Below, piece after piece: positions 1 to 64,000 of a DNA stretch of 64,000 nt. The notes beneath the pieces were generated by a model, which did no database searches, was not told the DNA's origin, and was given only the letters and a program-made list of their open reading frames with translations. The position numbers were made by a program, and so were the translations under genes. Position 1 is the stretch's first letter. Each line of letters starts with the position of its first letter. This stretch comes from Malachius bipustulatus. Lineage: Eukaryota > Arthropoda > Insecta > Coleoptera > Melyridae. The DNA is taken from positions 22,700,268 through 22,764,267 of the forward strand of contig OU342639.1 of NCBI GenBank assembly GCA_910589415.1, written 5' to 3'.

Positions 1-150
1 ATGTAATAATCTCAACTAGCAAATAATCCAGACCACAACACGCACATTTCAAGCCACACGCCAATTACAAAAAATTACACAAAGACATGATGATAACACC
101 ATGAAGCAAAACACTGCCAGCATGATACCACAGAGCAAAAGATAGAGCGA

Positions 151-394
151 CTAGACAGTGGTTTCCAGTACCTCTTTAGTCTGTGCCAGCAGCATACTCG
201 GCTCCTGAGTTATAGATTCGGATATGGTGACCACCGGTGTCGACTGCCAGCCCACCGTTGTGCAATGGACCAGAGGCGAATGCGAGATCGAACTCTCTGA
301 AAGGACAGAATCGTTCGAACTGGACGCTCGACGTCTCATGGATTCTTCCGATGAGCTAGACTTCAGCTGGTCCATTTTATCTCTATCGTCATCC
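151..394 (-). CDS. srGAP: srGAP last coding exon, Ser-rich tail
   Basis: Terminal exon, acceptor TTTTCAG, stop codon TAG at 153-151. It encodes about 81 residues after the SH3 domain: a basic Ser-rich start (SSSSEESMRRRASSSNDS), then TVGWQSTPVVTISESI and a Leu/Glu-rich end. The RRRAS stretch looks like a phosphorylation or 14-3-3 type site (inference). The region 1-150 would be 3' UTR; I see no clear AATAAA in it on this strand, so the cleavage site may lie outside the window. Confidence 0.88.
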
Positions 395-3300
395 CTGAAA
401 ATTAATACATAAATACAATGTGGCAATGTTATTTTATGGAGAAATTTTGTGATGAAAAAGAAATTTCTTCTACACTAAAAAATTCACGTCCTCTGATCAT
501 ATTACATGCATCTAAAGAACATGTCGATCACATGACAAAAAAGGGTTAACCCTTTCATAAAAACCTGTTTTGTTGGTTATAAAACACCCTTGCTATATGT
601 ATCGGGTGATCCACAAATTTTTTCATCATCAACGAGTGCCTTGGAAAAAATGAAGCGTGTCTGCTAGTCTGTGAGATAAAATGCAAACTATTGGAAGGTG
701 TGCTCAGGTGCAATGAGCTCAGACATGACTGCACTAGCTATCTCTCTCTTTCAAGGCACTAGTTGTTGATGAACAATTTTGTGGATCACACGATACTACT
801 GCCATGGAGTTAACTGAGTCACTAAATCCACAGCCATTTAATTTTCATGAATTAGGGACAACAGAATCTCAATAAATTGTTCATACAATACAGAAAACAA
901 AAAAACTGTCAAGTTACAAATTGGTGCCAGTAATCATTTTATATACAGGAAGAGTTTTTTCAATGTTTAGTACAGAGATCTCGTAAACTACTGCAGTTAG
1001 AGGAACTGTTAAATGGGGAAAGAAGTGCAGTTTTATGAGCTTAATTTGAAGCAATGTTTGTTTTTTTGAAAATATTCATGGGTTACTAGATATTTGACAA
1101 AAACTAAATTTCGCGAATTTCTTTATACTGAGATAGCACTCCTATTATTGGGATTAGAGAACAAGTGTTTCGTCCTTGTCGGTTAAATTGGGTTTTTATC
1201 CTCGAAGACTACCATTCCTACCCCTTCCTATCATTACACATCGGGGATGAAGAAGGAAGACAGTTCACCTGACCTGACCGACCACCGGAGTAGACACAGT
1301 CGAGTAGTAGCATTGATAGAATAGAGCTCGAGCGAGCGAGCATGCCGTTCGCACCAGATAGACGTTGGTGCTGGTGCCTGCCTAGTTCTTTACTCGAAGG
1401 AAGCGGCATAAAGCACGCGAACACTCGTACATAGTGAAGTGAAAACTAATAATAATTAACAACTTGGGTTTCACACAAGTGCCCACACTCGTCGGACAGA
1501 AACACAAGAAACACAAGGTTACATTAGAGAATAAAATTAATTAATTAAGTTTATGTGTTCCTGTCAATCTTGGCATAAGCCTGGTCCTTAGTCCTCCCCC
1601 TACAGTTTGGTCATCGTCGCTGGACACAAACATTTTCGCCCTTCGTCGCATACACCAATAGTAAAGAGAAATGTTTTCAAAAATTAATAGAATATCCCTC
1701 CGCAACTACACCCCCCCCCCCCCCCCCCAACCTCTACCTGATTTCAAGACCCTGTGGCCAAATTCGCACAATTACCAAAATAAGTTAAGAATCTCAGATC
1801 TGGGGGAGAAATAAATGCTCTTATGTGCAAATATCTCAACATAAATCTAATAATTAATACCAAATTAACATGGAACAGTTAATTTCTTAAAAAGGCTCAC
1901 CTGGGCCTGGCAAACTCAACTTAAAATAATCTACATGTACTATATATTATCCCAGGACTAGGAAAAACATATCCTAGGTCAAAGAAAACTGTATCCCAGG
2001 CCAAAGAAAATATATCCTAGGGCTAGGTAAAAATTATAGGTATACAAAAAAGTCCAGACGCATTAATTTTCTTTTGAAGACAAAATTGGCAATTAATTTT
2101 GGTAATAGAGCAAATTGAGCGTTATTACTATTTGAATAAGTAGAACTTTACTTAATTAGAAGAAAACGATATTTTTAATCAAAACCAACAACAAAACTCT
2201 TCCGTTTAGACTTGAATTTGAGTGAGAAATAACAGTTTATCAGCTCCACAGAAATTAAAAACAACTTACTTCATCTTGAGAGAGATATACTTGTCAGGTA
2301 TGAGACCTTCCTGTCCATTGACAGTACCACGCCACCAATCATTTGACACCTGTGAGAAAAGTGTCACTGTATCGCCTTTCTTTAAGGATAATTCACGATC
2401 TGAACGGGCGATGAAATCAAACTGAGCTGTCGCCTCCATATTCTCAGAGTCTAGGGGGAAAAGAAAATGGCGTTTAAAAATAAATTTGAAACTTTCAACA
2501 AATAATCCTCACCGTCTTCTGAAGGACAAACTTCCAAATCAACATCCTCTTGAAGCTGATCCAAAGGTGAATCACCAACATCTCTATTAAATCGACAATT
2601 ATTATTACCAAAGTACAAGGTTATCATAATAATACAACTTACCTGTCATCGGGCTCAGGGGATATGTACTTCTCATAAACGACACCACCATCATTAGGAA
2701 ATATCTCATCGTTATACATAATGATATTCTTAATCAGTTCGTTCACCTGATTCTGATACTGCACTTGGTCTTTATCATCAGGAACTGGGACTAGAGTAGG
2801 ACCAAAGCAGATGGCCAGGTTATAAGGATCCATCATGTTCTCATCTGAGAACTCCGATAAGCTAAAACAAAATACAATAAAACATCTCTTTAAAAATTCA
2901 CTACAAACTGATGAGATACTAACTGATTTAAAAATGAAAAAAGGTAACGCATTACAATCATCACTGGTCTTGGTAAACTACTTATCAGTTCCCTCATCCT
3001 CAATATGAAATCTCTTTTGTATTCAAGCTCTGAAAACAAGTCTAATTTTTAAATATTTTCACTAATAATTGGGTAAAAATGCTTACGTGCCAGTTCCATG
3101 AATTGCTCAAAGTAAATAATAGGAAAAAGAGGTTCACGAAGTTCCCTTAAATACAGTTTCATTACCCCAGCAACGCTGTTAATATCAGAGGCATCTGTCA
3201 TATCCGCCAATGGATCCTCACCTCGTTCGAACCATTCGCGAAAATTGTTAATTTCCACTTGTGATCCTGATACCCTAAATATTCCCTGATGATGCAATCC

Positions 3301-6300
3301 TGTAAAGTGAAAAGAAAAGAGTAAATCTTTATTCTAGATTCAAAAAATCAAATAATTACCGTAAAGATTTATGACCCTGATACAAGATTTGACTATTAGT
3401 GGGATCTCCTGATTGGTAGTTTCCAGGTACTCCTCCAGGGAGCCACCAAACAACTTAGGCTGTCCACCCTGTGCCAGCCTACCTATTCGCTTCCGCCTGG
3501 GTGTTTTAACAATCGGCTTCAGAGTTCCTATATATTCAGGTACCTCAGCCAAAAGCGATTGGCGTAGGTACTCCTGCTTGGCATCTAGTCTAGCTATTCT
3601 TGTAGAGCCAAGAAGATACTCCCGGAATTTCTAAAACAGAAAACACTGTCCACTGTTACCATAACAAACAAGAAGACTACTCACCGATAAATAAAACTCT
3701 TCAGTCTCCTGTCTGTCGGCTCTCAATTTTATAGCGACCGTCTCTGGTGGCTTACTGGCAGGTAAGGAGCTATCACCAAAGTAACCACTGCAGTCCCAAT
3801 CTTTGGCATTGAGCATCTCCAGTAAAGTACTCTCGGCTGTTTCTAGGGTCTTCCAGATCTCCTCAGACTCGGCACGTAGGGTCGTCAATCTTTGCTGTAG
3901 CTGTGATAACCTAGTCTCCATCTCCTGATGGAGAACTTTCTGAATTTCTGGTTCTGGTGGCTGGTAAATATAAAAACTTTATTAACCCAAATTTACACTA
4001 AAAGACGTAGATTATAATAACATATACCATAACCTCAGTATCTTTTGTAGTTAAATAATGTCAGATCAAAAAGATCAATAAAACAAAATAATTAAGAGAA
4101 GTCTGGCACATCAAGTTATCAAGCAGGTAATAGGTATGTTTACTTACATCTTCTCCCTTGTGTCCTTGAAATTCAAGCTTTTTGGGTATCATGAAAGCGC
4201 TGTGATTGCATTCCAGGAACCGTTGTTTATCCAGTCTGGAGTCCAGAGAATTGATACAAGTTGAAAGAGCCTCCATTCCAGTTTGTACTGATTTCTGCCT
4301 GCCTTCTTCTGCAGATACATGCATTAGTAAGGCTCGTGATATACAGTTGTGAAATCCGAAGTCCATGCACTAAAATTCATTGTAAATTCTTAATCGATTC
4401 TTGATTCTCACCAAAATTTAAGAAGCCTTACGTCAATTAAATCAGATAAGTCATCAACAAAATATTTATGAATAGTGGTATTGGAAGCTTCTAAACATAA
4501 AAGATATTCGTTCCTAGCTTTAAGGGCTTTTAGTTTTGCGTCACTGTACTTGCTCTTGCGCTAGAAAATAGGTAATTACAAAATTTAATACGACTTTTAA
4601 AATTTCACTAGGTAGGGGTAGGTACCTTCATCACTTCCTTTTCCATTAGTTTATACTTCTTAGAGCGCTCCAACTTATCTTGTGAGAGTGCTTGTTCTAA
4701 TTTGGTGCGTTGAGTTTCGGCAGATCTCAATTTTGCCTCAGCCTGTCTAAGTTCTGCTTGATAACTGTGATATGTTTTCATAGTTGCGTGCAATTCTTGT
4801 AGAACTCGCAAGATTTCCTCGTGTGTTTCATAACCAATTTCGCGACACTAAAAAATTTCAAATTCACATTACTCGAAGCTAAACAGAAAATGCGAAGAGC
4901 CATACCCTCTTGTATATCCGCTGCACATCTTCCATCACTTGCGACAATCGCTGAATCAAATGATTTGAGTAAACTTCAGATAAAGCTACATGATCACGAC
5001 TAAGATTTTTGGTCTGGGTAATTAGCACTTGCCAACAAGCGTAACTCGAGAATAACGGCCATTGTTCCCTCCTAGAAAAAAAGAAAAAATATTTTATTTT
5101 TCCATTAATTAATCTTAATTCCTGGTTGCACGAACGTAATAAAAATCTGTCAGAAATTCGCCGATCTTAGAATATTTAGTTGTCAAAATATTGGTCTGAT
5201 ATTGCTGGAAAAAGAGTTAGGTAATTACATACAGATAAAAAATAAAATGTCAAAATATGCAGTTAAAAATTATAAATTATCTGAAATATTTTTAATTAAG
5301 TTCGTGCAACCGGGCCTAAGTTTATTATAAGAAAACAAAAGAGTCCAGCTTGCGCGGTCAAATTTAAAGTGTTTCTAACCTAGAAAACAAATTCACGAGT
5401 TGACCGTTTGTCTGCTCTACTCGCGCTGGCGCTGGCGCTGTATCCGGCTTCAGATACATACTTTGGAATGACGCGTCGCGCACTGTTGCCGGTGTTAACC
5501 ATTATTACCCATCATTTCGCCAAACAACTTCAGTTTGATGTTAATGAATGAAAAAATGTAATCTCAACAACAACCTATTATTTGTCAGGTCATATTTATA
5601 TTCTATTGAATTTATTGGTATCTAATAAGTCTAGTCCCTATGCTTTACTGCTTCTAAGATAATTTTCCCGAAGAGATTTAGTTTCTAGTTTGTACTTTTT
5701 TTAGGTACCTAATTATAATAGGTAGGTACCTAATATACAATTAAATAATAATTATAATATATAATCATTTTTCTCAGTACCTAATCAATTTCAATTAGGC
5801 ACCTCGAACTCCGTTATAAGGAATACAATTTATATTCTTTGTAATGTTAAATAAGCAATAAAATCACATAAAAATGATTTAGGTAGTTATTAATACAAAA
5901 GCAGCCCCCTTCTTCTGTCTCAATCATTTGCAAATTCAACCTGATAACACTGTGTGCTTGACTTATGGTAGCCGGTATGGTAGATTCCATATTCTAATAA
6001 TAATACAACAGGGTAGCGAAATATTACGCAATTTTATGAAATTTAATTAACAAAAAACACCCACAATTAATTATTCTATAAAGTCTGGTAAAAATATATT
6101 TAATTTTGCTCCATCTCTTTCACAAATCTGATCGATTTAATTTTTGTCTTTAATAATACATTAATATTTAGTCTCATACACATTACAAAATCATATGTAA
6201 GTGTTTTCCCGCAAAAAAAAACTTATTGTCATAGGGAATTGTCAATTAATTACAAAGTCAAGTATAGTGATGAACTGTATAATTAACAACCGTGACTGGT

Positions 6301-9300
6301 AAGTGGTCAAGCTGATACTTCAGAAAATAGCCCGGTTACTTTCCGTAGGTGTATTACTTGTCACCTACATACCAACTTTTCTTAATCCTTTTTTTATTAC
6401 AGGCTCCAACATCCAGAAAGAACAAATTTTGCAAAATACTAAATAGAAAACAATCACACTTTAACAGCAAACAATAAAATTGAATGACTTCATCATTGTC
6501 TTCATCAACCCTGAAAATACTTAATTGTAATTTTTTTTAAAATGGGACACCTGTATATTATTAATTTTTCAGATTGTCTGAGAAAATCCAGTAAGAATGG
6601 TTTTCACTGTTCGAGTTTAAACTGAGTAGCTCATGAATTATAAACAAGTCAAAATCGTAGTTTTCCTTTTTCAAAGCAGCTTGTCTTGAAAACGGCTCAA
6701 TAAGATATCGGAAAACGGCTTAAGCTATGGTTTGTTAGGACTGTAGGCGACGCAAAGCAGACAGTCGGTTGTGCGCCTCGGACTTCTGTTGAAATCTAGA
6801 ACTCAAGAAGACGCGGAGCCGGTTTGTTAGAATCTGCGCAGATAGACTCACGGTAGGCGTAAAATTATCTGCGTCGTTCTTTCGGTCGGAATCAAACTCG
6901 ATTTGATTTCGACGCAGTCGTTCAGCTGAGCATACAGCTGACAGTGTTGAAACAGTGGTAAAAAGCCGTTATTTGAAAATTTGAAAATGGTATCCAAGTT
7001 TTCAGCAGAGGAAGACGACAAATTGAGAGACCTCGTACGAGAACACCTAAATATGCACAGTCAAAAACTGTTATTTATAAGCCCCTTCCAAACTTCTATT
7101 AGAAAACATTCCATCTTCACATTTATTCTGGCGACGACAACTAATTAAACTCTAAAGAAGATCTTCATGTTCTTCTTTCGCAGCATTACCAGCATTCTTC
7201 GCAGTATTGCCAGCAAAAATATTCAGCCATTGTTATCATATAAAGAAATTTTGCCAAAATTAATAATAAAAATACTTATTTATTTTGTTGTCTGTGCATA
7301 TCAGCATACAATCACGTACTAATCCATTTCTAACAAACCACCCTCTCTTCAAAACCGATAAAGTTGTACGCTGCAGATTCTGTCGTACGCGTACGCCGTC
7401 CGTAACGGACAGTTCTAACAAACCATAGCTTAACATGTCTCTATCTTAAATTTTCAAGCGGTTTCCTATTGTGTGGATGAAATTTTCATACAGGGTGACG
7501 AAAATTATCAGACTTTGATCACCCTGTATAAACATTTCATCTAATCATAGGATACCGCTTGAAAACATATCCGATATCTTGAGCCGTTTTCAAAACAAGC
7601 TGCTTTGAAAATAAAATAAAAAACTGCGATTTTTACTTGTTTATAACTCATAAGCTACTCAGTTTAAACTGCACCTGTAAAAACCGCTCTTACTGAATTT
7701 TCTCAGACAATCTGAAAATGTATTAATATACAGGGTGTCCCATTTAAAAAATTTGACAATCTCGTCATTACTGAGTCAAGGAACACCCTGTATAAAAAAA
7801 TTTTACGTCAATAGAACATAAATTAAATTTAAAAATTATTGACCTGTTTCGGGATTTATTTGTGAAACATTTTTCAAGAGAGAATTCAGGGGTGGCAAGT
7901 TTTCAAATTGACACCCTGTAACATACACAATGTATTATATTTCTCCAAAATCGCTTTTTTCGACTTTAAAAATGCTCCTGTAGCAGCTGCATCTTTCAAG
8001 ATTATGGAACGAGATTTGGCAATCTTGTAGAACTTTGGAATGACGTAGGATTTTCGTTAAAAAATTCCCGAAGACGAGTTACTTCTACAAGCTGCCCCTT
8101 CAAAATTCGGGGAAAACGGTTCTTGTCACATCATTTCAGGTCGCAGTTTTCATCGTAGTTTTCATTCTAGGGGACTGAAATTTTTGTGAGAGTAAGATAG
8201 CCACAAGGGGACAAGTGGTAGTCTGGGATTGCATTTGAGTCAAAATCGACCGAGCCGTTTTAAAATAGCGGCCATTAAAATTTTCGAAAAAGTTGCTATT
8301 TTTTGAACCCCTGTATAAGCAAGATGGAAAAAAATGGGTAATTATTTACATCCCAGCTCCTAAGTTTCATAAATTTTTTCGGGACCGAGTAGCGAAATAG
8401 GGGTGCTGGGTGGGTAAGAAGCTAAAAACAGCCATTGCAAACTAATATTAAGGTCACAACTAAGGCCTCTTTGGCACTACGGTCGAACTTCTATTTTTTT
8501 TCACTTTCAGGGCAAGGAAAATCTTCGAGATTAACAGTAGCACGATTTTTATTTTGAATTTTGCATTTATTTTGCATTTATATTCCAAAAATCATTGAAT
8601 CAATCCCTGTGGATTGGACACGATATGTGAAAGCGGATATATTGGGAGTCCGCCTCTGGCACGCTTCGAAGCGTTTGGCAATTATCGTGAAGTGGTTGTG
8701 TCCGTGATCGCGGCATCTAATCGACGCCTCTTGTCAGGACCGCACTCTCAAAACCGAGTTTTTAGGCCATTCTGTGTCTTTCCCTTTCATTTGCAAAGCA
8801 AATGAATAATTTCCTGGTGTTACTATAGGTATGTTCTCCACCCCTATATAGGTGCCATAGTGGAACTTTAGGAGCCGCGGATGTAAATAATGACCAAAAA
8901 TTGAAACGAAATTACCAGGGTTGGAGGAAATTTTTCGAAATTGACGTTAACGTAAAAAAAATTGCAATTTTTCCATTTAAGGCAGTGGCGTGAATAGGAA
9001 AATGGTAAAAATGGCTAAATTTCTATAACCATTTATGAGTACCATTTTAAACGAATTTAACTGAATTTTTTACAGTAGACAGCTATGCTAATAGCCTTTA
9101 ACCTTAAAAATTTCAAGATTCAAGAAATAAAAATGGCGGATATTCTTTTTTTTACAAACATGTTTATTTTTCTAAAATTTCAAATTTTAGATTTTCAAAA
9201 CGCCGCTGCAACTTTTTTTCGAATTTTAAGGTGGTGGAAAAAAGTGCATTTTAAAAATTAGTTAGCCAGTGGCGTGCATAGGAAAAGGAGCAAAATTGGT

Positions 9301-12300
9301 AATTTTCTATATCCATATTTTAATTCATTTTCAAACGAATTGAAGTGAAATTTTCACAGTAAAGAACTACGCGCATGTGATATAACCATGAAAAATTACA
9401 GAAAGTTGATTTAAAACATGGCGACAATATTCATAATTAAATCGCATAAAAATACATATTTATGCGATTGATGCGCAAGACGATTGTTTAAACTTATTGA
9501 GAATCGGAAACAAACTTTAGGATAACTTCCGTATACAAATCTTATTATTTTTTGTAGGTTTATTTACATAATGTCGTCATTACCTATCCACTTGACATTT
9601 AAAAGATTTTTGAACCCGACTGGATCCCGGAGTTTCCATAGTCAACTTTTGTTTTCCCTATATATGGCCCTATAGGTATTGTGTTTCCATGTCAATCCAT
9701 GTCTAAAAAAAAAAGATTTAAATTGGATTTTTGGTTTTCTTGATTTGTTTTAGACCGAATGACATGCAAAAACAGTGTGGTAGCCATATAGGAAAAACAA
9801 AAGTTGACTATGACTATGGAAACTCCGGGAAGTTGACTTGGACAATTTTTAAAATGTAAAGTGGTGATCCGATTCAATAATAAGAAGGTTTACTCTGACA
9901 AACAGACAGCTTCAGAAATGAGAAGGTTTACCTTAGAGCAGGACTTTACTACCATTTGGCAGGACGAGAACCGGGGAGATCATTTCCCCTGAGGTCCACC
10001 AAGACGGTTTTTCAAGCAGAGGTATCTACAAGCAGCTAGAATGGAAGAGGTAAGAGAGACAACGAAGCAGGTAATTCATTATATGTATCTGATTCGACAA
10101 CCAGGTTGTCTATGTATCTCAATGATCCAGGAGTACGCACAAGAAAACTGTACAGATTGTATGCGTTCCACTAGAGAAAGAAAAGTTTTATTAACCGCAC
10201 CCCTGTTTTGACGAATGGAGATTGGTTTGACGCGCGAAAGGTCTTATAATCGCAGATGTTACGGAATCGATTCAAAAGGGCCCATAAAACTGTGTGGAAC
10301 AAAGACTTCCTCCTAACTTACGCGGCTGTATGAGAGGCATACACAGTAGCCACAGATTCAACATCTTTGGATCAAAGGTACTTCCGCGGTAATAAGGTAT
10401 ATCCGCTCGTGCAAAATACCCTCTGACTCTTATTAAAAGGTCGAGAAGGTTCGAGTATCGGGTCCAACTATTGTTTTTCAAACACGATGTGGTATCAACA
10501 GGACGGTGAGTCAATCGCAAGGGTTGAAATAGAAGAGTCATGCAGCAATTTTAATGGAAAGTGAATAGGTGATGAGATTACCGAGGTTGACCAATTAAGA
10601 GTTGCCTGAAAGATTGTCACATTTCAGGGATCTATAGAATTATTTGCTCAAATTGAATTCTGAAAACGGATTTAATTTTTTGCTTCGTGATGTAAACTAC
10701 CCAGTACCTATATTAATTAATTGAGGCGTGCAGAGTTTCAAAACTGTCTAAATCCATCTTAAGTCATTTTACAGAAAACACGAATTTGTTATAGCGTGGA
10801 TAAAGCGCTATAGAAGGTTATTCTCAGTAAGAAAAAAAAATTGGATGATTTTCAGTCGAGATATTTAAAAAAAACCTTTGGGTATGAATAGTTTTGCAAG
10901 AGTTAGGTACAGTGAGAATAAAAAGTTTTACTGGCTAAATGTAAAATGTTTTTCTACTCTTATTGAATGTGTGTCCAATTATTAGAGCTTTTTGGATAGA
11001 TTATGAAGGTTATTATTCGTAGGTATTGAATTATAGTTCATAATACCCGGCTCTTGTCCAGTCACAGCTACTAGCATTTCATAATACCCGCTCATCCGTG
11101 GACCAATCAAAAGCTGTAAATTTGATAAAAAGAGCAAAGCTGTGAATAGGAACGATAAATGACGTTTCTCAGAGTCCACGCGTGCGCAATCGGTACTCGA
11201 TACTGGAAGTTGTTCCAAGCAGTAAAATAAATAAAAAAATATTTTGATTAAAATTTGTTTTATATAAAAGAGTAGAAAAAGCATATTGCATTCACGATTA
11301 TAGCCGTTATTTACTTGATGATGACAATGCCACTCGCTATTTATCATCATCTCGTGAATAATGGCTTCATAATAGCTCATATAATAAAATACTATTATTG
11401 GATCAAAAGCTCATAATATACAATTTTGGGTAAAACAAAACACTCAAAAACACAAAAACCACTTCTTGCATTAATGCCGCTTCTTTTAGGCTACAATAAT
11501 ACAAATTTTAAAACGTCGTTTTTACTTGTGTGAATTTAATGCCCTGTTGTGAATGTAGGTAACAAGTTTTGAAATCAAAACGCCCTATTTTAATTACATT
11601 GAACATAAACAGTTTTGAAATAATATCTTATGCATGGAAATACAATTTTGTTTCAGTATTTAGGTATACTCTGGATAAAACCGGTTCTGCAACCGGTGCC
11701 ATTATCACATTTTTTTTGCATGGAAATGGATATATGTAGACAGTTTCGAAACAGCACGTCTCAATTAGTCTGGCACTTTCGGCTACGTGTATTTCAATTA
11801 TTAAAGAGAAAAAATATTAAGTGTAAGTTCAACTTCCGGGCAAAACGGTAATGCCAAAGCGATGGCATAATAACTGAAATTTGCGTATCTCAAGCAAAAC
11901 CTCTCTTTAATAGATAGCTCAATGAACCAATAAAATATTCTTACCAATTAGGGAAGGTCGGGAAATCACTGCAATATCAATTATTAGTTTTTGAGACTGA
12001 AAATTAAAGACGAATATGAAATTGTCTGTGGAATAAGGTAAGCGTGTGGAGGCAACGAAGGTTCCCCAAAACACAGATACTGCTGCCAAAAGATTCCTCA
12101 CAGGATGGAGTCATGTTACCGTAAAGCTTCGAGACGGTTAGGAAATTATCTCTGGGACTTCTTTGGAAATTTAAGAGAGGGCCCTCTGACAAGAAGGGAT
12201 GGTGCTGAAGACACGAATAACAGGTGACTAAGTGCTCTGTTTTATAAAGTGAGCTAGTGAAGGTAAATAAGGTTCCCCAAAACACTGAGGGTCACTGCTG

Positions 12301-15300
12301 TCAAAGGATTCTCACAGGATGGAATCATGCTACTGTATAGCTAAAACCTATAAAGGACGGTGCAGACGATATTATCGTATTAGTCTTAGAAAATATACCA
12401 GGACAATCAGACTTCTGGTTTGAACATTGGATTAGTGATGTAGGCGGCGAGTGAAGTGCAATCCCGCTTTACACCAAAAATATGGAAAATTGATGAGGTA
12501 AATATTCCTATTTTAATCAATAAAAACTGTACCACAAGCAACCACGTTATTGAATTTTTTTATTTCATTTTACTCTACATTCTACAATCAAGAGATCTGA
12601 TACTTTTAATTAATAATTTCATTTTCAAATTAAGCTTCAATTTTGAATAATGATGACGATTTTATTATACTGAACGCATCCATATCATAATCCATATATC
12701 AGTTACATAATTTTATTTTTTTATGTCCCATCACTATACATTTCCACCACTCTGAGGCGTTGGTTATATCCGTCCTTTCTTCGCTTGGCATCCGTAGTGT
12801 AATCTTCAGTTTTCGAGTTCAACATTTTGTGTTAATGAAGAAAGAGTTTTAAAAAAGCAAAGGAAATCCAATTTTTATATTTAATCGCAATTTTATTGTT
12901 TGTGTTGTGGCATTGGTGTTAAACATATAGAGGAAAGTGCAGAACTGAAAAAATTATTTCAATTTCTTGGCGTGTTTTAGAAGAAAGAGTGCATATCATC
13001 ATGGAAGATAATAGAAATTTCAACAAAACTATCCCTGCAACAAATGTCTCCGTAAGTTGAATATTATCTTAACTTGAACATTATTATCTGGCAATTCTCA
13101 TAAAGCTATATTCATATTTTTTTAAATCTGTAAATTAAAGAACGTGAGCCCGTCCCGATTGTGTAGATTTTTCCTGATTAGGTGACACAAGCTACCTCCT
13201 ATAATAATTATACAATGCAGTCTTTCAACTATAATGAAGCGTCATCATACGGATATCCGATTTCTGTTAAATTGGAATAAAGTTGCACTATTTTATGCTT
13301 TTCCTAAATTTGATTAGAAATAACAAATTTTACAAGGATTTCCAAAATCTCGGGTTAAAACTAAAATTACTCTTTTTGAAAAATAATATTTCTACACCGT
13401 CTAAGATCTAGGGGAATTGAATAAAACTTTGTGATTTTGTGTTACCAACTACTGCAAAAAAAATTTCTTCTCCCTCTATAGATTTTCCAGCAACACTACA
13501 CCCAACATTGTTATTTCTTATGGCCGCCATATTGGATTTTTAATTATTAAATAAAGATAAAAAATTCCTAATCCGTGATACCCTAACCCTAAAGCAACAA
13601 GTATGTAAAAACACATTAGTTTTTTGTTTTAACCATCAGTTAGGGAATCCAATAGGTAACGTATCTATGTACCAAATCCGAGATGCCCATTGACTGATAT
13701 GCCGATTAAATTTCATTACCATGATTGAAATCTTGGTAACCATGGTTTTAGAAAAGTTTTGATTTTGTATATGATTTGTCGGTATTTCTTTGTATTAGGA
13801 ACTTTTTCCTCTATTTAATGATTTAAAAATCAAATATGGCGACCATATTATAAGACTAACAAAGTTGACTGTGGTGGCTTAAAAACATTTGTTATATTTC
13901 AAATTAGATTTTGGAAGAGCATAAAATAGTGTAACTTGACTTCGATTTAACCGAACTCGTATTTTTTATAGTTTAGTATTATAAGTGACCCTATCCCTAT
14001 GGTGATCCGTTGCTTATTAGTTCTTATTTTACACTGTCTGAAGTATGTGACTCAGGAATTTGTTATTACTAAAGTGATAAGCACATTGTTGTTATATTCT
14101 CGTTCCTCAGCAACCACTGGTTCCTCAGCAAGCACTGGTTCCTCAGCAACCACTGGTTCCTCAGCAACCACTGCTTCCTCGTCGACCGATTCCCCGGCGA
14201 CCAGAGGCAAATGGAACAGAAACAATAGCGCTCGACTTGACCATCTCCAGACCTCCACAACGCAGATCTTCAGGAAATGTCAGGAATCGTTCCAATGTAC
14301 GTATAAACCTTGTATGTGTTAAATTTCGAACATGTTCCTAGTGGACAAGAAATTTGTTTTTACTAAGGTGACCAAGTATATATTGCTATTTTATTTTATC
14401 CTCGTTCCACAGAGACCACCTAGAAATCAAACATCAACAGCTGGAATAGCGAGGGCCGTCTTAACGGTCCGTAGACCACATTACAGATATCCAGGACATG
14501 CTCGTGTACGTATTAAACCCCTGTATGAGTTGTATGTGTTAAATTCTCTGTTGAAATAAATCCTAAATGTTACTAATAATATGTAATTATTATAATTAGA
14601 CGAATTTAATACGACGAGTATATTCTTATTTTATTGTGGTTCCACAGAGAATTCAGAGAAATGATGTCCCAATGGAAAGGGCACGCTTATTACGTCATGT
14701 TACCGGACGTCCAATTCAAGTTGGGTCAGGTCACGAAATTGTAGGAAATCCTGTTGTACGTATTATATCTTGTATGCATAAAATTTGACGTATTCGCTTC
14801 ATTTTTTGTTAGACAATTGATTTTGTCCATTTGGTGGACAAAAATTTTTTCGACACTTATAAATGATGAGTATATTCTTATTTTATTGTGGTTCCACAGA
14901 GAATTCAGAGAAATGATGTTCCAATGCAAAGGGCACGCTTATTACAATTATTACGTCATGTTGCCGGACGTCCGATTCAAGCTGGGTCAGGTCACGAAAT
15001 TGTAGGAAATCTTGTTGTACGTATTATATCTTGTATGCATAAAATTTGGAATCAAAATAAGTCCTAAAAACTTTTGACGTACTTCGCTTCATTTTTTGTT
15101 AGACACTTATGTTAGGTGATGAGCATATTCTTAAATTATTTTCGTTTATAGAGACCTCCGAGAATTGCTGCCCCAAGGCAAGCAACTAACAGAGACTCGA
15201 GCAGAGGAGATTATATCCTATATGGGAATCCTCATGTACGTATATGTATTATATACCCTTGTTGGCATTATTTAATTTTTTGTTAGACACTGTGATCCAT

Positions 15301-18300
15301 TCTGTGGACAAGACATGAAATTTGTCGACTCTTAGGTGATGGATGAGCATTATTCTTATTTTATTCTCGTTCCCCAGAGATTTCAAAGCGCCCCTACCCC
15401 CGAGCCTGCCACAAGGCAGACGATGACTTTAAATCCCACCGGATATCTAGATTTCGGATTTATGGGAAATCATCTTCTACCTAATGAGGTATTTACCCTT
15501 GTGTGCTTTAAAGTTGGAATTGAAATTACTCATTATAATTATTATTGGAATTAGATTATTATATTTTATTCTCGTTCCACAGGGATTCCCATTTAATCAG
15601 GCTCCTCAGGCTTCATCAGGGCAGGTGACTAACTCCAGACTGCAAAATTACGGAGTTACAGGAAATCGTAACGTACGTATATATGTATAGACCCTTTGAT
15701 ATAATTATACGTACTCATTTAATTTTTTGTTAGGCACTGTGATCAATTCTGTGGACAAGTAACTTGTCCACACTTCGGTGATGAGCATTATTCTTATTTT
15801 ATTCTCGTTCCCCAGAGATTTCGAAGAGACCCTAACCCCGAGCCTGCCACAAGGCAGACGATGACTTCAAATCCCACCGGATATCTAGATTTCGGATTTA
15901 TGGGAAATCATCTTCTACCTAATGAGGTATTTACCCTTGTATGCTTTAAAGTTGGAATTGAAAGTACTCATTATAATTATTATTGTAATTAGATTATTAT
16001 AATATTTTATTCTCGTTCCACAGGGATTCCCGTTTAATCAGGCTCCTCAGGCTTCATCAGGGCAGGTGACTAACCCCAGACATCCAATAAATTATGGAGT
16101 TGCAGGAAATCCTTTTGTACGTATACATATATGTTTACACAAATTGTTATAATTAGACGTACATTTAATTTTTTGTTATGCACTGTGATCAATTCTGTGG
16201 ACAAGTAACTTGTCCACACTTCGGTGATGAGCATTATTTTTATTTTATTCTCGTTCCACAGAGATTGCCGTGTAACGCTGCTCTCCAGAGCGTCCCAAGG
16301 AACGTAACGCTTAGAGAGACCCCTGGACCCAAACATTCAGGATCTAATGTAAACCAGGTCGATGTATGTATATAACCCTTATAGTTCCTAAATATTCCTA
16401 ATTATATAATTAGACGTATTTCATTAAATTTTCGTGATCCATTCTGTGTACAAGAAACTAGTTGACACTTAGGTAAAAACGTTTTCTTATTTTATTCTCG
16501 TTTCACAGAGGTTGCGGAGCAACTCTGCTCCCCAGGACGGCCCAATGGAGATGATAGCTATAGATCCAGGATCTAACGAGAACCAGGCCGATGTACGTAT
16601 ATAAATTTAATTTTCGTGATCCATTCTGTGGACAAGAAACTAGTTGACCTTGACACTTAGGTAAAAAGCGTTTTCTTATTTTATTCTCGTTTCACAGAGG
16701 TTGCGGAGCAACTCTGCTCCCCAGGACGGCCCAATGCAGATGATAGCTGTTGTAGATCCAGGATCTAACGAGAACCAGGCCGATGTACGTATATAAATTT
16801 AATTTTCGTGATCCATTCTGTGGACAAGAAACTAGTTGACACTTAGGTAAAAAGCGTTTTCTTATTTTATTCTCGTTTCACAGAGGTTGCGGAGCAACTC
16901 TGCTCCCCAGGACGGCCCAATGCAGATGATAGCTGTAGATCCAGGATCTAACGAGAACCAGGTCGATGTACGTATATAAATTTAATTTTCGTGATCCATT
17001 CTGTGGACAAGAAACTAGTTGACACTTAGGTAAAAAGCGTTTTCTTATTTTATTCTCGTTTCACAGAGGTTGCAGAGCAACTCTGCTCCCCAGGACGGCC
17101 CAATGCAGATGATAGCTGTTGTAGATCCAGGATCTAACGAGAACCAGGCCGATGTACGTATATAAATTTAATTTTCGTGATCCTTTCTGTGGACAAGAAA
17201 CTAGTTGACACTTAGGTAAAAAGCGTTTTCTTATCTTATTCTCGTTTCACAGAGGTTGCAGAGCAACTCTGCTCCCCAGGACGGCCCAATGCAGATGATA
17301 GCTGTAGATCCAGGATCTAACGAGAACCAGGTCGATGTACGTATATAAATTTAATTTTCGTGATCCATTCTGTGGACAAGAAACTAGTTGACACTTAGGT
17401 TTAATTTAGATTTAAAATAAGAGTTTACTTATTTTATCCTCGATCCACAGAGATTGCGGAGCAACTCTGCTCCCCAGGACGGCACAATGCAGATGATGGC
17501 TGTAGATTCAGGATTTAATGAGAATCAGGACGATGTACGTATATAATCCTTATACATATGTGTTAAATTTGAAATCGAAATATATCCTAAATATTACTAA
17601 TTATAATTATTATTATTATAATTCGACGCATTTTCGTACGACACCGTGATTCACTCTGCGGATAAGAAAATTGTGGTTACCTTGATGGTTACCCAGTTGA
17701 TAAGCATATATTTTTTATTCTTGATGGCCGTCTTGATGCTCGGCGTACATCTCGGCGTACATCATCATCATCAAATTGAGCAGGATAATTGTGTAGGTTT
17801 ATGGTAGGCTATAGTATGTGTTACACTTGGAATTTTAATATACCTATCCCGAATATTAATATTACTTTAATTATCACAACTATTACAAGACGTATTTTAT
17901 TTTAATTGATGCCCGTTAGTTTATAGGCACTATAATAATAAGAATCCTTATGCAGAAAGAAAATGTGTTGTTCAATTTGAGTCATAAGAAGGTTTCATAC
18001 TTTTCCATTGCTGTTTAAATTTAATTCTTACAGAGGTATAAATAATTTCAAATAAAAAATTAAAGAATATCATTTCGGTAGCGCAGTTTAGTAGTAGTAA
18101 GCTTGCGTCTGGACAGAATGAGCGACTTTATCTTACCTACATAATAGTTAAAACCGATGTTCCCACCTTTAAAAAAAGTTTGAAATAAATTAAATTCGAT
18201 TTTTTTTTCAGATAAGCTATACAATCGAAGTAGAGGTTCCTGGTCCGCCCGTCAACATTGCTATCGTGGTACAGGTTCCTGATCTCGCCAATAAAGATAT

Positions 18301-21300
18301 TACATTCAATCTTAAATATACGAAAAAATAAAATGTTTTATGAAAAATGTTTCCGAATAGGTAAACATGTAAAACTGACCCTTTTTATTGAGTTTCATTC
18401 ATGAAAGATAAGTTTAATTTCAACAGTAAGGATGGGCAAAATAAGTACCCAAAATGTTAGACTGTAAGGCTTGAGATGAGAAAAAAAATTTAAACTTTGT
18501 CATCAATGTCGATCAACAATCAATTCTTCGCTTTAGGCACTGCCAATCAGTCAGGTTTTTGATAAGTATTAAGTGTTAATAAGTATTATTATATTATTAG
18601 TATAAAATATAGTATGTATAAGTATGTTAATACTGCCCTGCAAAGAGAAAAAGTTCTATATGTAAATGAAAATATGTCTGATCATTATGTGACCTATTCT
18701 GAAAATTGATAAAAACATCAAATGTCCGACCTACTTATAGGCACTATTACATAATCTAATTTCAGAGTCGCTTCACAATAACTTCGAGATATCACAAAAA
18801 ACTAGTTATCGTCAATTTTTTTTTTCAAAGTTGTAAATACGACCTTTTGACTTCACAGGGCAGGATAAGTATTAATAAGTATTGATAAGTCGTCGTCAAT
18901 TTCACGAAATGACGTACCTAGCTCAGCTTTGCAAAATTTTACAGGATAAAGTTTTTCCTTGATTTCAACTCAGCTTTAATAAAAAAACTAAGAGGTTTTC
19001 TTTTTGTTTTCTTTGTATATTCAGAGATGTTTAAATTGGTCTTCTAAATGCATTTCAGCCCCCTGATATAGATTTTTTGTATTTTTTTACCTGTTTGTCT
19101 CTAACAAGGGACAAATCAATTTCGTGAACTATTAGAAACAATTAAAATTCAAATAATTTCAAATCATCATTATCATCAAAATGTTTCAATCAAAATTGGT
19201 AAGAGTACATGAAATATCAAATATACTTATGAAAGGGTTAAAAATGTTCATATAATTTTCATAATTTTTATTAATTATGAAAAATTACTTCGTAAAATTG
19301 AAAAAAAATAAAATTTCGATTTTTTTGAGTTACGTCACTCAGAGATATTGACTACGAAGAAATAAGTACATATCAATATACAATTAGTAATAAGTCTATT
19401 GTAAGAAAATTTTTTAGTATTGCTTTATTTTGCAATCAATTATATAAATATATCATTTTTTGAAGAATTAAGTTTTCTGTATTTTTTTCTATAAAAAACC
19501 TTCAATCATTTTTGTGCAGTGTAATGTAATTTCTCTGTCTTTTCAAAGGTTTACACCTATTAGACAGATTTTCTAAATAAATAAATCAACAAATAAATAA
19601 AAATATAAATAAAATCAATAACATTTGTGAAGACATTAGTGTGACATTATATGACCAGTAATAAACAATATTTTATTTTAAATAATTATTCATAAATTAT
19701 TGATAAAAAAGTGCTTGTGATAAGACAATAAAAAAATTTGATGAAATATTGGGGAGTTGATATAAAAAAGTGGCGTTCTCGCTAATTTGCCTATGATGCG
19801 TGAGCAGATAAGGGGAAATTTTAGTCACCATCTTTTTTGTTTTTGCTTTTTCGAAAAACAATTTTTCGATATTAAATTTCTTCCTTACCTAATGTACTAC
19901 ATACTAAAGTGTTACCAGAAATAATTTTCTCAGGTAATATTTGTAAAAGTCACCCGATTTTTATTATTAAATTACACTTATAGTAGCGTAAAAAATTCAC
20001 CCCTCGCTTTAATCCCCTCAGTTTGACACTTATACCACACCTAAATTTTCAAATGGGAAGGGTAAGTTTGTGACACCTCATTCAATTTATTTTAAATATT
20101 AATTTTTGCAGTAAATTCGAAAAAAATATAATTTTCGTATAAAGAGCGAATAACCTTTAATTTTTTTAAAGCCCCTACTCCCTTAAAAAAAAATAGGAGT
20201 CGCAACTGTTTCAATTTGTAAATTTAAATTAACAAAATTTAAAAAATATAGCAAGATCTCTTCAATTTTATGAATTTATACATAATAAATTCAAAAAATT
20301 TGATTTAAACCGGCGTTTCATAGAACATTACCTGAAAAAACTTCAAAATACATTAATGACATTCTAGTTCCATTAATTGTACACTTTTGTTGCCTATTTT
20401 AGTATTTTGTTCCGAAACTTTGGGTGCGTTCCGTTTTGTTACAGAAGTTACAGATTATAAAGTTTATTTGACAAAGAAATTATAGAAAGAAGAAAAAACC
20501 TATACAGGGTGGGCCACGGTATACGAAACGGAAGATTATGGCCGTGTCTCTGGATTTTAGGATCTTTTTACTTTTGGAGTGGATAGAGACCCGGCAGAGG
20601 TACGTTTTTAAATTATATTCATAATGTTAGTGTCCCAAAAGCATAAAACATATCAAAGTTATGTTTTTTTAAATGGCATGCTCCTATGTTATTGCATTTT
20701 TAGATTGTCTGAAAAAAGAAAATAAGATTGGCTTTTACAGTTGGTGTTTAAATTCAGCAGTTTTTGAGTTATAAACAAGTGAAAATCGTCATTTTTCAAG
20801 TTCAAGGCCCTGTACAGGGAAAACGGCTTAAGATAGAGAAAAACGGCTTACATGTCCCTATTTTAACTTTTCATGTACCCTATGATGTAGATGAAATGTT
20901 TATACAGGGTGATAAAAAATTTGAAAAATTCTGAGATTTCTCCACGCGTCGCCAAATAAAAAAATCAAAGAAAGCACAAATGTTTCTATACCATAGGATA
21001 GTACATAAAAAGTTAAAATAGGGACATGTAAGCCGTTTTATTCTATCTTCAGCCGTTTTCGTTGTACAGGGCCTTGAACTTGAAAAATGACGATTTTCAC
21101 TTGTTTATAACTCACAAACTTCTGAATTTAAACACCAACTGTAAAAGCCAATCTTATTTTCTTTTTTCAGACAATCTAAAAATGCAATAACATAGGAGCA
21201 TTCCGCATTTAAAAAAACATAACTTTGATATGTTTTATGCTTTTGGGACACCCTGTACATTATGAATATAATTTAAAAACGTACCTCTGCCGGGTCTCTA

Positions 21301-24300
21301 TCCACTCCAAAAGTAAAAAGATTCTAAAATCCAGAGACACGGCCATAATCTTCCGTTTCGTATACCGTGGCCCAGCCTGTATACAGGGTGCACCATATAT
21401 CCTTCTCTATATTGCTATCTCCTAACGCTAACAGATACAGGGTCGGTTAAACAAGTCCGAAGGAGCGCAGTTTTGTGGCCATCTCGAATCCGTCGAGACA
21501 TACAAGATATCTGTGACCGTTCCTGAAATATCCTGAAAAAACTGAAAAATCGAGATTTCTTATTTTTTCCATATCTCTTTTATTATTGGAGATTAATAAA
21601 TAATTTTTTGTGGGCTTACATAAGTCGGCAAGAGCTACCCATCTGACATTTCAAAAATTTTCAAAGCCGACTAGATCTCAGGATTTTCATAGTCAACTTT
21701 CGTTTTTCTTATAGCCACCATATTGTTTTTTTATGTTGTCCGGTATAAAAAAAATCATAAAAACCAAAAATTGTTAAACCTCAAAAAATAAATTTAAAAA
21801 AAATTTCTTCTTCTTTTTTCTTTACAATAAAGACACTTTTTTAGACCGAATTTCATAGATAAATTAAAAAACCATAAGGCAAGCACTATTTCGGCGTATT
21901 TTACAAATGTTGACGTTTTTCGACGATTTTTTTAGGTTTTTCTTTGAAAAAAGAAAAATAAAAATTTGAAATTTTTTTTTTTGAAGTTTATTAATTTTTG
22001 GTTTCCATTATTTTTTCATATCGAACGACATAAAAAAATAATATGACGGCCATAAGAAAAACGAAAGTTGACTGTGAAAACTCTTGGATCTAGTAGGCCT
22101 TGAAAATTTTTGAAATGTCAGATGAATAGTTCTTAACGGCTTATGTAAGCCTACAAAAAATTATTTATTAATTTCCAATAATAAAAAAGATATGACGAAA
22201 ATAAGAAATCTCGATTTTTCAGGTTTTTCAGGATATTTCAGGAACGGTCACAGATATCTTGCATGTTTTGACGAATTCGAGATGGCCACATAACTGCGCA
22301 TCTTTTCTCTAATTTAACCGACCCTGTATCTATTAGCGTTCAGGAGATAGCAATATAGAGAAGGATACATGGTGCACCCTGTATACCAGATTAAATGTTG
22401 ATGGCTAAATTATATTAAGCAAAAGGTTATGAGCAGCAAGTTCAGACTCAGAGGCACCCAAAGGTGCAATCCAGGGGAAGGGCTGGGAAAAGGGACTGAC
22501 TATTTGTACTTTTTTACAGACTTATCAATTTGGAACTAAATAATAATAATAATATTGCGTTTCTTGACCATAATTCTGATATTAACTACTGTACTTTTCT
22601 TAGCTTTGGTTCAGAAGCAAAAGACTGATTAAAATATGTACCTAACACTTCAAAACCAAAAAATAATGTCAATTCTGAATAAAAAAGTGCCAGACTGTCA
22701 AAATCTACAAAATCTCTACGAAATAAATTTTGTCTCCCTAGGGAGGCCAAAATTCCCGTCGGTCATATTTTTCGAGTTATGAGTCGGTTTCAGGCATGGT
22801 AGGTGAAAAAAAGTAATCCGACGTATTGTAATTAGATACGCAACCATCTCCAGGATCGGGTGTGTATATAACAAATGCTCTTCTACTGTAGTAGTCCCAG
22901 AGAGAAGTCTTATCCTCCGTAAGTGTGGTTTAATTATCCGCTATTATAGCTTGTGTGACCAATATTTGCCAACTATCTCAATGCGACCGCGCTGTTGAAC
23001 CGAATCAAAAAGAACACAAACTTGAAGCTGACCAAGTGCACAAGGGTGTTTAGGCCATAAAATAAGAAGATGATACGCCTTCTTTTGATACTTTAATTCC
23101 TTTCCCCAAATTTTTCCCACTAAAAGAACATGCTGGACTATCAAGGTTCCAAAAGCGATTTGGATAATAAAAAACATATTTTTTCTCTTTCAAGTTCGGG
23201 GCGAGTAATGTAAATTGAAAAACCATCGATCGGAGATGATTTTTAAGTTCACCGGTCAAAATGAGCTTTCCGTTTACCGAATGAACCTTTTCCGGTTACG
23301 GAGACGTTTCGTTGACTTTCGGATAACTTCATACAATGAAAAGTAGTTTTCACACCCCACTGTCTACGCTACGGTCTCAGAAAGTAGAGGTACATACATA
23401 CCTAATTGTTTTATGTCCCCTCAACCTACAAGTGATAGTGCAAAATTTGATTTAAGAAATAGTGAGAAAATGTAAGTATTTTCCCTTGTACTCTAAAAAC
23501 CACCTTCCGATATTTTCACTAATTATTTCATTGCAGTTTACCAGTTTTACCACTGAAGTTCTAGTGGGTATTCCTAGTGATCTACGTATAATACTGATCT
23601 GGATCAGGAAAGGCAGCTTGGGTATTCAATCAGGTATCCAATTACTCTAATAATAATCAATAATATAGATCATAATAATCACTCAATAATTACAATCTCC
23701 ATTAGTAGGTATGTACATTTTTCATTATTTTGGTTAAAAAATAAATTTGGGACCACGCCCAAGCAGCGGTGCCATAATAGTATTAACTCTTTTTTTAATA
23801 GATGTACCGGTAGTATTTCATGAGTAAATCAGAAGCCTCCATGGGCATAAGCCCACAAAAACTCGTTTTCTCGATAAATTCGCCCATGAAAATTGAATTT
23901 TCATACGCCCTTGCTATATCAGTTCCAGTCGTGAATATAGTTCGGCCATTAAATCGACTACTTTATATAACAATGATAAATACCTGCCATATCAGGTTCC
24001 GATCAGTGTCTGGTCATCGCCCTGTGAAAACGATAAGTTTTTTTATACAGGGTGAGTCATTGATATGGGAAAGCTCGATTACACCTATACCATTAAAGAT
24101 ATCGAAATGAACCAAAAAGTGCTGTAAATGGGAGGGTAAAGTGCAGTTTGTGAAATTATTTTCAGATATACAGGATGGCCCAATATCGCTGTACGCCATA
24201 CAACTTTGTTATTTTAAATAAGACACCCTCTATATTATTACATTTGCATATTGCTTGAGAAAAGTCAAAAATAATGGTTTGTAAAGTTGAAGTTTGTAAT

Positions 24301-27300
24301 GAGCGATTTATGAGTTATAAACAAATGAAAATCGCGATTTTCCATTTTCAAAGCAGCTTATATTGAAAACGGCTCGAGATATGGAAAAACGGTTTACATG
24401 TTCCTATCTTAACTTTTCAAGCGGTATCCTATTGGATGGATGAAATTTTTATACAGAGTGGTAAAAAATTTGATTATTTTCATCACCCGGTATAAAAATT
24501 TCAGCTACATGATAGGATACCAAATTAAAAATTAAGATAGGAACATGTAAGCCGTTTTCCTCTATCTTGAGCTGTTTTTAAGAAAATCTGCTTTGAAAAT
24601 GGAAAATCGCGATTTTCATTTGTTTATAACTCATCTCGTAAATCGCTCATTACAAACTTCAACTTTACAAACCATTCTTTTTGACTTTTCTCAAATAATC
24701 TGAAGATGTAATAATATAGAGGGTGTCCTATTTAAAATAACAAAGTTGTATGGTTACAGCGATATTGGACCGTATTACAGCGGACAGCGGTATCTGAAAA
24801 TAATTTCACAAACTGCACTTTACCCTCCCATTTACAGCACTTTTTGGTTCATTTCGATATCTTTAATGGTATAGGTGCAATCGAGCTTTCCCATATCAAT
24901 GACTCACCCTGTATAAGATAATTTTATAATCACTAGTCATTTTTCTTCGCCAGCGAATTGTCTCCAGTATAAAATCTTGTCAAAAAAACTCGATTTGCTA
25001 AATGTCGCCAGCAATTTATTTTTCCATATATCTGTTTCCCCAATAAATATCATTTTTTTCGACAACACTCTGCTATTTTTTACGGAATCAGATTTTAAAC
25101 CGATTACTCTATAGGTACAGGGTGATTAAAAAAAAGTGGTCCCTTTGCTCCTTGCTAAAATAGAATAAATAAATAGAAGGTATAGAATTTTTTATAATAC
25201 CCTCTGTATCTTGAGTAGGGATACCATTACGAAATTCTTTTACTAAAACAAACCCTACGTATTTTTTATTGTATTTTGATATTTATTGATTAGTGCAAAA
25301 CTTGTCAAATTCACTTAAAGTCGCACCTACATACATTTTGAATTTTCATGTCATTCTGTATTAATAAAAGAAATAAGGAAACCAAAAATCTATCACATTA
25401 AAAAAAATCTTCAAAATTTTATCCTTTTTTTCAAAAAAAAACCTTTACTCAACCGAATGTCATAAAATAACCATAAGTCAAGCAATGTCACGTGATATTG
25501 CAACGTCGCACGACGTCATTCGGTGATAAAACTTTCTTTTTTTCTAAAAAATAAGAGGAAAATTTTGAAGAATTTTTTTTTTAATGTGGTAGATTTCCTT
25601 GATTCTTTTAATACAGAATGACATGAAAATCCAACATGCCGGTCATAAGAAAAACGAAAGTTGAGACGGGTTGCGGAATAACAAAAGACGATTGAGACCT
25701 GTCATACAAGCTATCTTATTCGTCTTAAAACACAGCTGTCAAATTAACCGTTTCGGATTTACTTGCGAAAATTTAAATCCAGGTGTAATAGGAACCGAGA
25801 TTCCTGTATAGAGAAGCGATTCTAAGGACACTCTGTATACGTAATGAGTACTTTTTAAAATTCGAAAAAAAAGTATTAAATTAAAATTCAAAGTTTAATA
25901 ATTAAAAACAAGAATAAATATTTTTCTGGAATATTTATAAACATAAAAACTCGATTTAGAATCCCATTCCGTTAAAAAATACAGGGAGTATTTAAAAAAG
26001 GTAGCTTTTCGGGAAATAAGTGGGCTATGGAAAATTTTGATACGGTTTTTATAAAATGAAGCTTTTCCATTATCTTCAGAATTTCATCAGACATACGCTA
26101 CAATTTAAGTCAACATCACACAGCACTGTCAGAGAAAGGGGACAGGCTTGCCAGATTGTTAAATGATTCAACATCTACTCATTAAAGGTTTACTTTTTTA
26201 TTTTAACAAACTGTTGGACCTAAATTTTGAATTTTGAGCTATCTAATCAATATGATTTAATCAAAATGATGGAGTTGTCAAAAACATTACTATTGTATAC
26301 ATTGACCAATTAAGTTTGATTTATTGATGGATTGATTGATGGTGTACCATTGTTTTCTTTTAATTTTTTTTTCTTTAGAATTTTTTAGAACTATTACTAT
26401 TTTGGGTAATTGTTTACATCCGCGGCTTTTAAGTTTCATCAATTTTTTCGGGACCGAGGAGCGAAATAGGAATGCTGGGTGGGTAAGAAGCTAAAAACAG
26501 CCATTGCAAACTAATATCAAGGTTACCACCACTAAGGCCTCTTTGGCACTACGGTCGAATTTCTATTTTTTTTTTTTCACTTTCAGGGCAAGGAATATCT
26601 TCGAGATTAACAATAGCACAGTTTTTTGAATTTTGCATTTATTTTGCATTTATATTCCAAAACACATGACATCGCTCGCTATTATGGTCCGACTACGTTT
26701 GAATGCGGTTCGTATGTTGCGTATATTACCAGACCGGCCCTGGTGTTGATTATACGAGTTTTCGGCCCGCTTTAATGTTTATTCCGTCCACTCGACACTC
26801 TGATCTTACATGTTTATTGTGATTTTCGGTGTTCTAAACAGGTCCGCACTCAGGAAGACCTTCTTTTGATGCCCTTTTGTTCGCTTATCTTTCATTTGCA
26901 AAGCAAATTAACACCTTCCTGGTGTTACTATAGGTATGTTCTCCACCCCTATATAGGTGCCATAGTGAAACTGTAGAAGCCGCGGATGTAAATAATGACC
27001 CTTTTGATCACCCTAGAATACTTTTTATTCCGCCCAGAAAATAATCTCCTCAGCTTATTCACGTAAGTTTGTTGGTATAGGTTATCATTTTTATCGCGTT
27101 TTTCATACAAACATTGAAAGGTTTGAAAATATTTGGCAATATGTACATTATGTATGTATGTATTTAGAATATTGTATTTGAAAAATTTAGGCATTATTTG
27201 AAATATTTGGAAATATTTGGAGCAATATGTATTTGGAAATATTTGGAAGTAGGTATTTGAAAAAATGGACACATTTCGAAATATTTTGACACTATTTTGG

Positions 27301-30300
27301 CAATGTTTAGAAATATTTCGCAATACTTATGTACTTGGAAATATTTTTTTAAATGGCTATACTTGGAAATACTTGGAGATATTTAACAATACTTGGAAAT
27401 GTTTGGCATTATTTGGCAATACTTGGAAATACCTGGAATTATTTAACAATACTTGGAAATATTTGGAAGTATTTGGAAATATTTTAACACTATTTTGGCA
27501 ATTTTTGGAAATATTTGGTAGGCAATACTTATGTACTTTTTTTTGGCAATTTTTGAAAATATTTGGTAGGCAATACTTATGTACATGGAAATATTTGAAA
27601 ATTTTTCGCAATACTTGGAGATATTCAACAATATGTACTTGGAAATATTTGGCAATACTTGGAAATATTTGGAAGTATTTGGAAATATTTTAACACTATT
27701 TTGGCAATTTTTGGAAATATTTGGTAGTCAATACTTATGTACTTTTTTTTGGCAATTTTTGAAAATATTTGGTAGGCAATACTTATGTACATGGAAATAT
27801 TTGAAAAATTTTCGCAATACTTGGAGATATTCAACAATATGTACTTGGAAATATTTGGCAATACTTGGAAATATTTGGAAGTATTAGTATTTGGAAATAT
27901 TTTAACACTATTTTGGCAATTTTTGGAAATATTTGGTAGGCAATACTTATGTACTTGGAAATATTTGAAAATTTTTTGGCAATACTTGGAGATATTCAAC
28001 AATATGTACTTGGAAATATTTGGCAATATGTACTTGTAAATACCTGGAATTATTTGGCAATACTTGGAAATATTTTAATAATAATAATAATAATAATACA
28101 CTTTATTGCCCAACAGATTGAAAAAATCCATTTACAGGACAAAATAACATTTGAAAATACAACAACAGTATTATGTATTATATCTTATATCACTAGAGAA
28201 CAATTATATTGATATTATAAACATCAAAATTTATAAGTTTCAACAATACTCTGCCTTATAACATAATATGAGAAGAAAAAAAAATACAGAAAAAAATGAA
28301 GAACAACACAAGGATTGGTCCCCCCCCAACTACAAACCCCCTTCAACCCTGTCAGCTATGAATCCAACACTTGTTTGAAAGCGCTTATTGACATGTGGAA
28401 AATGTCGCACTCGTCACTGATCTCATTGAACCATGAACACATTCTGAAAATGGGCGACCTGACAAGGAGATTCGTCCTGGGTGTCGATAAAACGAATGCC
28501 TGTGGAGTACGAATACCAGTGCGTGGAATTATTGGAAGTATTTGGAAATATTTTAACACTATTTTGGCAATTTTTGGAAATATTTGGTAGGCAATACTTA
28601 TATACTTGGAAATATTTGAAAATTTTTGGCAATACTTGGAAATACTTGGAGATATTCAACAATACTTGGAAATATTTGGCAATACTTGTAAATAATACTT
28701 GGAGATATTCAACAATTCTTGGAAATACCTGGAATTATTTGGCAATACTTGGAAATATTTGGAATAAATACATACATATTTGGAAATAAATTTTTGGCAA
28801 TACTTGGAGATATTCAACAATACTTGGAAATATTTGAAAATTTTTGGAAATACTTGGAAATACTTGCAGATATTCAACAATACTTGGAAATACCTGGAAT
28901 TATTTGGCAATACTTGGAAATATTTGGAAGTACATATTTGGAATAAATACATATTTGGAAATAATTTTTTTGCAATACTTGGAGATATTCAACAATACTT
29001 GGAAATATTTTGAATTATGTGGCAATACTTAGACCATTTAGCAATCCGACCTACGTTCTTCATGTTCATCAGTCAGGTGAGCGCGCCATGATCTGTCGAA
29101 AATAGAAATTCCTACCTAGGATACTACTTTACTGTTCCTGGTCTGGATTTATTTAAAGCTTCTTTTCAATGTCACAAAAACTCTACTTTCTTTTTCGATA
29201 ACGAACACTTTTATGAATTCAGCCTCAGGTTAGTAGCTCAAAAACGTATATCGAAAATTTAAATTTCCCCAAAATCGAACGACATCGTCAAAGTATACTT
29301 AGGCAAGTTTTCCAAGTCAACCCTCGCAGTACCATCTCCACCAGTCTTTCAAAGGTAAGCCAAGCTGACGCCTTGCTTAGACCAAATGGCATAATGTGCT
29401 CTTGATGTACCGCAAGTCGTTCCATCTTGTTGAATCCAACTGTGTTGAGGTTGGTGCGTCCGTCTTCCTACTTCTGACAGGTATAACCTATCATCAACCC
29501 ACTTTCATTAAAGTATAAAGACTTTTTGATGCAGCACCCATGTAATCCCATTTTTGAAAGAAATGCATTGAAATGGTTTCGAAATCGTCGTTATATCAGC
29601 ACTAGCAGCATATAATGAATGACCCCTTTTCAATGGAGGTGTTGAAAACAAACACGCACGATGTGATTGCATCCGTTAAGGGATAGATTTCAATAATTCC
29701 AAAAACATTCGGTCCAATTATTCAAAAACACTATACATTCTTGCGGAGCCCTGTGTATCCGAGTCATTACTGCAGGCCTCTTATAGAAAACTTTTTTTGA
29801 TTTTCAATATTTTGATCTTTTTTGAAAATACATAAATTTCATGATATTCGTCAGCAATTGATATTAATGTTTCGCATGAATGCGATTATTATTAGCTTTA
29901 CCTGTCATCATCATGCAGATAACTCGAGTTTTATTATTGATCATGAAGGTTGATATTGATGATATTTGACATAAAAAATTGGCTCAGTTTAGTATTCACT
30001 TTATACAAACAATAAAAGGCTTGTCGATTTTACGTTAAATTCCATACAGGCACGAATCAAGGACGTTTTAATTATGTAATTAAATCACCAATCATCACTA
30101 TTGTGGGTATTATTTAGTCATATTAATTGACAGAAAACTGGTGTTTTAAAGTTAATATTAGATCTGACAATTGTTCCAACATATTTGCGTATTTCATATT
30201 TGCTGTATGAGATTAAAGACAAAGCTGTATTAATTAAACTGTACGGCTTTAGGTTAGATAACAAACATTTATATATGTGGGATAGTTGCAACTAATTTAA

Positions 30301-31501
30301 ATTGATTAAAAAAATTTAACTGAAACTTAGGAAATATTAATGCATGAGCGGCATACTCTAATTTAAATTTGCAATTACGAAGTTAGTGTCCAAAAAAATC
30401 CTGTAATACTAAAATTCAATCAGACTGTAACATTTCAAAAGGCAAAAAACGCCACTGACTTTAATGCAAATTTAATATTTTTTCTGGATACCCCGTTTTC
30501 TTTAGAGGAGAAAAATCATCTTACGGTTTAGTTATAGGAACCCATGCAAGCTTTTTATAATACAACACGCTTCAATGACGGTCATAAAAATTATAATTTC
30601 TGGAATTACTCGTTAGTTTTGATTTTTATGATATTTTACCTTGTACGGGCTCTTACAATGTGAAGTATCTCGGAAACAGTACGCTCTACGACAAAAAAGT
30701 AAAATGACTTTTCTCCTCTAAACAACACGAGGTATCTACCAAAAATAACAAATTTGCGTTTAAGTCAGTGGCGTAGAAATTATAAAAAAAAAGTAAGGAC
30801 ATACCCAGATCTCCGCTACTGGATTAAATAATTTATCACTGAGAGTGCTGAAATGTAGCTCCAATCTAGTAAATATTAAGATTTTCCAAAATTTAAAATT
30901 ATCCCACTTGGCCAAATTTTGGTATATTAAAAAAAAAGTTATTTTCTTAAAACTTCAACCAGTATCTCAGAAACCAAAGCTCTGAGGACCAAAGCTTTGT
31001 GTTTAAATTATTTTTGGAATCGCTCCTGGCATTTTAAGATAAAATCAATACTACCCTGTTTAAGAAAGAACTGGCCCCTCACAATGAGTAAATAAAAAAA
31101 TGCCAATAAACATCTTTAAATCGAAACCACCGATTAGACATTATTATTATTCATACATCTTTGTCTACTTGTGAAAATAAAAAAAAAATAGAATTTCTCT
31201 GTAAAGAAGTAGTTTTTTTGAGCCTCGAATTTTTTAAAGAATGCAAAATTCACTCAAAAAATATAAAATGAAGGTGAATATTATTATTATTACATACTAA
31301 TAACTACTGTTACTTACTTTTGTTTCTGTTCTTTGTGCCGAAGTTGAAGCGTTTTTGCTAGCTTATCTAAGTTTTTTGAGTAATCTAGTTCAAGTTCGCC
31401 CCTACGGCGGAAAAAGTCTTGTAATTCGGCGACTAAGGCCACCTGAGCTTCCATTCTTAAGTCCAGACATCGTAGTTGTTCGTTCAATTGCAGTCGGATA
31501 T
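151..31501 (-). CDS. srGAP: srGAP (Slit-Robo Rho GTPase activating protein), 5'-partial, 13 exons
   Basis: The protein acts at the cell cortex: an F-BAR domain bends membrane, a RhoGAP domain switches off Rho-family GTPases and an SH3 domain binds partners such as Robo receptors or actin regulators (family knowledge). Coding exons in transcript order are 31318-31501, 4906-5071, 4626-4847, 4432-4560, 4148-4369, 3685-3960, 3360-3630, 3087-3299, 2924-3029, 2643-2861, 2513-2583, 2270-2450 and 151-394. All junctions are GT-AG and all phases match, giving 2502 nt of whole codons, 833 residues plus TAG. Order of domains: F-BAR about residues 1-380, RhoGAP about 420-620, SH3 about 690-750, then a Ser-rich tail. 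The exon with the start codon lies upstream (higher coordinates) and was not found, so the 5' end is partial. The protein is shorter than vertebrate srGAPs (about 1050-1100) because the C-terminal tail is short. Confidence 0.95.
395..2269 (-). other. last srGAP intron
   Basis: Intron of 1875 bp, mostly AT-rich, with a run of about 18 C at 1710-1728. A stretch at 1200-1640 is notably richer in G+C than its surroundings and is open for 68 codons on the minus strand (1424-1218), but it shows no recognisable domain. It might be an alternative 3' exon, a promoter or a repeat remnant. Nothing else recognisable. Confidence 0.6.
2270..2583 (-). CDS. srGAP: srGAP exons encoding acidic linker and SH3 domain
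   Basis: Exon 2513-2583 encodes a short acidic linker (DVGDSPLDQLQEDVDLEV). Exon 2270-2450 encodes an SH3 domain: ATAQFDFIARSDRELSLKKG (ALYDY-like), the WW pair in NDWWRGTVNGQEGLIPDKYI, and the closing P-x-x-Y. The aromatic ligand-binding residues are present. The two exons are joined by a codon split 1+2. The 71-nt exon is short and could be skipped only with a frameshift, so it is probably constitutive. Confidence 0.93.
2643..3630 (-). CDS. srGAP: srGAP exons encoding linker and RhoGAP domain
   Basis: Exons 3360-3630, 3087-3299, 2924-3029 and 2643-2861. The RhoGAP domain opens with PKLFGGSLEEYLE and reads INLYGLHHQGIFRVSG across an exon junction; the Arg in GIFRVSG is the catalytic arginine finger, so GAP activity is likely intact. 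The later conserved block LFSFLNHLSEFSDENMM spans the next junction and NLAICFGPTLVPVPDD follows, both typical of active RhoGAP domains. The segment GVMKLYLRELREPLFP is the canonical KxxLRELPEPL-type motif of the fold. Confidence 0.95.
3685..5071 (-). CDS. srGAP: srGAP exons encoding the body of the F-BAR domain
   Basis: Five exons (4906-5071, 4626-4847, 4432-4560, 4148-4369, 3685-3960) encode the helical body. The first reads REQWPLFSSYACWQVLI, close to the conserved EQWPLFSxYxCW motif of srGAPs. Others contain long heptad-like Glu/Lys/Gln stretches such as LRQAEAKLRSAETQRTKLEQ, the loop around NEYLLCLEASNTTIHKYF, and the segment MDFGFHNCISRALLMH. Introns are only 60-190 bp, unlike the 26 kb intron upstream. 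Every exon is preceded by a TTTTAG-, CCAG- or CTAG-type acceptor and followed by a GTA(A/T/C) or GTGAG donor. Confidence 0.93.
5115..5320. mobile_element. small MITE with GGTTGCACGAAC termini
   Basis: The left end reads CCTGGTTGCACGAACGTAAT and the right end, read on the other strand, CCCGGTTGCACGAACTTAAT, giving an imperfect terminal inverted repeat of about 20 bp around a roughly 165 bp AT-rich core. There is no coding capacity. Type and transposase source are unknown. Confidence 0.6.
5340..5520 (-). promoter_or_regulatory. GC-rich patch just 5' of the short-intron srGAP exons, possible alternative promoter
   Basis: In a region of about 30 percent GC, this stretch is markedly GC- and CpG-rich (GCGCGGTC, ACGCGTCGCGC, and a repeated GCGCTGGC unit). 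On the minus strand it holds a 40-codon open frame (5502-5380) that ends at a TAG overlapping a possible splice site. It lies 270 bp upstream of the second seen srGAP exon, where an internal promoter or 5' exon of a short isoform could sit. This is inference from composition and position. Confidence 0.25.
5521..6539. other. AT-rich intronic sequence
   Basis: I see no gene here. It contains a short palindromic cluster of TAGGTACCTA-type words (5703-5735), common in several insect genomes, and otherwise simple AT-rich sequence. Confidence 0.5.
6540..7748. mobile_element. foldback element 1, interrupted by a nested TTAA element
   Basis: The left part (6540-6720) and the right part (7560-7748) are inverted copies: for example GACACCTGTATATTA on the left pairs with TAATATACAGGGTGTC on the right, followed by matching blocks around ATTGTCTGAGAAAATCCAGT and GAAAACGGCTCA. 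The core word AACGGCTTA with CAGGGTGACGAAAATTATCA is shared with other foldbacks in the window. The palindrome is broken at 6724 by a separate inverted-repeat element. Confidence 0.8.
6724..7429. mobile_element. 706 bp DNA transposon nested in foldback 1, flanked by TTAA
   Basis: The ends read GCTATGGTTTGTTAGGACTG on the left and, inverted, GCTATGGTTTGTTAGAACTG on the right, with TTAA directly outside both (6720-6723 and 7430-7433). A second inverted word pair (GGTTTGTTAGAATCTGCG near 6822) lies inside. The TTAA flanks fit piggyBac-like insertion, or a TTA/TAA duplication of PIF/Harbinger type. A short open frame at about 6987-7063 begins MVSKFSAEEDDKLRDLVREH, reminiscent of a Myb/MADF-like DNA-binding N terminus as in Harbinger accessory proteins. 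No transposase is present, so it is non-autonomous. Confidence 0.75.
8336..8896 (+). repeat. dispersed repeat family D580, copy 1
   Basis: About 560 bp, beginning GTAATTATTTACATC and ending GCGGATGTAAATAATGACC, so the outer about 25 bp are inverted repeats. Internal blocks such as GGTGCTGGGTGGGTAAGAAG, AAGGCCTCTTTGGCACTACG and GGTATGTTCTCCACCCCTAT recur at 26404-27000, 54271-54847 and, inverted, 62253-62730. No long open frame is conserved. Probably a MITE or other non-autonomous DNA element. Confidence 0.85.
8980..9480. repeat. two degenerate copies of a 'CAGTGGCGTG' dispersed repeat
   Basis: Two related blocks in direct orientation, 8985-9190 and 9265-9480, each beginning CAGTGGCGTG followed by (A/C)ATAGGAAAA, then TTTCTAT, and ending in AAATGGCG-like words. 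Related copies sit at 38752-38945 and 45735-45870, the last sharing ATTAAATCGCATAAAAATAC with the second block. Origin unknown. Confidence 0.6.
9575..9880. repeat. imperfect foldback, about 300 bp
   Basis: The left arm has CGGAGTTTCCATAGTCAACTTTTGTTTTCCCTATAT-type sequence (9629-9664) and the right arm its inverse (9782-9828, with AAAACAAAAGTTGACTATG). The loop is AT-rich. Arms of this kind recur in foldback 3 (21384-22381) and at 25340-25640. Confidence 0.6.
9881..12760. other. intronic sequence, no gene recognised
   Basis: Several open stretches occur on the minus strand (for example 10541-10272 and 11380-10982) but none shows domain signatures or coherent splice sites. Two direct repeats of about 85 bp, sharing GGTTCCCCAAAACAC and CTCACAGGATGGA, lie at 12040-12125 and 12253-12342. 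The stretch 9890-10260 is richer in GC and may be a degraded transposon fragment. Confidence 0.4.
12762..13000 (+). promoter_or_regulatory. putative promoter and 5' UTR of the micro-exon gene
   Basis: An arthropod-type initiator, TCAGT, sits at 12806-12810 inside a stretch richer in GC than its flanks, about 195 bp upstream of the start codon. A five-codon upstream frame starts at 12835. There is also a possible 3' splice site (GTGTTTTAG ending at 12980), so the leader could be spliced. The start ATG at 13001 has A at -3 and G at +4, a favourable context. No clear TATA box at -30. Confidence 0.3.
13001..18331 (+). CDS. tandem micro-exon gene, 18 phase-0 exons, unknown product
   Basis: Predicted exons: 13001-13051, 14111-14296, 14413-14505, 14648-14755, 14900-15016, 15152-15235, 15378-15488, 15583-15672, 15816-15926, 16024-16116, 16262-16363, 16509-16592, 16698-16784, 16884-16967, 17067-17153, 17253-17336, 17451-17534 and 18212-18331. 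Each is a multiple of 3, starts and ends between codons, is open throughout, and is flanked by AG and GT (13 of 16 internal donors read GTACGT). Joined, they encode 591 residues. The start is hydrophilic (MEDNRNFNKTIPATNVS), so no signal peptide is seen; the middle is rich in Pro, Arg, Gln, Asn and Gly and low in hydrophobics, hence probably disordered; the last exon (ISYTIEVEVPGPP, then VNIAIVVQVPDL) looks beta-stranded. No family recognised. The gene lies in an srGAP intron on the opposite strand. Any exon could be skipped or included without frameshift. Confidence 0.72.
13182..13280 (+). CDS. possible alternative terminal exon of the micro-exon gene
   Basis: After a pyrimidine-rich AG (13180-13181), a phase-0 frame reads VTQATSYNNYTMQSFNYNEA, continues with SSYGYPISVKLE and ends at TAA (13278-13280). 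The stop overlaps AATAAA (13276-13281), as also happens in the 18212-18331 exon. If spliced to 13001-13051 and polyadenylated there, it would make a 49-residue Tyr/Asn/Ser-rich isoform. It may instead be intronic sequence that is open by chance. Confidence 0.3.
   Translation: MTQATSYNNYTMQSFNYNEASSYGYPISVKLE
14111..14296 (+). CDS. micro-exon gene: longest internal exon, with 18-nt internal repeats
   Basis: The exon is 186 nt, 62 codons. It begins with near-perfect repeats of an 18-nt unit (CAACCACTGGTTCCTCAG) encoding the hexapeptide QPLVPQ, with three full copies and a degenerate fourth, then continues RRPIPRRPEANGTETIALDL and ends GNVRNRSN before GTACGT. Each repeat ends in TTCCTCAG, the same word as the 3' splice site that opens the exon, so acceptors at 14110, 14128, 14146 and 14164 are all plausible and keep the frame. 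Confidence 0.7.
14648..15016 (+). CDS. micro-exon gene: duplicated exon pair of 36 and 39 codons
   Basis: Exons 14648-14755 and 14900-15016 are near-identical duplicates 252 bp apart. Both read RIQRNDVPM(E/Q)RARLL, then RHV(T/A)GRPIQ(V/A)GSGHEI. The second carries a 9-nt in-frame insertion (QLL). The introns before both end TTATTGTGGTTCCACAG. Between the copies four substitutions change residues and two are silent. Confidence 0.7.
15378..16116 (+). CDS. micro-exon gene: duplicated two-exon cassette
   Basis: Exons 15378-15488 with 15583-15672 form a cassette that recurs as 15816-15926 with 16024-16116, about 440 bp further on. The first exon of each ends NPTGYLDFGFMGNHLLPNE before a variant donor GTATTT, the only donor of that kind in the gene; the second begins GFPFNQAPQASSGQVTN. 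The five substitutions between the two first exons all change residues (for example QSAPT against RRDPN), while flanking introns are almost identical. Confidence 0.7.
16509..17534 (+). CDS. micro-exon gene: tandem array of six near-identical exons
   Basis: Six exons (starts 16509, 16698, 16884, 17067, 17253, 17451) of 28 or 29 codons repeat every 183-198 bp. Consensus: RL(R/Q)SNSAPQDGPMQM, then IA(V)VDPGSNENQ(A/V)D. Copies two to five alternate 29 codons ending QAD and 28 codons ending QVD, so the pair 16698-17066 was duplicated as a 369 bp dimer. Introns are equally conserved and share a GTGATCCATTCTGTGGACAA word. The array is recent, so assembly collapse or expansion is possible. Confidence 0.72.
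17715..17800 (+). pseudogene. decayed seventh exon of the tandem array
   Basis: The sequence before it (CGTGATTCACTCTGCGGATAAG at 17645, then TTTTTTATTC) aligns with the intron that precedes the array exons, and the sequence after it (GGTTTATGG through CCGAATATTAATATTACT) aligns with the intron that follows exon 17451-17534. The exon slot itself (about 17722-17790) has lost the CAG acceptor and the GTACGT donor and has a CATCATCATC stretch. It is probably a dead exon. Confidence 0.5.
18212..18331 (+). CDS. micro-exon gene: last exon
   Basis: After TTTTTTTTCAG a phase-0 frame of 39 codons runs to TAA at 18329-18331, encoding ISYTIEVEVPGPP, VNIAIVVQVPDLANKDI and TFNLKYTKK. Alternating hydrophobic residues suggest beta-strands, unlike the rest of the protein. 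The stop codon overlaps AATAAA (18327-18332), so the 3' UTR may be very short or use a later signal. Confidence 0.65.
   Translation: MSYTIEVEVPGPPVNIAIVVQVPDLANKDITFNLKYTKK
18332..20500. other. AT-rich intronic spacer
   Basis: I see no gene or recognisable element in these 2.2 kb. They consist of very AT-rich sequence with A/T runs and short ATAAATAAA-type simple sequence (19578-19612). Confidence 0.5.
20505..21379. mobile_element. foldback element 2, 875 bp
   Basis: A nearly full-length palindrome flanked by TA: the left end CAGGGTGGGCCACGGTATAC is matched by the inverted right end. Arms of about 430 bp pair almost throughout (for example GTACCTCTGCCGGGTCTC with GAGACCCGGCAGAGGTAC) around a core at about 20940. 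It shares AACGGCTTACATGTCCCTAT and GTTATAAACAAGTGAAAATCG with foldbacks 1, 4 and 9. There is no coding capacity. Confidence 0.88.
21384..22381. mobile_element. foldback element 3, about 1 kb, abutting foldback 2
   Basis: Termini CAGGGTGCACCATATATCCT and its inverse (GGTGCACCCTG) are flanked by TA. Arms of about 400-480 bp include ACAGGGTCGGTTAAAC, GACAT(A)CAAGATATCTGTGACC and AGTCAACTTTCGTTTTTCTT with their inverses. It begins two base pairs after the TA of foldback 2, so the two are arranged head to tail. No coding capacity. Confidence 0.86.
22387..24040. other. intronic spacer
   Basis: No recognisable gene. Some open stretches occur (for example minus strand 23177-22944 and plus 23820-24110, the latter running into foldback 4), without domains or good splice sites. 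Confidence 0.4.
24048..24911. mobile_element. foldback element 4, 864 bp
   Basis: Termini CAGGGTGAGTCATTGATATG and its inverse, flanked by TA on both sides. Arms of about 400 bp pair closely (for example CACTTTACCCTCCCATTTAC with its inverse). The core contains GCGGTATCCTATTG and the TATACAGAGTGGTAAAAAATTTGAT block common to the family. No coding capacity. Confidence 0.87.
25119..25850. repeat. degenerate foldback with CAGGGTG end
   Basis: Starts near TACAGGGTGATTAAAAAAAA (25117) and contains an inner inverted repeat at about 25340-25640 (TTTTCATGTCATTCTGTATTA with its inverse AATACAGAATGACATGAAAA). The right outer end is unclear. Confidence 0.5.
26404..27000 (+). repeat. dispersed repeat family D580, copy 2
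   Basis: Same family as 8336-8896, with ends GTAATTGTTTACATCCGCGG and GCGGATGTAAATAATGACC. It includes the block CTCGCTATTATGGTCCGACT shared with the copy at 54271-54847, which is its closest relative here. Confidence 0.85.
27100..29035. repeat. 10-bp-period minisatellite, about 1.5 kb of repeats
   Basis: The sequence is built from TGGAAATATT / TGGCAATACT units (consensus TGGMAATAYT) with higher-order blocks, for example 27470-27660 nearly repeated at 27690-27900. Because the period is not a multiple of three, it opens long frames on both strands that encode repeated peptides such as WKYLEIFGN; these are not credible genes. A retrotransposon fragment interrupts it at 28075-28525. Confidence 0.9.
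28075..28525 (-). mobile_element. 5'-truncated non-LTR retrotransposon inside the minisatellite
   Basis: On the minus strand this reads as a LINE 3' end. The upstream part encodes a C-terminal ORF2-like tail (STPRTNLLVRSPIFRMCSWF, then NEISDECDIF), followed by a stop, a 3' UTR and a terminal CAATAAAGTG next to an (ATT)n tail (plus strand AATAATAATAAT at 28076-28099). The RTNxLxxSPxxRMC..FN pattern is typical of C-terminal tails of insect jockey-like elements. Minisatellite units continue on both sides. Confidence 0.75.
29190..29490 (-). pseudogene. Ty3/gypsy-type reverse transcriptase remnant
   Basis: On the minus strand the translation contains MPFGLSKA, then FERLVEMVLRGLTWKTCL and a degraded aspartate motif (YDDV), the arrangement of conserved RT motifs in Ty3/gypsy pol (MPFGLxNAPATFxRxM...YLDD). 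Frameshifts separate it from upstream fragments. It is an old, inactive fragment with no LTRs or envelope-like sequence seen nearby. Confidence 0.6.
29500..31310. other. AT-rich intronic sequence before the first seen F-BAR exon
   Basis: No gene recognised. A weak inverted repeat lies around 30370-30780 (GCCACTGACTTTAATGCAAAT against ATTTGCGTTTAAGTCAGTGGC, and GTTTTCTTTAGAGGAGAAAA against TTTTCTCCTCTAAACAAC), probably another decayed foldback. Confidence 0.5.
31318..31501 (-). CDS. srGAP: srGAP exon encoding start of the F-BAR domain
   Basis: This exon encodes the first helix of the F-BAR domain, reading IRLQLNEQLRCLDLRMEAQV and then AELQDFFRRRGELELDYSKN, the signature FCH motif of the family. 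The acceptor is TTTCAG and the donor GTAAGT. It starts with two bases completing an Asp or similar codon and ends with AA, completed to Lys by the first base of the exon at 5071. It is separated from the next exon by 26.2 kb. The missing upstream exon should end in a single coding base, G if the residue is Asp as in relatives. Confidence 0.93.
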
Positions 31502-31920
31502 CTGAAAGCACAAAAAAAAATATTAAGGACACATGACATGACATGACATACATTTTTAATATTTAGAAAGGTGTATTATAATACACAAACGTTTTGGGAA
31601 AGCGTAGGTACATCTCTCATGTACAATTTACTAAATTTGAAATTATTATTACTTTCGAAATGCTTCTTCTGATCGTCTGGTTGTGCAGCAAGGACAATTT
31701 CAACTTTAATAGACAAATTATTGTATAAGAAGTGATTTTAAAAAACGCAATACAATTAATAGCCGCCAACATGTTGTTACATAAACTATTTTCGTTCTAC
31801 AATACCGCTCATACTGTTAAAAGAATACAAAATTATTATTATAATTAGTATTGAATTGAAAATACCACTAAACGACTTGTAAAAATCACATGAAATGAAT
31901 CAAAGTTACTTCACTTAAAG

Positions 31921-32336
31921 ATAAAGAAGACATCTTGGAGCAGATCTTGCGGATCAAACACTCACTAGAACACCTGACTAACCTTGGTCAGGTAGGTATC
32001 AAGTTTAAAGCGATTATGTAAAACAGCTTCGCTTTATTTACACATGTGCATATTTTACATTGTTCGTTTGTTGACTGTAAAAGTGATTTACACTTTGTCT
32101 TTTACATATACTTTCATTTATTATGCATTTTTAAAACTATTTTTATACACAATCTACTATGAGCCATGGAAATAAGAATGGAAGTGTAGAAGGATGAACA
32201 GATCATCGACCTCTTGGATACCTATAAAAAAAAATGCATTCAATTCAAACAGAAACTTCGACAGGATAATCCTACAGAAAAGAAAATAAACTCAGTGACC
32301 TTATTAGCTGCCATAACAACTCAACTAAACACTTAA
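31921..32336 (+). CDS. possible last two exons of an unrecognised gene
   Basis: The first stretch, about 31921-31991, reads KEDILEQILRIKHSLEHLTN and LGQ before a good donor (GTAGGT at 31992). A second stretch, from 32190 after GTGTAG, is in the matching phase and reads KDEQIIDLLDTYKKKCIQFK, QKLRQDNPTEKKINSVTLLA and AITTQLNT to TAA at 32334-32336. Both are richer in GC than their surroundings and look like an amphipathic, possibly coiled-coil segment. No upstream exon or family was recognised. Confidence 0.35.
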
Positions 32337-32869
32337 GGGCTAAGCTAAGACTCAAATCAATCATGTATAAGTATAGTTAATGACAGAATTTGGTCCCTAA
32401 CTTGTCAAATTTTTGAAAGGTAGTCCAGAATTATAAACAAAATCTCACAATACAGCGCAGACCATTTTTCAAAACAAGCCTGTTTAAATTATTCATGACC
32501 TACATTAATTAAGAATTCATCAAGTTGGATGACTGAATGTGCGATGACCCTTTGCCGTTATAAGTACCACAAAGAAATTACGAAGACTTTTTTTGACTGG
32601 TTAATTTTTGAGTTTTGGGCCAAAGATAATAATGATGTATTTAAATAAAAAAATGAACAAGTCAAAATGTCTTCACGATTTATTTTTTAATATTTTTCGA
32701 TATTAACATTATTAGTCTGATTAGTTTTGTTACGTTATTACGTAAATAAAAAATTAAATTCTTTTTAATTTGGCCAGTACCAAAGTAAAACCAATTAATT
32801 GATCATCAATTTAACGGCAGAGATACAGAACACACCTTCACTTAAAAACCTGATTTGCCGCTGCCGCCA

Positions 32870-33060
32870 TTGTTTCACAATCTGATTGAGCAATCCCGTT
32901 TTAAAAATAGGGGAACCCCTTATATCCTTTCGTAAAGCTACGGGAACCCCCGCATCCCTCCATAAGACTATCGAATCTCGCTTTAAAAGTAGGGGAACCA
33001 TCCATATCCTTTCTTAAAGCTAGGATAACCTCCGAATCAATTATTTTTTTAAAATCAAGT
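32870..33060. repeat. imperfect tandem repeat, about 80-bp period
   Basis: TTTAAAA(A/G)TAGGGGAACC followed by TATCCTTTC(G/T)TAAAGCTA occurs at 32900-32942 and 32983-33023, with a degraded third unit between. No function seen. Confidence 0.5.
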
Positions 33061-34320
33061 ATAATCCATCACTTATTCCCGCCATAGAATGGCACCAACA
33101 GTATAATTTTTTTTTCATTGGGGCACCAGCGATAAAAAAACTGTAATTTGGTAGTAAAGTGGACAAAAGTCGAGCTTTCCATCCATCGGTAGAAATCGAT
33201 AAATAAAATCAAAATCACTGAAAAGAAATATCAAAAAAGTAATTTTTTACTTTGGTAATGACTGGCACAATTGAACTTTTATCTATGTTTTAATTTAATT
33301 TATATGTGCATATATGTATTTTTATTTTGGATTATTTATATATCTATATTTTTTTATTTATAGGATTAAGATACGGAGTTGCGTCAAGCTGGGAGTATTG
33401 ATATAGCTGCGGAAATCAACCGCATTTAAAGGTTAGTTCTCAATCATCTTGTAAACCTGGTTTGAGTACATATTAGGTATCTGGTCCTAATTTTATTCAA
33501 GTTATTTTATTGTACCGGGTGGGCAACTAAGAATGGACGCCAACCATATCTCAGGAACGGCTCGTCACACAGCTTTAGGGTAAAATTTTTTAGGAGGAAA
33601 GTGGTCCCAAAAAATCGCTGGAAAATATTTTTGAGCTTCTAAAACTACCGCTAGGGGGCGTAATAGTCATAGCAGAATGGAAAATGGGTAGTTTCTCCGT
33701 ATTTTTTCAATTAAGGGTGTATTCAAAACACATGTACTCTAATCCTCAAATAATTTATATTTTTTTTATTCGAAACTTTTTGTCATAACCTCAAAAATAA
33801 AGTGGTGAGAGTACGTCAAAATTTTGTTTATTCAAAGGTCGATTATTCCGGTTAACCTCAACGGAATTTAACAAGACTAGTCTCGTTACAAAGCGTTTTC
33901 CTTCCTATGTCGACCACATTTTTCGAATTTTTCATTTTTGTACCACCGAAACCGCTAAAGGGCGTTATTTGACATGTAAGGAAATATGTCGATTTTTCTT
34001 TAAAAAAAATTAAATAGAATGGCAACGAAAAATTTCAATAAATTAACAAACACGAAAATGATTTACGGAGTCTTAACACTAATTAATTGAACTTTCAAAC
34101 CGATGAAGGTCATCAATTCGTAGTTCTATATGGTTCGCATATTTCCTTAAATTTTCAAATTGATATCTTTGTAATTAGTCGTCATTTTTGGGTGGACACT
34201 AGTGTTGGGACATCCTGTATCAAATGATTTGATAGAATGATGTAACACATAAACAGACATTTTTTAATATACAAAATCCAGCAATATCCTCTGTGAATAA
34301 ACACTGTCCAATTATTGCAG

Positions 34321-34440
34321 GTTCTATTAACTCATCGACCACTGGAGGATTAGAAAATTATCTGAAAAGATTTCACCGAGAATTTTCACCACCAGGAAAA
34401 GTCAATAATATACATACAAGTGAAGCCATATATTGAAAAG
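34321..34440 (+). CDS. exon-like open stretch, unknown
   Basis: After TTATTGCAG (ending 34320) one frame reads SINSSTTGGLENYLKRFHRE, then FSPPGKVNNIHTSEAIY and TGA, and five bases later there is a strong GTAAGC donor at 34441. A stop before a donor would mean a 3' UTR intron or a non-coding exon. A similar short AG...GT stretch lies at 33364-33432. Could be a long non-coding RNA. Confidence 0.22.
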
Positions 34441-35239
34441 GTAAGCTGAAGAATCCCGACTTTTATATCCATGAAATCCAATGCAAATATTTTATTTACT
34501 ATTTACCCACACAATCTAACTGCAAACCCCCAGACACGCACCCCGTCATAGGTGAAAGACAGACCGGAAGTGTGGGCAAGTTAAAGCCGCCGTATGTCTG
34601 CCTTGTCTACGTGACCCCCGTCTAGGCGCCTCGTGACCATCGTCAGTCACGCCAATAAAATCCTTGAACACTCCGGCAAATAAAGATCTAGGACGTCAAC
34701 AGACGCAACGTCCCTTAAATACTTAATGAGAGTTCCGAATAAATTGCACCTAAATGGTATACGATCCTCAAAAATATACCAAGAATATTGCGCACATGAA
34801 AAAAACTGAATTGGTAGGAATTAAAAAAGTAGCTTGTATCAATGATACGAGTAGATTACATGTGCAAAAGCTGAGTTTTGTATCTTATACGGTTCCCGAG
34901 ATATTTTCAAAAAACCTGGAAAAATAATCTTTTTTTGACACACTATATCTCAAAAACGGTGAATTTCCGCGGATACACGAATGCGAAATTTTGCCCAAGA
35001 AATATGTCTTTAAATTTTTTCGCAATATTAAAGATATTACGACGCTTGTATTCAATAATTTTGATAATATTCGTGAAGCTATTTAGGTGAAATGCGGTTT
35101 TTGGTAAATTTTTGTAAATACTGAATATTTTCCAAGTACCTACGAATAGAAGAGAATTTCCACGATCAACGGTGAAGCTAAAAGAGAATAAGCGACCGGG
35201 ATCGTTCGACTTGCTAGAAAAATGAACCCTCCTAGGGTA

Positions 35240-35440
35240 GGAATTTATTTTTGGATGAGTCACGTTAAATTCAATCCCCCCAAGACGTCTATGCTAGTCG
35301 TAGTAGCAACTAACAGCATGACAAATGACGCAGTCAGTAGTGCCAGTGCCACCCCTTGCATAGTGAGGCATTATCAACTGATGACGACACACCCTTCTGA
35401 CATACAAAATATAGATTATGACGATACGCTGGAATTTTAA
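35240..35440 (+). CDS. possible terminal coding exon, unknown
   Basis: A stretch of higher GC than the surroundings is open to TAA at 35438-35440 and reads VVVATNSMTNDAVSSASATP, then CIVRHYQLMTTHPSDIQN and IDYDDTLEF. The acidic end and balanced composition resemble a C terminus. The acceptor is uncertain. It could link to the exon-like stretches at 31.9-34.4 kb; nothing proves it. Confidence 0.25.
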   Translation, partial: GIYFWMSHVKFNPPKTSMLVVVATNSMTNDAVSSASATPCIVRHYQLMTTHPSDIQNIDYDDTLEF

Positions 35441-35581
35441 AATTTAAATGCCAATACCCACTCACATATTCAAATATTCGACCGACACCGACATGATGTT
35501 ATATTATTATTATGTAATAAGCACCCGTCCCCGTCGGATTAAACTTTTCAGTGTTTCAAAAGCTTCAGGGTTTCAGCTTTC

Positions 35582-35619
35582 AAAAGTAGCGTTCCTGGAA
35601 TTCCAGGAACGCTACTTTT
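35582..35619. repeat. perfect 38-bp palindrome without spacer
   Basis: The arm AAAAGTAGCGTTCCTGGAA (35582-35600) is followed directly by its exact reverse complement. It would extrude as a 19-bp hairpin. Function unknown. Confidence 0.9.
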
Positions 35620-36254
35620 CCATTTACCGGCGGAGGTAGTGAATATACGCGTAGAAGTCACATTTTATTAAACTCAAGTAATAACTTGTTAATCTACGTC
35701 AAATGCAGAATCCAATTTATTTAAACACACGCTAATTGGATTCTCAGACGCAGTTCATTTCAGATGCAGATACTAAAGTTATTTTTATAGAGTCGATTGA
35801 TTTGAAGTGAAATGGATTTACGCTAACAACCACCATAAACTCAGACCTAGAAAGTTTTCAATTTATTTCGAAAATAAATAAATTTCAAAGTGTCTACGAC
35901 AGTTCGAAAATTAACAGAAAACGTATTCCGCAAACGCGAGGAACAAAAAGGAGATGAAAATAAATTAATTCCAAACCAGTAGTAGTTAGTGACAGTTAGG
36001 AAAAGAAAATATATACAGTGTGAATCTCACTTATGGAATAAAATTAATTATTCTATAAAAATGGTTTTTGTGGAAAACGCTGAGACACGTAAAGTTTATT
36101 TTATTAAAAAACATCAGCCTCCACCCTTTTACCACCGCACTTCATCCCACTTTTGAATAGCAACCCTATTTTTGTTTGTCACAATTCGATGGCTTTCATT
36201 TTTTTGAATACAGAGATACCCCATATGTGTGGTCCAGTATTACAAGTTTTAGTA

Positions 36255-37590
36255 CAGGGTGGAAATTTAATAATGGAATATTAAAACTAAATAACTTACC
36301 AGAAATTCAAATATCGCCAGAAAACGTAATAAAAACGTCTGATTCTTATTAGCAAATGTTCAAAATGTTATCGTGTACACAACGAAAGTAATCTGCTATC
36401 TGTCCAATTGCTATCTCAAATTTTTTATCTTGTCTATCTAGAGCGTACCCTGTATCATTAAGCGTTTTTTACAAACTGCAAAATTTTGCGGTGTGGCAGA
36501 TGAATTTTATCATTTCCGTTTTATTCTCAATTTTCTTCAAATAATTTCAAACAATTTTTGATCTAATAATGCGATACTTAACTGAAACTCTGCGAATTGA
36601 AATCTTAATGATGATTAGGTATGGTGACATGTGCCGAAAACAGGCACAAGTTGTTCACTTATTTAATAAAAACATCCAGATTTACCACCACTAACTCAGG
36701 GAACTGTGTCTAAGCGAAGATAACATTCACAGTTTCCATATGGACACGTTAAACCACTGCCTAGTTCCTAGGAGACCCAAATTTGTTGAAGATGATGTAA
36801 AACTCAATATTTTATTGACTTTTCAAGCAGAACCAACAACTTCTACCCGTCAAGGTGCGCGTGAAAATGATGTTAGTCAATCAACTGTTTTCCGGGGTCT
36901 GAAAAATGAGAAAATGCATCCATATAAATTACAACACGTTCAAGAATTGATTGACGGTGATTCTGATAGAAGACTGCAATTTTGCGAACAACTGTTGGAC
37001 ATGTTACATAGAAATATTATTTCTTCTGAAAACATTCTGTTTTTCGACGAAGCGACATTTCTTTTAAATGGCGAAGTAAATAGACAACATTGCAGATACT
37101 GGGCCGCAGACTATCCTAACTTGCTGCGACAAACACACACTCAGCGTCCTTAGAAATTGAACGTAAGGGCTGGTATTATCGGTGAGCACGTAGTGGGACC
37201 TTTTTTTATAGAAAACTTAAACGGTAGGGAACAAGTTGTCCCATTGCTAGTAGAATTGTATCCCAATGTAATAGAACCAAATATTCCCCATGGAAGGATA
37301 TGGTTCCAACAAGACGAAGTGGTGCACCGCCCCACTTTGTTGTTCAAGTACGGGAATATTTACACGAAGTCTTACCGCAAAGATGGATTGGACGAAGAGG
37401 ATTCTTAGAATGGCCCCCCAGATCACCAGATCTTCCCCACTCGACTTTTTTCTTATTACCTTAAAAACAAGAATGGTGAACATTTTGAACATTGACTATA
37501 AAAATCAGATTTTTATTACATTTTCTGGCCACATTCGAATTTCTGGGTAAGTTATTTACTTTAATATTCCGTTATTAAATTTCCACCCTG
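36255..37590 (+). mobile_element. mariner-type DNA transposon, 1336 bp, inactive
   Basis: Termini CAGGGTGGAAATTTAATAAT and its inverse, each flanked by TA (36253-36254 and 37591-37592), the target duplication of Tc1/mariner elements. The size is typical of a mariner. It contains a broken transposase gene (see next entry). Confidence 0.82.
36600..37500 (+). pseudogene. mariner transposase pseudogene
   Basis: The N-terminal helix-turn-helix is visible as ILMMIRYGDMCRKQAQVV with a stop after it. The central part (36740-37153) carries DDVKLNILLTFQAEPTTSTR and the first catalytic Asp in ENILFFDEATF, then EVNRQHCRYWAADYPNL. A TAG interrupts it at 37151-37153; the frame continues KLNVRAGIIGEHVVGPFF and IPHGRIWFQQDEVVHRP (second catalytic Asp), and after a frameshift there is RWIGRRGF and EWPPRSPDLPHSTFF (third Asp). 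It resembles transposases found across insects with the HTH plus DDE_3 arrangement. Inactive. Confidence 0.85.
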
Positions 37591-37849
37591 TATTAAAACT
37601 TGTAATACTAGACGACACATATGGGGTATCTCCGTATTCAGAAAAATGTAAGCCATCGAATTGTGACAAAAAAAAATGTAAAAAAAGGGGGGGATGAAGT
37701 GGTGGGGGTTGATTTTTTTTAACTATGATTAAGAGATAGTCCCTAATAAAATAAACTTTACGTGTCTCAGAGTTTTCCACAAAAAAAAAAACATTTTTTA
37801 TTGAATAATGAATTTTATTCAATAAGTGAGATTCACACTGGAGTTTCGA

Positions 37850-40430
37850 TTAAATTTCGAGAAATTCCCTGACACATGAAGTTGATAAATATGTACACAG
37901 AAAGGATATTGAGGTTAGTCAAAGCAGCCATACAAAAAACATGATAATAAATTAAGCGATATTCGATTCCTCTTATTTACTTCGATATGAGATGTTATAA
38001 ATTTTGGGAAATGGAAAACAGGCACGAAACGACCGATTTTCCATTTTAAATGTAATATGCTTTCATGTTTAAATCAACCCAGCTTTTAGATATCAGTCAT
38101 AAAAAGCGTGACATTTAACCCCTCGATTCGAGCTTTCAATAACTCTATAACTAGAATATAATCCAGTAACACGGGGATTAAATCCGAAACCTGAATCCAT
38201 ACTCCATAATGAAAAATAAAAAATTGCTACAGTGCTAAGTGCTGCTGTTGAATTGCTGTTTGAAGATTGGATTGCAAAAAAAAATTAAAAATTAAATTAA
38301 AAAACTAACCCAGCTTCGAACCTGGAGAATTTCCATTGTCAGTCTATACAGGGTGATTCTTTTAATTGTAAAAGTTCACCGTCTAGTTGATCTAGGAATT
38401 TATTTGGAGTCTTGGCACTATACACAGAAACGAGTCAAAATTAATAAATATTACCAAGATGGCGGCACATTTAAAAAGGCGAAAAAAAGATGCCATCATC
38501 TTTGGTTATTTTGCCATCTTGGGTACACCCCATATATTATTGTAATTTTCAATTTGTATAACAAAATCCAATAAATGCAGTTTGAAATAAGTAGTTTGTT
38601 TAAAAGTTATAGGTAAATAAGTGAAAATCAATATAGAAAAAAATAGTTTGAAACCGTTTGAAACGCATTTAAGAGGATTGGAAAAATATTTTCCAACTGT
38701 AGGTACGTTAGTATAAAAAAAAAATAATTTTTCTTATTAATAGGCCAGTGGCGTGGGTAGTAAAAGGGGGAAAGTTTGCTAATTTTCTATACCTAACCAT
38801 TTATGAGCACACTTTCAAAGGAATCGATCTGAATTTTTAGAATAGATATATGTATCTAGTAACCTTTTTATCTTGAAAAAAATTGAAGCAAAAAATAAAA
38901 TACTGGCGATTTTTTTTTCAAATATTCCAAATTTTAGATATAATCATCGATATTGTCGATACAATCATAAAACAAATTGCAATTCAAAAAAAGTATAGGT
39001 ACTGTTATATCGGAACTGTACCGTCTCAACTTCGTTACCGTCTCAAAAATGGTTAAACAAAAAAAGTAGTAGGTACTTATGTTCCAAAATTGAACGGTGC
39101 CTAAAAAAATTAATAGCAGAGGTGACTTTTCTTTACAAGTTCACTTAGCATTGAGGAAGATTCAAAAAAAGTTGTCACAATCTTCCTTCATAATAGAGGA
39201 TAACCCCCAAAAATTATTTTTTCTTAGAATGCGCTCAACAATTACACCCTTCATTCTCCGACACGTTTTGAAACACTCTGCACATTACCACAAACTTAAA
39301 AAACAACAGAAACTTATATAAATGAGTTTCTGCAGCTGAAAGTAAATTTTAGTCCTAATTAGGGCAAATTGAACGACAGTTATTGACCATGACAATCTCT
39401 CTCTCTATTTGCAAATCAATAGAATTAGTTAGTAAGTTCTAAGTGACTAAAATTAGTAATGAATCTTATCGAGACGTAACTCCAACTTTGAGTTTAAATA
39501 GTGGATGTCGTAAACAGCGACAGGTGTAGGCAGATAGCAGCAGCCTTACTTCCTTTCCATTGGAGAGGAATCTATACATTCCATTAATTCAGTTCTATTA
39601 AATGCAAACGCTCACATTCAAGTTTGGGAATATGCCAGCTTATTCAAAGAATTGTAGTCATCAGGTATGCATTGTCACAAATAAGAAGAAAAAAGTTATA
39701 TTTTTAATTATTATGCATACAGTACAATAATAATAAGTATGTACACTATATGCAACACTATGAATAATAAATTTTCCTGTCAGGTTCACGGCTCAGACTA
39801 CGCGTATGCAATATGCCATATGCATAATATAATATAAAAGGTTCAACTCAGCTGAGCTACACCTATATTATTATAAAATATCCTGTTTATTTTAGTGCAT
39901 CTGACTTCTTCAAAGCACCTGTAAAAATACGCTGGGGCCTCGGATAAACGAAACAGCACTCATTAATTTTAGAAAGAATAAACCATGTGAAAATGTGTAT
40001 ATTGAGATTTTATAATAGTCTATACTCTGGAGAAAGTGTTTCTTAATTTTGTATGCGAAAATTACTCGACAGAAATAAATAAAGAGATCTGGTATGTTGG
40101 TGCTTGATAAATATTTACTTTCACTAAAAATAAGCAAAAATTTGAATATTATTATTCATAATACCTCCTATTTGATTTCTCTCAGCATTTATATTCTATC
40201 TGGATGCTGCAAACATCTTCAAGTACATAACATATATACAAGGGGCGATCAGTATTAAAAATTATTTACTAAATATGCTCCAAAAGAAATTTTACTTTAT
40301 AAAATATTATAAGGTGTAGGTATGATTGTTTTCTATTCATGAAATTTTTTATTTAAATCTATAATAGATTACTCACGCACGCGTATCAAGCTCCATCAGC
40401 TCAAACCGCTCGACACAGAAAATTGAATTT
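37850..40430. other. intergenic or intronic, no clear gene
   Basis: It contains TACAGGGTGATTCTTTTAAT (38346, a single foldback-type end), a copy of the CAGTGGCGTG repeat at 38752-38945, and an exon-like stretch at about 39542-39647 that reads QPYFLSIGEESIHSINSV, LLNANAHIQVWEYASLFKEL and TAG after an AG. No domain is recognised in the last and it is too short to call. Confidence 0.35.
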
Positions 40431-40439
40431 TGGCACATA

Positions 40440-41313
40440 CAGTGTGACCCATTTGTTCTTGAAACACCCTGTAGAATCTTAATTTATGGTGCGATTTAAA
40501 AAAAAATTCTTTTGAATCATAGAGCTTGATAAACTATATTTTGGGAGCAAAAAGCGTTTCATTCCTACAAAATCCAGGGCCTACTGGATCAGTGTTTACT
40601 GGTAAAATCTCAAAAATTCATATTAGCGATTTTTTTAGAAAAAAACTGGGCACGCCACTGGATTCACCAGCCCTCAAAACGGTACTGTACTAAATTTTAT
40701 TGAAAATGTCAGAATAAAAAGGATCTTGTAGTTATTTTAGAAATTCATAATAATGATCCGAATTTTCATAAATTAATTTGAAAAAGGTCAAAAACTATCA
40801 TAAGTAAAAATTAAAATTAAAAAAAGTAAAAAAAAAGTAAAAAAAAATAAAATAAAATAAAATAAAAATAAAAAAATAAATAAATAAAAAATTATAATTA
40901 AAAAATTAAAGTACATACCTACATTATCACCAACTAGACGTACAATTTCTATTTTGTCTCTCTTGACCTTTTCGAGTAAATTAATGAAAATTCGGAGTTC
41001 TATTATGAATTTCTAAAATAACTGCTAGATCCTTATTACTCTGACATTTCCAATAAAATTTAGTACAGTACCGTTTTGAGGGCTGGTGAATCCAGTAGCG
41101 TGCCCAGTTTTTTTCTAAAAAAATCGCTAATATTAATTTTTGAGATTTTACAAGTAAACACTGATCTAGTAGGCCCTGGATTTTGTAGGAATGAGACGCT
41201 TTTTGCTCCCAAAATATAGTTTATCAAGCTCTATGATTTAAAAGAAATTCGTTAAAAATCGCACCATAAATTAAGATTCTACAGGGTGTTTCAGGAACAA
41301 ATGGGTCACACTG
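40440..41313. mobile_element. foldback element 5, 874 bp
   Basis: Termini CAGTGTGACCCATTTGTTC and its inverse, flanked by TA. The next words, ACACCCTGTAGAATCTTAAT and inverse, are also paired. Arms of about 350 bp include CTGGATTCACCAGCCCTCAA with its inverse; the loop (40800-40910) is almost pure A with T. No coding capacity. Confidence 0.88.
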
Positions 41314-41786
41314 TATATTCAATTATTTTAATGTATCTTGATAGGGAAAAGGACCTTTCGAAATTTAAATTCCGAGGGACAGAAACAGATTCTCAAAAAT
41401 CAATAATAAATCAAAAAATTAACGATTTTTTTTCTTTCAAGCGTTCGACTTCAAATCAGAAGATCAGATATTCCCGTCCCGGTCTAGGAGTCACTTTTTC
41501 GTCTTTTTAGGATTCCCTACTTCGATTTATTTATACAGGATTTCTTGATTTCTCTTGGGCCCAGGGTTTCAAGGACTTTCAGTAATCACAGAAATATTAA
41601 GGACAAAATACTATTAGGTATAGTAACTGTAGTATACTATACTGAGATTGAGAGAAGTAATGTAATTTGAATGGTTCCAATAATTAACCAGTGTGCTTCT
41701 CAAACATTTTAATTTTCTTACACATATTGGGTTACTAATTACTATGTCCATTCAGGTGAATTTGCAACCTATGAAGGAAGATCATT

Positions 41787-41876
41787 GTCACAATTCGATG
41801 GCCTACATTTTTCTGAATACGGAGATACCCCATATGTGTGGTCTAGTATTACAAGTTTTAGTACAGGGTGGAAATT
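41787..41876 (+). repeat. solo fragment of the mariner-flanking arm
   Basis: CACAATTCGATGGC through GAGATACCCCATATGTGTGG to AGTACAGGGTGGAAATTG matches 36180-36267 (arm plus the first bases of the mariner terminus), showing that arm and terminus move as one unit. Confidence 0.8.
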
Positions 41877-42532
41877 GCAAAAAAAAAACAGGAAATTTTA
41901 TAATCAACAATGTTTGAAGCTATAAATAAAATAGAAGTGCAAAAATCTCTTAAACACCTGGCACCTGGCATAATTCAAAATAGATGTCTTCATCGCAGTG
42001 AGTACGAGCTAGAGGTTTTGGAATTTATAAAAATATAAAAATAAAAAGTCCAAAAAGCAATCCCAAATAAGAGGTGGAAGAATAATACGGCAGCTATAGG
42101 TAATAGGTTAACATTCACTCTTCGATAGCAGAAAGGGAAAGAACGCGGAACGCTTAGGTGCAGATTAATGATCTTTCATCATAATGAACTATCGATATTG
42201 GCGGGCAGATAACAGCGAGATTATGGAAGCACCCACGTAATACGGATGGATGGCCTATAATTTACTGCTATAGATCTGAAAAATTTATTGAAACCTTACT
42301 ACCAGAAATTTTGGAAGGTAAATTACCAGGTAAATTATAACCCGCCATTGAATTTTTTTCCTTTTCCAAATCAAAATAATAAAATCTATATACTTAGGTA
42401 CACACTAAGCAAAAATGAATGTTTTTCACCCCAAAATTTTGCCTGATTTTGATTTTCGACAAAATTTTTACCTTTAATAAAAACTGTCGATTTTGTCAAA
42501 GGATTTCGATTTTGTTTTAACATGTCAGCAGT

Positions 42533-43560
42533 TCTTTTTCTGCTTTATGGGAATTAAACTAAACAAAAAACATTGGATTTAAACTAAAAAAAAATGTCAA
42601 CAAATATTCTACATGGTGACATGTGAAGGGGTGCAAAAATCACTCCGCGGTTCTCCTACCTCCGTTGTCCAACTAAATTTTTCTTGCATGTTTTGATGAG
42701 CAAATTTTGAAGTCGGATGTCTCACCTAGAGACGGTTTTAAAATTTCCGAATTAACGCCTGTACTCTCAGGGTAATATCAAAAATTCAACTGTTTTCTCT
42801 TGAACTTCTTGAAGTGCATAACGTTTTTCCTCGTCAAGGATATTGTAAATTTAGACTCTTGGACTCTTCACGCAAGAAAATCCATAGGAACTAATATTGA
42901 TTCAGAACAATTAAATATTAATAGGGGCAATAATGTGGGGTTAGTACCTAGACCAGAGTCCCCTGTAATAATTTGCAGCTGACAACTGAACCCCAACCTT
43001 TTGTCTACTGTAAATATATGCGGGTTATTTTTAAAAAGTCAAAGTTTGGAAATATTGATATGGCAGCAAGAGATTGTTAAATATTGTTCAATATAAGAAT
43101 CAACGCTCTTTCTTGTCTGAAAATGGTTCGTAACACTTGACTGAAACGAGCTGGCGATTGTCAGAATGCTTACGAACCATTGTCAATAAGAAAAAGCGTT
43201 GATTCCCCCTTGAAAACGTGCACTGCACATGCACATGTAATTTGGCTGCTGTTTTCACCATTTTTTATTCACGTTGGAAAGAGAGTTAATTCTTACAGTG
43301 TGCACAAATGAAGGTTTCTTCGGAGACCTTTTGAGCATTTTTTATGCAATCTTTTGTTTTTAATGTTTGTCCTGAGACAAGTTTCATTTACACGAAACAT
43401 TTATTAGGAAATACAAAACCGCGGAGTGATTTTTCACGCCTTCACATATCACCCTGTAGAAAATTTGTTGACAGTTTTTTCTTTCTAGTTTAAATAAAAT
43501 GTTTTTTTTTTTTGTTAAGTTTAAATCCCTCGTTAAATCCAAAAAGGCAGAAAAATAAAG
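42533..43560. mobile_element. foldback element 6, about 1 kb
   Basis: Left words ATGTCAACAAATATTCTACA and AAATCACTCCGCGGT are matched inverted on the right (ACCGCGGAGTGATTT, TGTAGAAAATTTGTTGACA). A second hairpin lies at its centre (43093-43207: AATCAACGCTCTTTCTTGTC with GACAA(T)AAGAAAAAGCGTTGATT). Inner CACCCTGTAG words recall the other foldbacks. Confidence 0.75.
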
Positions 43561-46500
43561 GATAGGGCCGGTGACATGCGAAGACTAAATCGAAATCGCT
43601 TGGGGCTATGGAAAGTTGTCCCCTATCAAAATCAGCCAAAATTTTGGGGTGCGACTTTCATTTTCGCGTAGAGATTCGGATTTTTGGGAACATTTGTGAA
43701 CTTCACTTGAGTTTAAAGCTCACACTGTTGAACTCGACAATAAATGAACGTATCACTCTAAAGCTCACCTGTCAGGTAATGTGGCGATAACCTCTGTGGT
43801 AAACCATATACAGTGGATATTATAAAGGCTAATTATCTAGAAAAGTTATCGATTTTATGTGGAAAATGTAGCAATTTAGTGATTATCGGCATGAAAGGGA
43901 TTCCAAAAATGTTAATAAAAATAATTTGACATCGATATTAGCTTCAAAAACGGTCAGAGAAATCTGCCCGTTAGCTTAATGGGCCCTTATAATACCGGAT
44001 GTGAAACAGATAAGTTTCATGACTTACCTCAATCTTATGTTAGTTCTGCGGTCACGTATATTTACACCTGATATTAATTTTTCAAGGGTATTTTAAAATT
44101 TTATAGCTTTACTCACCGTTAGCCATAGAGGGAGGTTTTTTATTTAATGTAGGTATCTACCACCATGTAATAAAGTGCAATAGAAAATGCTACAATTCCA
44201 TAGTCGGTGAACGCTCATCATTATGATTAACGCGAACGAAGTCACGGGTACCGGCTATTTCCGTAAGTAATGGGAGACCAAAAGACTAAAACTAGCAATA
44301 AGTATTCCTACTACTTACAAGTCCGGCATGGAATTATTTCAACTTTTTTTACTAATTTTACATGATAAAGCTAGAGCATTTCTCGTATTTGCAATATAAT
44401 ATGTCATTTTACAATCACTATACTTTACTTCTAACACTGTTTCTGAAACATACCATTACCATATATTTATCTCCTCCGACATTAAAAACCCATTTAGATA
44501 TACCTACGGTATGTCTTTACTTAATCGATTCAACAATAATGCCTTGTTAATGACGATGAAATTTCAGTTAATTGTTCAAAAAAAAGATTCATTATAAAGA
44601 GAGCTGGTCTATTCATACTTCATACTTACTGCCTCCTTTCACAATGCATCAATAAATCTTTGTAAATAAACCACCCCATGCATATGATTCCCAAATCGAA
44701 CCCTACTTGAATGAATATAAACGGAAGGTCAGGTAAAAATTGGAGGGTTCTTGCACGTCATTATTTTCATGGATGTGTTACGATCAAAACCGTGGATTAT
44801 TTTGTTTCAATTTCCCGAGGCACTCATATTTTTTATATCAAAGGTGCCCCCTACCCTACAACACGTTGATGATATGGCGTTTACTATTTGAGAATGAGTG
44901 TTACCTTGCCAGAAGACACTATTGACAGTTGACAGCGTATACCTACTGTAAAGTGTAACATGATTTTCTTTTTTTAGAGATTTCATTTCAAGTTAAAAAC
45001 AAAAATAATCTCCCCTACAACCTATATAGTGTAACAGTTTCAAAACAAACAAAAAATGTTTTGACGGGATAACAAAGAAACAAAAAATGTTTTGACGGGA
45101 TAACAAAGTCAAAAACATCCTTAGCACAAGACGATATCTTTACAGAACTTATTAGTCTCAAGATTCCCCGTCTCCATTAGGTAAGAGTCCCAGATGAGTG
45201 ACTTTTTTCGCATAGACAGATAAAATGATTAGCTCCAAGGACACAAATTACCACGACATGCTAGACGCCTTTCGTAGCCAGAAGGTCTACAGAGGAGCTG
45301 TGTTCTTAAAATACCAACCTTAAGATAAGAATAAATTAATTGAAAGAAACCCTGATCATTTCAGTAGACATAACAAAAGCCCTATAATATATGTATAAGA
45401 GTTTCTTCTGCAATCGAAACATTTCGTGATTTCATTTCTTCTACTCATGAGATCGACACGGGAGTACCAATCCATGTATTTATAGGAAACTGAATTAAAA
45501 AATTGAGAGGAAAAGTTTAGGTTAATTGTTTGTTGTGAGAGACGATTGCGATTGTTGTTTAGCATTAAGTTGACTATTTCCATTCGTAACTAATTCAGTC
45601 CATACCTTTGAGGATGCTAAATGACTAGCAACTACGCTGAAATGTTTTATGATTCAAGCCAACCTCTACCTGACACTTATTAGCTTTCAACGATTTAGAT
45701 AGATTTTGATGATTACGTAAGAACTGATTGAACTGAATTTTTTCAGTGGACGAAAAAACCTTTAACATTAAAAAATTTCAAGAAGCAAATAATAAGAAAA
45801 ATGGCGAAGATATTCACAATTATTAAATCGCATAAAAATACACTATTTCTGCGCAAGAAGGTTTCAGTTGATCTTGCTTCCGCGCAAGAACTCAACCGAC
45901 CTTCATCCTAAAATTCAAAACGATTCCTTTTTTCCTAAATTTTCGACTCTGCAAGTCCTGCATTAAAACTCTTCCCTAATCTTGAGACTTGTGGACACTT
46001 AGATCTACCCTTAGTCAAAAAATAAGAAAAACCGGTTTTAAGGCCTGTCTTCAATTTTTGAGTGGGACAAAGAATTATAAAAACGACCTCCATGGTCGTT
46101 CGTGACCTGACTTCCCATGTTTATGCAAATGCTTGACCTAATTAGATAAGAAGTAATTATATAATAAAATTGAGATATTTAAAATTAAGACAATAATAGG
46201 TACACTGGTGGAAAGTAAGAATTTTCCCACAAACCGGTTTAGGTAACAAAACTCCTATTTAGATTAAAAGTGAAGTTGGAATTTTACGCAGATCTTTACC
46301 CAGAAAAAATGAGAAGAAACATTACCTACAGAAAATTTGTCATCAACTCAAAAATTATTACTAAAAAGTATAGCCGAGCTTCGGAAGAGGGAATTTTTCT
46401 ACAAATCGGTTGTTTTAGGTAACAAAACTTCAATAATTCAACAAAAGGAACGAATTTGCATCGAGTAGGTATCTATCTATATTGCCTATAATATACCTAC

Positions 46501-48359
46501 CTCTTCGACTGTTAATGCACATGATTCCAATCCAACAATACTTTTAAATAATTACCCATAAGCTGTAAAGACCTGGGCATACTAAAAATACTAATCAATG
46601 ACAATCCTTAAACACTGTCAAATATTAATCTGATGATATATTATCACAATAATATATGACCCTACACCAAACAGAGTACTATAAATCTGGATGTCATAGT
46701 AAAAGACTCTAAACTCGAGTTTGTAGTAGGTATAGGTATATTTATATACGTATAGGTAGGTACCTACCTAGTTTTATTTAATGGCACCTACTACAACCTA
46801 CTTAATATACAGACCCCAAGTTAGAGCTTCTAAAATTACATACAATGGATTCCTTGCTCTTCTCTTACAGATAGATAGAACTCTATTTAGATGAGACAAC
46901 AGACAACAGGCTGATAAAAAAAAACCTAAAACATTCAGAGTATCCACAAGTCGATGGTTGCATTGCAACGCAACCGAGAGAACCTCCAGAGGACTTCTCT
47001 AAAACCAAACCATATACGGTTTTTTTCGGTAACACATGGGAGATAATATTTGTATCAGGTTCACGGGAAATCTGACAAGTGTTTAAACCGTGATGCATTA
47101 TATATGCCCATACCGCATATGTAATCGTTTAATAATTATCAAACATCTGGCTTCCGATCTATTTTTATATATTGTCCAATTAAATAATTCAATAAATTAT
47201 TATATACTTGCGTAGGTGGGTTCGTAAGTTAGGTAGGTTCCTATACACTTTTGTGGATTATATCACGTCACGAAAAACTGAAAAACGCTTGATCGGGCTG
47301 GAGACCCGTCGTTTAATAAGGTTGATCTGACATTGAATTTCTGCTTTTACAAAAAAATATTAAAAGTAAACTTTGAATCAAATAGGATTTCATCGAAGTA
47401 AACTTTATCCTAGATCGGAGGGGGTAAACTATGTATATTAAACTTATTCACAAATAAAAAATTGTGAGAAAATAATGAAAACTTACAATGCTAATAAGTC
47501 AATAAGAATTTAATGCAACACCCTGTAGGTATTTTATTGCATTTTCGAATTCTACGTAAAATTCTATACGTCAAAAACAAGTAGTACCTTCTATTTTTTT
47601 TTTTTTTTAATTTCGTTTTTGAAGTTAAAATTTAACTTATAGGCATTGTATTTTTATATAGGCTTTAATTAAATAAAATACATAAAATATCGAAATAAAA
47701 AGTAGAATGATTTGATATAGGTTAGTAATAAAAGTAACCAATAATCTGAATGGGGTAGGTATCTACTATAAATCCCAAGTACACAGTCAGAAGAATGCCC
47801 GTTCCAGTTCAATGCACACTACATTGGGGACTGTTTACTTACACGAATCCTTTAAGTTTCAATTTATTATCTTTAAAATTAACCCCAATTTCGGGGGTGG
47901 ACATAAGTGATGGACCATTCTGTATAAAGGAATGAAAATGTTTTTTAATTATCTGAAATTTCAATCTTTACCATTTCCAAGTACATACCAATTCATAATA
48001 TTTTTATTTTTATATCAACCTCTTCTGTCAAAATTTTCAGAAAAAATAAATATATATCAAAAAGAATATTTTTTAGATATATTATATCACAAGGGAAGAA
48101 AATATTGGTATCCAAAAATGCCAATAGCTTACTATTCGACTATTACATTGTCTGTCAAGTTTTTGGCTTTTCAATAATTATTTTTTAATTTATTAGAAAT
48201 AGTAAATTCATAGAAACACTACTAGATTTCTTTTACAGAGTATTTGTATAATATTAAATAAAAAAAAGATTTATTTGACCTTGGGTGCCTTTATTCAAAA
48301 AACCGACCTTAAACTGACGGTAAATAAAATTTTGTGAATGTTCAAAAACCGCAAATGCC
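43561..48359. other. no gene recognised
   Basis: AT-rich sequence with a 31-bp tandem duplication (ACAAAAAATGTTTTGACGGG unit, 45047-45108), a fragment of the CAGTGGCGTG-type repeat at 45735-45870, TAGGTAGGTACCTACCTA palindromes at 46753-46770, and a foldback-type end ACACCCTGTAG at 47519. Scattered short open frames show no domains. Confidence 0.4.
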
Positions 48360-49066
48360 AATTCAAAAATCAACAACAGCTAATTGGCAGTAAGTAGTTG
48401 CTGATTTTATCGCCCACTGAGTTTTATGGACTTTCAGAATTTACAAAATCCATAATGTTGTCCCTCTAAGGAGAGAAAGGAAGGAAATAATATATTTCGT
48501 CATATTTTTTAAACTGAAATTACTGAAATTGGTCATTTTCGGGCAGGTTGGCAAAAATCATGAACTCTACTCCCGAAAAAATGATAAATTTAAAATTATT
48601 TGAAATTTTCTGTTACACTGAATTGTCCCCTCTGTAGCGTAAATAATCAACGTAAACCACAAAATATGTAGCTGCTAAATCAAGACTGAGACTTTCAAAA
48701 AAATAACCTCGACCTAACATGTATGTATTTTTTTATGAATGACAAGGGGCCCTATAATCGTCACTTATGTTCAAGGGACCCCAGAGTCAAAATTGAGATT
48801 AATTTAAAAAATAAAAAGATAAACTTCTACGATGCGATGAACATTTCTTTTTTCGATAGAAAATTAATCTAAAAAAAAAAAAATTAAATACTCAGTTAAT
48901 TGAAAAAAATTAAAACAAAGTAAATATAGAATTACATACCTACAAAATATAAATCAAAACTACCAATATTACCATAGTTGATTTATGACATCCTATATAT
49001 AAGTCCATAAAACTCAAGAGGCAATAAAATCAACAACTACTGACAAGTTATTGTTGATATTCAAGT
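48360..49066. repeat. degenerate foldback element, about 0.7 kb
   Basis: Left TGAGTTTTATGGACTT and inverted right AAGTCCATAAAACTCA, with CAACAACTACTG-type words outside. Arms match over roughly 90 bp with mismatches and the middle is AT-rich. Confidence 0.55.
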
Positions 49067-49876
49067 TCAGAGGCCCTTTGTGTGAATAGATCTTCAAGTT
49101 GGGTTTTTTATGGTCACTAGTCACTTAATTTACCCACAAAGAGCTTTATTAACTGCTCTTAGAGTTCGTAAATTACTTTTTCTGATTTTATTGTACGACT
49201 TTTTAATTAAAATATAAGTAGATTTTTTTTCCTTTAACAAAACTCAATTAATTCATGAAATAATGTTTTCTCACAGGGCGCTATATTAAAATAATTACAT
49301 GAGAACTTAAATAAGATGTCATTTTGTAACCCTTTATTAATAATTATGGATAAATAAATTAAATATAGTTTTCTTCTTTACAACATTTGTGAAGAAGAAT
49401 TATTTATTTACCCATAATTAATGAACAACCATCACCGATTTAAGACAACAGCTTTATTAATAAGTTATCCTCCAAGTTTTGAAATTGATATACATTTTGT
49501 TCTGTTCATGTCAATTTAGATACAAAAGTCTAGAAAAGAAACCCCAAAATGAAAATCGATAATACATAAATGTCATATACGCAACACCAATTGTTATTTT
49601 CTTAAAAGAGTGTGAGAGAGTTGGGGTCTCTATATTTAAACTGGCCAATCACAGGTTGTATAAGTAATTTTCTCCTGTTAATCAGATAGCTAACGTGTCT
49701 CTTGATCCAGATTAATTCATTCGAGCTAGAAGGTCACTTTGATCCCGTTTACAATCTAATCGAGAATTTAATTTGTTCAGAAGTGTAGAGCAGGAGCATG
49801 TTTCACTAAATCAGTTCACTTTAAAGGTTCGTTTATGAAAAGCCCGTTTCCTTCCGAGTTATACGTGAGTTAGAAA

Positions 49877-50323
49877 GTGTTTAACTCCATTTATTCAATA
49901 GAGATAATCAAGACGAACAGGAATCTTACAATGCAATTATTTTATCAATCAAATTACCAATCATCCATTTTATTTTTTACCATAAATTATCAAGGAAGCG
50001 CTCCAGGACACGAACTTGATTCGATAATAAAATCAACTTGTAATAAAAACAGAATCACATTCCGGACAGATCAGAAAGCTCCATTATTGAAGGTTCCCAG
50101 CAAAGCTCACTTCTCGTTGATAACGATGGAGTTCCGTGGACAGTGGGGATTTCAAGTTGGCTTTGAAGTAACGAGTGCTCGATGGTTTGTATCTAATAAG
50201 TTTATACCGGACACGATAAATTTGAACATCAATATTTTGTTAAGGAACATCAAGGAACATCGATATTGGTCGTTACATCAAAGATCGCTAAAATATATTC
50301 AGTCCCAGATTTATTCAAATTAA
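49877..50323 (+). CDS. 148-codon open frame, possible exon of an unrecognised gene
   Basis: Longest open frame in the right half apart from the LINE. The stretch 49994-50185 is richer in GC than its flanks and reads GSAPGHELDSIIKSTCNKNR, ITFRTDQKAPLLKVPSKAHF and SLITMEFRGQWGFQVGFEVT. It sits between a plausible AG (ATTATCAAG, 49993) and a plausible donor (GATG|GTTTGT near 50184). The last part faintly resembles the final strands of a CUB domain (GFxxxF/Y), but I would not name it. The parts before and after are AT-rich and probably not coding. Confidence 0.3.
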   Translation: MFNSIYSIEIIKTNRNLTMQLFYQSNYQSSILFFTINYQGSAPGHELDSIIKSTCNKNRITFRTDQKAPLLKVPSKAHFSLITMEFRGQWGFQVGFEVTSARWFVSNKFIPDTINLNINILLRNIKEHRYWSLHQRSLKYIQSQIYSN

Positions 50324-50399
50324 TAAATTTTCTTGTCCCAACTGTTCGGGAGTAGGTTTGGTACTTTAGAGTTTCCCAAATCAATGCGTTGTCATTACA

Positions 50400-50700
50400 A
50401 AGATAACAAAACTTAGTGAAGTTGGCACCCCTACGTTTGTCTAACCAAAATTTTCGTTAGTTCACCCTAAAAAAAAAAACGGCAAAATTGAAAAATTTTA
50501 CATCATTTTTTTTTATTTGTTCATAACTTTTCTCTGAGGGGATGACAAACAAAAATTTCGGGTGAAACAAAGCTATCCCGTATGAAAACTAATGGAACAT
50601 GTTCTTGGGGTGCTAATGTATTATTTTTTTTAATTATGCCGTAAGTTTTCTTTGAAGGGTGGACAATGGTCACTAAGCTAGAAGAAACAACACTAAGCAC
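50400..50700. repeat. repeat shared with 54900-55200
   Basis: GTGAAGTTGGCACCCC, then TTTGTC(T/C)AACCAAAATTTT and TTCACCCT, then GACAAACAAAAATTTCGG, occur here and at 54915-55200. Within each copy the words AACCAAAATTTTTGTTTGT and ACAAACAAAAATTTCGGTT are inverted, so this is a small foldback-like family. Confidence 0.55.
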
Positions 50701-51756
50701 AAGAGCTGGTGGTAAACATACTAAAATAGCGATTCATTCTTATTGCACGTTTACTTGGAAATGAACTGATCCATAAACCATAATAAGTTCATAGCACAAA
50801 TAACCAACCATCCGTTTTATCCGTGGCCGTAGTAGGTAGGTAATTAACTACAGAGTGTATGAAAGAATTCCTTCAAAAACGATACTCGACAATAATAATT
50901 GAAATCATCTTGGTAATTTTACTTCTTAAACCAAAAGTACCTACTATATTATTTTGGTCAAAATCTCTTATTAATTAATTGATTCGTATTAATGAAAGTC
51001 ACGATTGGTCAGGTGGTTTAACTTTTTTTCTTCTCTTTAATGTCATGACCTTATACATGAGTCTATTACACTTTGAAAAATAAAAATATACCTACCTAAG
51101 TCCTGAAATCACTCACTGAGGACATTAAAGACAAAAGACACAATGACTGTCATCTTATTACAATACGCAATTACCTTACTCGTTGATTTAAACTTATTGT
51201 AATAATAATACACACATAAAAAATAGTTCAGAAATCCAATTTGAGTGTGAGAAAGCACCATCTAAGCTGCTTAGAATACAAATCCGTTCAAGTTGTGGGT
51301 TTATTCGGAAGTGTACTCTGAATTAATTTTCATACAGCTCGATCTAAATGCGTAATTAGCATACAAAAGACGCATATTTTAATCCATGCCCATATAAAGT
51401 CTGCACATCGCAAGAAAAATGGCCTATTCAATCCCGCATAAGGCAAGATTTAGAATTTTAGACGGAAACCAGTTTCTTAGCTGCGAACTATCATTGTCTG
51501 TTGAAACCTTTGAACGATAGAAGCAAAGAAAGTCTTGTTATTGATGACAGCGGACATTGTAATTTTGATGACCTGGACATGGAGGTGACCTAAAAATGTC
51601 AAAAGATTTCAGGTATTTTCGCTGTTGTTAGATAGATTAAAAACAACCGAACTCGGCTATAATGAACTTATACGAATAAAAAGTGTCGGTATACTCTCCA
51701 ATAAATCCTTAAATTTTGAGTTTTGAAATTTTACCTCTATTGATGTATTAAAAATT
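50701..51756. other. no gene recognised
   Basis: AT-rich sequence with no domains, convincing splice-site pairs or repeats that I can identify. Confidence 0.4.
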
Positions 51757-53912
51757 ATACAGGCTGTTGCTTGGCTCAGTAATGACGACTTGTCGATTTT
51801 CTTTTAAATAGGACACCTGTATATTATTGTATTTTCACATTTCCTGTATGAGAAAATCCAATAAGAATGGTTGTTACAGTTGCAGTTTAAAATGAGTATG
51901 TTACAAATGAAAATCGCCATTTTTCATTTTGAAATAAATGAACAAATATCGCAAAACGGCTTACATGTCCCTATCTTAACTTTTCATTTGATATCTTACA
52001 GTGGTACTAGAAATTTTTATATAGGATGATGAAAACTATCAGATTTTCCGTCATCCTGTATAAAAATTTCATCTACGTAATAAAGATAAAATAGGAACAT
52101 GTAAGCCGTTTTCCGAATATCTTGAGCCGTTTTTAATGTAGGTACCTATACAACTATGAAAATTGAAAGTAGCGTTTTTCATAACGTTTGTTTATAACTC
52201 ATTTTACACCGCAACTTTAAAAATCATTCTTATTGGATTTTCTTTGGATTAGTAGTAGTATGGTGGGTAGGGGTGGTACACCCCAAGCGACTAGGCCACC
52301 GAGGGCCCTTTTCGCCTTACCCGAACCATGGTGAAACTCCTACTCGAACCTCCCCGACCTTTTAATAAAGGCCAGGAGGTTGTTGTATGAGAGGAGTTTC
52401 ATTTCTTCCTCTTGTAGCTCCTCAGACCCAAAGATGTTGAGCCTGAGGTTGCTGTATACCTCGCATACGCCCACATAATGGTGGGAGTCCTCGTCATCCA
52501 TTCCGCATTTAGGGCAGACCGGGTCCCGAGTGACCCCCATCACTTGCAGGTGTCTGTTCAGACTGCTGTGACCGGTGAGAACCCCGACTAGTAGTCTGAG
52601 TTCCTTCCGGTTCATTCTGGACATGCTGGTCCATCTGTTTCCGATCGGACCAGCCAGAAACAGCCTGGCCTATCTGCAGCCTGGTGCTGTTTCCCAGTGG
52701 TTCTCTAAACCCTTGCGAGTCCATTCTTTTATAGATTCTTTGAGAAGATTTTTGGTCAGACCCAGGACGGGCTCCGGCCCACAAAAGGTTTCCCTGGTCC
52801 CGAGCTTCGCGTATTGATCTGCTAGCTCATTACCTGGTACACCTGAGTGTGCGGGAACCCACACGATATGCACCGATTTTCTGTCCGCCAGTCTGTTCAG
52901 CGTCTCGACACACTCCTGGACCAGTGGGGAGCTGGTTCCGTGTGTGCCCAGCGCTTTTGCGGCGGCCTGACTATCCGTGCATATGTAAATCGTCCGTTCC
53001 CTGGCTTCTGTTATCTGCTCCAGTCCAGCTGCTTGCAGGATGGCATAAATCTCCGCCTGGAAGACGGTTGCGGTGGACCCAAGAGGGTAGGATCTTCCCA
53101 GTTTCCGTCCAGCCAGGTAGAGCCCCGCTCCTACGTGGCCATTTTTGTTCCTGGAGCCGTCTGTGAAACAGACTAGTCCTCCTGGTTCGAAGGCTACCTC
53201 CCTTTTTTCCCACTTTTCCTTTTCAGGAATTTGCAGGGTAAATTTCTTGTTTTCTCTGTTGTTTCTTGTTTTTGAGGTAGACATAAGGTTTGAGATTGGT
53301 ATCTCCATCTCGGCAACCTTGGCTATCTCTGTGTGTCCTTTGTAACCTCCGCCTTTCCATAGTCCCGAATCACGCATTCTTAGGTGGGCCGCCATGGCCT
53401 CCCCTTTTATCCAAATGGGAAGCGGTGGCAGCTCCAGAATGACATTCAGGGCTGCTGACGGGGTGGTTCTCATTGCACTTGTTATTAGCAAACTGGCGAG
53501 CCGTTGGAGTTTAGCTAGCCTGTTTGCAACGGTATTGCTTGTGGTTGTTTTCCACCAGACCACCGAACCATAACTGATTCTCGGTCTGATGATGGCCGTG
53601 TATAACCAGTGCATTATCTTCGGTTTTAGCCCCCACACCTTGCCTATTGTCCCTCTTAGCTGCCATAGAGATGACACAGTTTTTGTGACTATTCTGTCAA
53701 TCTGTGGCTTCCAGGTCAGCTTTTCGTCTAGTACCATTCCAAGGTATTTGGCCTCCCCACTAAGAGTTAGGAGTTTGCCAAACAGCCTGGGTGGTTTGAA
53801 TCCTCTTTTTTCCCTTTTCCTTGTGAAGAGGACCATTCTTTGGATTAAATAAATTAAAAAAAAAATAGACAATGTTCTAATTATAGAGCCAAGGAACATC
53901 CTGTATAATTTT
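51757..53912. mobile_element. foldback element 9, split by a LINE insertion
   Basis: Left outer part (51765-52240) has GGACACCTGTATATTATTGT, GAGAAAATCCAATAAGAATG and the family core (AACGGCTTACATGTCCCTAT). The matching right half begins at ATTCTTATTGGATTTTC (52227) and resumes after the LINE at 53848, ending AGCCAAGGAACATCCTGTATA. The half after the insertion lacks part of the expected arm. Confidence 0.7.
52252..53835 (-). mobile_element. 5'-truncated LINE (R1/LOA/jockey-like), ORF2 C-terminal half
   Basis: Minus strand. Translation from 53835 starts inside the RT thumb region (LGMVLDEKLTWKPQIDRIV, WGLKPKIMHWLYTAIIRPRI, SYGSVVWW) and proceeds into an RNase H domain with catalytic residues in FTDGSRNKNG, FQAEIYAI, CTDSQAAAKAL and a final ADQYA. 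A one-base shift near 52680 moves the frame; the tail then reads NRKELRLLVGVLTGHSSLN and a Cys/His knuckle CPKCGMDDEDSHH...C before a stop at 52340. The element ends in a (TAC)n-like tail. The 12-bp word TTCTTTGGATTA at 52240-52251 and 53836-53847 is its target duplication. Confidence 0.88.
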
Positions 53913-54270
53913 TTTACATTAATAGAAAGAAAATTAAATTATAAAATTGACCTGTTGTTAATTTTTTTCTAAACTCAAAATCTAGGGAGTTATTGGAGGG
54001 TACCGGGACTTTAAAGAATTTAGCATTTTGCAGGAGTTTACATGTCCCTACATGATCTTTTCAAGTTCTATTTCATGGAAATGAAAAATTACCAACACCG
54101 AGAGGCCAAAAATTCTAATTCTTCGGCTACCCTATGCTCATAAAGTAGTAGCTCATAGTTTTAAGGGGCACAGCTTTGCTGCTCTTGAACTGTTTTTCAA
54201 GCTACATTCCCATTTACCCATTTGTTTTGACATTTAAATTTTGCAATAAAAAGAAAAATATATTCTAAAG

Positions 54271-54847
54271 GTAATTGTATACATCCGCGGCTCCTACGTT
54301 TCATCAATTTTTTCGGGACGGAGGAGCGAAATAGGGGTGCTGGGTGGGTAAGAAGCTAAAAACAGCCATTGCAAACTAATATCAAGGTCACCACTAAGGC
54401 CTCTTTCGCACTACGGTCGAATTTCTATTTTTTTTTTCACTTTCAGGGCAAGGAATATCTTCGAGATTAACAATAGCACAGTTTTTATTTTGAATTTTGC
54501 ATCTATTTTGCATTTGCATTCCAAAATACGCGACATCGCTCGCTATTGTATTCCGACTACGTTTGCATGCCATGTATGTTGCGTATGTTACCAGACCGGC
54601 TCTGGTGTTGATATTACGAGTTTCCGCCGTCCACTCGACACTCTGACCTTGCATGTTTATTGTGATTTTTGCTGTTCTAAACAGGCCCGCACTCAGGAAT
54701 ATCTTCTTTTGATGCCCTTTTGTTCGCTTATCTTTCATTTGCAAAGCAAATTAATACCTTCTTGGTGTTACTATAGGTATGTTCTCCACCCCTATAACTA
54801 TAAGTTCCATAGTGAAACTGTAGGAGCCGCGGATGTATATAATGACC
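54271..54847 (+). repeat. dispersed repeat family D580, copy 3
   Basis: Ends GTAATTGTATACATCCGCGG and GCGGATGTATATAATGACC. About 90 percent similar by eye to copy 2 at 26404-27000, and includes CTCGCTATTGTATTCCGACT and CACTCGACACTCTGACCTTG. Confidence 0.85.
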
Positions 54848-54899
54848 ATGAATCTCTATGAATTTTAGGTATGGATTTGCCTATGGCTATCATAGGCTA

Positions 54900-55260
54900 T
54901 AATAGGCGGTGAAGTTCAGTGAAGTTGGCACCCCCAAGTGTGAATTTCTATAAAATTCAAAAGGCATTCGTTTGTCCACTATTTGTCCAAAATTTGTCCA
55001 ACCAAAATTTTTGTTTGTTCACCCTCCAAAAAAAGTGACAATTTTTTAAATTTTTTCGTGACTATTTTTTGAATGGCGGACAAACGAAAGCCAATTAATA
55101 AATAATGAATCTTCATGAGGGTGCTGATGCTAAATTTTTTGATTTGGTCGTAATTTGATTTTCTTTGAGGGGAAGACAAACAAAAATTTCGGTTGGACAA
55201 ATACCGTGGACATTTTATAAAAATTCGCACTTACGGATGCCAATACTGTACCTATTTCAT
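54900..55260. repeat. small foldback-like repeat, second copy
   Basis: Related to 50400-50700. TTTGTCCAACCAAAATTTTT on the left is inverted on the right as AAAAATTTCGGTTGGACAAA. No coding capacity. Confidence 0.55.
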
Positions 55261-57590
55261 AACCAACGATTTCATAACCGTAATATTTCTGACAAAAAAG
55301 CCTCCACAACTATTAATCAACGACTTCATGAAACAAACACATTAAAACAAAGGGGAAAAACCAGTGACAATAAGAACAGTCAGGGACGGGTCATCCATAC
55401 GACAGACTAGGCATTTAGCCTAGGGCCTATGAAAGACGAAAGGCCTAAGCTAACCTTTGGATAATTGTATTTGAATGGCTGTATCAAACAATCTCCATCA
55501 AATGTTACAGATTTTTTTAATTTTCGGGCAACAATTTCGGGTACCCTCCAGATTTCCCCCGCCCGTCCCAGGGTTGGTCTCCCTGATATGTAATTCATTC
55601 CTCTTTTAATGTTGCTCACTGAGAACTATATAATTATTATTACCTAGTCCACGAGGCGCCAGAACTGTTTATTTATAATTATTTACAAGATTCTTAAAGT
55701 AGTTTAACACATTAAAAAGGTTAGCGACCACTTGCCTGCGGCACGAAATTCAGTAAGAAATTTCCACAATAGAAATTTTTGAAACAATCGTTATGGTGCA
55801 CCAAGACATTGGTGCCTAGAAAGAAAAATGTTTATCGAAACTTGACAATACTCTGACAAAAAACGAGTTCCAACAGAACAAAAAAAAAAAAAGAAGAAAT
55901 TGATAGATACTCCAACAAGTTACTCAGTACAAAAACAGCTACTATAGTTTGGTGATCAACAGACTTTCTAGCTCAAATAATCAACTGAATGTATGAAATC
56001 TTCCTGACCGATTTATCATTTAAAGAAAAATCGGCGAAACAATTTTTTTTTTTAATATCGCCAAGAAAATCGAGAATCCCTATTAAAAGCCACTAAAACT
56101 AAATATATTTATTTACTTATAGAATGTGAAGTGCTGAAGTACCTACTAAGATAAGAACCACCATCAAAGCTGAAACTATATGGAAATTACATAAATTTCA
56201 AAATATCGCTGTTATGATTGTTCTGGATTTTGCCATTTTCATTTTCCAAATATTCTTGTTCTATTCTTTATCTATTGTGACCTGACACAAACGTCTCAGT
56301 TTCAAGAATAGTCGATTTACCTTGTGAATATTTTTCTTTTATACGGGAACAGTAATTTCGGTCGAAGTCAGGCCCAATTCTGACGAAAAATTAAGACTCA
56401 TAATAAGCTAAAAGCTGGGAAACTGCGGAAATACAAATAATGGTTTTTCAAAATTTTATATACGATCTCATTTTGCCCAAAATTTGGTACGGGTGGGCCT
56501 TTTTTTTAAATTGTATATTTCTATTTTTTTCATTTCTGAGCTTTGTTACCCGTATTATTGCTATTTACTATTTCTAAGTACCAATTTGTGGACAATCCGC
56601 AAAATATTAATATTTTTTTTAAATCTGCAAACATTTTTGAAAAAAGTACCCTTTTTCAGTTATATTAGATATAATTCGAGTCATAATTTTCATGCAGAAT
56701 CTAAAAATGCAATACACTATAAGCTGATATATTACAAAAAACAATAAAGTTGATTGCGACTTTCGGTATAATCGAAAACGGCGAGGCTTATTGAAAACCT
56801 TATGACCGATTTATGATTTGAAAAAATGCCCAAAAAAAAAATCCAAAAAAATCGATGAAACAAAAGTTTTGTATAAATTTCACCCATCGGGTAGGATATT
56901 TTGACAAAAAATAGCAGTCTCCTAAGGCCACTAAAACTGGAATCAATTATTTTTTTACCTACTGGAAACCACCATCAGAGCTAAAATTATGGAAACTGGC
57001 AAATTTAAGATATGCGCCATTTTTAATTATAATCTGTAGCCGAAAAACCAGACGCGCTTAGATAATAGTGATTTAAGAGAGAACTTTTCAATTAAATCGT
57101 TATAACAAAATATTCGTACCACATATGAAACCTAGGAGAATTTAGAAGAAGCGAAGGAACCACAGTAATTAAGCGTAATTACCTAATTATTAGTTCAAGT
57201 AATGGAACTATGATTAGAAAATAGATTATGGAGAAGTAACAAACCATCTATCTATCCTATCCTATAATGAAGACAAGACAACATTAAAAAATTGATGTAT
57301 TCAAAGTAGATACATATTCAAGTATTTGTTATGTGTCCAAAAATGTATCACTCCAAACTGTCATGTGATGAAAACTTTATTTAGGTAGTCCCTGGAAATA
57401 ATTTCATATCTAAGATTGAATCCTACAATAAAATAATTACCTTTATCAATGTTACAGTTTTCTTTATAAAAGTGTGAAAATCACATTTGTGAATTTAGGA
57501 AAACAATAAAAAGAAGGAGATGTTACAGTTTACAGATTCAATCTCACACATGATATTTTTCCAAAACCCACCTATATAAGTTTTCATTTG
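55261..57590. other. no gene recognised
   Basis: AT-rich. Words such as CTTATGACCGATTTATGATTTGAAAAA (56798) and CTTCCTGACCGATTTATCATTTAAAGAA (56000) show that 55980-56200 and 56790-57010 are diverged copies of one repeat. The stretch 55390-55620 is richer in GC but shows no domain. Confidence 0.4.
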
Positions 57591-57595
57591 CTCAC

Positions 57596-58150
57596 GCGAT
57601 AGAAAGAAATGATAGCAGATCAGGGTGATTTTCCACTTGTCACAATTTACTGGAAAAGGTCCGCGTGGGGGATAGAAAAAAAACCAATATCATGTCAGTC
57701 TACTTAACGATAAAAAAAGTGATCCAGGAGATCCAGACTGGAAAACAACTACAATAACAAGAAAAATCATATTCTTGGATGTAAAGGACTCGTAAAGGAC
57801 GAAGTAAAAATAATCAATCTTCGTTAATAAAAAAAATACGATGATAAGACTGATGAAGTATGAGGGAGCTTTTTTTTGTTTGGGTGCGATAGAAATTATA
57901 GTACATCAGGGTGATTTTACACCTGTCATAATTTACTGAAAAGGTCCGCGTGGGGGATAGAAAACAACCAATATCATGTCAGTCTACTTAGCAATAAAAA
58001 AAGTGATCCAGGAGATCCAGACTGGAAAACAGCTACAATTACAAGAAAAATCATATCCTTGCAAGTAAAAATAATCCATCTTTGTTAATAAAAAAAAATA
58101 CGACGATAAGAGTGATGGAATATGAGAGAACATTTTTTTTTTTTTTTTTT
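57596..58150. repeat. tandem duplication, 290-bp period
   Basis: GCGATAGAAA, then GGTCCGCGTGGGGGATAGAAA, ATCATGTCAGTCTACTTA and GTGATCCAGGAGATCCAGAC occur at 57596-57860 and again at 57886-58140 with about 10 percent divergence by eye. Confidence 0.85.
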
Positions 58151-58303
58151 GGTTTAGGTCGAACAAAAGTTGTTTATCTCACCTAAATACCTTCGCCCTT
58201 TCGTTTACCGCATGTTAGATGGATTTTCACGGTATTGGTATTATGTATCAACATGTTATTATCACTGTCATTACAGGGCGTTAATGTACAATTATAGCAA
58301 TAA

Positions 58304-58500
58304 TTGACGGCCAAGCTAATAGATTTCATGTAATAGGTTCAGACCTCAAGCGGATGCTGATGGGAATAACGTCCGTTAAGATCAATGTCAAAGGTCGTGA
58401 AGATAACAACAACAGGAGTCTCTTTCATTGGCATGTTGTTCTTGATCTTGAAAACTATAATAATACAGACTTCGAGAGTAAAAATATCAAGTTATACTAA
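58304..58500 (+). other. open stretch with two overlapping frames
   Basis: After AATTATAG one frame reads IIDGQANRFHVIGSDLKRML, MGITSVKINVKGREDNNNRS and LFHWHVVLDLENYNN on to TAA. A second frame (58385-58576) is also open and contains a hydrophobic stretch. No family is recognised, and neither frame has clear splice partners. Confidence 0.2.
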
Positions 58501-59075
58501 TAATTCTGAATCTGATCTGAATACCTCTACCTACAATAATAGAGAGGCACTCAGTGCAAGTAGGTCGTACAAATAAATAAGACAACCCCCACAAAGCCAC
58601 AAATCGAATTACATACTACATACTACATACTCCTAGAAATATCCTCTCTTCTATGAAATAATTATTATAACTAGCATTTTTTGGCATCGAATTAGAATCG
58701 CTTTCAACTCCAACTATGAACATACTGTAACGATCAAACAGATGTATTTTCTTGGAATTTTCACTCCAATGAACATTTAATTAATTAGTAGGCGTCTTGA
58801 TTCGCATAACGAATTTGATATATGAATGTTATTCTTATTAGTGTTACTGTAGTACAAAGTGTAACAGTGAAATTAATGGGAATTCTTAAAAGTTATACCT
58901 AGTTAATTTTCTTATTCTCAGTCTAGCCATTCATCATTTATGGTAGATCTTTAATTCCAAAATAGGGTAATGGTCGTCATATAATACAAAGTATGAATTA
59001 TAATATAAGAGGCTACAAAATGACTATAGTAGAGTCCACAGAGCCTTACATTGTGATTTTCGGAAAGATTAAAAA

Positions 59076-60161
59076 CTGGAATCAATTTTAAATGATCCTC
59101 CACCGAAAAAATGCCAAAATCCCAAAGGCGTCAAAAGTAGTCCTGTACGGAGGGGGGGGGGGGGGGGGGGTTTCTGGGGGTAAAAAGTAAAAACTACTCC
59201 AAAAATTATTTTTTAACATGTTACTTGTAACTTCCAAAGTAACTTCTCTTGTAACTACAAGAAAAACCCCACATTTTGGCATATGTACGAGTTGCTTCAG
59301 GATACGACCCAATCAAAAAATACTGTTCGAGGGCGATTAACGATTAAAGGCGACGAGTTTCGCTTTCGTTGGCTCAGATTGCACCGCGCTACCATTAAAA
59401 GAACAAATTTAAAAGCATTGTCACTCAAAAAACTTTTTGAGAAATTCTGAATTCAGAAATTCTTTCAAATTCTGCGTATCAGCTTCTTCGTGAGTAGAGC
59501 GAAAAAAAAAACCCGCTTGTGACAAAATTTAAACTGGAATCATTGGAAAACTCGTAGAATTCGTGACAAAAAATCGGTGAATTGTTGCTTGTTGAATATC
59601 GAGTGGATAAGTGGTGTCACTGCTGCGGTAAAAATGAAGAGCGATTGTCAGTGATTCGATTTTGCAGACTCAATAATATGCCCCAAAACCCTTTTATAGG
59701 TGCTAATGCCATAGGGTAAGGTGTCAATTCGTACTCAAAAGTTTCTTTATATTGTATTGCGTCTACCTTTGGCAGCCTTTTTTTGAAGATAATCTTGTCG
59801 TGGAGAAGCTTCTTGAGTGGCAGTGCTTTTTATGATTTGTGCTTTTAATGTCAGCGCGGTGCGATCTGAGCCAAGGAAAGCGAAACTCGCCTTTAATAAT
59901 CATTAATCGCCCATATGGTCTCCCATTTTACTACATACGTGCTTTGGGGAATTTTCAACAATAAAAAATACTTTTATCAACCTGAAGCAGCTCGTGCATA
60001 TGCCCAAATGTGGGACTTTCCTTGTAATTTAAAATTTTATAAAATCATTTTTGGGGTAGTTTTTACATTTTACCTCATACAGTCCCCAGTACAGGACTAC
60101 TTTTGACACCCTCGGGATTTGGCAGTTTTACCGGTAGGGTTTCTTTTAAAATTGATTCCAG
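59076..60161. mobile_element. foldback element 7, about 1.1 kb, with a G run
   Basis: Left CTGGAATCAATTTTAAA and right TTTAAAATTGATTCCAG are inverted; inside, TCAAAAGTAGTCCTGTAC pairs with GTACAGGACTACTTTTGA and CATATG(T)ACGAGTTGCTTCAGG with CCTGAAGCAGCTCGTGCATATG. A run of 20 or more G follows the left arm (59150-59171). The middle has GGCGACGAGTTTCGCTTTCG with the inverted CGAAACTCGCC. Confidence 0.78.
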
Positions 60162-62252
60162 CGTTTAATCTTTTAGTGCAAACGAAAATCATTTCTAGAC
60201 GACTTCTACCAGCAAGAGGGCTCTACTATTATGCTCATAAAGAAAAAGAACCCAACTATTTACACATACACAAAGGGCCTTTGATCTTGAATATCAACAA
60301 GTACTTATTGTCAATATTTGTTGATTTTATTTTATCGCAAAAAATCAATAATTTTTGGCCACTTTACCACCAAATGAGTTTCTGATTGAACCACTGATTT
60401 GTTTATGTAAAAGAACTGTCTACTGTCTGTCCATGGTTGTGTTGTACTGTGTACCTAAAATAGTGTAACATTTTGCTTCATTTAAGACCATGGCGAATTA
60501 CAAATCCCGTTATTTAAATTCAAAGAATCCTCGTCTGGTCTGGAGATATACACACTTAAAGTGCGGAATTGATTACTGGAACAGAACATGACTTGCCTAA
60601 ATGTCACACAGCATGCGATATGACAATGTATACCGACTTATGTTCGGCTAAGTCGCCATTATGGTGTCAGTGTACTGGTGAATTGGTCATGATTAATGCC
60701 AGTTTCTGGTCATCATCGGCGTCGTATTGCGGTAGGACGCATAATCAGGGCTTATTTTTAAACAACCAAACCGCCGACTCCAACAACAACCAGCTAGCTA
60801 GAAAAAGAAAAAGATAGACAGAGAGAGAGAGAGAGAGCACAGCACTACGTAATGCTGTTGTCGATTAGGCTTGTCGACCTCTTCCTGTCGACACGCTTAA
60901 TTCAGGATGTGTTGTTTGTATTTACACTTACAGTACTTACACACATTACTAACTACTGAAAAATTAATTCAATAATTCTAGCTTTATTTGCATTACCAGC
61001 ATGTACTTTACTATCCTCTCCCTCTTATATCCTAGTAATCTTAAACTGGCGAAGCCAATTATTATTGAAGGTGAAACTCGGTGGCGGGCAAGGGTATAGT
61101 TAGCGGATGTACTGAAAGGCGAGTTGTTATTTTTTTAAAGGAAGAAATTCAAATGTTGTTCCTATTTTCTTTTAACGGCAGTCTTCAAGAAATGCTATTA
61201 GGCGAGGAAAAATCTTTGTAATCGTAACATCGTAAAGTTCTTAGTTCTTCATGATAGGATCGACCCGACAAAGTAAAAGGAAAACGAAGAGTCAATTTAT
61301 TTTAGATTCCCCGCTCATTTTATGCGAACAAACTTAATAGGCCTCACATGTTCATGCGTTGATCATCGTCCCTGTCTGCTGGAAATCCCAAAAGATTTTT
61401 CTGCATTTAGAATTTAACAAAGGAAGTCTCGGAATCCAAGAGAATTCTAAAATTAGCTGTTAACTTCAAGCAAATATTTGCTTGATGTTGAAAAGTGGCA
61501 AAAAAATGAGCCCTGATAAAAATTGAGTATGATGTACAAATCTTGCCATTCAATAGTTTTTTCTTAAAAAAAATAAAAAACTAGAAATAACCAATTACAT
61601 GGAAATGTTTACTATCAGGTAGATACAGTTTTGAACCTAGTGGAGGGACTTATTCGTTAGATGGAACATGCGAGGGGTAATCGCTTAAAAAAAGTCAAAG
61701 TCAATGAGAAGATAGTCAGCAATTAGGCTGCAGATCAAATAGCCTGACGACGCGGTATGCTCTGCAGCAGTTTTTTCCAGCACCAGTGTTAGTGTTAGTA
61801 CACATGGTTGTGTACTATAGTATAGTATACCTATATTATGTGGTTTAAATTTTGATACAGGGTGATGAAAAATAAGTTAATTTTCATCATAACCACGACT
61901 TTCTAGTGGTTTTTGAGGTTCTAGGACCAATAGTTCCCAAGATATGCTACCTTAATGAAAGACCCTCTATAATTTTATACACGGTTATCCTAAATAACTG
62001 CGAACAATTTTTTGGGGGATTCCTAGGCTCGTATCTCGGGAACAGTTTGAGATACAAAACTCGGCTTTTGATTTTAGGATTGAACGAAGTTTTATCGCCC
62101 TTCATTTTCCGACACCTATATAAATTTTATCGGAAGGCGAGAGTTTGGCGAGCACTGGTTAGTGCGCAGATATGTTAGTTACTACCTCCGAATCCATAAA
62201 TATTTTGTTGTCCAATATAAAAAATGTTAGCCGGTGTCCAGGTTAAAAAAAG
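60162..62252. other. no gene recognised; GC-rich patch with GA repeat
   Basis: The stretch 60480-60860 is richer in GC and is followed by (GA)9 at 60820-60837. It is open on the plus strand for 82 codons (60569-60817) and may be a promoter or 5' exon of some gene; no domain is seen. A single CAGGGTGATGAAAA end lies at 61858, and a 90-codon frame (61906-62178) beside it has no recognisable domain. Confidence 0.35.
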
Positions 62253-62730
62253 CGGTCATTATTTACATCCGCGGCTCCTACAGTTTCACTATGTCACCTA
62301 TATAGGGGTGAAGAACATACCTATACTAACACCAGGAAGGTATTCATTTTCTTTGCAAATGAAAGGGAAAGTCACAAAACGGCCTAAAAACGGTTTTCGA
62401 GAGTGCGGAGAGTGCGGTCCTGACAAGAGGCGTCGATTAGATGCCGCGAATCACGGATAAAACCACTTCACGATAATGCCAAACGCTTCGAAGCGTGCCA
62501 GAGGCGGACTCCCAATATATCCGCTTTCACATATCGTGTCCAGTCCACAGGGATTGATGCAATGATTTTCGGAATATAAGTGCAAAATTAATGCAAAATT
62601 AAAAATAAAACTCGTGCTACTGTTAATCTCGAAGATTTTCCTTGCCCTGAAAGTGAAGAAAAAAATAGAAATTCGACCGTAGTGTCAAAGAGGCCTTAGT
62701 TGTGACCTTGATATTAGTTTGCAATGGCTG
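62253..62730 (-). repeat. dispersed repeat family D580, copy 4, inverted and truncated
   Basis: Begins GGTCATTATTTACATCCGCG, the reverse of the right end of the other copies, and runs to TTAGTTTGCAATGGCTGTG, about 90 bp short of the other end. Closest to copy 1: both contain the AAGCGTTTGGCA(A)TTATCGTGAAGTGG block. Confidence 0.85.
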
Positions 62731-62824
62731 TGCTATCAGAAAAAGCTGATAAGAGTATCTCCGCCGTTCATTAAACAAATAAAAACTCAGTGGTGGTGTT
62801 GATTAACTCGTTTATAATATTTAT

Positions 62825-62970
62825 GCCCGTATTCACAAACGATAATTTCCTAAATAATTACGTAATTATTTAAATGAGTGAGATGGAGATATGCAGTTTT
62901 TTGCAATAGAATGTGATGGGGATAATTGATTACGTAATTATTTAGGAAATTATCGTTTGTGAATACGGGC
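62825..62970. mobile_element. 146 bp MITE with 42-bp terminal inverted repeats
   Basis: The left end GCCCGTATTCACAAACGATA and the following 22 bp (through TTACGTAAT) are matched perfectly or nearly so by the inverted right end. The core between the arms is about 60 bp. No coding capacity and no clear target duplication. Confidence 0.85.
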
Positions 62971-64000
62971 GATAGTATTATAAACCATAGCGCCACTGAT
63001 GTAATATCTAATCTGATAAAGGTGGAACAGTTAAAAAACTCGCGAGATCGTAGATCATGCCAAGCCTCTCGCTTTCATATAAAAATTGGACAGTATTCTG
63101 ACATAAAAAACGAGTTTTCTTCGGAAACGGTTCACATTAGCAATTATGGCCAAGATACTCTTTTGTCTAGAAAATATTTTTGTCTAGAAAATACTGGCGG
63201 TTTAAAATGTGCTTTTAACACGTTGATGCCACCATTATGAAAAAAAATAGGGACTCATGGGCCACTGATCTTTTTTTTTATAAATTACTCTAAACTTTTC
63301 TTACAAACCAGATTTGATAATTAATTTTTGCTGCTAATGCATTTAAAAAAAAATCTATTTTGTTGGTGAAATATGAAGCAAACTTTTATTTAGTTTTTTT
63401 TTGTAACAATCAAGATAATAATGCTAAATATTTTTCTGTAACAATTTGCTTTATAAAGCCACATACACAAGCCACAGACTGGCATACGAAAAAAAAGCAT
63501 TAAAAAGTAGCTCATATCAATGATAGCATATGTACAAAAGTTAAGCTCTATACTTAAAACGGTCTCATCACAAAAATGGATAAAAAGTCTTTCTTTCACA
63601 GCTTGTATCTCAAAAAAGGTGCATTTGCGGACCCCCGTTTATAGGGACTATAGGGAGGGATGTAAAGCAACACGAACTTCTTAATGTATTAACGCGTCCC
63701 GAAGTATAACACATGCATACCTAACGTAATTGAATTATTACATTAGTACTAGGTACCACCGCCATTTATATAATATGTTTTTAATTTAAATTTATCCATG
63801 TACTTCACGGTGTAAGAAATACGGGTACCTTACCTAAATACTATCTACCTACATGAAGTTACTAAGCGAATTTATTAAACGTATAAACTTTACTTTTTAT
63901 TAAATCACTTTTCTACTACTTTTCCATGGGCCATTTAAATAAGAACTGGCTGCATGCAAAATTAGTGACGTAACGTTTGATGTAGCAAGCGGTTAATCTG
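62971..64000. other. no gene recognised
   Basis: A 93-codon frame (62959-63240) starts inside the MITE and reads on through HSATDVISNLIKVEQLKNSR without recognisable domains. The rest is AT-rich. Words at 63500-63620 (AAAAAGTAGCT(C/T), ATCAATGATA, CAAAAG(C/T)T(A/G)AGCT) repeat a stretch at 34820-34960. Confidence 0.35.

Follow-up and report, generated by a model that had tools for sequence, protein, structure and literature searches.

Locus and exon model

The window, i.e., the whole stretch of 64,000 nucleotides that was analyzed, contains a candidate gene of 18 predicted exons on the forward strand, which sits antisense inside srGAP and is flanked by two srGAP exons 26 kb apart. These two exons, both on the reverse strand, were matched by tblastn: an F-BAR exon (31508-31323) and the next matched exon (at 5055), with a few residues between the two matches left without an assigned position. 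The stretch bounded by them (5056..31322, reverse strand) harbours the candidate gene on its opposite strand, so that the nesting in an srGAP intron proposed by the first-pass annotation was confirmed; it may still contain one small exon of srGAP that was not matched. srGAP itself is a common cell-signalling gene. In the srGAP tree, the window fell within a group of 30 rows (the window, 27 named beetles and two unnamed entries) with a support of 100/100, which places the host among beetles.

All 18 exons were recovered where the first-pass annotation had placed them, each in phase 0 and with a length divisible by three, and together they encode 591 amino acids (aa). The first exon (13001..13051, forward strand like all features of the gene; 17 aa, MEDNRNFNKTIPATNVS) ends in the donor GTAAGT, and a TCAGT motif, which we take to resemble the arthropod initiator, is located 5' of it at 12806. 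The sixteen internal exons (84-186 nt, 14111-17534) are each open from acceptor to donor in phase 0, as had been stated; at these lengths they are small rather than micro. The last exon (18212..18331; 39 aa plus stop, with an AATAAA overlapping the stop) encodes a hydrophobic, beta-prone cap, for which a single-sequence fold prediction weakly suggests two strands (pLDDT 73). GT-AG ends are present in all 17 introns, and the description of these introns as full of stops holds for 15 of them, which contain stops in all three frames, but not for introns 4 and 7, each of which has one stop-free frame. As all exons are in phase 0, the gain, loss or skipping of any exon leaves the frame intact, and any combination of exons would be frame-safe, as previously claimed; the thousands of protein variants that had been envisaged are a possibility of this architecture.

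The candidate gene has coding capacity, which was demonstrated on eight representatives of the sixteen internal exons (2, 3, 4, 6, 7, 8, 11, and 12), the other eight being close copies. No in-frame stop occurs in these representatives, compared with 14 and 13 in the other forward frames and 13, 16, and 14 on the reverse strand, and GC content at the three codon positions is 0.587, 0.524, and 0.367. According to dinucleotide shuffles, the probability of being open is 0.15-0.36 per exon, with a product of about 1e-5 over the eight exons and about 1e-9 once all eight lengths must be divisible by three, a value uncorrected for splice-site choice. In addition, close exon copies differ in length by 9, 3, and 3 nt, all of which keep the frame.

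Duplicated blocks, introns and splice signals

The statement that many exons are local duplicates was supported by both exon comparisons and block duplications. Exon 2 (14111..14296; 62 aa, Pro/Gln/Arg-rich, net charge +6, with an 18-bp tandem repeat) and exon 3 (14413..14505; 31 aa, net charge +7) are followed by exon 4 (14648..14755; 36 aa), its block duplicate exon 5 (14900..15016; 39 aa, 9 nt longer in frame), and exon 6 (15152..15235; 28 aa). A two-exon block consisting of exon 7 (15378..15488; 37 aa) and exon 8 (15583..15672; 30 aa) recurs as exon 9 (15816..15926; 37 aa) and exon 10 (16024..16116; 31 aa, 3 nt longer in frame than exon 8); the two copies (e7-i7-e8-i8 and e9-i9-e10-i10, 15378..16261) are identical at 409 of 436 aligned bases. 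Beyond exon 11 (16262..16363; 34 aa), which carries the sole Lys and the sole Cys among internal exons, a six-copy tandem array of ~186-bp exon-plus-intron units (16423..17546) comprises the acidic exons 12 (16509..16592; 28 aa, net charge -3), 13 (16698..16784; 29 aa), 14 (16884..16967; 28 aa), 15 (17067..17153; 29 aa), 16 (17253..17336; 28 aa), and 17 (17451..17534; 28 aa), the last being the most diverged copy, and a partly decayed unit lies 3' of exon 17.

The copies originated as one-exon and two-exon blocks, and most introns have sequence in common. The stronger proposal that all introns are homologous was abandoned, as the interiors of introns 2, 3, 7, and 9 had little in common with those of the main group of introns (intron 1 was left out of this comparison). 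Constraint between recent exon copies is weak: pN/pS was 0.64 for exons 4/5, 0.69 for 8/10, 0.42-0.58 for exon 17 versus exons 12-16, and 0.92 for 11/12, while exon pair 7/9 and all pairs within exons 12-16 had replacement differences only. Diversifying selection, which was first suggested by alike introns and unlike exons in 6/55 flagged pairs, is not claimed, because block duplication with breakpoints in introns explains part of the pattern (notably for exons 9/11) and pN/pS did not exceed 1 where silent changes exist.

Fourteen of the 16 internal donors are GTACGT or GTATGT without G at position -1, with predicted U1 duplexes of -3.1 to -3.5 kcal/mol; the duplex is stronger at exon 1 (-5.7) and at exons 7 and 9 (-5.8). 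Ten srGAP donors, whose positions were located roughly, served as a reference and ranged from -1.7 to -12.1 kcal/mol. A CUGUG(G/U)A element complementary to the acceptor of its own intron was found inside introns 11-16 (16364..17450, forward strand), and it pairs with the acceptor in the predicted folds of the five of these introns that were folded (11-13, 15, and 16). When acceptor complementarity was set against 200 shuffles per intron, an equally low value came up 0-3 times for introns 10-16, 7-10 times for introns 7 and 9, and 38-170 times for introns 1-6 and 8. The acceptor-pairing copies of the element are not independent of each other. Overall fold energy was no better than that of shuffles in five of six introns, and the sixth, intron 10, folds well through another hairpin than acceptor pairing. 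A conserved intron RNA structure was rejected, considering that none of seven predicted pairs had both sides changed and that five of six fold energies were at shuffle level.

A predicted lysine-poor product and its possible explanations

The predicted product is rich in Pro, Arg, Gln, and Asn, as the first-pass annotation had described, with Asn and Gln in excess and Lys and Thr in deficit in a composition test. The internal exons encode only one Lys but 55 Arg in 535 residues, compared with 23.5 Lys expected from codon-position shuffles, none of 5000 of which was as low. This avoidance is specific to the frame, since the eight exon families contain one Lys in frame 0 and 9 and 15 in the other forward frames. 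Apart from the residue in exon 11, Lys is confined to near both protein ends, which leaves stretches of 362 and 207 aa without any Lys, whereas the longest such stretch in 120 srGAPs was 159; Cys occurs once in 591 aa. Net charge is +27 over exons 1-11, -16 over exons 12-18, and +11 over the whole protein, which rules out a protamine-like protein. FoldIndex, a crude measure, was below zero in 420 of 541 of its windows, consistent with the mostly disordered chain anticipated earlier. The absence of a visible signal peptide was also upheld by hydropathy and inspection of the hydrophilic first exon (GRAVY -1.06), and the 5' region, when read through, showed no signal-peptide exon that might have been missed. 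Four features go beyond the first-pass annotation: the lysine desert, the basic/acidic layout of charge, the shared intron sequence, and the arrays of the exon 7-8 block on another contig (C16, see below).

The reading that we prefer, to which about an even chance is given, is that of a genuine beetle gene, young and restricted to its lineage, whose cassettes arose largely by tandem duplication and which encodes a Lys-poor, disordered, multivalent scaffold tuned by cassette number and perhaps by skipping. Such a gene would be transcribed opposite to srGAP from inside its long intron, and would consist of a first and a last exon unique to the locus around sixteen frame-neutral cassette exons. 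The cassettes would be largely derived from serial tandem duplication of intron-plus-exon units with breakpoints in introns, as the copies and the shared intron sequence indicate, and might all descend from one unit, presumably through crossover. The product would be a ~65-kDa, mostly disordered, probably intracellular, and nearly Lys-free chain rich in Arg, Asn, Gln, and Pro. Its first two-thirds would be basic and its last third, built by the youngest cassettes, acidic, with a short beta-prone cap at the end; its most likely role would be that of a multivalent scaffold or a protein of the condensate type. Arg may serve as the binding side chain, and the avoidance of Lys may keep the chain clear of ubiquitin or of other modifications of that residue. 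Cassette number, changed in the genome and perhaps also by skipping, might set length and net charge, and skipping could be aided by weak donors and self-paired acceptors.

It is also conceivable, but unlikely, that the intron-plus-exon blocks are mainly selfish or neutral tandem DNA, open because young, and that the cassettes are passengers spliced into a real gene by symmetry. The last exon occurs once in the host genome, and no second copy of exons 1-6 was found among the candidates scored there. The exon 7-8 block, by contrast, also forms two tandem arrays on C16 (within 16478000-16510300), with 8 and about 6 copies that are ~99% alike and 1-3% different from block 7-8. These arrays are surrounded by mobile-element ORFs, and the other exons of the gene were not recognised within the 50 kb examined. 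Together with the near-neutral replacement rates between copies, this spread favors the passenger idea; moreover, the C16 arrays keep intact frames without a visible gene, and open frames in young copies alone therefore prove little. On the other hand, every one of the older internal exons, which do not resemble one another, has an open frame, and these exons show codon-position GC and strong frame-specific Lys avoidance. Two of five replacement differences in the C16 arrays create Lys (a small sample, in which some differences are shared by descent and exon B copy 14 was left out), against one Lys in 535 residues of the gene. The presence of exon copies of several ages at one locus and the satellite-like spread of a block make the step from tandem repeat to protein innovation testable.

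A fast-evolving reproductive orphan expressed in testis or accessory gland, with cassettes gained through sexual conflict or neutral drift, appears distinctly unlikely; lack of relatives, nesting in an intron, high Arg content, and weak constraint would suit it, whereas the small net charge of the whole chain is not protamine-like. An independently evolved combinatorial gene is a clearly improbable extension of the preferred reading, in which each exon would be skippable, the acidic array would be guided by the intronic element pairing with its own and neighbouring acceptors to yield graded Lys-poor scaffolds, and introns would serve as recombination sites whose satellite-like growth seeds arrays on other chromosomes. 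We consider it very improbable that the locus, in the manner of MEGs or bicycle genes, encodes a secreted effector or an immune-type protein, diversified by splicing to act on a host plant or microbe; many small symmetric exons, missing relatives, and weak exon constraint recall such genes, but the hydrophilic first exon, a bicycle score of -89 (-17 at phase 2), and a host that is neither aphid nor flatworm argue against it. A decaying or never-functional gene, i.e., a chance exon chain without protein product, is barely credible given the coding statistics, Lys avoidance, and intact GT-AG ends, even with the partly decayed unit after exon 17.

Relation to known systems

Searches of a protein collection in which annotated beetles are represented turned up no relatives, and the gene is undescribed, as proposed, as far as protein and literature searches reach. 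The joined protein gave two sub-cut-off matches in Pfam (Rax2_2, E 0.0074; Clostridium_P47, E 0.021), whereas no match was obtained in NCBIfam for the five exons given, in PDB sequences for the last exon, or in Rfam. In a viral-contig scan, none of five pattern matches was confirmed.

The earlier lead toward effectors of plant feeders was not supported, and membership in the bicycle genes was rejected on phase, classifier, CYC motif, and host. A CYC motif, by its name, requires two Cys, and only one is present in the 591 aa of the beetle gene. As published, bicycle genes occur in aphids, phylloxerids, and coccids, have many small internal exons in phase 2, and are fast-evolving and hard to detect by sequence (PMC9168663). 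The beetle gene is similar in its many small internal exons sharing one phase, its fast evolution, and its hard-to-find sequence, but differs from that description in that all 16 internal exons begin at codon position 1, in its beetle rather than hemipteran host, and in that no signal sequence was seen (PMC9168663). The published gene-structure classifier, with a cutoff of 0.72 (PMC9168663), returned a linear score of -89.4 (probability about 1e-39).

As described, schistosome MEGs have very small symmetrical exons making up most of the coding region, a signal peptide, and alternative splicing variants, and are restricted to platyhelminths (PMC4350168). Sixteen of the 18 exons of the beetle gene are internal and all are multiples of three, albeit of 84-186 nt; skipping would likewise yield near-identical variants, and no relatives outside the lineage were found. 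Membership was nevertheless dismissed for want of a visible signal peptide and because of the beetle host, and exon size and the many recent tandem exon copies also differ from the MEGs as portrayed there (PMC4350168). With arthropod Dscam-type cassette-exon genes (PMC4835542), the beetle gene shares duplicated exon arrays within one locus, but no domain, no relation, and no sign of mutually exclusive exons were found. If expressed, the gene would represent a further independent origin of genes with many small same-phase exons, in addition to the MEGs of flatworms and the bicycle genes of hemipterans, and its phase unlike that of bicycle genes and lack of a visible secretion signal would imply that this architecture is not tied to secreted effectors.

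In composition, the predicted product resembles lysine deserts, which one study describes as common among disordered proteins, with Arg in one of them driving speckles (PMC10169902). The beetle product has the same long Lys-free, Arg-containing chain, mostly disordered by the crude FoldIndex prediction, and differs from the proteins of that study in having no ubiquitin-system domain found and in a desert assembled from duplicated cassettes (PMC10169902). A lysine desert built in this way should offer a clean case for asking why proteins avoid Lys.

Gene model and host setting

The first-pass annotation had proposed 18 exons for a predicted orphan gene on the plus strand (window 13001-18331), comprising a first exon, internal cassettes (exons 2-17) and a last exon, and the same exons were recovered by enumerating acceptor/donor pairs. 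The model comprises 1776 nt of exon sequence (591 aa plus stop), and its cassettes are open: among eight non-redundant internal exons, the coding frame contains 0 in-frame stops vs 13-16 in each other frame, and GC by codon position (1, 2, 3) is 0.587/0.524/0.367. At window 12806 there is a TCAGT motif, AATAAA overlaps the stop of the last exon, and the gene is presumably transcribed. After exon 1 (13182-13280), an acceptor-like tttttcctgattag is followed by the phase-0 open frame VTQATSYNNYTMQSFNYNEASSYGYPISVKLE and a stop overlapped by AATAAA; this putative alternative terminal exon could be due to chance. Past exon 17, a decayed copy of an intron start (17815-17874; 72% to intron 17) and the acceptor TTCTTACAG followed by AGG TAT AAA TAA, with AATAAA near (18028-18060), are possibly ghost cassettes or an alternative end of the gene.

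The window lies at G000:C17:22700268-22764267 of the 544-Mb host assembly. An srGAP query of 653 residues, joined from minus-strand pieces of the window, gave 1374 protein matches at E ≤ 0.001 among 7995 scored, and beetles were at least 32 of the first 34 among the 120 listed (71-78% identity, BLASTP). In a tree of the window and 34 matches chosen from those listed, each cut to 900 residues, the window srGAP fell into a 100/100-supported group of 30 rows (the window, 27 named beetles and 2 others), which fixes the group and not the place inside it. On sequence grounds, the window DNA is assigned to a beetle. The gene is situated on the plus strand between the srGAP F-BAR exon (31508-31323, minus) and the next matched srGAP exon (5055, minus). 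A minisatellite with a ~10-bp unit, TATTTGGAAA, also occupies two stretches of the srGAP intron (27175-28929), and the window contains a retroelement-type RNase H ORF (52670-53938, minus) and a Tc-type transposase fragment under Pfam's cut-off (36695-37153, plus).

Cassette copies within and outside the locus

Alignment demonstrates recent block copying from exon 4 to exon 5 (197/214 aligned bases identical, 76 gap columns), from the two-exon block 7-8 to exons 9-10 (409/436), and in the ~186-bp array of exons 12-17, where neighbouring units are 83-99.5% alike over aligned bases. Introns, numbered by the preceding exon, also share sequence on alignment: donors and acceptors are alike across introns 2-16 and, in interior comparisons starting from intron 2, likeness was clear in introns 4-6, 8 and 10-16 (many pairs well above shuffles) and between 7 and 9, with weak scores for introns 2 and 3. 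Short 5' stretches common to intron 17 and introns 3, 5, 7, 9 and 11 (80-95% over 20-77 bases) link these two sets of alike introns. The GTGGACAAG-type element that other introns carry is missing from introns 3, 5, 7 and 9. From this partial likeness and the block copies, we infer that all cassettes descended from one unit, a less direct reading than recent copying; crossover in introns would be the source of the copies. Introns 8 and 10 (15673-15815 and 16117-16261) each contain a perfect inverted repeat, GTGGACAAGT..ACTTGTCCAC, and for intron 10, the one folded, only 7/200 shuffles folded better.

Elsewhere in the genome, the last exon has a single occurrence (1 candidate), and full-length matches of the exon 12-17 unit are confined to the window, another contig (C16) matching just its intron end (16/16 candidates scored). 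Two parts of window 13001-16116 recur outside the locus (40/127 candidates scored; further copies are possible). The first, 13263-13975, is a repeat with inverted ends that forms most of intron 1 and occurs on many contigs, where its relatives are inverted pairs, often ~2 kb apart. The second, the exon 7-10 stretch (15270-16111), was found outside the locus on C16 only, among the candidates scored. Here block 7-8 forms two tandem arrays (G000:C16:16478000-16510300) of 8 and ~6 copies, ~26 kb apart, which diverge by 1-3% from the block in the gene. Splice sites and frames are nearly all intact, 16 and 11 exons being open and the next exon B (the block's second exon) having an altered acceptor. 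Across 50 kb of C16 sequence, blastn of window 11001-20000 gave no match beyond the arrays at E ≤ 1e-4, tblastn of nine peptides gave weak matches only in that outside part (best E 0.004), and other exons of the gene were not recognised. Five of seven ORFs between or beside the arrays matched LTR-element polymerase/integrase, envelope-type proteins or a TNP-like transposase. A 677-aa open frame between the two arrays (minus strand, 5652-7685 of fetched stretch L010) matches a Monjiviricetes viral fusion glycoprotein (E 9.9e-171).

Divergence of exon copies and composition of the predicted product

Across 19 exon pairs, pN/pS was 0.42-0.92 where silent changes occurred. Exons 7 and 9 are separated by five replacements and no silent change, and the mutual differences of exons 12-16 are all replacements. 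These numbers are small; the divergence is near-neutral and proves neither kind of selection. In 27 C16 exon copies (14 of exon A, the block's first exon, and 13 of exon B, copy 14 left out), departures from the majority sequence came to 5 replacements, two of which create Lys, and 7 silent changes, four of them at one shared codon.

Frame-specific Lys avoidance is a stronger sign than substitution rates that the protein matters. The internal exons (535 residues) encode 1 Lys and 55 Arg, compared with a mean of 23.5 Lys when bases were shuffled within codon positions (0/5000 as low); for the eight exon families, the values were 1 vs 11.8 (0/5000 as low), and the other two plus-strand frames had 9 and 15 Lys. 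The host srGAP pieces contain 41 Lys and 45 Arg. Asn (z 4.5), Gln (z 3.05) and Pro (z 2.4) are in excess, and Lys (z -3.7) and Thr (z -2.65) in deficit. Net charge is +27 in exons 1-11 and -16 in exons 12-18, a basic/acidic layout which is descriptive and not a test, because exons 12-17 copy one unit. The last exon modelled alone was predicted to form two strands (pLDDT 73), and the product may act as a scaffold protein.

Possible exon skipping and comparison with known families

Exon skipping in the gene is speculative. Counted in its favour were weak donors and, in introns 11-16, an element that can base-pair with the acceptor: the duplex is put at -11.8 to -13.8 kcal/mol vs about -6 in shuffles (0-3/200 as low), and element and acceptor are paired in the predicted folds of all five introns folded from this set. 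However, the copies of this element do not count as independent cases, the introns as a whole fold with ordinary energy, and no acceptor-complementarity signal relative to shuffles was seen in introns 1-6 and 8.

No relative of the gene was found at E ≤ 10 in a protein collection with many annotated beetles, in either a first search (7994 candidates scored, words drawn solely from the first 500 residues) or a second (241 aa from 8/18 exons, 166 candidates). No beetle counterpart was found in the literature searched, judged mostly from titles and abstract openings; PMC9168663, PMC4350168 and PMC10169902 were drawn on for comparison. Membership of the schistosome micro-exon genes was rejected, since the gene differs from them, as characterized in PMC4350168, in showing no visible signal peptide and in its non-flatworm host. 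Assignment to the hemipteran bicycle effectors was rejected as well, since the gene departs from the phase, classifier, Cys-motif and host markers described for that family in PMC9168663.
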